Source: Thermincola sp. (GTDB lineage: Bacteria; Bacillota; Thermincolia; Thermincolales; UBA2595). From it: a stretch of DNA of 33,169 nt. Below are positions 1 to 33,169 of this stretch, piece by piece. A program made the translations under genes and the position numbers. How positions within the stretch are numbered: position 1 is the first letter of the stretch; each line of letters opens with the position of its first letter. The DNA lies in NCBI GenBank assembly GCA_022735835.1, contig DYZU01000026.1, forward strand, positions 1 to 33,169. Direction: 5' to 3'. The notes under the pieces are model-generated. The model worked only from the letters and a program-made list of their open reading frames with translations. It did no database searches and was not told the origin of the DNA.

Positions 1-185
1 AGCGGTATTTTCTGGTTTCTTACCCGGTTCCGACTGCCGCTCCTTTAGCCACGGAACTAAATACTACCACCCCGGTTTGCTTTGGTCAACCGGTTCTTCT
101 TGGCAATTGTGGTTCCCCGCCCTGCAAAACCGGAAACCAAAGGTTTAATCTTCCTTTGTTTCCGGCCTTTGGGGAGGCACCGACA
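1..185 (-). promoter_or_regulatory. Structured 5' leader, candidate riboswitch (partial)
   Basis: This is a gene-free stretch just downstream of a strong minus-strand promoter, so it should be the leader of a gene beyond the left edge. Read on the minus strand it holds a near-perfect hairpin (CCGGAAA..CAAAGG paired with CCTTTG..TTTCCGG, 130-165). Then come GGGCGGGGAACCAC, a second GC-rich stem and CCGGGGTGGTA. The pair GGGGAACC ... GGGGTG recalls the c-di-AMP (ydaO/yuaA) riboswitch, but the usual CGTCAGCTAACC-type 3' segment is not recognisable. The class is therefore a weak guess; that this is a structured leader is better supported. Confidence 0.4.
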
Positions 186-191
186 TTGACT

Positions 192-221
192 AATATAGCA
201 TATTTGTAAGCATCTTGTCAA
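192..221 (-). promoter_or_regulatory. Sigma-A promoter for a gene left of the window
   Basis: On the minus strand TTGACA (perfect -35, 216-221) and TATATT (-10, 192-197) are separated by 18 bp in AT-rich DNA. The expected start is near 185, at the head of the structured leader. It lies downstream of the malic enzyme gene and points away from it, so it begins a new transcription unit. Confidence 0.75.
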
Positions 222-304
222 CAGCTTTAATATAAAAACAAATTCATCTGCGAAAAAGTTTTTGTGTTACCGTACTGGGCCAAAAGTTTAATTCAGCAAT
301 GAAT

Positions 305-325
305 AAGGGGTGCGTGACACCCCTT
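305..325 (-). terminator. Possible terminator after malic enzyme gene
   Basis: AAGGGGTG and CACCCCTT can form an 8-bp stem with a 5-nt loop, 48 nt past the malic enzyme stop. On the minus strand it is followed by ATTCATT rather than a clean U-run, so as an intrinsic terminator it is weak. Its position between the gene and the next promoter fits. Confidence 0.45.
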
Positions 326-372
326 ACTTAGTCAAATTCGGCCGGAATCGTAATCAAGGAGGAGTGGCAAAT

Positions 373-1605
373 CTATTTGCCAATCAACTTGCGAGTCCTT
401 TCCTTGATTAACTCAGGAATTCCGGGTGTTTTAACAGTGGCCACTCCGGAATCAATAGCCGCCTGGGCAACTGCGGCGGCAACCTCAGCAGCTACCCTCG
501 GGTCAAAGGGCTTGGGGATTACATAGTCGGGATTCCGTTCCTCATCGGTTATCAATCCGGCAATGGCATAAGCAGCAGCAACCTTCATATCGTCATTTAT
601 ATCCGTGGCCCTGACATCCAGGGCACCGCGGAAAATACCGGGAAAAGCCAGAACATTGTTGACCTGGTTAGGATAATCGGAACGACCCGTACCAACTACA
701 ACTGCCCCCGCCTCCTTGGCTTCATCAGGATATATTTCCGGGACCGGGTTAGCCATGGCAAAAACCACAGGCCGGGAATTCATACTGGCCACCATTTCCT
801 TGGTCAGTACTCCGGGAGCTGATACGCCGATAAACACGTCAGCACCCTTGATTGCATCGGCCAGAGTTCCTCTTATTTTTTCCTGGTTAGTAATGGCCGC
901 CATCTCGGCCTGAGCAGGATTCATCCAGCTCTCACCTTCACAGAGGATTCCGAGCTTATCGACTAAAACGGCGTTTCTCAGACCCGCTTTTAACAGGAGC
1001 TTGGAGACGGCAATACCGGCAGAACCGGCTCCGTTAAGAACCAGCTTAACCTCTTCCAGCGTTTTGTTGACAACTTTTAAGGCATTTATCAGGGCGGCCA
1101 GAACCACAACCGCCGTACCATGCTGGTCATCGTGGAAAATAGGTATATTCGTTACCTGTTTTAGTTTGGCTTCTATTTCAAAACACCTGGGAGCCGATAT
1201 ATCCTCCAGGTTCACTCCGCCAAAGGTCGGCTCCAACGCCTTGACCACCTGGACAATTTCATCCACCTCTTTTGTGGCTATACATATCGGAAAAGCATCT
1301 ACGCCGGCAAATTTTTTGAAGAGGACACATTTGCCTTCCATAACCGGCATTGCCGCCAAAGGCCCAATATCACCCAAACCGAGAACGGCCGTGCCGTCCG
1401 ACACTACCGCTACCAGGTTGCCGCGGGCCGTATACTCAAATACGGCCTCAGGGTTGTCAGCAATAACCTTGCAGGGCTCCGCAACACCAGGGGTGTAAGC
1501 CAGGCTCATGGCTTCCATACTGTCGACTTCTACCTTACTGATCACTTCTATTTTACCTACCAGGTCTTTATGGAGTTTCAAGGCTCTTTCTTTAAGGTCA
1601 CTCAC
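373..1605 (-). CDS. Malic enzyme (NAD(P)-dependent, malate to pyruvate + CO2)
   Basis: A 410-residue protein of the short bacterial malic enzyme family, decarboxylating malate to pyruvate with reduction of NAD(P). Visible motifs are AYTPGVA (about 37-43), SDGTAVLGLGDIGP (69-82), GGVNLEDISAP (129-139), the metal/substrate motif FHDDQHGTA (157-165), the nucleotide-binding NGAGSAGIA (193-201) and MANPVPEI. Length is normal for the family. The start is GTG at 1605, with GGGAAGGA upstream. It lies beyond sdhB and has its own promoter. In this context it probably withdraws malate made by fumarase, giving pyruvate directly; no malate dehydrogenase gene is seen in the window. Cofactor preference cannot be read from the sequence by eye. 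Confidence 0.93.
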   Translation of the reverse strand: MSDLKERALKLHKDLVGKIEVISKVEVDSMEAMSLAYTPGVAEPCKVIADNPEAVFEYTARGNLVAVVSDGTAVLGLGDIGPLAAMPVMEGKCVLFKKFAGVDAFPICIATKEVDEIVQVVKALEPTFGGVNLEDISAPRCFEIEAKLKQVTNIPIFHDDQHGTAVVVLAALINALKVVNKTLEEVKLVLNGAGSAGIAVSKLLLKAGLRNAVLVDKLGILCEGESWMNPAQAEMAAITNQEKIRGTLADAIKGADVFIGVSAPGVLTKEMVASMNSRPVVFAMANPVPEIYPDEAKEAGAVVVGTGRSDYPNQVNNVLAFPGIFRGALDVRATDINDDMKVAAAYAIAGLITDEERNPDYVIPKPFDPRVAAEVAAAVAQAAIDSGVATVKTPGIPELIKERTRKLIGK

Positions 1606-1675
1606 TTTTTCCTTCCCCCATTTCGTAAACTATCCTACTTCTTGCTGTCCTACATTTTAATACCCCACCTTTTAG

Positions 1676-1704
1676 ATTATACTACTTATACTCCCGGATG
1701 TGAA
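1676..1704 (-). promoter_or_regulatory. Sigma-A promoter of malic enzyme gene
   Basis: Minus-strand TTCACA (1699-1704), a 17-bp spacer and a perfect TATAAT (1676-1681), about 70 bp before the GTG start. It gives malic enzyme a housekeeping-type promoter separate from the sigma-54-type promoters upstream. Read-through from sdhB is also possible, because no clear terminator lies between. Confidence 0.7.
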
Positions 1705-1738
1705 TCCTGTCACGTTTAGCTTTTCTTAAGCATATTTC

Positions 1739-2488
1739 CTACCTGTTAAACCATCTCCCGATGCTGTACAGGGTTGTGTCCCTGTTCAGCTTGGCTATAG
1801 CAGTGGTCAACGGAATCTTTTTGGGGCATGCTTCTATGCAGTTTTGGGCATTTCCGCAATCGGTAATACCTCCGTCACCCATGATCGTTTCCAGGCGCGC
1901 TTCCTTATCCATCGCCCCGGTGGGATGATTGTTAAAGCGAAGCACCTGGGCCAGCGGCGCCGGTCCGATAAAACTGCTCCTGGCGTTAAAGTTGGGACAG
2001 GCCTCGTAACAGCAACCGCAGGTCATGCAACGCGAAATTTCATACATCCAGCGGCGTTCCTTTTCCGGAACTCTCGGTCCGGGTCCCAAATCAAAGGTTC
2101 CGTCAATGTTAATCCAGGCTTTAACCTTTTTCAGGTGCTCGAAGAGCACGCTGCGGTCAACCTTCAGATCCCTGATTACCGGAAACTTGCTCAAGGGTTC
2201 CAGGGTAATTACCTGCGAAGGCATCTTATCTATCAAAGCGCTGCACGCCTGCCTGACATTACCGTTAATAATCATGGTGCAGGCTCCGCAAACTTCTTCC
2301 AGGCAAGAGCAATCCCATGTGACAGGAGTAGTCTTTTGCCCCTGAGCGTTAACCGGGTTCTTGCGGATTTCCATCAAAACCGAGACCACATTCATGTTGG
2401 GTTTATACGGCACTTTAAATTCTTCCCACCGCGGGGACTCATTCGGACCGTTTTGTCTTTTGATTTTCAGGTGAATAAACTCCGCCAC
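1739..2488 (-). CDS. sdhB: Succinate dehydrogenase/fumarate reductase iron-sulfur subunit
   Basis: A 249-residue electron-transfer subunit. The N-terminal plant-ferredoxin-like domain has the [2Fe-2S] motif CSCLEEVCGAC plus a later C. The C-terminal part has CMTCGCCYEACP and CGNAQNCIEACP for the [4Fe-4S]/[3Fe-4S] clusters. It passes electrons between the SdhA flavin and the SdhC haems on the membrane. It ends the sdhCAB set and starts 16 bp after the sdhA stop. In a propionate oxidiser it would work in the succinate-to-fumarate direction with menaquinone, which needs reverse electron transport; that direction is inference. Confidence 0.96.
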   Translation of the reverse strand: MAEFIHLKIKRQNGPNESPRWEEFKVPYKPNMNVVSVLMEIRKNPVNAQGQKTTPVTWDCSCLEEVCGACTMIINGNVRQACSALIDKMPSQVITLEPLSKFPVIRDLKVDRSVLFEHLKKVKAWINIDGTFDLGPGPRVPEKERRWMYEISRCMTCGCCYEACPNFNARSSFIGPAPLAQVLRFNNHPTGAMDKEARLETIMGDGGITDCGNAQNCIEACPKKIPLTTAIAKLNRDTTLYSIGRWFNR

Positions 2489-2504
2489 TTGTCATCCCCC
2501 CTGA

Positions 2505-4241
2505 TCAGTCGTACTTTCTGGCCCTCGGTTTTAACAGGGAAATATCGACATCTTCATATTCAAACCGGGGTCCGGATTCGGTCCAGTAAGCTTTGGTAGT
2601 TTTCAGCCATTCTTCGTCATTGCGGTCGGGGTATTCCGGCTTGTAATGAGACCCCCGGCTTTCGTTGCGGTTTAAGGCGCCGAGGGTGATAACCCTGGCC
2701 AGTTCGAGCATATTCCACAGCTGGTTGACAAAAGGCACTACATCATTGGCCCAGCGGCCGGTGTCATTCACGTTAATCCTTTTGTAGCGCTCCATCAGTT
2801 CCTGGATTTTTTCATCAGCCAGCTTCAGGTTTTTATCGTAACGGACTACACCGACATGGGTAATCATGGTTTCTCCCAGTTCCTCATGAATGGTATACGG
2901 GTTCTCCGTGCCGTCCATCCTGTAAATTGCTTCAAAGATGCCGGCCTGCCGGTTCAGTTCCCGGTCGAAAACCTTCTGGGAAATATCCTCGGCCGACTTC
3001 TGCAATCCCTTGATATATTTCACCGCATTCGGCCCGCAGATGTAACCGCTGTAAGCTGCTGACAGCAGGGAGTTGGCCCCCAGGCGGTTGGCCCCGTGAT
3101 ACATGTAGTCACACTCACCGGCGGCAAAGAGCCCGGGAATCGGCGTCATATGGTTCCAGTCAACATAGATCCCGCCCATGAAATAGTGGGGCGCCGGGAA
3201 TATCTTCATCGGGACCTTGACCGGGTCTTCACCGTAGAAATTCCGGTATATCTCCAAAATGCCGCCAAGGCGCACTTCCAGGAATTCGGGGTCTTTATGA
3301 GTCAGGTCAAGGTAGACCTGGTTTTTCCCGTCGATACCGAGGCCCATTTCCACACATACTTTGTAGATTGCCCGCGAAGCTATGTCCCTGGGCACCAGGT
3401 TCCCGTAAGCAGGATACCATTCCTCGAGGAAGTACCAGGGTTTTCCGTCCTTATACGTCCAGATCCGGCCGCCTTCTCCCCGGGATGCCTCTGACATCAG
3501 CCTGAGTTTATCATCTCCCGGCATGGCGGTAGGATGAAACTGGACGAATTCGCCGTTGGCAAAGGGAACCCCCTGCCGGTACACGGCTCCGGCCGCGCTG
3601 CCGGTACAGATAACGGAGTTGGTGCTTTTCCCGTAAATCATCCCTGCCCCACCGGTGGCCAAAATAACTGCATCGGCCCGGAATGCACGAATTTCCATGG
3701 AGTTCAGGTCCTGGGCCACGATGCCCCGGCAAATCCCTTCATCATCAACTACAGCGGACAGGAACTCCCAGCCGATATATTCCTTGACCTTGCCCTTGGC
3801 TATCCACTTTCTCACCTGTTCATCCAGGGCATACAAAAGCTGCTGTCCTGTAGTGGCTCCGGCAAAAGCCGTCCGTCTGTTCTTTACGCCGCCGAAGAGG
3901 CGAAGGTCAATTAAGCCTTCCGGAGTCCGGTTAAACATAACCCCCATCCGGTCAAAAGCGTAAATTAATCCGGGGGCTGCTTCAACCAGGCCTTTCACAG
4001 GAGTCTGGTTAGCCAAAAAGTCTCCACCGACAATGGTATCTTCAAAATGCTGCTGGATACTGTCATTTTCACCCTTAGTATTGAGCGCCGCATTTATCCC
4101 ACCCTGGGCACACAAGGAATGGGAACGCTTGAAAGGCACCAGGGAGAATGCTTCAACCTCAACTCCCGCCTCAGCCGCTTTAATTACAGCCATCAGGCCC
4201 GCTAACCCGCCGCCTACGACAATTATCTTATTCTTACTCAT
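2505..4241 (-). CDS. sdhA: Succinate dehydrogenase/fumarate reductase flavoprotein subunit
   Basis: A 578-residue FAD protein that oxidises succinate or reduces fumarate. The N-terminal GGGLAGLMAVIKAAEAG is the dinucleotide-binding fold. RSHSLCAQGGINAAL contains the region of covalent flavin attachment (His). QFHPTAM and SRGEGG are the catalytic-site motifs, and GLFAAGECDYMYHGANRLGANSLLSA is the second FAD contact. Length and domain order match the Bacillus-type SdhA. The gene lies between sdhC (16 bp gap) and sdhB in the order C-A-B typical of Gram-positive succinate:menaquinone reductases. Confidence 0.97.
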   Translation of the reverse strand: MSKNKIIVVGGGLAGLMAVIKAAEAGVEVEAFSLVPFKRSHSLCAQGGINAALNTKGENDSIQQHFEDTIVGGDFLANQTPVKGLVEAAPGLIYAFDRMGVMFNRTPEGLIDLRLFGGVKNRRTAFAGATTGQQLLYALDEQVRKWIAKGKVKEYIGWEFLSAVVDDEGICRGIVAQDLNSMEIRAFRADAVILATGGAGMIYGKSTNSVICTGSAAGAVYRQGVPFANGEFVQFHPTAMPGDDKLRLMSEASRGEGGRIWTYKDGKPWYFLEEWYPAYGNLVPRDIASRAIYKVCVEMGLGIDGKNQVYLDLTHKDPEFLEVRLGGILEIYRNFYGEDPVKVPMKIFPAPHYFMGGIYVDWNHMTPIPGLFAAGECDYMYHGANRLGANSLLSAAYSGYICGPNAVKYIKGLQKSAEDISQKVFDRELNRQAGIFEAIYRMDGTENPYTIHEELGETMITHVGVVRYDKNLKLADEKIQELMERYKRINVNDTGRWANDVVPFVNQLWNMLELARVITLGALNRNESRGSHYKPEYPDRNDEEWLKTTKAYWTESGPRFEYEDVDISLLKPRARKYD

Positions 4242-4257
4242 AATTCCGCCCCCTCTT

Positions 4258-4878
4258 TTAAGCCGCCAGGCCTATCAGGCCCGCTGTACCAATGGCGGTC
4301 AGGATTATAAACAGGATAGTGCAAATGGTCTGCATAGTTTTCTGGGCTTTGGGCCCGATGGTGATTCCCCAGCTTATGGCAAAGGTATAGAGGCCGTTGC
4401 TGAAATGGAACACTGCGGCCAACAGCCCTATGAAATAAATAATGAAGAACAGCGGCTGGGATAAAATATTGTTCATAAATTCATAAGAAATTTCAATGCC
4501 GGCAAAGGCCCTGCCGATCCTGGCGGTATAAGCGTGGTAGGCTACATAAACGAAAGTCACTATGGCAGTTACACGCTGCAGGTAAAACATATAATTGCGG
4601 TAATATTTGTATTGCAGGACATTGTTTTGGGCCAGGTAAACATAATACAGGCCCAGGATTGTGTGGAAGGCCAGCGGAATGGCGATAAATATTATTTCTA
4701 TCCAGACCAGAAACGGTATGTTTTGAAAAGCTTCAACTCTTTGGTTATAGGCTTCCGGCCCTCCCAGGGCAAACGAATTGGTAATCAGGTGTTCCAGCAG
4801 GAAAACTCCGATTGGGATTAGGCCGGTCAGGGAATGCAACTTTCTGATCAGGAAATTATAGTTTTTGATAAACCCCAT
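4258..4878 (-). CDS. sdhC: Succinate dehydrogenase cytochrome b558 membrane subunit
   Basis: A 206-residue integral membrane protein with about five hydrophobic helices (for example IPIGVFLLEHLI, IEIIFIAIPLAFHTILGLYYVY, PLFFIIYFIGLLAAVFHFSNGLY and a C-terminal helix ending GLIGLAA). Several conserved His lie in the helices and are candidate haem ligands. This is the single-polypeptide di-haem anchor of the Bacillus type, so no sdhD is expected and none is seen. It starts the sdhCAB set, 36 bp after the fumarase beta stop, with an AGGAGGG-type ribosome site. Confidence 0.93.
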   Translation of the reverse strand: MGFIKNYNFLIRKLHSLTGLIPIGVFLLEHLITNSFALGGPEAYNQRVEAFQNIPFLVWIEIIFIAIPLAFHTILGLYYVYLAQNNVLQYKYYRNYMFYLQRVTAIVTFVYVAYHAYTARIGRAFAGIEISYEFMNNILSQPLFFIIYFIGLLAAVFHFSNGLYTFAISWGITIGPKAQKTMQTICTILFIILTAIGTAGLIGLAA

Positions 4879-4914
4879 TTGTTCTACCCTCCTTCAAGAA
4901 GTCCCGTAGGCTTA

Positions 4915-5469
4915 CTATTTCACCTGATATTGCTGCCGGCCCTCCTGATATAAGTCTCCACCATGAGCATCATTGACCACGATTACCGGAAAATTCTCGA
5001 CTTCCAGGCGGTAAATCGCCTCCGGTCCAAGTTCCGGGTAAGCGATAACTTCACATTTGGTGATGCGTTTGGATATAAGGGCCGCTGCCCCACCCGTGGC
5101 GGCAAAATAGACAGCCTTGTTTTTCTTGATCGAATCAAGCACCTCTTTTGACCGGAGCCCCTTGCCGATCATCCCTTTCAGTCCCAGATCAAGCAGTGCC
5201 GGGGTATAGGCGTCCATGCGCCCGCTGGTGGTCGGTCCGGCCGAACCGATAACCTGACCCGGCCTGGCCGGGGAAGGTCCCACGTAGTATATGATTTGCC
5301 CCCTGATATCCACGGGCAGTTCTTTTCCTTCCCTGATTAATTCAAAAAGCTTTTTATGAGCTGCGTCTCGGCCGGTTAAAATTACCCCGTTCAGAAAAAC
5401 CGTGTCCCCGGCCCGGAGTTTATCGACAATTTCATCCGTTAAAGGCGTTGAAACCGTATATTCAGCCAT
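4915..5469 (-). CDS. Fumarate hydratase class I, beta (C-terminal) subunit
   Basis: A 184-residue subunit of the oxygen-sensitive [4Fe-4S] fumarase, interconverting fumarate and malate. Recognisable family segments are PARPGQVIGSAGPTTSGRMD, AVYFAATGGAAALISKRI and ELGPEAIYRLEVENFPVIVVNDAHGGDLY. The ORF track extends to 5520, but ATG at 5469 follows GGAGGGG with good spacing and gives the family N-terminus (MAEYTVSTPLTDE). It lies 14 bp after the alpha subunit stop, so the two are surely co-translated. Confidence 0.93.
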   Translation of the reverse strand: MAEYTVSTPLTDEIVDKLRAGDTVFLNGVILTGRDAAHKKLFELIREGKELPVDIRGQIIYYVGPSPARPGQVIGSAGPTTSGRMDAYTPALLDLGLKGMIGKGLRSKEVLDSIKKNKAVYFAATGGAAALISKRITKCEVIAYPELGPEAIYRLEVENFPVIVVNDAHGGDLYQEGRQQYQVK

Positions 5470-5483
5470 CTGTTCCACCCCTC

Positions 5484-6326
5484 CTATAAAACAATGGTTT
5501 TGTGCCTGGCAGCGTGACAATTGATATTTACCGCCACCGGCAGGCTGGCAATATGCGCAGGGAAAATTTCAATATTTACGGCCAGGGCAGTAGTTGTCCC
5601 GCCCAGCCCCTGGGGGCCGATCCCCAGTTTATTTATTTCTTCCAGCAGTTCAGCCTCCAGCGCTGCTATGGAAGGGTCGCTGTGGCGCTGGTTCAAAGGT
5701 CTGAGCAATGCTTGCTTGGCCAGAAGGGCAGCCTTTTCCATAGTCCCTCCGATACCGACTCCCACTACTATGGGTGGGCAGGGGTTGGACCCCGCCTTAT
5801 CAACAGTCTCAATAACAAATTCCTTGACCCCTTCAACCCCCTGGGAAGGCTTCAGCATCTTCACCCCGCTCATATTCTCGCTGCCCCCCCCCTTGGGAGC
5901 AATGGTTATCTTCAAGTTATCCCCTTTTACCAGAGAAGTATAGATGATAGCCGGGGTATTATCTCCGGTGTTTTTCCGCTCCAGGGGATGACCAACTATT
6001 GATTTCCGCAGGTACCCTTCCATATATCCCTTGCGGACACCCTCGTTGATGGCATCATCCAGCAAACCGCCTTCAATTCTCAGGTCCTGGCCGACTTCCA
6101 CGAAAAAGACGGCAAACCCGGTATCCTGGCACATCGGCATGCGTTCCTTCCGGGCAATTTCGGCATTTTCAATCAACTGGTTGAGAATACTGATGCCCAG
6201 CGGAGACTTTTCCTTTTTCAGGTTTTCCTTAAACGCCTCCAATACGTCTTCCTCCAGGTAGTAATTAGCTTCCTGGCATAAGCCGCTGACTACATTGACA
6301 ATATCTTCGTATTTAATTGTTTTCAT
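5484..6326 (-). CDS. Fumarate hydratase class I, alpha (N-terminal) subunit
   Basis: A 280-residue [4Fe-4S] subunit. CQDTGFAVFFVEVG, SNPCPPIVVGVGIGGT and the C-terminal NINCHAARH supply the likely cluster cysteines, and GGGSENMSGVKML is a family signature. It pairs with the following beta subunit to form the class I hydratase that links the succinate dehydrogenase product fumarate to malate. It is the first gene after a sigma-54-type promoter 34 bp upstream, so fumarase and sdhCAB may form a second, separately boosted half of the pathway operon. Confidence 0.94.
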   Translation of the reverse strand: MKTIKYEDIVNVVSGLCQEANYYLEEDVLEAFKENLKKEKSPLGISILNQLIENAEIARKERMPMCQDTGFAVFFVEVGQDLRIEGGLLDDAINEGVRKGYMEGYLRKSIVGHPLERKNTGDNTPAIIYTSLVKGDNLKITIAPKGGGSENMSGVKMLKPSQGVEGVKEFVIETVDKAGSNPCPPIVVGVGIGGTMEKAALLAKQALLRPLNQRHSDPSIAALEAELLEEINKLGIGPQGLGGTTTALAVNIEIFPAHIASLPVAVNINCHAARHKTIVL

Positions 6327-6359
6327 CTGAACCCCCCCGTATTTTTTCTAATAATTAAT

Positions 6360-6374
6360 GCAATTTTCATGCCA
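6360..6374 (-). promoter_or_regulatory. Sigma-54 (-24/-12) promoter of fumarase-sdh genes
   Basis: The minus strand reads TGGCATGAAAATTGC, matching the -24/-12 consensus TGGCAC-N5-TTGC at nine of ten fixed bases with exact spacing. It ends 34 bp before the fumarase alpha ATG. The gene just upstream encodes a sigma-54 activator with an intact GAFTGA motif, which strengthens the call. Confidence 0.8.
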
Positions 6375-6486
6375 ATCTTCAAAGCCTGAATTTTCAAGGA
6401 TTTTCGGGCCATAGGTTAAAATTACTATTATAAATTTTAAAACAGCTTAAAGGGTAAAAAGAAGGAGCTACTTACATCCACAAGTA

Positions 6487-6520
6487 GTTCTAATTTTTTT
6501 AAGAACGGGTTCTAATTTTT
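6487..6520 (-). promoter_or_regulatory. Candidate activator-binding repeats upstream of fumarase promoter
   Basis: A 12-bp direct repeat, GTTCTAATTTTT on the plus strand, occurs at 487-498 and 509-520 of the 6 kb line, 22 bp apart (two helical turns). An inverted AAGAAC lies between, making AGAAC-CC-GTTCT a short dyad. It lies about 138-171 bp upstream of the expected sigma-54 start and overlaps the end of the regulator gene. That is a usual position for an enhancer-type site. Confidence 0.45.
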
Positions 6521-8230
6521 ATAACACTCCTGGTAACCGTATTTTTTCATTTTATTATATAAGGTGGCCAACGAAATTTTCAGGGTCGAGGCCGCCTGTT
6601 TTTTCCCTTCCAGACTGACGCCGAACTCTTCCAGGGCTCTCTTGATGAGTTTCTTCTCCATTTCTTCTATGGGTTCAAGGTAGTCGGGCTTCCAGCCGAC
6701 GGGATCCCTGGTTTTTCCAGTCAACTGTCCGATGTGCATGTGGGTTACAATGTCTTCTTCTTTATCCATTGACACTATCGCCCGCTCCAGGATATTTTCC
6801 AGCTCCCGTACATTTCCGGGCCAGTGGTAAGCATAAAGCCGGTCAAAAGCCCCCTGGGAAATCCCTTTAATTTTTTTGCCCAATTTCCGTTCAAACTGGG
6901 TAATAAAATGATTGACCAGGAGATTTAAGTCTTCTTTGCGTTCCCGCAGAGGTGGTATATGAAGTTCTACGACATTAAGCCTGTAGAACAGGTCTTCCCT
7001 GAAATCTCCTTTCTTTACCATTTCCTTCAGATCCCTGTTAGTGGCGGCAATAACCCTGACATCAACCTTAATGGTTTCCGTTCCCCCGATTCTTTCTATC
7101 TCTTTTTCCTGCAAAACCCTCAGCAGTTTGGCCTGTAGCGACAGGTTCATATCCCCTATTTCATCCAGAAAAATCGTGCCCCCCTGGGCCAGTTCAAATT
7201 TACCCAGCTTCGTCTTGGTGGCCCCGGTAAAAGCCCCCTTTTCGTGGCCGAAGAATTCGCTTTCCAGCAGGGTCTCCGGAATAGCGGCACAGTTAACCTT
7301 AATAAAGGGCTTCCCGTTACGGCTGCTGGCCCGATGAAGGGCATGGGCAAAAAGCTCCTTGCCGGTGCCGCTTTCACCGTAAATTATTACCGTAGAATCG
7401 CTCAGGGCCGCCTTTCTGGCCATTATTTTGGCCTCCACCATGCCCGCGGCCTGGCCGATAATGTCATCAAAGGAATATTTGCTGCTGCTGACCTGGCCCA
7501 AACGGTCATGAAGGTCCTGAATTATATGGCAGCTCTTTTTTAACTCATCCATAAGTTTCATTATATCTGTTATCGGTTGAAAAGATACAACCGCCCCGTA
7601 AATGTTCCCGTCGACAATAATAGGACAGGCATTTGAAATCACTTCGGCATTCGAACCGCCCACCCGGGTCCTGAGCCCGATTACAGGCCTTTGGGTCAGG
7701 ATAGCCTGAGCCAGGGCGCCCTCGGGTGAGACCTCAAAAATGTTCCGGCCGATCCGGGTTTCTTCCGGGATGCCGGTCACTCTGCTGAAAGCCGGGTTAA
7801 CATATTTTATGACTCCGTTGATATCGGCTACTTCAATCGCTTCCTGGACAGAGCTCAGAATCGCGGACAGTTCGCCCTTAATTTTTTTTATTTCCAGAAG
7901 TTTCTCTTTTTCCTCCAGAATGGTGATCATTAAATCGGCTGCCTGGGCTTCCATAACAGCTGTTTCTCCGTGTTTGGCATGGTGTATTCTGCTTTGCACC
8001 TCAGTCTGGCCGGTGGCTTCTATGATGACATCAATTCCGGGTTTTCTGATAAGTTCGATAAAATCCGTGGTGTTGAACACACCGTCTCTTTTTGCCAGCA
8101 GCATCCCCGGGGCATGAGGGTTTTTGTCAGCAATGCCAACGATATTTATCATGTCCATAGTCTTTAATATTCTGTACAATGTGCACCCACCGGCGCCCGC
8201 TCCTACGATGGCCACATTTACTATTGCCAT
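6512..8230 (-). CDS. Sigma-54-dependent activator with Rossmann and PAS domains (MmcZ-like)
   Basis: A 572-residue transcription activator. Residues 1 to about 105 form an NAD(P)-binding-like Rossmann domain (VAIVGAGAGG at 7-15, IIEATG near 70). A PAS domain follows at about 120-220. The AAA+ domain has Walker A GESGTGKE (285-292), GAFTGA (332-337) for sigma-54 contact and Walker B FLDEIGD (354-360). A Fis-type helix-turn-helix ends the protein (about 535-570). There is no response-regulator receiver domain. The start is ATG 8230, eight bases after GGGAGG; the ORF track's 8251 start is less likely. It sits inside the operon, 25 bp after the GTPase gene and before a sigma-54 promoter. It probably controls the cluster in response to a metabolite or redox signal (inference). 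Confidence 0.9.
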   Translation of the reverse strand: MAIVNVAIVGAGAGGCTLYRILKTMDMINIVGIADKNPHAPGMLLAKRDGVFNTTDFIELIRKPGIDVIIEATGQTEVQSRIHHAKHGETAVMEAQAADLMITILEEKEKLLEIKKIKGELSAILSSVQEAIEVADINGVIKYVNPAFSRVTGIPEETRIGRNIFEVSPEGALAQAILTQRPVIGLRTRVGGSNAEVISNACPIIVDGNIYGAVVSFQPITDIMKLMDELKKSCHIIQDLHDRLGQVSSSKYSFDDIIGQAAGMVEAKIMARKAALSDSTVIIYGESGTGKELFAHALHRASSRNGKPFIKVNCAAIPETLLESEFFGHEKGAFTGATKTKLGKFELAQGGTIFLDEIGDMNLSLQAKLLRVLQEKEIERIGGTETIKVDVRVIAATNRDLKEMVKKGDFREDLFYRLNVVELHIPPLRERKEDLNLLVNHFITQFERKLGKKIKGISQGAFDRLYAYHWPGNVRELENILERAIVSMDKEEDIVTHMHIGQLTGKTRDPVGWKPDYLEPIEEMEKKLIKRALEEFGVSLEGKKQAASTLKISLATLYNKMKKYGYQECYKN

Positions 8231-8255
8231 GGCATATCCTCCCGCTAACAAAAAG

Positions 8256-9233
8256 TTACTCTTGAAAAGGGTTCATATCCCCTTTGAAACCACCGTCAAA
8301 AATTCGTTTGAGAATAGTTGTGGCAGCATAATACGGATCAATAGAGTCTTTTTCCAATTTGTTCATTAATTCACTTACAAAACTGTCCACAAGCGCATCC
8401 CGGTTAAACCATTCCTTTAGCAATGTAATAATGATTTCCGTTACTTCGTCACCGGCACGCTGACGTCTCTTATCATTTAGTTTACCGCTCTCAACCAGAT
8501 ATGCAAAATGTTTTTTAATGGTTTCCGCCAGTTCTTTGACTCCGTGGCGGTTGATGGTCACTGTTTGGATTACCGGTGGACACCAGGGGGTACCGGGACA
8601 GTTCGTTTGGAGCATTACCTCCACCTCCCGGGCCAGCCTCCTGGCCCCGGGGAGATCAGCCTTATTTACGGCAAAAATGTCGGCAATCTCCATGATTCCA
8701 GCCTTGATTGTCTGAATACTGTCACCGGCCCCCGGTGTTAAAACCACAACGGTGGTATCAGCCAGTTTCATAATTTCCAGTTCTGATTGGCCCACCCCGA
8801 CCGTCTCGACCAGAACCAGGTCCTTTCCGCTGGCGGCTAAAACCTTGACCGCCTCCCTGGTGGCTGGAGCCAGCCCCCCGACATTGCCTCTTGTGCCCAT
8901 GCTGCGGATAAAGACTCCGGGATCGGTAGCGTGCTGCTGCATTCTGATCCGGTCACCGAGCAGCGCGCCTCCGGTAAAAGGGCTGCTGGGGTCAACAGCA
9001 ATGATACCTACTGTTAGACCCTGACGGCGGTATTCCAAGGTAAGTTGGTCTACCAGCGAGCTCTTGCCCGCCCCCGGAGACCCGGTTATTCCTATAACAT
9101 GGGCTTTGGAAGCTGACGGACGCAAACCGGCCAGCAGTTGATATCTTTCAGGACTCCGATTTTCGACCAGTGTTATAGCTCTGGCTACAGCCCGCCGGTC
9201 TCCGGCCAGAATTTTTTGCAACAGCTGTTCCAT
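8256..9233 (-). CDS. meaB: MeaB/ArgK-family GTPase, methylmalonyl-CoA mutase chaperone
   Basis: A 325-residue G3E-type P-loop GTPase. Walker A is GSPGAGKS (about 51-58), followed by the switch region AVDPSSPFTGGALLGDRIRM, DLVLVETVGVGQSE and the guanine-binding VNKAD. The family loads and protects the adenosylcobalamin cofactor of methylmalonyl-CoA mutase using GTP hydrolysis. Its place in the same operon as both mutase subunits supports that role over the older ArgK (arginine transport kinase) label. ATG 9233 is chosen because AGGTG precedes it closely; the tracked GTG (9242) would include the ribosome site. Confidence 0.92.
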   Translation of the reverse strand: MEQLLQKILAGDRRAVARAITLVENRSPERYQLLAGLRPSASKAHVIGITGSPGAGKSSLVDQLTLEYRRQGLTVGIIAVDPSSPFTGGALLGDRIRMQQHATDPGVFIRSMGTRGNVGGLAPATREAVKVLAASGKDLVLVETVGVGQSELEIMKLADTTVVVLTPGAGDSIQTIKAGIMEIADIFAVNKADLPGARRLAREVEVMLQTNCPGTPWCPPVIQTVTINRHGVKELAETIKKHFAYLVESGKLNDKRRQRAGDEVTEIIITLLKEWFNRDALVDSFVSELMNKLEKDSIDPYYAATTILKRIFDGGFKGDMNPFQE

Positions 9234-9331
9234 AATTATCACCTGCTTTTTTGTAAAGCGCCGGCACGGACGGAGCCGGGAGCGGACAGGGCGGCCAGGC
9301 TAGGACCAGCGTGGCCGCGGTTTGGATGCGT

Positions 9332-11287
9332 TTAACCGCGCATCTTTTCTATAGCTTCCCTGATTTCTCCAATGGAAGCTTCTTCCTCAATGGTGGATAA
9401 GTCTCCCAGTTCCGCGTTCATCCAAAGGGTGCGCATGACGCGACGCATAATCTTACCGCTCCTGGTTTTGGGCAGCATTTTAACGAACTGGATGTCCCGT
9501 ATCACCACGATGGGCCCCATGGTATTGCGTACATGGTTGATCAGTTCTTTCGTCAACTCTTCGGAGGGTTCATAGCCGGATTTTAAGACCACGAAGGCGC
9601 AGGCCACCTCGCCGCGCAGATCGTCGGGCACGCCTGAAACACCGCTCTCGGCGACAGCCGGGTGGGAGATCAGCGCGTTTTCAACCTCAATCGTGCCGAT
9701 TCGGTGGGCAGCTATTTTGATTACTTCGTCAGAGCGGCCGGCAAACCAGATGTAGCCGTCTTCGTCCATGGTAGCTGCGTCACCGCAGTAATAGGATCCC
9801 TTGGTGGCCGGGTACTTCTCCCAGTAAGCGCTCTTATAGGTTTCCGGGTCGCCCCAGAGGGTTGACACCAGGCCCGGGAAAGGCCTCTTGATCAGGACTG
9901 CGCCCTTCTCGCCGATGGGTGTTTTTTCACCGGTCTTGTCATCAACGATTTCGGCAACGATGCCCGGGACCGGGATTCCCGCGGAACCCGGCTTGATCGG
10001 GATCATTCCCAGGCCGTACGGGTTGGCGAAAATGGGGCCGGAAGTCTCTGTCTGCCACATGTGGTCAATCACCGGGATACGGTTTTCAAAAACTTCCTCC
10101 TGGAGCCACTGCCAGGCAGCCGGGTTAAGCACCTCGCCGGCGCAGAATATCCGCTTGACCGTGCTTAAGTCGTGTTTTTTGGCCTGATCGAGACCCAGTC
10201 TCATCAAGCCGCGCACGCCGGTGGGGGATAGCCACATGGCGGTAACTTTATATTTCTCCACGATGTCCCACCACATATCCTTCCGCGGGTAATCGGGCGT
10301 TCCTTCATAAAGGACAGAGGTGCAGCCGTGGAGCAGCGGGCCATAGGTGTTGTAGCTGTGGCCGACAATCCAGCCAATGTCGGAAGTGCAGAACCAGATA
10401 TCGCTTTCTTCAAGACCGTAGATCCATTTGGCCATGTTGTATACGTACATCTGGTAGCCGCCGTGTTTTTGCACGGTTACTTTCGGCTTGGCCGTGGTAC
10501 CGGACGTGGGGAGCATGAAGAGGGGTTCGTTCGATTCCATGATTTCCACAGCCGAACTTTGTCCCTCTCCACCGGCTAAAAATTCATCCCAGAAGATGTC
10601 CCGGCCGGCTTTCATCGTGGGGTTGGCGCCTTTTTTCAGCACGACGACTTTCTTGATCTGTTCAGGCGGGCACCTGTCCAGACCTTCGTCCACGATTTTC
10701 TTCAGATTTACCGGGTTGCCCCGCCGCAAATTCTCATCCTGGACGATCACGTACTGGGCGCCGGAGATATTGACCCGGTCCGCCACCGCCCCTGCGGAAA
10801 AGCCCGCGAAAATGACGACATGGATTGCCCCGATGCGGGCGCAGGCCAGCATTGTTGCTATCGAATCCACGCTGGTGGGCATATAGATGACTACCCGGTC
10901 GCCTTTTTTCACGCCCATGCCGCGCAGGGCAGCGGCAATTTTTTGTACCTTGTAAAGCAGTTGGGCGTAGGTCACCGTATGAACCTCGCCGGTCTCGCCC
11001 GACTCGGCGATAAGGGCCGCGCGCCCGGCGCGCCCCCTTTCTATATTATAATCCAGGCAATTGTAACAGATGTTGGTAAGGCCGCCTTCGAACCACTTAA
11101 ACGTTGGGTACTCCCAGGTAAAGACCTTATCCCACTTTTTAAACCAGTGGATGTCATGGGAAGCTTTAATTGCCGCATCTTCCCAGAAGCCCTCCGGGTC
11201 TTCCTCCGCCCATTTCATGAAGGCTTTTACGTGCGGCGGGATTAGACCTGTCCCCGCTTTCTGAAATCCCATAGAATATTCTCCCAT
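9332..11287 (-). CDS. AMP-forming acetyl/propionyl-CoA synthetase
   Basis: A 651-residue acyl-CoA synthetase of the Acs/PrpE family, activating a short-chain acid to its CoA ester through an acyl-AMP. The motifs are the A3 loop LPTSGTTAKPK, MWQTETSGP, YCGDAATMDEDGYIWFAGRSDEVIK and the C-terminal PKTRSGKIMRR, whose Lys is the usual acetylation site. Length matches acetyl-CoA synthetase. The A3 loop has Ala where nearly all family members have Gly (TSGTTGKPK). In this operon propionate is the logical substrate, but acetyl-CoA use cannot be excluded. It lies 20 bp after the biotin carrier gene. Confidence 0.92.
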   Translation of the reverse strand: MGEYSMGFQKAGTGLIPPHVKAFMKWAEEDPEGFWEDAAIKASHDIHWFKKWDKVFTWEYPTFKWFEGGLTNICYNCLDYNIERGRAGRAALIAESGETGEVHTVTYAQLLYKVQKIAAALRGMGVKKGDRVVIYMPTSVDSIATMLACARIGAIHVVIFAGFSAGAVADRVNISGAQYVIVQDENLRRGNPVNLKKIVDEGLDRCPPEQIKKVVVLKKGANPTMKAGRDIFWDEFLAGGEGQSSAVEIMESNEPLFMLPTSGTTAKPKVTVQKHGGYQMYVYNMAKWIYGLEESDIWFCTSDIGWIVGHSYNTYGPLLHGCTSVLYEGTPDYPRKDMWWDIVEKYKVTAMWLSPTGVRGLMRLGLDQAKKHDLSTVKRIFCAGEVLNPAAWQWLQEEVFENRIPVIDHMWQTETSGPIFANPYGLGMIPIKPGSAGIPVPGIVAEIVDDKTGEKTPIGEKGAVLIKRPFPGLVSTLWGDPETYKSAYWEKYPATKGSYYCGDAATMDEDGYIWFAGRSDEVIKIAAHRIGTIEVENALISHPAVAESGVSGVPDDLRGEVACAFVVLKSGYEPSEELTKELINHVRNTMGPIVVIRDIQFVKMLPKTRSGKIMRRVMRTLWMNAELGDLSTIEEEASIGEIREAIEKMRG

Positions 11288-11307
11288 TCACAAATACCCC
11301 CTATAAT

Positions 11308-11700
11308 CTAGTCAATGATCATTAGCACCTCTCCCCCCGCAACGGTTTGGCCTTCCTGTACTCTGATCTCCCTGATAACACCCCCTTTTTTGGCAGTAAT
11401 TTCATTTTCCATTTTCATGGCTTCCAGAACTATGACCACATCTCCGGTTTTTACCGTGTCTCCTTCCTTAAACTTTACGGCCAGGACCACTCCCGGCATC
11501 GGAGCAGTAACACTGCTCCCGTCACCCTTGGCCCCGCTTGCAGTTGCCGGTTTGGACGGCAGCTGCACTATTGAAGGCCGCGATGAAACAGGCCTGGTGA
11601 CTACGCCTTTAGGTTCCACTGCCTGTAAAGCTGTCTCCCTGACTTCTTCAACTGTTACTATATAACTCTGGTTATTCACGGTTATCTTGAGTTTTCGCAT
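11308..11700 (-). CDS. Biotin carboxyl carrier protein
   Basis: A 130-residue carrier. A short N-terminal segment resembling the carrier subunits of decarboxylases (MRKLKITVNNQSYIVTVEE) is followed by a Ser/Pro/Ala-rich linker at about 40-60. The biotinyl domain has VTAPMPGVV and the biotin site EAMKMEN. It carries CO2 between the biotin carboxylase encoded just upstream and the carboxyltransferase. The neighbours overlap or are 12-20 bp apart, so the subunits are probably made together. Confidence 0.93.
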   Translation of the reverse strand: MRKLKITVNNQSYIVTVEEVRETALQAVEPKGVVTRPVSSRPSIVQLPSKPATASGAKGDGSSVTAPMPGVVLAVKFKEGDTVKTGDVVIVLEAMKMENEITAKKGGVIREIRVQEGQTVAGGEVLMIID

Positions 11701-11712
11701 TTTAACCCCTCC

Positions 11713-13317
11713 CTATCTTATTAACCCCCGGCCTAGCATGAGGTGGCTTAAACCCAGTAACCGCCAGGGAGTAAAATCATCTCTTGGCGCCTCCCGGCCG
11801 GGCTGGATATCAGCAATGGCCAGGTTTTGGCCATGACTGTTGCCGTAAGCCGCCACCGCCGCTCCGATAACGGCTACCGTTTCCGGGCTAACGGCTGATC
11901 CCGGCCTGGTTCCCCGGTTTTTCATGAGGGTCTCTTTAATTCCGGTCAGATTAAGAATTCCGGCGCCGTCATCTTCTCCGCCTGGCTGTTCGATATGTTT
12001 CTTGATAAAGTTGGTATAAACCTCTCCTTTTAAAAATGCTTCGTTTTCCAGCACCAGCAGGTGGAAAGGGATAGTTGTCGGAACACCCTCGATAACAAAT
12101 TCCCGCAAAGCCCGGCGCATTCTGGCAATAGCCTCCTGCCGGTCCTTCCCCCACACTATCAGTTTGCCTATCATGGAATCGTAATAGGGTGATATATGGT
12201 ATCCCGGGTACACGGCGCTGTCGGTCCGTACTCCAAAGCCGCCCGGAGGTCGGTAAAAGGTAATCTGTCCGGGGCTGGGCATAAAGTTCTTTTCCGGGTC
12301 TTCGGCATTAATGCGGCACTCAATGGCATGGCCCCTGATCACCACATCTTCCTGTTTAAAGCTCAAGGGTAAGCCGGCAGCCACTCTGATTTGCTCCTTC
12401 ACTATATCTATCCCGGTTATTTGTTCGGTAACCGGATGCTCTACCTGCACCCGGGTGTTCATTTCCATAAAATAGAAGTCCCCGTCTCCGGTGAAGAGAA
12501 ACTCGATCGTCCCGGCCCCCACATAATTTACCGCCCGGGCCGCCGAAACAGCCACCTGGCCCATTTTTTCCCGCTGTTCAGGGGTCAGGACCGTGGAGGG
12601 GGCCTCTTCGATAAGCTTTTGGTTGCGCCGTTGCACCGAACAGTCCCGTTCACCCAAATGGACAACGTTTCCATGACTGTCGGCCAGGATCTGAAACTCT
12701 ATATGACGGCATTCATCCAGGAATTTTTCGATATATACTTCCGATGAACCGAAACAGGAGAGGGCTTCCGACTTGGCGCTTTTCACCGCGTCGAGAATTT
12801 CTTTCTTGTTGCCGGCCACCCGCATCCCCCGGCCGCCTCCCCCGGCGGCTGCTTTAATCAGTACCGGGTAACCTACTTTGGCCGCAAACTTGACGGCGTC
12901 CGCGTCACTTCGCAGGGGACCGTCGGACCCCGGCACAACAGGGACTCCGGCTTTGACCATGGTATCCCTGGCCACGGCCTTGTCACCCATAGCCTTAATG
13001 GCCTCCGGAGACGGGCCGATAAAGGTGATTCCGTTTTCCGCACATTTCCTGGCAAACTCCGGGTTTTCCGATAAGAAACCGTATCCCGGGTGAATGGCAT
13101 CGGCGTGTGCTTCCCTGGCTACCTCCAGGATGGTTTCCTGGTTGAGGTAGCCCTTGGGGGAACCTATATCATATGATTCATCGGCCATTTCCACATGCAG
13201 GGAATCTTTATCAACTTCGGAATGAATGGCCACGGTCTTTATGTCCATCTCCTGGCAGGCTCTGATTATCCTCACCGCGATCTCCCCGCGGTTCGCTATA
13301 AGTATCTTCTTAAACAT
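11713..13317 (-). CDS. Biotin carboxylase with unusual C-terminal extension
   Basis: A 534-residue biotin carboxylase: [19 protein letters not shown] at the N-terminus, ATP-grasp loop [63 protein letters not shown] and ECRINAEDP. It carboxylates biotin using ATP and bicarbonate. The family usually ends near residue 450. Here about 80 further residues include [17 protein letters not shown] and [14 protein letters not shown], which resemble the soluble tail of small delta subunits of biotin-dependent decarboxylases (MmdD/OadG-like). With the neighbouring carboxyltransferase and carrier it would form a propionyl-CoA carboxylase. Confidence 0.92.
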
Positions 13318-13330
13318 TGCGCCACCTCCT

Positions 13331-14875
13331 TTACAGAGGAATATTGCCGTGTTTCTTGCCCGGTCTCGCTTCTCTCTTGTTGGCTAACATGTTCAGGCTT
13401 TGAATTATCCTGGCCCTGGTGTTCCAGGGTTCTATAACATCATCCACCATGCCCTTGGAACAGGCTATATAAGGATTGGCAAATTTCTCCCGGTATTCGG
13501 TAATTTTCTGCATCCTGACTTCCTCGGGGTTTTCCGCATTGTTGATATCATCGCGGAAGATGATATTGGCAGCCCCCTCAGGACCCATAACGGCAATTTC
13601 GGCATTAGGCCAGGCCAGGGCAATATCCGCCCCGATGGACCTGCTGCACATGGCTACATATGCGCCCCCGTAAGCCTTTCTCAAAATAATGCTGATTTTG
13701 GGTACGGTGGCTTCCGAATAAGCGTATAAAATCTTGGCCCCGTGCCGGATAATACCCCCGTATTCCTGTCCTGTTCCGGGTAAAAACCCGGGTACGTCCA
13801 CAAATGTAATCAGGGGAATATTGAAAGCATCGCAAAACCTGACAAAACGCGCTATCTTGTCGGACCCGTTGATATCCAGGCAGCCGGCCAGGATGCGGGG
13901 CTGGTTGGCAACTATACCCACGGACCGGCCGTCAACCCTGGCAAAACCGGTAACTACATTTTCCGCAAAGTAACGGTGTACCTCCAAAAGCTCGCTGTTG
14001 TCAACGATGGCCCTGATGACATCCCGCACATCATACTGCTTGTTGGGGCTTTCCGGTACAATCCTGTGAATTTCCCCGTCAAACACCGGTTCCCGCGGTT
14101 CAACCCTGGGTGGGTCAGACAAATTGTTTTGCGGGATGAATTCCAGCAAATTCCTGATCATATGCAGGCACTCTTCCTCATCCTGGGCCACAAAATTGGC
14201 CACCCCGCTGGTCTGGTTATGGGTCATGGCTCCACCCAGTTCCTCGGTGGACACGTCCTCACCCGTAACAGCCTTGATAACCTGGGGACCGGTAATGAAC
14301 ATCTGGCTGGTATTGGCCACCATGAATATGAAATCAGTAATAGCCGGCGAATAGACCGCTCCCCCGGCACAAGGACCCATAATAGCCGAAATCTGTGGGA
14401 TCACCCCGGAAGCAAGAGTATTGCGGAAAAAAATCTCCCCGTAAGCGCTTAACGCCGAAACCCCTTCCTGGATGCGGGCTCCGCCGGAATCATTGAGCCC
14501 TATGAAAGGCGCTCCCACTTTCATGGCCAGATCCATAACCTTGCAGATTTTCAGCGAGTGTTTTTCACCCAGGGCCCCGCCATAGGTGGTGAAATCCTGG
14601 GAAAAGAGGTAAACCAACCGGCCATTGATGGTACCATATCCGGTGACCACCCCTTCGCCCAATTGTTCGTCGCCTTCTTTGGCAAAATCAGGCGCCGGAC
14701 CCTGGACAAACATGTCCATTTCGACAAAACTCCCCGGGTCCAGTAACAGCTCGATTCTTTCCCGGGCTGTCAGTTTTCCCGCCATGTGCTGGCGCTGAAT
14801 CCGGCGCTCGCCCCCGCCGATTTTTACTTTTTCCCGGCGGGCTTCCAGTTCCTGTAATTTATCTTCGATAGTCAT
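13331..14875 (-). CDS. Acyl-CoA carboxyltransferase (propionyl-CoA carboxylase beta / methylmalonyl-CoA decarboxylase alpha)
   Basis: A 514-residue two-domain crotonase-fold carboxyltransferase. N-terminal signatures include [15 protein letters not shown] and [13 protein letters not shown] (oxyanion region). In the C-terminal half there are [32 protein letters not shown] and [11 protein letters not shown]. It moves carboxyl between carboxybiotin and propionyl-CoA, giving (S)-methylmalonyl-CoA. The family covers PCC beta, MmdA and 12S transcarboxylase, and the sequence alone does not separate these. Its ATG overlaps the epimerase stop (TAATG), indicating coupled translation. Confidence 0.94.
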
Positions 14876-15285
14876 TACTTACCGCCTCCCCGTTCGCATA
14901 ATTCGATAAGGGTTCCATAAGTCGCCTTGGGGTGGAGAAAAGCAATCCTGGCGCCTCCGGCGCCCTTGCGGGGAACCTCATCAATAAGCCGTACCCCTCT
15001 GGCCTTCAGTTCCTCCAGCTTGGTATCGATGTCAGATACCCTTAAAGCAATATGCTGGATTCCTTCACCCCTGGATGCTATAAATCTTGCGATAGGCCCG
15101 TCGGGGTCGGTCGATTCCAGAAGCTCTATTTCGCTGTCTCCTATTGGCAGAAAAGCCACCTTGACTTTTTGCTCCTCGACAATCTCCGTTTCGCTGATTT
15201 TAATTCCCAGGACATCCTCATACAGTTTACGGACGGCTTCAATGCTGTTGACGGCTATTCCGATGTGGTCAATCCTGCTTATCAT
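14875..15285 (-). CDS. mce: Methylmalonyl-CoA epimerase
   Basis: A 136-residue protein of the vicinal-oxygen-chelate fold interconverting (S)- and (R)-methylmalonyl-CoA. Metal-ligand segments are RIDHIGIAV near the N-terminus, GIQHIALRVSD in the middle and TLIELCE at the end. Length is typical. It links carboxyltransferase (S form) to mutase (R form), and sits exactly between those genes: 12 bp after the mutase small subunit, overlapping the carboxyltransferase start. Confidence 0.95.
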   Translation of the reverse strand: MISRIDHIGIAVNSIEAVRKLYEDVLGIKISETEIVEEQKVKVAFLPIGDSEIELLESTDPDGPIARFIASRGEGIQHIALRVSDIDTKLEELKARGVRLIDEVPRKGAGGARIAFLHPKATYGTLIELCERGGGK

Positions 15286-15297
15286 GTGTGATCCTCC

Positions 15298-15699
15298 TCA
15301 GCGCCTGACATTCTTTTCGATGAACTCCAGCATCGTTTTTATCGGTGTTCCCGGCGTAAAGATTTCCGCAATCCCTGACTCTTTTAAAAACGGGATGTCG
15401 TCCTCCGGAATAACCCCGCCCCCCAAAACAGTAATGTCATCAATCCCTTCAGCCCTGAGTAACTCCATTACCCTGGGAAACAGGTAATTATGGGCTCCGG
15501 ACAGGCAGCTTAAGGCAATGATATCCACGTCTTCCTGGATGGCAGCCTGCACTATCTGTTCCGGGGTCTGCCGCAGCCCTGTGTATATAACCTCCATCCC
15601 GGCATTGCGAAAGGCCTGGGCAATCACTTTCGCCCCGCGGTCATGGCCGTCCAGCCCCGGTTTTGCGATCAATATGCGAATTGGGTTTGACATCTGCAT
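15298..15699 (-). CDS. Methylmalonyl-CoA mutase, cobalamin-binding subunit
   Basis: A 133-residue B12-binding Rossmann-like subunit. DGHDRG gives the DxHxxG motif whose His ligates cobalt, ALSCLSGAH the SxL motif and VLGGGVIP the GG motif. It is the separately encoded C-terminal domain of a split mutase and follows the catalytic subunit by 9 bp. The split is an established arrangement in archaea and several Firmicutes and is not a frameshift: each part has its own ribosome site and intact ends. Confidence 0.95.
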
Positions 15700-15708
15700 C
15701 CCACCTTC

Positions 15709-17382
15709 CTAGAAAATAGCCCTCTGCTGGTATTCGCCGAAAACTTCCCGCAGGACGTCACAGATCTCGCCGAGGGTTGCGTAAGCCTTCACAGCTTCCA
15801 GAATGGGGGGCATCAAATTATCCGTTCCGCCGGCCGCTTCCTTTAACCTGGCCAGCGCCCTGTCAACCTCGGCTTGGTTTCTCTGCCGCTTCAGAGCCTC
15901 CAATTTTATGCGCTGGTTTTCTTCCACCACCGGGTCTACTTTGAGCAGGTTGAGAGGAGTTTTTTCTTCGGTCTGGAACTTGTTAACCCCGATTACAACC
16001 CGGTCCCCGGATTCAATTTCCATTTGGTAATGATAAGCGCTGTCCTGAATCTCCATCTGTTGGAAACCTTCTTCAATAGCCCTGACGGCGCCGCCCATTG
16101 CTTCGATTTTGTTGATGTATTCCATGGCGGCTTTTTCCATTTGGTTTGTCAAAGACTCCACAAAATAAGATCCGCCCAGCGGGTCCACCGTATCTGTAAC
16201 CCCGGTCTCATAAGCTATAACCTGCTGGGTCCTTAAAGCTATCAGTACGGAATCCTCGGAAGGCAGGGCCAGCGCCTCATCCCGCGAATTGGTGTGCAGG
16301 GATTGGGTGCCGCCCAGAACGGCGCTTAAGGCCTGGAAAGCAACACGCATAATGTTAGTGTCGGGCTGCTGGGCAGTGAGAGTACACCCGGCCGTCTGGG
16401 TATGGAAACGTAGCATCTGGGATTTGGGATCCCTGGCTGCAAACCGTTCTTTCATGATTCTGGCCCAGATGCGGCGTGCCGCTCTGAATTTGGCTATTTC
16501 TTCGAAGAAATTGAGATGGGCATTAAAGAAGAATGACAGCCTGGGAGCAAAATCATCAACGCTTAAACCGGCTTTAATGGCGGCTTCCACGTAAGCAATA
16601 CCGTTGGCAATCGTAAAAGCAATCTCCTGAACCGCGGTGGAACCCGCTTCCCTGATGTGGTAACCGCTTATGCTGATGCTGTTCCAGTTGGGCAGATTCC
16701 TGGAACAGTAGCCGAATATGTCCGTAACCAGCCTCATGGAAGGTTCCGGCGGAAATATATAAGTACCCCTGGCTATGTACTCCTTTAAAATGTCATTTTG
16801 GATGGTGCCCGAGAGTTTCTCGGGAGCAACTCCCTGTTTTTCCGCCACGGCTATGTACATGGCCAGCAGGATTGCCGCCGGCGAGTTAATGGTCATGGAA
16901 GTGCTTACCTTATCCAAAGGTATCCCGCTGAAAAGGGTTTCCATGTCCTGCAAGGAATCTATGGCAACCCCGACCTTGCCCACTTCGCCGTAGGACAGCG
17001 AATGGTCGGAGTCATAACCTATCTGAGTCGGCAGATCAAAAGCCACACTTAGACCGGTCTGCCCCTGTTCAAGTAAATATTTAAACCGCCTGTTGGTTTC
17101 TTCCGCGGTACCGAAGCCGGCATACTGGCGCATGGTCCATAAGCGGCCGCGGTACATGGTGGGCTGTACCGCCCGGGTATAGGGGTATTCTCCCGGTAAT
17201 CCCAAATCCTCAAGATAATTTAAATCAGCCGTGTCCAGCGGTGTATAGACCCTCTGTACCGGAATCCCGGAATGAGTCAGGAATTCCTGTTTCCGTTCAG
17301 GTAAACGGGGCAGTACTTTTTGTTGTATTTTTTGTTCCCACTGCTCCATAGTACTGGCTAAATCTTTGTTGTTCCGTTCCAT
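15709..17382 (-). CDS. Methylmalonyl-CoA mutase, catalytic subunit
   Basis: A 557-residue TIM-barrel subunit of the B12 mutase, interconverting (R)-methylmalonyl-CoA and succinyl-CoA. The family active-site segments are visible: [24 protein letters not shown], with the Tyr that methylmalonyl-specific enzymes use; [48 protein letters not shown]; and [17 protein letters not shown]. It lacks the B12 domain, which is the next gene. Tyr in TMY and Arg in ARGTY favour methylmalonyl-CoA over isobutyryl-CoA; that mapping is by eye. It lies 28 bp after sucD. Confidence 0.94.
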
Positions 17383-17410
17383 CTCGGTTCCCCCTTTTGT
17401 CCTGCCTGGT

Positions 17411-18304
17411 TTAAATAACCTTTCTCGTGCCGCTCCGGCTTTCCATTGCCTTCCGCAACAGGTCCGGTACCTCCCACGGCAGCTCTGCCACTATGGCTCC
17501 GGCCGCCTCCAGGGCCGTTACTTTACCTCGATAAGTGCCCGTTCCCCGTTCTATGATTGCTCCGGCATGCCCCATCCTTTTTCCGGGAGGAGCGCTCCGC
17601 CCGGCCAGGAAGGCTACTACCGGTTTGGTCATTTGTTTGATATATTCCGCTGCCACCTCTTCAGCATTGCCGCCTATTTCACCCACCAGAATGACACCTT
17701 CAGTTTCCGGGTCATCCTCGAAACGTCTCAGCACATCCACAAAAGAGAGGCCTACCACTCTGTCACCCCCGAGTCCGACTACCGTTGACTGGCCTATTCC
17801 CTCAATTGACAGGCTGTTGGCAATCTCATAGCTTAAAGTGCCGCTCCGGGCCACTATTCCGACATTTCCGGGTTTATATATCCGGTTTGGCATAATCCCG
17901 ATCTTGCACTTGCCGGGAGAAATCAAGCCAAAAGTATTGGGCCCTACAATAGTAACACCCTTGTCACGGGCATAAGCCATAATGTCTATAGCATCATGAA
18001 CAGGGACATGCTCTGTAATAATTACAATGGTCTTAATTCCGTTTTCCATGTTTTCAAAAGCCGCATCCTTGACCATGCGAGCCGGAACAAAGAAAATGGT
18101 TGCATCGATATCCGTTTTTTCCAGAGCTGCCGCTACGGTGTCGAAAACAGGTACCCCGTGAACTTCCTGGCCCCCTTTTCCGGGAGAAACTCCGCCGACG
18201 ATTTTTGTGCCGTATTCCAGCATCTGCCGGGTATGAAACTGGCCCTGATTGCCGGTAATTCCCTGGACCAGAACTTTTGTGTTTTCGTCAATGATAATTG
18301 CCAT
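17411..18304 (-). CDS. sucD: Succinyl-CoA synthetase alpha subunit
   Basis: A 297-residue subunit. [13 protein letters not shown] is the CoA-binding loop, [19 protein letters not shown] is a family signature, and [13 protein letters not shown] contains the phosphorylated His. With SucC it interconverts succinyl-CoA and succinate with formation of ATP or GTP, the substrate-level phosphorylation step when propionate is oxidised. It begins 14 bp after sucC. Confidence 0.96.
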
Positions 18305-18318
18305 TACTATCTCTCCCC

Positions 18319-19431
18319 CTAACCCGCCTTGGCAATCTCGACAGCTTTGGCCGCAGCTTCTTTAATATTGTTGTAACTATCGATCCCTATCTCTTTTAGG
18401 ATCGCGATGCCTTCCTTTTCATTGGTGCCGCTGAGCCTTATTACCACGGGCACCTGTATACCCATGCTGTTCTTCACCTTGGCAAAAGCCCTGGCTACTT
18501 CATCACACCGGGTAATACCCCCAAAAATATTGACCAGAATCACTTTCGGTTTGGTGGAAATCAATATCTCCAGGGCCTGAGCGGTGGCCTCGGAATCGGC
18601 CCCGCCCCCGGCGTCCATAAAATTTCTCGGGTTGCCGCCAAAATGCTGGATAATGTCCAGGGTCGCCATGGCCATTCCGGCGCCATTTGCCATTACGGCA
18701 ATATTTCCATCCAGTTCCACGTAAGAAATGCCTATGTCATGAGCCTTTTTTTCCAAAGCCGTGCGTTCTTCCACCACCGGCGTTCCGGCCGGGTAGCGGA
18801 AGTAGGCCACGTCATCAATGTTGATTTTCGAGTCGGCAGCTATTAAGTGTTCGCCGCTCACCACAAGAGGGTTTATCTCCACCAGCTCACAGTCATATTT
18901 CTTAAAAACCAGGTAGACCTTCATAATGATATCGGCCGCTTGTTTGGCCAACGGTCCGGTCAATCCGAGACGACGGACCACTTCCCTGCAAAAATGCGGC
19001 ATTATTCCTACTTCAGGGTCTATATGTTTTTTGATTATTTGATCAGGCGGGACATCTTCAATGTCCATGCCGCCGCTGGCGGAAGCAATTAATACCGGCT
19101 GCTTTCGGGCCCCGTCCAGAGCAATGGAAAGGTAGAACTCCCGGTCGATTCGTATCTTTTTTTCCACCAGAAGTTTTTCTATTTTCAAACCTTTAAGGTC
19201 CCTGCCTAAAAGCTCCCCGGCGTAAATTCTGGCTTCCTCGGGGCTTTTGGCGAACTTTATGCCCCCTGCCTTGCCCCGGCCGCCGGACAGAATTTGTGAC
19301 TTGATCACTACCTCTCCCAGTTCGGCAGTGATTTCAGCCGCTTCCTCGCTGTTGCAGGCTACCCGCCCCGGCGGTATATCAATCCCATGCCGGGTGAAGA
19401 TTTCTTTTCCCATATATTCAAACAACTTCAT
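18319..19431 (-). CDS. sucC: Succinyl-CoA synthetase beta subunit (ADP-forming type)
   Basis: A 370-residue ATP-grasp subunit. It starts MKLFEYMGKEIFTRHGIDIPPG and contains KSQILSGGRGKAGGIKFA, LVEINPLVV, NGAGMAMATLDIIQHFGGNPRNFMDAGGGA and LVNIFGGITRCDEVA. It is the first gene of the methylmalonyl-CoA cluster, 53 bp after a near-perfect sigma-54 promoter. Nucleotide specificity (ADP or GDP) is not certain by eye. Confidence 0.96.
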   Translation of the reverse strand: MKLFEYMGKEIFTRHGIDIPPGRVACNSEEAAEITAELGEVVIKSQILSGGRGKAGGIKFAKSPEEARIYAGELLGRDLKGLKIEKLLVEKKIRIDREFYLSIALDGARKQPVLIASASGGMDIEDVPPDQIIKKHIDPEVGIMPHFCREVVRRLGLTGPLAKQAADIIMKVYLVFKKYDCELVEINPLVVSGEHLIAADSKINIDDVAYFRYPAGTPVVEERTALEKKAHDIGISYVELDGNIAVMANGAGMAMATLDIIQHFGGNPRNFMDAGGGADSEATAQALEILISTKPKVILVNIFGGITRCDEVARAFAKVKNSMGIQVPVVIRLSGTNEKEGIAILKEIGIDSYNNIKEAAAKAVEIAKAG

Positions 19432-19483
19432 CTACCGCAGCTCCTCTCAATAGTTTTATAGCGGGGTTTAATCAGTGACATGA

Positions 19484-19498
19484 GCAACTTCTGTGCCA
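19484..19498 (-). promoter_or_regulatory. Sigma-54 (-24/-12) promoter of the methylmalonyl-CoA operon
   Basis: The minus strand reads TGGCACAGAAGTTGC, identical to the consensus TGGCAC-N5-TTGC at every fixed base. It ends 53 bp before sucC ATG, and the expected start is near 19473. No good sigma-A promoter is evident in this gap, so the operon appears to depend on sigma-54 and an activator, most simply the one encoded in the operon. Confidence 0.88.
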
Positions 19499-19595
19499 AT
19501 ATTTAGTGAAAAAGGGTACACGGTTAAATTTTCGGGTCAACGGTCGAATTCTGGCCCTAAGTTGTCTAAACCCCCGGAAAAACAGACACAACGGG

Positions 19596-19649
19596 ATGTT
19601 CTTGCAAATTTATGCACGCAATGTTTTGCATGGTTTGCATGTTCTTGCA
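19596..19649 (-). promoter_or_regulatory. Candidate enhancer sites upstream of sucC promoter
   Basis: Plus-strand ATGTTCTTGCA occurs twice, at 19596-19606 and 19639-19649. Between them are TGCACGCAATG, TTTTGCATGG and TTTGCATG, so TGCA/TGCAA boxes recur about every 10 bp. The array lies roughly 123-176 bp upstream of the expected sigma-54 start, a usual activator distance. The remaining 19500-19595 stretch shows no gene or other clear signal. Confidence 0.5.
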
Positions 19650-19650
19650 G

Positions 19651-19693
19651 GCAAAAATAAGGGTCTATCCCAGTTACTTATGGGATAGACCCT
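19651..19693 (-). terminator. Rho-independent terminator after P-loop/Asp23-like gene
   Basis: Perfect 12-bp stem AGGGTCTATCCC / GGGATAGACCCT with a 10-nt loop, followed on the minus strand by TATTTTTG. It lies 6 bp past the stop of the upstream gene and separates it from the sucC operon, so the operon must start at its own promoter. Confidence 0.9.
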
Positions 19694-19699
19694 GGATTA

Positions 19700-20524
19700 T
19701 CAGCGGTCTCCGGTCTCTATCTTGCCGACAACAATATCGACAGCCACAATATTTAAACCGGTCAGGTATTCTATTTTTTCTTTCAAAAGTTTTTGGATCT
19801 CCTTAATAAGGGATGGGATATAAACACCGTATTTAACCTTAACCGTCAGATTCAAACGCACTCCCCCCGGGTTTTGTTCAACAATGGCTTTTCCCGGCCT
19901 TACCGGCAATTGCGACTCCCGGATAATTCTCTTGGCCAAGGCAATTATGGCATTATCGGCGATACTTATTTTACCCAGCAGGAAATAGGTGGGCCTGACC
20001 AGGGTTTTTTCCACGGGTTTCTGTGGTTTCGGCCGGTTTTTCAACCTTAAAAACACGTGCACCGGGTCAGTCAACAACCCGGAGAAAGTTTTTCTTACTT
20101 CCGCCGTAGGAACGGGGATGACGTGTTTTCCGTAAACATTACGCATATGCTGTGCTGTCCTGATATCCTTTTCCGTGGCAATGTCCTCGATAGTGATTAT
20201 TTTCTCGGGCTCAGGCAGGTTTAAGCGGCCGGCAATCTTCTTGACCATACCCATTGAAGTTCCAATGATTAGGACCCTTTCCGGGCTTTCCTTTTCAATT
20301 AATTCAATGACGCGGTTGGCGTGGACTTGATCGCTGAACAAAGCCGTTTTTACCGCCCCCAGCCGCGTAGGCTGGCTTTTGGCCGAGATGCCGCCCAAAA
20401 TCCTGGTACCTTTTATCAACAATCCGTCATCGATGATCAAATCAATATTAAATTCGCTGGCAACAAAAGCGGCCCGGTGGCTTTTTCCGGTACCGCTGGA
20501 TCCCACAAGCGCATATATCTCCAT
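19700..20524 (-). CDS. P-loop ATPase-like protein with C-terminal Asp23-like segment, unknown function
   Basis: A 274-residue protein. It starts with a clear Walker A (LVGSSGTGKS, residues 6-15), followed by a Rossmann-like stretch (IDLIIDDGLLIKG, ERVLIIGTSMGM). Residues about 185-265 (YFLLGKISIADNAIIALAKRII ... VRLNLTVKVKYGVYIPSLIKEIQKLLKEKIEYLTGLNIVAVDIVVG) look like an Asp23/Gls24 (alkaline shock) domain. No specific function is assigned. The start ATG 20524 follows GGAGG; the ORF track's longer N-terminus covers non-coding leader. It stands alone between two terminators. Confidence 0.8.
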   Translation of the reverse strand: MEIYALVGSSGTGKSHRAAFVASEFNIDLIIDDGLLIKGTRILGGISAKSQPTRLGAVKTALFSDQVHANRVIELIEKESPERVLIIGTSMGMVKKIAGRLNLPEPEKIITIEDIATEKDIRTAQHMRNVYGKHVIPVPTAEVRKTFSGLLTDPVHVFLRLKNRPKPQKPVEKTLVRPTYFLLGKISIADNAIIALAKRIIRESQLPVRPGKAIVEQNPGGVRLNLTVKVKYGVYIPSLIKEIQKLLKEKIEYLTGLNIVAVDIVVGKIETGDR

Positions 20525-20553
20525 ATGCCGCCTCCAGTATTTCCATACCTTGC

Positions 20554-20581
20554 AAAAAAACCGTCTGCACAGGATGCAGAC
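20554..20581 (-). terminator. Intrinsic terminator before P-loop/Asp23-like gene
   Basis: Minus-strand GTCTGCA-TCCTG-TGCAGAC is a 7-bp stem followed by GGTTTTTTT. It can end the ferredoxin oxidoreductase operon, whose last stop is 101 bp upstream. It also lies downstream of a sigma-54-type promoter and 30 bp before the next gene, so it might act as an attenuator. Confidence 0.8.
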
Positions 20582-20586
20582 AGTTA

Positions 20587-20618
20587 ACAGGGATATTGTA
20601 AATATATACAGGGATATT
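20587..20618. repeat. Direct repeat ACAGGGATATT, 21-bp period
   Basis: ACAGGGATATT occurs at 20587-20597 and 20608-20618, two helical turns apart. The pair lies between the sigma-54-type promoter and the terminator. This spacing suits a protein-binding pair, but no regulator can be named. Confidence 0.5.
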
Positions 20619-20640
20619 TGTGAAGTTATTAAACAACATT

Positions 20641-20655
20641 GCAAATTTCATGCCA
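20641..20655 (-). promoter_or_regulatory. Sigma-54-type promoter before P-loop/Asp23-like gene
   Basis: The minus strand reads TGGCATGAAATTTGC, matching TGGCAC-N5-TTGC at nine of ten fixed bases and very like the fumarase site (TGGCATGAAAATTGC). It is 117 bp before the ATG at 20524 and 27 bp after the ferredoxin gene stop. The terminator in between makes its target uncertain. Confidence 0.6.
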
Positions 20656-20681
20656 AACTATAATGCAGCAAATCCTTTTCT

Positions 20682-20930
20682 TTATTTTTTCTTCTTGACC
20701 ACTGCAATGGCACAATCCGGGCAAACAGTTTGACAGATACCGCAGGCTGTGCACTCATCCATATCGGGTTCAACAGTGGGTGTACCGTAAACACCCAAGT
20801 TTAATGACCAGCTCAGGCACTTTTTCGGGCACTTTTCCTTACAAAGCCCGCAGCCCTTGCATAATCCGGGGAAAACGCTCCAGGAACCCTTTTCTCCCTC
20901 ATAGGAGAATACTTTATACGCCACACTCAC
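20682..20930 (-). CDS. korD: 2-oxoacid:ferredoxin oxidoreductase, ferredoxin-like (delta) subunit
   Basis: An 82-residue protein with two [4Fe-4S] motifs, CKGCGLCKEKCP and CTACGICQTVCP, which move electrons from the oxidoreductase core to ferredoxin. The ORF track starts at 20978 inside the gamma subunit. The better start is GTG 20930, eight bases after a perfect AAGGAGG, giving VSVAYKVFSYEGEKG. It ends in KKKK. It is the last gene of the operon, although this subunit often comes first in related operons. Confidence 0.9.
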   Translation of the reverse strand: MSVAYKVFSYEGEKGSWSVFPGLCKGCGLCKEKCPKKCLSWSLNLGVYGTPTVEPDMDECTACGICQTVCPDCAIAVVKKKK

Positions 20931-20946
20931 GGCAAATACCTCCTTG

Positions 20947-21513
20947 CTATTGGGCTTTCTCCACCAGCTCCATCCCACGGGAAATGGCCTGGAAATTCAA
21001 TTCTCTCAGTCTAGGATCCTGTTCAAACTTGTAACCCAGTTTTTTCTCGATGGCCGCTCTGGCTTCCTCCTCGGAAACAACTCCGGTGGCCTTGATTACA
21101 GCGCCCATGATAATAATATTAAAGACCCGCGGGTGAAGCTCTTTTTTAGATACCTCTATAGCCGGGATAGCCAATATCCGGCCGGCGTTTTTCGGAAGGT
21201 CGTCCTCCACCCCTTCAATGGAAGAATCGTAGACAAAAGTGGTATTTTCATCCACATACTGCCGGGTCCTCCTGACCGCCCGGTCACTCAAGGCCACGAC
21301 TATATCTCCTTTTTGGAACTTGGGGGAGCCTATTTGTTCCTCCCCGATCTGGAGGAAAGCTATCGAAACACCGCCCCTCTGCTCCACGCCAAAGTTTGGT
21401 ATATAGAGGGCTTCCCGGCCCTCCTCATTGGCAGCTTCGGCGATAATCTCGGCCACTGACTGAACACCTTGCCCGCCTTCTCCGGCGATGGCAATCTTAA
21501 CTGCTTTTCCCAT
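20947..21513 (-). CDS. korC: 2-oxoacid:ferredoxin oxidoreductase gamma subunit
   Basis: A 188-residue subunit. The N-terminal IAIAGEGGQGVQSVAEIIAEAA is the family signature, and PNFGVEQRGGVSIAFLQIG is also typical. It completes the alpha-beta-gamma-delta enzyme that oxidatively decarboxylates, or reductively makes, a 2-oxoacid. ATG 21513 is chosen over the tracked GTG 21522, because AAGGAGG sits directly before that GTG, too close for it but well placed for the ATG. It nearly overlaps the beta subunit stop, so translation is coupled. Confidence 0.9.
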   Translation of the reverse strand: MGKAVKIAIAGEGGQGVQSVAEIIAEAANEEGREALYIPNFGVEQRGGVSIAFLQIGEEQIGSPKFQKGDIVVALSDRAVRRTRQYVDENTTFVYDSSIEGVEDDLPKNAGRILAIPAIEVSKKELHPRVFNIIIMGAVIKATGVVSEEEARAAIEKKLGYKFEQDPRLRELNFQAISRGMELVEKAQ

Positions 21514-21514
21514 G

Positions 21515-22267
21515 TTATTCACCCTCCTTAACAGCAGGGTTCTTAATTTCTCCTACCTTAAAATACTTCGGCATTTCTTTTTCCACAAAGGCCCAGGTAT
21601 CCTTGGCATTTGTCCTCCAGTTGGTCGGGCAGGTGGAAAGAGCCTCGACAAATGAGAAGCCGTTGCCGGCCATCTGGTTTTCCAGGGCTTTCTTTAGATA
21701 ACTCTTCAATTGTTTGAGATTGGCAATTGTCCCCCTGGCCACATAAGCTCCTTCCCGGGTAATGGCGGCAACCATTTCCGGACCCTGGGTGGGATAACCG
21801 GTTTGCTCAACGTCTCTACCGTAAGGAGTTGTTTCCGTTTTCATTCCCGGCAGTGTGGTGGGGGCCATCTGCCCGCCGGTCATAGCATAATTGCAGTTAT
21901 TAACAAGAATAGCGGTAATCCGTTCGTTGCGGGCCGCAGCGTTGACCAGGTGCTGGGAGCCAATGGCGTAACCACCGCCGTCGCCCATATACGCGATACA
22001 AACTATGTCCGGGTTGGCCCTTTTGAGGCCGGTCATAACAGGAGTGGTACGACCGTGGTGAGTCTGAACAGTATCTACATTGAAAAAGTCCCAGGCCAGC
22101 AAAGAACAGCCGATATCGCAGCCGAATGCTACCCTATCCTGAATTCCCAGTTCGTCTATCACCTCTCCCAGAGCCTTGAGCACCAAACCGTGGCCGCAGC
22201 CGGGACAAAATTTATGAGGTTTTGATTCAAGACGCCAGCTTTTTGGCATCTGTGGTACAGTCGTCAT
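21515..22267 (-). CDS. korB: 2-oxoacid:ferredoxin oxidoreductase beta (TPP-binding) subunit
   Basis: A 250-residue thiamine pyrophosphate subunit. FCPGCGHG supplies cluster cysteines, GCDIGCS follows, and MGDGGGYAIGSQHLVNAAARNERITAILVNNCNYAMTGGQ is the GDG...NN TPP-Mg motif. It pairs with the alpha subunit encoded 21 bp upstream. By its shape it belongs to the 2-oxoglutarate/branched-chain type rather than single-chain pyruvate:ferredoxin oxidoreductase. Exact substrate is not decided. Confidence 0.92.
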   Translation of the reverse strand: MTTVPQMPKSWRLESKPHKFCPGCGHGLVLKALGEVIDELGIQDRVAFGCDIGCSLLAWDFFNVDTVQTHHGRTTPVMTGLKRANPDIVCIAYMGDGGGYAIGSQHLVNAAARNERITAILVNNCNYAMTGGQMAPTTLPGMKTETTPYGRDVEQTGYPTQGPEMVAAITREGAYVARGTIANLKQLKSYLKKALENQMAGNGFSFVEALSTCPTNWRTNAKDTWAFVEKEMPKYFKVGEIKNPAVKEGE

Positions 22268-22288
22268 TTCGCTTATTGCCTCCTTTCC

Positions 22289-23371
22289 CTACACCATTGC
22301 CTTCACTCTGGCCACAATCTCTTCGGATGTTACTCCAACCCCCGGTTTGAAGAGGTTCTCTACACCAACGGTGGAACCGAAAATAGCCTGCTGGGCTAAC
22401 TTTGCCAGCTGGCCAAAAGCGGACTCCACAAATAAAAGAGTCTTGGTCTTGTCAGCAACTGCCCTTAACTGTTCGGCGGGGAAAGGACGAAGCGTGATAG
22501 GCCGGAAGTAGCCCACTTTATAACCTTCTTTGCGCAGTTCCTGGACGGCCCCTTTGGCGGCCCTGGAAACAACGCCGTGGCTGACCACAACTATTTCCGC
22601 ATCATCACAATCGAACTGATGGTATTCCACGATCTCGGGAGCAACCTTCATGTATTCATCCATGTACCGGGAAAGTACCTCGTACAATTCTTCTTCGGTG
22701 TTGTATGTGTTCCTGATGTGCAGAGGCTGCTTCTCACCGTTGACAGCCTGCTTACCGAAGAAGGGCTCGGGTTCAAGCAGTTCAATTCCCCTATCTTCAG
22801 GGTCATAAATAGTAAGCGATTCGCGCATTTTAGCCTGGTACCCGTCTCCCAGCACAAAAGTGGGGAAGCGGTATTTCCATGCAGTATTGAAGGCCTTGAT
22901 TGTGTAATCAAACACGTCCTGGTGGCTGGCGGTGGAGTAAACTATGCGGAATCCTTCCCCGTTGCCACCATATGTAGTCATGGTAACTTCCTGCTGGGAA
23001 TAAATAACGGTAGCCGTAGACGGGCCTCCCCTTTGTTGAATGATGACAACGGAAGGGATGCGCATCATTTCGGCCATGGACATGGGTTCCTGCATCAGGG
23101 TATTACCCGGTCCTGCCGTAGCGGTAAATGCTTTTTTCCCGGCCAGCACTCCCCCTAAGGTTGTGAAACCGGCAGACAGCTCATCTTCGGTCTGCAAAAA
23201 CTTCTTCCCATATTTGGGAGCCATCCGCGTCCAATAGTGCATAATCTCGTTTTGCGGAGTAATAGGGTAACCGTACATAATGTCGGCTTTAGCAGCCAGA
23301 GCCGCCCAAGCAACCACTTCGTTCCCTGTCATAAAGACTCTTTTCTCTTCCTGGACGGGTTTTTCGACCAT
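22289..23371 (-). CDS. korA: 2-oxoacid:ferredoxin oxidoreductase alpha subunit
   Basis: A 360-residue subunit with the pyrimidine-binding domain (MTGNEVVAWAALAAKADIMYGYPITPQNEI), EDELSAGFTTLGGVLAGKKAFTATAGPG and QQRGGPSTAT. These match the KorA/VorB family. 2-Oxoglutarate is the likely substrate, which in an anaerobe would join succinyl-CoA from the neighbouring operon to glutamate synthesis; 2-oxoisovalerate is the alternative. The gene follows the P-loop gene by 72 bp with AGGAGGTG at its start. Confidence 0.9.
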   Translation of the reverse strand: MVEKPVQEEKRVFMTGNEVVAWAALAAKADIMYGYPITPQNEIMHYWTRMAPKYGKKFLQTEDELSAGFTTLGGVLAGKKAFTATAGPGNTLMQEPMSMAEMMRIPSVVIIQQRGGPSTATVIYSQQEVTMTTYGGNGEGFRIVYSTASHQDVFDYTIKAFNTAWKYRFPTFVLGDGYQAKMRESLTIYDPEDRGIELLEPEPFFGKQAVNGEKQPLHIRNTYNTEEELYEVLSRYMDEYMKVAPEIVEYHQFDCDDAEIVVVSHGVVSRAAKGAVQELRKEGYKVGYFRPITLRPFPAEQLRAVADKTKTLLFVESAFGQLAKLAQQAIFGSTVGVENLFKPGVGVTSEEIVARVKAMV

Positions 23372-23443
23372 GTATTAACACCTCCTGAAAATAAGCGCTC
23401 CGTATATTGCCTATCTATAGAAAATGGGATTGCCCACCTGTTT

Positions 23444-24112
23444 TTACCAAAACGTATCGATCATATAACGGTCCAAAAACTTGACCGGATTCCCAATGCT
23501 GTCTGTTTTCCCGCGAATTTCCGGCGCAAACCTGCTCTCTATGTACGTGGCCATCACCGGCAGCCCCAAAAGGCCGGCTGCCTCGCTGACAATCCGCGCC
23601 CCTTGCCGAACAAATTCCAGCGTGGTGTCATCGCCTAAATGAGAATTATTCACCAGACCGTGGACAGGACCCAATTGTTTAACATATTCGACAATGTCAT
23701 TAACTGTTGCCGTCATGGGCCTTCCAATATTAACCACTACAAATATGCGCAGGTCTTCATCTTCATAAGCCCCTTCAATCAGATTCAGGACCCTGGCGCC
23801 TTCAACCCCGTAACCTATATCCAGAATTATATCCGTGGGCCTCCTCAGTACCCACCGCATTTCAGGTTTGATTACACTGCCGGCTTCACCGAGGCCCAAA
23901 GTGTCAGCGGTTTCCCATGCCACAACCTCAAGCCCCATTTCTTCCAGCCTTTTCTTGATAGGCCGCAGTGTATAAAAAGGCTCTACCAGGTCCAGGTCCA
24001 CCAGGGTAACTTTATGTCCTTCCTTTAACAGGCTGACAGCCCGGTTGACGGCAACTTCACTTTTACCGCTGGCATATTCGCCTACATAGGCTTCTACAAT
24101 TCTTGTGTTTAT
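23444..24112 (-). CDS. P-loop NTPase of unknown function, probably ATA-initiated
   Basis: The ORF track begins at an internal ATG (24001). The same frame extends upstream and encodes RIVEAYVGEYASGKSEVAVNRAVSLLKEGHKVTLVDLDLVEPF, with a clear Walker A (GEYASGKS). The frame has no ATG, GTG or TTG upstream of that motif. The best start is ATA at 24112 (I/M-N-T-R-I-V-E-A), with GGGGGTG a few bases before, giving 222 residues. The fold resembles MinD/CobQ-type nucleotide binders (VTLVDLDLVEP, DIILDIGYG, VVVNIGRP). Function is unknown. It leads the ferredoxin oxidoreductase operon. Confidence 0.75.
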   Translation of the reverse strand: MNTRIVEAYVGEYASGKSEVAVNRAVSLLKEGHKVTLVDLDLVEPFYTLRPIKKRLEEMGLEVVAWETADTLGLGEAGSVIKPEMRWVLRRPTDIILDIGYGVEGARVLNLIEGAYEDEDLRIFVVVNIGRPMTATVNDIVEYVKQLGPVHGLVNNSHLGDDTTLEFVRQGARIVSEAAGLLGLPVMATYIESRFAPEIRGKTDSIGNPVKFLDRYMIDTFW

Positions 24113-24172
24113 GGGGACACCCCCAAACGTTGTTTGTTTAGTTATTATATACCAAAATCACCTTTGTATCAG

Positions 24173-24243
24173 TAAAAAAATAAAAGCTTGTCTGGCAGTC
24201 GGTTCAACCCCGCAGGAAAGGTTGTCCCGCCTCTTAAGCCTTT
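24173..24243 (-). promoter_or_regulatory. Attenuator-like leader with terminator hairpin
   Basis: The expected transcript begins AAAGGCTTAAGAGGCGGG and ends AAGCTTTTATTTTTTT. AAAGGCTT pairs with AAGCTTT (one bulge), enclosing a CAACC/GGTTG stem. A U-rich run of about 12 follows, so the RNA looks like a roughly 70-nt terminated leader ahead of the P-loop/korA operon. I do not recognise a known riboswitch class. Confidence 0.5.
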
Positions 24244-24250
24244 AATAACA

Positions 24251-24279
24251 AGTATACTAAAATGGAGTATGGTAGTCAA
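24251..24279 (-). promoter_or_regulatory. Sigma-A promoter of P-loop/2-oxoacid oxidoreductase operon
   Basis: Minus-strand TTGACT (24274-24279), 17-bp spacer and TATACT (24251-24256), a strong housekeeping promoter. The expected start near 24243 is about 130 nt before the gene. It lies just after bofA, so the following operon is independent of it. Confidence 0.75.
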
Positions 24280-24322
24280 GGCAATTATCTCTGTTTTTGG
24301 ATATGAATCCTCAATTTTCTGA

Positions 24323-24589
24323 CTATTTAATAATTATTTGCTGTACCACAAACAGCATGACGATTCCCGGAATTCCCAGAAAACCCGCCGTCAATGCGGT
24401 CACCGGATTTAAGGGAATGTGTATATTAAAGTATGTTCCGAAATAATTAATCACCCATAAGACTACTCCGCCAATGACCGCATTAATTAAGAGTTTAAAC
24501 ATTAATTTTAACGGGACCAGCATTACCCTTCCTATTAAGTATATCAACAATAACCCAAGGGCAAATGCTATCAGAATATTAATATCCAT
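24323..24589 (-). CDS. bofA: BofA-like pro-sigma-K processing inhibitor
   Basis: An 88-residue membrane protein with hydrophobic segments at residues about 5-25, 32-50 and 65-85. The family-like C-terminus reads NPVTALTAGFLGIPGIVMLFVVQQII. In Bacillus BofA holds the SpoIVFB protease inactive in the outer forespore membrane until the right stage. Its place after recR-yaaL is the classical one, though here the aromatic operon intervenes. It implies a spore-former, or a descendant of one. The start follows GGAGGTGG. Confidence 0.88.
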   Translation of the reverse strand: MDINILIAFALGLLLIYLIGRVMLVPLKLMFKLLINAVIGGVVLWVINYFGTYFNIHIPLNPVTALTAGFLGIPGIVMLFVVQQIIIK

Positions 24590-24613
24590 GATTCCACCTC
24601 CGTCCGAAACCGG

Positions 24614-24928
24614 TTAACAGTCGCCTGATATACTTATAGTTGGTTCAGTCTCATTTACAGGCAAATTAGAGGTAATCTTTTCTTTCCTGGCCGTTTTAAG
24701 GAGGCAAATATATTTTTTTTCGGCAGCCTCAATGTTGTAAATGGCATAATCAATCATGTCCGGGTCGGTCAAATAATCAAAGTTTTTTAAAGCTATCTGC
24801 CATTCCCTGTGAGCCTGTTTAACCATGCCCAGGAAGTCGTTCTGTGCATTACCGGCCTGGTCAACAGCCTGTCCAATATTAAAAATACTTATAATTGAAT
24901 TTATCACTTTTTTAATCCTGTCGTTCAA
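24614..24928 (-). CDS. yaaL: DUF2508 (YaaL-like) small protein
   Basis: A 104-residue, mostly helical soluble protein. AHREWQIALKNFDYLTDPDMIDYAIYNIEAAEKKYICLLKTARKE matches the short YaaL/DUF2508 pattern. Function is unknown. It lies 24 bp upstream of bofA, which is the conserved Firmicutes arrangement and is the main support for the name. Confidence 0.8.
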   Translation of the reverse strand: MNDRIKKVINSIISIFNIGQAVDQAGNAQNDFLGMVKQAHREWQIALKNFDYLTDPDMIDYAIYNIEAAEKKYICLLKTARKEKITSNLPVNETEPTISISGDC

Positions 24929-24994
24929 AGATAATCCCCCCTCCGGTCTTACTAAAATATATTGAAGGGGGGTACAAGTTATTCATGTTTTCGT

Positions 24995-26158
24995 TTAATT
25001 ATTTAAAATGGACATGACCGTCCCGGTTTGTTGTTTTTCCTGTAATTTGACAAAATGATCAAAAAGAATGCCGTATATTTTTTCCATCAGTTCAGGGCTT
25101 ACGCCTTTTTTTAGGGCGTTTTTCTTAACGCGTTTTAAAATTTCCTGTTCCCTTCTTGTATCTCTAACAGCATCTCTCCCGTTCTTCAGGGTCCCGATAA
25201 GGGTTACCAGCTGGGTTCTTTTGGCCAGGAGTTCTACGATCTGATAGTCTATGATGTCTATGTCCTGTCTTAGTTCTTCCACGGACAGGTTAGTTCCTTC
25301 ACCGGCCAAATGGTTTTCTGTCTGTCCGGTTTTCCCCCAGATTGGATAAGAACCCAGCACCCGGAACAAAGCGGCCATATCTTCAATGGATTCAAGACAT
25401 TTTTTTACCGCCGGGTCTTCGCGGTGTCCGACCAAATCGATAAAAAACAGGTAGTCCCCCAGGTTTCTTTTGGCCGGCCTGGATTCAATTTTAGTGAGGT
25501 TGATATTAGCCAGGGCAAACTCTTTCAGTATCTGGTACAAACCGCCGGGCCGGTCGGTAATGGAGATAACCAGAGTGGTTTTGGCCGGTTTGGTTGCCGG
25601 AGTTTCTTTTTTGGAAATTACCACAAACCTGGTCTGATTTTCCCGGCAGTCCTGGATATCGTATTCCTGTATTTCAAGGCCGTAATTGGCGGCAGCCTTC
25701 TCGTTTCCTATAGCCGCTACGGGCTCTTTTCCACTGCTTACTATCCGGGCAGCCTCGGCAGTGCTGTCAACTTCGCGCAAAGGGACCCCCGGGAAATGGC
25801 TGTTCAGATATTTTCTGCACTGGGCCAGCGCCTGCGGATGTGAAATGATCAGTTTTATCTCCTCTTTACTAACTCCCGACCGGACCAGGAGGTTATGTTT
25901 AATGGGAAGTATTACTTCACCGACTATGTTTAGCTGCGGGTCGCTTACGATAAGGTCCAGGGTAAGGTTTACCGTGCCTTCAATGGAATTTTCCAGAGGC
26001 ACAATTCCGTGCGAAACCCGGTCTTCGCTGACCGCGGTCAAAACCTGCGGTATGCTGGGATATGCCGTCGCATTCGCTGTTTCCGTTCCCAGGTAAAGAT
26101 AAAGCGCTTCTTCACAGTGGGTGGCTTTCGGGCCCAGATATCCGTATGTCTCGTTCAT
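24995..26158 (-). CDS. pheA: Prephenate dehydratase with ACT and C-terminal chorismate mutase domains
   Basis: A 387-residue protein with three domains. Residues 1 to about 180 are prephenate dehydratase (YGYLGPKATHCEEAL, GIVPLENSIEGTVNLTLDLI, NQTRFVVISK with the catalytic TRF). Residues about 193-265 are the ACT regulator, with KIESRP for phenylalanine binding. Residues about 290-375 are an AroQ-type chorismate mutase (LRQDIDIIDYQIVELLAKR ... REQEIL). It converts chorismate through prephenate to phenylpyruvate. In the well-known enterobacterial PheA the mutase is N-terminal; here the order is reversed. Its ATG overlaps the aroF stop (ATGA). Confidence 0.93.
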   Translation of the reverse strand: MNETYGYLGPKATHCEEALYLYLGTETANATAYPSIPQVLTAVSEDRVSHGIVPLENSIEGTVNLTLDLIVSDPQLNIVGEVILPIKHNLLVRSGVSKEEIKLIISHPQALAQCRKYLNSHFPGVPLREVDSTAEAARIVSSGKEPVAAIGNEKAAANYGLEIQEYDIQDCRENQTRFVVISKKETPATKPAKTTLVISITDRPGGLYQILKEFALANINLTKIESRPAKRNLGDYLFFIDLVGHREDPAVKKCLESIEDMAALFRVLGSYPIWGKTGQTENHLAGEGTNLSVEELRQDIDIIDYQIVELLAKRTQLVTLIGTLKNGRDAVRDTRREQEILKRVKKNALKKGVSPELMEKIYGILFDHFVKLQEKQQTGTVMSILNN

Positions 26159-27189
26159 ACTACCCCTCTCTCCTTAACCAGTGTTTTTCCTACCGACTGA
26201 GCAACAGGCGCCAGCTCTTCCATCAACTGCCTGAAGTTTTCGGGCGTTAAAGACTGCGGCCCGTCACATAAAGCCTTGCAGGGATCGGGATGGACTTCTA
26301 TCAACAGCCCGTCGGCTCCGACTGCCACGGCTCCTTTTGACAGGGGCCCCACCAGCCGCCAGTCTCCCGTCGAGTGGCTCGGGTCCACTATAACGGGTAA
26401 GTGGCTAAGCTGTTTAATCATTGGCACCGCACTGAGGTCCAGGGTGTTTCTGGTATATGTCTCAAATGTCCTGATTCCTCTTTCGCACAGGATTACACTG
26501 TAATTCCCCTCTGACATTATATACTCCGCAGCCATCAACCATTCTTCCATGGTTGCCGACAACCCTCTTTTCAAAACCACCGGTTTGTTCACCCGGCCAA
26601 CAGCTTTCAGGAGCTGAAAATTCTGCATGTTTCTCGCCCCAATCTGGATCAAATCCACGTACTCCAACGCCAGAGACAGGCTTCTTTCATCGACAACTTC
26701 AGTAATGGTGGCCAGCCCGGTTTCCCTGCCGGCTTCGGCCAGCAGTTTCAGCCCTTCTTCTTCCATGCCCTGAAAACTGTACGGAGAAGTCCTGGGTTTG
26801 TATGTACCTCCCCTGATTGCTTTGGCCCCCGCTTCCCGGACCAACCTGGCGGTTTCCATCAATTGTTCCCTGCTTTCCACGGCACAGGGTCCGGCAATAA
26901 CGGTAATCTCGCTGCCTCCGATGGTGAACTCCTTAACCTTAATGACTGTATTCTCGGATTTTGCCTCCCGGCTGACCAGTTTATAAGGCTTCATAATAGG
27001 CACAATTTTCTCTACCCCGGGCATAATTTCTATGCCCGAATCCATGATCTGCTTGCGGTCACCTATAGCCCCAATCACAATCCTTTCCACCCCTCTAATC
27101 AGGTGGGTCTTAAAACCCAACTGCTCCAGGCGTTTTTTCACTTCCCTGATTTGTGCTTCCGTAGCCCTCAAATCCATGACAACCACCAT
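26155..27189 (-). CDS. aroF: DAHP synthase (3-deoxy-7-phosphoheptulonate synthase, type I-beta)
   Basis: A 344-residue enzyme joining phosphoenolpyruvate and erythrose 4-phosphate, the first step of aromatic synthesis. Residues about 1-70 form a ferredoxin-like regulatory domain (ATEAQIREVKKRLEQLGFKTHLI). The barrel has VIAGPCAVES, RGGTYKPRTSPYSFQG, QIGARNMQNFQLL, PVVLKRG and PVIVDPSHSTGD. The ORF track start (27282) lies inside the T-box terminator. ATG 27189 is best placed after AAGGGGGG, and ATG 27195 is possible. With pheA it forms a Phe-directed operon under two T-boxes. Confidence 0.94.
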   Translation of the reverse strand: MVVVMDLRATEAQIREVKKRLEQLGFKTHLIRGVERIVIGAIGDRKQIMDSGIEIMPGVEKIVPIMKPYKLVSREAKSENTVIKVKEFTIGGSEITVIAGPCAVESREQLMETARLVREAGAKAIRGGTYKPRTSPYSFQGMEEEGLKLLAEAGRETGLATITEVVDERSLSLALEYVDLIQIGARNMQNFQLLKAVGRVNKPVVLKRGLSATMEEWLMAAEYIMSEGNYSVILCERGIRTFETYTRNTLDLSAVPMIKQLSHLPVIVDPSHSTGDWRLVGPLSKGAVAVGADGLLIEVHPDPCKALCDGPQSLTPENFRQLMEELAPVAQSVGKTLVKERGVV

Positions 27190-27224
27190 TATCATGCCCC
27201 CCTTATTTTTTCCAAAAACCTCAA

Positions 27225-27530
27225 TAAAAAAAGCCTCATCCCCTATATGGGACGAAAGCTTTGCTTCCGCGGTACCACCCAAATTGGCCTGGCGGCCCTC
27301 TCAGAAGGTACGAATTTAGGTGTCAGGTGAATACTGGTCACTAACCACTAAATTGATACCCCCTTCCTTTTAACGGTGGAAGCTCCGGCCCGGCCTACCA
27401 GAATAACCTTCAGCCTGCTGCTCAGGAGGGAAATTTCAATCACCGTATCGTGGCGAGGCTTCCAGTCAACGACCCCGCCTCCCTGGGAGGACTTTATCGG
27501 CGACCTACGCGCTCCTTCATCGCGTTTACC
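27225..27530 (-). promoter_or_regulatory. T-box riboswitch 2 (proximal, Phe-type) with terminator
   Basis: Minus strand: the T-box core GGGTGGTACCGCGG, then the terminator stem GCTTTCGTCCC / GGGGATGAGGC followed by TTTTTTT (27225-27260). Upstream are Stem I (GGAGCGCGTAGG ... GACTGGAAGCC) and the specifier region AAATTTCCCTCCTGAGC. Aligning this with the first T-box puts UUC (Phe) in the specifier; UUU is the alternative and is also Phe. The TGGT bulge fits a tRNA with discriminator A. It ends about 35 bp before aroF. Confidence 0.92.
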
Positions 27531-27540
27531 AGTATTTTGT

Positions 27541-27573
27541 TAGTGGCCAGTGACCGGTGGTCTGTGGCCAGTA
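27541..27573. repeat. TGGCCAGT-type imperfect repeat between the T-boxes
   Basis: TAGTGGCCAGTGACC is followed by TCTGTGGCCAGTA. Related blocks occur inside both T-box leaders (27329-27351, 27695-27718) and between the SRP RNA and tRNA genes (31186-31201). Translated, such blocks give WPVASSQ- and TGHWPLT-like strings, the hallmark of a low-complexity intergenic repeat rather than protein. Confidence 0.5.
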
Positions 27574-27574
27574 A

Positions 27575-27900
27575 TAAAAAAGCCTTCGCCCCCATGGGAC
27601 GAAAGCTTGATAACTTCCGCGGTACCACCCAAATTGACCTGCGGTCCTCTCTGCAGGTACGAACCCAGCGCCGTCACCCCCGGCCATAGGTAATTGACTG
27701 CTGGCAACTGGCCACTGAATTGATACCCTCTTCCTGTTAACGGTGGAGTTCCGGCCCAATCTACTCAGCCCTCTCAGACTTTTCAACCGGCAGCTCCGGA
27801 GTGAATTTCGGCCGGCCATTTCCGAAGGGGCTTTCAGTCGGCGGCCCCTTCTCCCTGTCAGGAATGTTCCCGGCTTACTTATCTCCATCAAAGCTTTTCA
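27575..27900 (-). promoter_or_regulatory. T-box riboswitch 1 (distal, Phe-type) with terminator
   Basis: Minus strand: Stem I begins GATGGAGATAAGTAAGCCGGG and contains ACAGGGAGAAGG and GACTGAAAGCC. The specifier region AAATTCACTCCGGAGC places UUC (Phe). The core is GGGTGGTACCGCGG, and the terminator stem is GCTTTCGTCCC / GGGGGCGAAGGC followed by TTTTTT (27575-27606). Both T-boxes are complete, so two consecutive tRNA-Phe checks precede aroF. Confidence 0.93.
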
Positions 27901-27923
27901 GCATAAAAATATATTTGGAGGTT

Positions 27924-27952
27924 ATTTTAGCATAAATATTAAAATAAGTAAA
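27924..27952 (-). promoter_or_regulatory. Probable sigma-A promoter of the T-box/aroF-pheA unit
   Basis: Minus-strand TTTACT (27947-27952), 17-bp spacer, TAAAAT (27924-27929) in very AT-rich DNA after recR. The -35 is weak. The expected start is near 27917, about 20-30 nt before Stem I, which fits well. Confidence 0.45.
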
Positions 27953-27980
27953 TAAAAATTTTTTGTCAGTATACAAGCGT

Positions 27981-28583
27981 TTACAGCTCCCGGCGGCCTT
28001 CAAACGCCTTGGACAGGGTCACCTCATCGGCATACTCCAAATCTCCGCCGACGGGGAGACCGTGGGCAATCCGGGTTACTTTTATCCCCAGAGGCTTAAT
28101 CAGCCTGGCCAGGTACATCGCTGTCGCTTCTCCTTCAACATTGGGATTGGTGGCCACAATGACCTCTTGAACGCTGCTGTCCCGTAATCTGGCTAAAAGT
28201 TCTTTTATCTTCAGTTCGTCCGGGCCTACCCCCTCCATAGGAGAAATCGCCCCCTGCAGGACATGATATAACCCTCTGTATTCCCTGGTCCGCTCTATAG
28301 CGACTATATCTCTCGGCTCTTCCACAACACAGATGACGGACCTGTTCCGGGATTCGTCGCGGCAGGTCTGGCAGGGGTCTGTATCTGTCAAATTGCTGCA
28401 GACAGAACAATACCTTGTTTTCTCCCTGGCATTGACAATTGCCCTGGCCAGAGCCCTGGCTACTCCCGGGTCGGCATTAAGAATATGAAAAGCCAGTCTC
28501 TGGGCCGTTTTGGGCCCGATTCCCGGAAGTTTGCCCAATTCTTCTATAAGTTTGGCCACCGGCTCCGCGTAATAGAGCAACAA
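27981..28583 (-). CDS. recR: Recombination protein RecR
   Basis: A 200-residue DNA repair protein that works with RecF/RecO to load RecA at gaps. It has the helix-hairpin-helix [18 protein letters not shown] (about 17-34), the zinc finger [16 protein letters not shown] (about 57-72) and a Toprim domain ([30 protein letters not shown]). The start is TTG with AGGTGAAG upstream. It lies 11 bp after the YbaB-family gene in the conserved dnaX-ybaB-recR set. Confidence 0.97.
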
Positions 28584-28594
28584 ACTTCACCTGC

Positions 28595-28909
28595 CTAAAA
28601 TAACCCTGGAATTTTAAGCCCACCGGTTACTTTACTCATTTCTCTGGCCACCAGTTCCTGGGATTGGCGTAACGCTTCGTTAACGGCAGCCAATATCATA
28701 TCCTGGAGCATTTCCACATCCTCCGGGTCAACAGCCTCAGGGTTAATCTCAATTGACAAAATCTCCTGCTTTCCGTTGGCCACCACTTTAACCATTCCGC
28801 CGCCGGAACTGGCCTCCACGGTTTTGTTCACCAGTTCTTCCTGAAGCTTAGCCATGTCGGCCTGCATCTTCTGGACCTGTTTCATCATTTTTCCCATATT
28901 ACCCATCAT
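28595..28909 (-). CDS. ybaB: YbaB/EbfC-family nucleoid-associated protein
   Basis: A 104-residue protein. A Met/Lys-rich helical N-terminus ([42 protein letters not shown]) leads into the family core [33 protein letters not shown] and the C-terminal [14 protein letters not shown]. Homologues are dimers that bind DNA without strong sequence preference. It lies between dnaX and recR as in most bacteria. It could start at the second Met (MGNMGK). Confidence 0.95.
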
Positions 28910-28961
28910 AACAGTTTTCCTCCTTAATTACCCTGCTCGCCCCCGGTCGGGAGCCTGTTTT

Positions 28962-30623
28962 TTAATCCTGAATCTCTATCACGTCACCACCAAACAGTCT
29001 TGCCGCCTCTTCAACCAGCGAATCTCTACTGTCATAGGATTTTGAAACATCCTTGGGTTCTCTGGCAAATTCGTCCTTGAACTTACACCGGACCTTCAGT
29101 TCAGCGCCCAAAACTTCCCTGATCACCTGCTCAATGGCGTTTCTGTTTTCCGCTTGCTCCACCTTTTCCTTGTGAAACCCATATTCCGGCGGGAAACCTA
29201 AAATAAGTTTTCCATCTTTGACTTCCAGCGGTTCCCCTTCTATCAAAAAGGCCCTGGCGGACATGCGCACTTTTTTGATCCGCTCCAGGATCTCCTGCCA
29301 GCATTTCCGGATTGTTTCAGCATTCACCGGCTCGCCTTCCCCGCCAATGCTCCGGGCGCTTTCCTGTTTAAGAGAAGCAGGTTTTCCCGCTGTTTTAACG
29401 CCTCCAGCATGTTCCGAAGCCTTCCCCGTTTCGCGGGAAACGGTTTTGGCAGTCGTTTTCGCTGATGCTGTTTGATTCTGGGCCAACAGCTCTTCCAGCC
29501 TGCTGACCCGGCTAACTATGTCACCACCGGGGGCTGCCGCCGCATCTTCGGCTTTTATCACGGCAAGCTCCAAAATCAGCCGTGGTTGAGAGGTCCACTT
29601 CATTTCCCGTTCCGTGGAAGTCAATAATTCAATCAAAGAAATAATCCTGTTCCTGCCGAAACCTGCGGCCAGTTCCTCCATTGTCCGAAGCACCTCTCCC
29701 GAGACAGGAACCAGCTCATCAACATCATCACAAACTTCAATCAATAATAAGTTGCGAAAATAATGGACCAGGTCTTTGGTAAACTGCCGGACATCCTTAC
29801 CCTGGCGCACTAATTCATCCACCAGTTTAAGGCCGGCCGTGACATCATTATCCCTGAGATATTCGGCCATCTTGGTCAAAAGCTCGGTATTGACCGTGCC
29901 AAGCACCGCATTAACATCGTCCACGGTGACCTTGCCACCGCCAAAGGAGATGCACTGGTCCAAAATACTGAGGGCGTCCCTCATGCCCCCCTCCGCCGTT
30001 CTGGCGATGAGACTTAAAGCTTCATCGTCCGCATCGGTTCCTATATCATTTATTACGGCCTGAAGCCGCTCTTTAATGTCACGGAGCCCGATGCGCCTGA
30101 AATCAAAGCGCTGGCATCTGGAAAGAATGGTTAACGGTATTTTGTGAGGCTCTGTGGTAGCAAGCACAAATATAACATGGGCCGGCGGCTCCTCCAAGGT
30201 TTTCAGCAGGGCATTGAAAGCCTCGGTTGTCAGCATATGCACTTCATCAATAATATATATACGGAATTTACCCTCAGTGGGAGTGAATTTGACTTTCTCT
30301 CTCAAATCCCTGATTTCATCTATGCCCCTGTTGGATGCAGCGTCAATTTCCATCACATCCATGGAATTTCCTTCGGTTACTCTTTTACAGTTCTCACACC
30401 GGTTACAGGGTTCAATACCAGGGCCGTTCAGGCAGTTAAGGGCTTTCGCCAAAACCTTGGCCGTAGAGGTTTTGCCCGTACCCCTGGGACCGCAAAACAA
30501 ATAAGCATGGGAAATCCTGTTGTTCCCAATAGCATTCTGTAATGTGCGGCTGATATGTTCCTGCCCGATTATGTCCGAAAATTTCTGCGGTCTCCATTCC
30601 CGGTAGAGAGCCACGTAACCCAT
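28962..30623 (-). CDS. dnaX: DNA polymerase III subunit gamma/tau
   Basis: A 553-residue clamp-loader AAA+ ATPase. Motifs are YREWRPQKFSDIIGQEH, Walker A GPRGTGKTS (about 45-53), zinc cysteines CLNGPGIEPCNRCENC, Walker B IIDEVHML and sensor LATTEPHKIPLTILSRCQRFDF. A flexible segment (about 385-430) precedes a C-terminal tau-like domain that meets the polymerase. I saw no A/T slippery run in the region where a gamma-producing frameshift would lie. ATG 30623 follows GAGGTG. Confidence 0.96.
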   Translation of the reverse strand: MGYVALYREWRPQKFSDIIGQEHISRTLQNAIGNNRISHAYLFCGPRGTGKTSTAKVLAKALNCLNGPGIEPCNRCENCKRVTEGNSMDVMEIDAASNRGIDEIRDLREKVKFTPTEGKFRIYIIDEVHMLTTEAFNALLKTLEEPPAHVIFVLATTEPHKIPLTILSRCQRFDFRRIGLRDIKERLQAVINDIGTDADDEALSLIARTAEGGMRDALSILDQCISFGGGKVTVDDVNAVLGTVNTELLTKMAEYLRDNDVTAGLKLVDELVRQGKDVRQFTKDLVHYFRNLLLIEVCDDVDELVPVSGEVLRTMEELAAGFGRNRIISLIELLTSTEREMKWTSQPRLILELAVIKAEDAAAAPGGDIVSRVSRLEELLAQNQTASAKTTAKTVSRETGKASEHAGGVKTAGKPASLKQESARSIGGEGEPVNAETIRKCWQEILERIKKVRMSARAFLIEGEPLEVKDGKLILGFPPEYGFHKEKVEQAENRNAIEQVIREVLGAELKVRCKFKDEFAREPKDVSKSYDSRDSLVEEAARLFGGDVIEIQD

Positions 30624-30688
30624 TGTTCACACCTCATCAATACAACTGTAATCCTATTATCTCACAGCTTAAATATGTCTCGCAACCC

Positions 30689-30690
30689 GT
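30689..30690 (-). other. Gap before dnaX (30624-30798): weak promoter-like signal only
   Basis: In the 30624-30798 stretch the minus strand has TTGCGA, 18 bp, GATAAT about 35 bp before the dnaX ATG, a possible sigma-A promoter with a poor -35. The rest of the gap shows no gene or structure I can support apart from the hairpin listed separately. Confidence 0.3.
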
Positions 30691-30798
30691 TATTTAATTC
30701 GCTGTGAAAAACCTAAATCCCTTTTCACGCAGGGAACAAAGGGTAAAAATTTAACGGGATGGGTATGTTCCGCAGAGCGAGTCTGATTCAATAAACTG

Positions 30799-30823
30799 AA
30801 CAGCCGGGTTATCCCCGGCTGTT
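30799..30823 (-). terminator. Hairpin terminator after SRP RNA
   Basis: Perfect 10-bp stem AACAGCCGGG / CCCGGCTGTT with a 5-nt loop, 10 nt after the SRP RNA 3' end. On the minus strand it is followed by CAGTTTATT, a poor U-tract, so it may mainly stabilise or weakly end the RNA. Confidence 0.6.
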
Positions 30824-30833
30824 GAAAATTTGA

Positions 30834-31101
30834 GCCGTGCACCTGTCTTTGGCAATTACCCCCCAAGCGTTACCGGCGCAGTTAACTCGGACCAGGCGCC
30901 CTTACGGCACACGCGAGGACCTGCTTACCGCTGCTTCCTTCCGGACCTGACGGGGTTCACAAGTTCACGTTGCGTAAGACCCGGTCTTCAATGCCACTTA
31001 CGACGGTCAGGCCTCACGGAGTAAAACCGGGGACAGGAATTCCACCCTGCTATAGCGGATTGCAGGTGCAGGGCACCGCTACCTCCCCGTGTAGCACGGC
31101 C
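30834..31101 (-). ncRNA. ffs: Signal recognition particle RNA, large bacterial type
   Basis: On the minus strand the RNA begins GCCGTGCTACACGGGGAGGTAGCGGTGCCC, like the 5' Alu domain of the Bacillus scRNA. It includes CCCCGTCAGGTCCGGAAGGAAGCAGC, the Ffh-binding hairpin, and ends AGACAGGTGCACGGC, pairing with the 5' end. About 268 nt, the size of Firmicutes SRP RNA with an Alu domain. It lies between tRNA-Ser and dnaX as in Bacillus. Confidence 0.96.
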
Positions 31102-31113
31102 AAAACCTTTGTC

Positions 31114-31141
31114 ACAATAGAATCTATCTATAAGATATCAA
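31114..31141 (-). promoter_or_regulatory. Probable sigma-A promoter of SRP RNA
   Basis: Minus-strand TTGATA (31136-31141), 16-bp spacer, TATTGT (31114-31119), about 13 bp before the RNA 5' end. It is moderately close to consensus, and its position fits well. Confidence 0.5.
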
Positions 31142-31213
31142 CAGCCAGTAACTAACCGTCATTTGCCGTTTTTTCGGCCGTCAGCCGCTAGTCACTGGCC
31201 AATTTAACATTAA

Positions 31214-31308
31214 TGGCGGAGAGAGAGGGATTCGAACCCTCGAGGCAGGATTTGGCCCGCCTACACGATTTCCAGTCGTGCTCCTTCGGCCAACTCGGAC
31301 ATCTCTCC
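31214..31308 (-). tRNA. tRNA-Ser (anticodon GGA)
   Basis: Minus-strand GGAGAGATGTCCGAGTTGG begins a class II tRNA. The anticodon arm is CACGACTGGAAATCGTG with anticodon GGA (Ser codons UCC/UCU). There is a long variable arm, a T-arm GAGGGTTCGAATCCCTC, acceptor TCTCTCC with discriminator G, and an encoded CCA. About 95 nt including CCA. It precedes the SRP RNA as in Bacillus. Confidence 0.96.
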
Positions 31309-31336
31309 ATGGTCGATTAATCATGAAAATACTTTC

Positions 31337-31342
31337 ATTATA
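31337..31342 (-). promoter_or_regulatory. -10 element for tRNA-Ser
   Basis: A perfect minus-strand TATAAT lies 29 bp before the tRNA 5' end. The -35 at the right distance (about GATTAA) is poor. Confidence 0.4.
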
Positions 31343-31384
31343 GGGGTGACCGATTTCGCTTAATCATTATACAATTAATTTTAG

Positions 31385-32356
31385 TCAGATGCAAGTGTTT
31401 TTAGCCGCTGATTGACGCCCTACCATCTGTTCTTTGGCCTTCACCAATAAAGTGACCGCTTCGTTTACCGGGGTGGGTACACCGTACTTTTTCCCCAGTC
31501 TTACAACAGCGCCGTTCAGCGCGTCAATTTCGGTTTTTTTGCCTTTCCTGATATCCTGAAGCATGGAAGCATGGTGATTAGCTGTAAGCGGGACAGTTTT
31601 ATTGTAGAATTCCTCCAGGTAACTGTCGGCATCGGCCCAAAAGGTTTTTTGCTTCATGGCTGCAAGGAGGCTGAATATCTCTCTGACAACGCTGTTCATT
31701 AAGGAGCGAGAATATTCTGTTTCCGCCAACTCCCCGTAATTCACCTCAAAAACCGCGCCCAGTGGGTTTAAAGAAGAATTGTAAATTATTTTGGCCCATA
31801 CATATTTCATAACTTCTTCCGATACCCTGGTGGGAATACCGGCTTGGCAGAAAACCGCGGCAAAATCATCCAAAACCTTTTTATCAATACGGTTCCCAGG
31901 CGAGCCTATCACCACATCATCTGCTATGACGGTAACCTCAGACCATCCGGTATCCCTGGTCACAGCCCCAAAAATAACCCGGGCCAGGATCACCTTATCC
32001 ACTGAAAAAAATCCGGTGGCTGCTTCAAAATTACCGTACCCGTTTTGGGCGAGCAGTATATATGTCTCCGGAGAAATCACCCGGCTCAGTTCCCGGGCGA
32101 CTTGGGCCGTATCAAAAGACTTTACCGTCAGGATCACCAGATCAAAATCGCAGTCGGCAAGGTCTTCCACCTGGCCTGCAACCGCGTCAAGTTCAGCTGC
32201 GTGGTCACCCCAGATCCCTGTTACTCTTACTCCCTGCTCCTTTATCTTATCAGCAGCCGGGCTCCGGGCAAAACCCACCACCCGGTGCCCCGCTTTTTTC
32301 AGCAGACAGGAATATACCGTTCCCAAAGCGCCAAGGCCAAAAACCAGTATATCCAA
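31385..32356 (-). CDS. panE: 2-dehydropantoate 2-reductase family protein (ketopantoate reductase)
   Basis: A 323-residue NADPH-dependent reductase of the PanE/ApbA family, which reduces ketopantoate to pantoate for CoA synthesis. The N-terminal Rossmann motif is FGLGALGTVYSCLLKKAGH (6-24). DLVILTVKSFDT contains the family VKS segment, and YVWAKIIYNSSLNPLGAVF carries the catalytic Lys/Asn region. The start is TTG 32356 after AGGAGG. It stands alone, and several ApbA-family proteins act on other 2-oxoacids, so the exact substrate is not certain. Confidence 0.85.
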   Translation of the reverse strand: MDILVFGLGALGTVYSCLLKKAGHRVVGFARSPAADKIKEQGVRVTGIWGDHAAELDAVAGQVEDLADCDFDLVILTVKSFDTAQVARELSRVISPETYILLAQNGYGNFEAATGFFSVDKVILARVIFGAVTRDTGWSEVTVIADDVVIGSPGNRIDKKVLDDFAAVFCQAGIPTRVSEEVMKYVWAKIIYNSSLNPLGAVFEVNYGELAETEYSRSLMNSVVREIFSLLAAMKQKTFWADADSYLEEFYNKTVPLTANHHASMLQDIRKGKKTEIDALNGAVVRLGKKYGVPTPVNEAVTLLVKAKEQMVGRQSAAKNTCI

Positions 32357-32430
32357 GGTAAGTCTCCTCCTGATTAACGCTTTCTCCCGGCAAAAGCGCT
32401 TGCCTCCCCATTTTTGCCGTACCTACTTCA

Positions 32431-32439
32431 ATTATAACA
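32431..32439 (-). promoter_or_regulatory. Extended -10 promoter of panE-like gene
   Basis: Minus-strand TGTTATAAT (TGn plus a perfect TATAAT), about 75 bp before the TTG start. No good -35 is seen, which an extended -10 can tolerate. Confidence 0.5.
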
Positions 32440-32505
32440 TATCCCCAAGATTTCTTAGTACTATTTAGCTGTTTCTTTTTTCATTTTATGGCGAGTTTTA
32501 TCACT

Positions 32506-33169
32506 CTAGCTCTCGTTCAGCATTTTGTATATCAACTGCTGAGCATATGGGCTGGGATCAAACATAACATACAAGGGGCTGCCGTTTTTCTTTACCACTT
32601 TACCATAGTATTCCACCATATCTTTGTTTCCCGGTTGCTGCTGCCTCATTATAAAGGCTCTCTCATCCTCTAAATTACACCAATCCAAAAGAACCTTTAT
32701 TTTCTGCTTATCCTTCACCTCCACGGTCTCATCCGTACCAACCTTTTTCACAATTATAGCCGACACGTCCTCCGGATTTAGGAACAGCTCTCCCAAATAA
32801 CCGTGTTTCTCCAGAAATGCCTCAAAATTTTTATATTCTGCATAATAGTTCAAATTGTAGAAAGCGTAATTCTTCTCGAAATCCGTCTTCGAAACAAACT
32901 CTACGTTTGCCCGGGAGGAAACCTTGCCTTCCATAACAGCTTCATAGGAGACATTTAAGACATCTCTTCTCAGGGCCGTTAAAGCTTCGTCTATTTCTCC
33001 CCGTTTATATATGCGCACGCTTTTGCCCAAACGATGATTGTTTACATTTATCTGGTCAATTTTGTCCCCATCTGTTTTGAAAAGCGGTGCGTACATACTC
33101 TTCTTTGCTTCCTCGGAGTTGAATATAGGGTATAGGAATTCGCGGTAGCGGGAAATGTCAATACTGTAT
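32506..33169 (-). CDS. Unknown protein, C-terminal part (runs off right edge)
   Basis: The ORF track starts at ATG 33096. The frame stays open to the window end and encodes YSIDISRYREFLYPIFNSEEAKKS upstream, with no obvious ribosome site before the ATG. So this is probably the last 220 or so residues of a longer protein. It is soluble-looking and rich in Lys, Tyr and Glu, with no membrane segment or recognisable catalytic motif. It vaguely recalls C-terminal domains attached to membrane permease-like proteins in Firmicutes (DUF6449-like), a low-confidence impression. Confidence 0.6.
   Translation of the reverse strand, partial: YSIDISRYREFLYPIFNSEEAKKSMYAPLFKTDGDKIDQINVNNHRLGKSVRIYKRGEIDEALTALRRDVLNVSYEAVMEGKVSSRANVEFVSKTDFEKNYAFYNLNYYAEYKNFEAFLEKHGYLGELFLNPEDVSAIIVKKVGTDETVEVKDKQKIKVLLDWCNLEDERAFIMRQQQPGNKDMVEYYGKVVKKNGSPLYVMFDPSPYAQQLIYKMLNES

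Follow-up and report, generated by a model that had tools for sequence, protein, structure and literature searches.

Predicted sigma-54 control of the methylmalonyl-CoA operon in Thermincola sp.: a TGCA-N6-TGCA array and a possible two-step activator cascade

In Thermincola sp., the genes of the methylmalonyl-CoA pathway lie in a long operon beginning with sucC, within a 33,169-nucleotide stretch of DNA (hereafter the window; contig DYZU01000026.1). A sequence-only reading had placed a sigma-54 promoter and an enhancer-like array before sucC, and had proposed that a whole central catabolic operon would depend on sigma-54. This raises two questions: is the promoter real, and which activator would act on it? 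The features that bear on these questions are as follows (window coordinates).

19660–19693, minus: intrinsic terminator of the upstream por/Asp23-domain unit; 13-pair stem and T tail
19636–19649: predicted activator dyad I, TGCA-N6-TGCA, exact; at −151 to −153 from TGGCA in all five genomes that carry the cluster
19617–19630: predicted activator dyad II, degenerate here as CGCAATGTTTTGCA; G007 and the three Thermincola-type genomes have it intact
19603–19616: predicted activator dyad III, TGCA-N6-TGCA, exact; shifted in the Thermincola-type genomes
19483–19499, minus: sigma-54 −24/−12 element TTGGCACAGAAGTTGCT, from consensus score and conservation; predicted transcription start near 19472
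18319–19431, minus: sucC, first gene of the operon (Pfam ATP-grasp_2 and Ligase_CoA)
8256–18304, minus: sucD, methylmalonyl-CoA mutase large and small subunits, epimerase, carboxyltransferase, biotin carboxylase, biotin carrier, AMP-forming acyl-CoA synthetase and meaB (Pfam)
6512–8230, minus: EBP-1, sigma-54 activator, last gene of the operon; Rossmann-like N-terminal domain, PAS, AAA+ with GAFTGA, Fis-type HTH (Pfam, sequence, synteny)
6488–6524: candidate EBP-1-type sites, TTCTAA-N3-TTAGAA with 1–2 mismatches, upstream of the fumarase promoter; kept in 5/5 genomes and also found beside EBP-1 orthologs elsewhere
6359–6375, minus: second sigma-54 −24/−12 element TTGGCATGAAAATTGCA, before fumarase (start 6326); score 30, kept in 5/5 genomes
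373–6326, minus: fumarase A/B, succinate dehydrogenase C/A/B and malic enzyme, the second sigma-54 unit (Pfam)

The sucC promoter and its operon

The element before sucC, TTGGCACAGAAGTTGCT, has the −24 GG/−12 GC spacing of a TTGGCAY-N5-TTGCW-like promoter. By a simple consensus measure it scores 30 out of 31, the G after TTGGCAC being the sole deviating base, and the match claimed by the sequence-only reading stands as near-perfect. It does lie just upstream of sucC, although the distance from its −12 GC to the ATG (19431) was counted as 52 bp and not the 53 bp given earlier. In the window, TGGCAC-N5-TTGC occurs once, against 0.08 expected from first-order Markov shuffles; for the extended form TTGGCAC-N5-TTGCW, 0.007 matches per window are expected from shuffles. 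Across the genome, the 15-mer by itself is not unusual (eight matches, against three for the reversed control), and the case for the promoter therefore depends on position and conservation more than on sequence alone.

The family sample comprised nine genomes (approximately 28 Mb). The cluster was found in synteny in five of these, from two genera, one of which is taken as Thermincola: the present genome, G007 of the same genus, and G004–G006, which are Thermincola-type. Over the part compared, the EBP-1 protein of G006 is identical to that of a genome recorded as Thermincola ferriacetica. Upstream of sucC, all five retain the −24/−12 element, TGCA dyads and a terminator-like hairpin, while the intervening sequence has diverged; judged by eye, the hairpins of the relatives differ in sequence and occupy the same position. 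The genome, which is 75% complete, encodes RpoN (PF04552, E=2e-64), the gene whose presence had been proposed as a check. That the sucC element is a genuine sigma-54 promoter is almost certain.

Downstream of this promoter are 11 co-oriented genes, sucC through EBP-1, in agreement with the earlier estimate of 10 or more; the order from sucD to meaB is identical at L140–L143, and a scan of the 11-gene operon revealed no strong minus-strand terminator. The terminator previously predicted upstream of the promoter region is present at 19693–19660. The 11-gene operon may depend on sigma-54 alone. Between EBP-1 and the fumarase promoter lies a hairpin flanked on either side by T-rich tails (6464–6491), possibly a bidirectional terminator that closes the sucC operon.

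A third −24/−12 element, TTGGCATGAAATTTGCA (20656–20640), precedes a P-loop/Asp23-domain gene, with a terminator-like hairpin (20585–20559) between the two. This element has no TGCA dyad array and is kept only in G007; it was left aside as a part of the sucC circuit.

The TGCA array and EBP-2

The array consists of a row of TGCA-N6-TGCA inverted repeats, 95–152 bp upstream of the −24/−12 element, an arrangement of the kind expected for activator dyads approximately 100–250 bp from a sigma-54 promoter. On the minus strand it reads TGCAAGAACATGCA-AACCA-TGCAAAACATTGCG-TGCATAAATTTGCA, comprising two exact dyads and one degenerate dyad. There are five TGCA boxes, with offsets of 10, 9, 14 and 10, and the impression of boxes roughly every 10 bp is borne out. 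The two exact dyads are the only ones in the 33-kb window, and shuffles give P ~5e-5 for at least two TGCA-N6-TGCA dyads within the 269-bp gap. The 11-mer ATGTTCTTGCA, reported earlier as a repeat, does occur twice, 43 bp apart (19596 and 19639), but G007 has a single copy; the repeat appears incidental and was rejected as the functional unit. On this point the sequence-only reading needs correction, and the predicted unit is the dyad. Across the five genomes, the distance to the promoter is constant for dyads I and II, and dyad III lies approximately 10 bp, or one helical turn, closer to it in the Thermincola-type genomes.

A comparison across related syntrophs had been suggested. The genomes that share the −24/−12 element and the dyads are Thermincola-type bacteria, whereas more distant mmc clusters are arranged differently: in the 20 nearest mmc loci outside the two genera, the TGCA array was not seen at sucC, and the idea that the mmc operons of other families share it was rejected.

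The dyads recur beside the gene for another activator, EBP-2 (L145:384–2132), situated on a different contig (G000:C187). This protein contains two PAS domains, AAA+ and a Fis-type HTH (Pfam), as well as the GAFTGA motif also found in EBP-1. Downstream are genes for a GNAT protein, ptb, buk and vorABG. EBP-2 has the domain layout of a BkdR-like regulator and adjoins ptb/buk and a 2-oxoacid oxidoreductase, as a BkdR-like regulon would; the nearest NCBIfam model is PrdR, with a match below its cut-off. Of the six family genomes examined, all have exact dyads upstream of the GNAT/ptb genes and five also have them upstream of EBP-2; in L159 none was found at the latter position.

In the present genome, a dyad combined with a −24/−12 element is found at only two places, sucC and EBP-2/ptb, and the dyads were accordingly rejected as a general feature of its sigma-54 promoters. 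The nine family genomes were searched for a dyad 26–86 or 86–146 bp before TGGCAY-N5-TTGC, giving 11 loci: five at sucC, five at EBP-2/ptb and one in G004. The reversed control gave none. The single additional locus (G004:C26:42635–42739) is near another sigma-54 activator gene.

Across 399 genomes of the phylum, a related pattern gave matches in 66 genomes, against three control matches, and 30 of the loci were read over approximately 3 kb each. Fourteen of the 30 are directly downstream of an EBP-2 relative (a protein matching EBP-2 better than EBP-1), and most are near ptb, buk or vor. Others precede genes for Glu/Leu/Phe/Val dehydrogenase (leucine dehydrogenase-type), alanine dehydrogenase or acyl-CoA dehydrogenase. 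In other families, the dyads with −24/−12 elements that precede Glu/Leu/Phe/Val dehydrogenase genes (L236, L238, L240, L242, L243 and L246) are likely to mark further members of EBP-2-type regulons. At least three of the 30 loci (L247–L249) lie inside a reading frame, and these matches are probably due to chance. The boxes at sucC and at the phylum loci alike are mostly spaced by 6, 10 or 15; of these, only 6 was imposed by the selection of loci.

What the sequences show directly is the promoter with its dyads, the retention of both in the relatives, and the co-occurrence of dyad and −24/−12 element with EBP-2 and its genes. This association of motif and gene neighbourhood points to TGCA-N6-TGCA as the predicted EBP-2 site.

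EBP-1, the fumarase unit and the choice of activator

EBP-1 is a probable ortholog of MmcA, an assignment based on synteny. Its orthologs across the phylum adjoin mmc or sdh operons. Residues 1–90 are predicted by AlphaFold2 to adopt a Rossmann-like fold (block pLDDT ~83–95, with moderate overall confidence), which matches NAD-binding oxidoreductases over approximately 100 residues and is followed by the PAS domain. A Rossmann-like NAD(P)-type domain in this position would be uncommon as the sensor of a sigma-54 activator. Elsewhere in the genome, a 301-residue relative of EBP-1 (L144:2266–3171, contig G000:C3) has the same N-terminal region, PAS and a nearly identical HTH helix, SLATLYNKLKRY, without AAA+. 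Split matches of this kind are found in most family genomes, including some in which no SucC match turned up. The protein could occupy EBP-1 sites without activating.

The sequence-only reading had proposed one sigma-54 operon. Its promoter and upstream array at sucC stand, but the cluster contains another conserved sigma-54 promoter (6375, for the fumarase–Sdh–malic enzyme genes) with a different enhancer, and therefore consists of two sigma-54 units. TTCTAA-N3-TTAGAA, present at 6488–6524, is absent from the sucC region. In Desulfosporosinus (L061–L070), EBP-1 orthologs immediately precede a sigma-54 promoter of the succinate dehydrogenase genes at which TTCTAA/TTAGAA sites are present, and the loci of other families that have a good −24/−12 element have TTAGAA/TTCTAA boxes alongside, not TGCA. 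EBP-1 appears, from these associations, to recognise TTCTAA-N3-TTAGAA. Five loci (L193, L195, L201, L203 and L204) have no high-scoring −24/−12 element in the short gap after the EBP-1 ortholog, and sigma-54 control of every mmc operon is therefore not claimed.

We consider it probable that the sigma-54 promoter and two to three TGCA-N6-TGCA dyads drive the 11-gene operon, with EBP-2 as the most likely activator, and that EBP-1 then activates the fumarase–Sdh–malic enzyme unit. Since the product of an operon driven via EBP-2 would in turn activate the 6375 unit, this would constitute a two-step cascade.

It is unlikely that the sucC promoter, though sigma-54-dependent, is instead activated by EBP-1 from within the operon, in simple positive autoregulation. 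EBP-1 is the nearest activator, in other families its ortholog is directly upstream of the mmc operon at ten loci (in the present operon EBP-1 comes last), and activators are usually near their targets (PMC6615313). The motif comparison disfavours such a role: the sites associated with EBP-1 are those of the fumarase promoter and not of sucC, and TGCA dyads accompany EBP-2 even in G001 and G008, where no SucC match was found. The HTH recognition helices also differ, being SLATLYNK in the EBP-1 group and TRSLYYK in the EBP-2 group, and a tree separates EBP-1 from EBP-2 and its TGCA-adjacent relatives, with a weak node (0.47) joining EBP-2 to the more distant TGCA-adjacent activators.

We regard as very unlikely a reading in which the dyads are bound by another sigma-54 activator, or form a site common to several with similar HTH domains. 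The 75%-complete genome does encode seven clear or strong sigma-54 activator domains, five of them besides EBP-1 and EBP-2, and dyads with −24/−12 elements are widespread in the phylum; against this, the combination is confined in this genome to sucC and EBP-2/ptb. The presence of dyads upstream of EBP-2 itself, where no high-scoring −24/−12 element was found, indicates that the site may act away from sigma-54, but a role for the dyads as operators of a repressor or other regulator, with a sigma-A promoter or read-through as the main source of operon transcripts, is scarcely credible given the upstream terminator, the retention of the −24/−12 element in 5/5 genomes and a scan of the minus strand (19432–19700) that flagged no sigma-A-like promoter, although a weak site would slip through.

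For the cascade led by EBP-2, we infer binding, signal and activation along the following lines. EBP-2 would bind the dyads approximately 100–150 bp upstream of the sucC promoter and loop to RNA polymerase–sigma-54 at 19499–19483, where ATP hydrolysis would open the promoter. The last gene of the operon would yield EBP-1, which would act at the TTCTAA-N3-TTAGAA sites to activate the fumarase–Sdh–malic enzyme unit. This would place the methylmalonyl-CoA pathway in a branched-chain amino acid fermentation regulon. Vor oxidises branched-chain 2-oxoacids to acyl-CoAs, and the isoleucine and valine routes can give propionyl-CoA; the methylmalonyl-CoA operon would handle the propionyl-CoA so formed.

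On the best reading of these data, a sigma-54 regulon for branched-chain amino acids took over the methylmalonyl-CoA operon, and the gene for the next activator lies within that operon. There is an even chance that in one family a BkdR-like amino-acid activator replaced the ancestral MmcA-type activator of the operon, and that the old activator, with its NAD(P)-type Rossmann sensor domain, is now a member of the operon and controls fumarase–Sdh–malic enzyme as the second step of the cascade. The locus would then exemplify a whole catabolic operon exchanging its activator with sigma-54 retained. It also suggests a tie between propionate/methylmalonyl-CoA metabolism and branched-chain amino acid fermentation, and provides a predicted binding motif for each of two sigma-54 activator groups, TGCA-N6-TGCA and TTCTAA-N3-TTAGAA, which recur across a phylum of anaerobes.

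Comparison with known systems

The direct precedent is the mmc cluster of Pelotomaculum thermopropionicum, in which, as here, methylmalonyl-CoA pathway genes are gathered in one cluster, reportedly with a regulator gene (MmcA). The present cluster likewise combines these pathway genes with a PAS/sigma-54 activator gene. In the ten more distant clusters of the mmc/MmcA type, the EBP-1 ortholog is upstream of the operon, whereas here the activator gene is not upstream and sucC has a different enhancer. The P. thermopropionicum cluster is upregulated more than 4-fold in syntrophic coculture (PMC6046458); the mmc/MmcA work of Kosaka et al. (2006) is cited in that paper and in PMC4148979.

Bacillus BkdR, with two PAS domains, AAA+ and HTH, activates the adjoining sigma-54-dependent ptb and functions in isoleucine/valine degradation (PMC4428206). 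EBP-2 resembles it in domain layout and in the adjoining ptb, a likeness of layout and neighbourhood. The Bacillus bkd operon, as that paper describes it, has no methylmalonyl-CoA operon in it; in the present genome, the ptb-type site is also present at a distant 11-gene methylmalonyl-CoA operon.

Sigma-54 regulons have also been described in Clostridiales, for example that of ZypR with tyrB-iorAB-butK, for which the reported motif is TGT/ACA (Nie et al., 2019; PMC6615313). As here, that survey describes one-component PAS activators with several sites 100–250 bp upstream and control of amino acid fermentation; it includes no methylmalonyl-CoA operon among the regulons and, in the main text, no TGCA motif. 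The general kind of system is already known; the change of enhancer and the predicted cascade are the new part.
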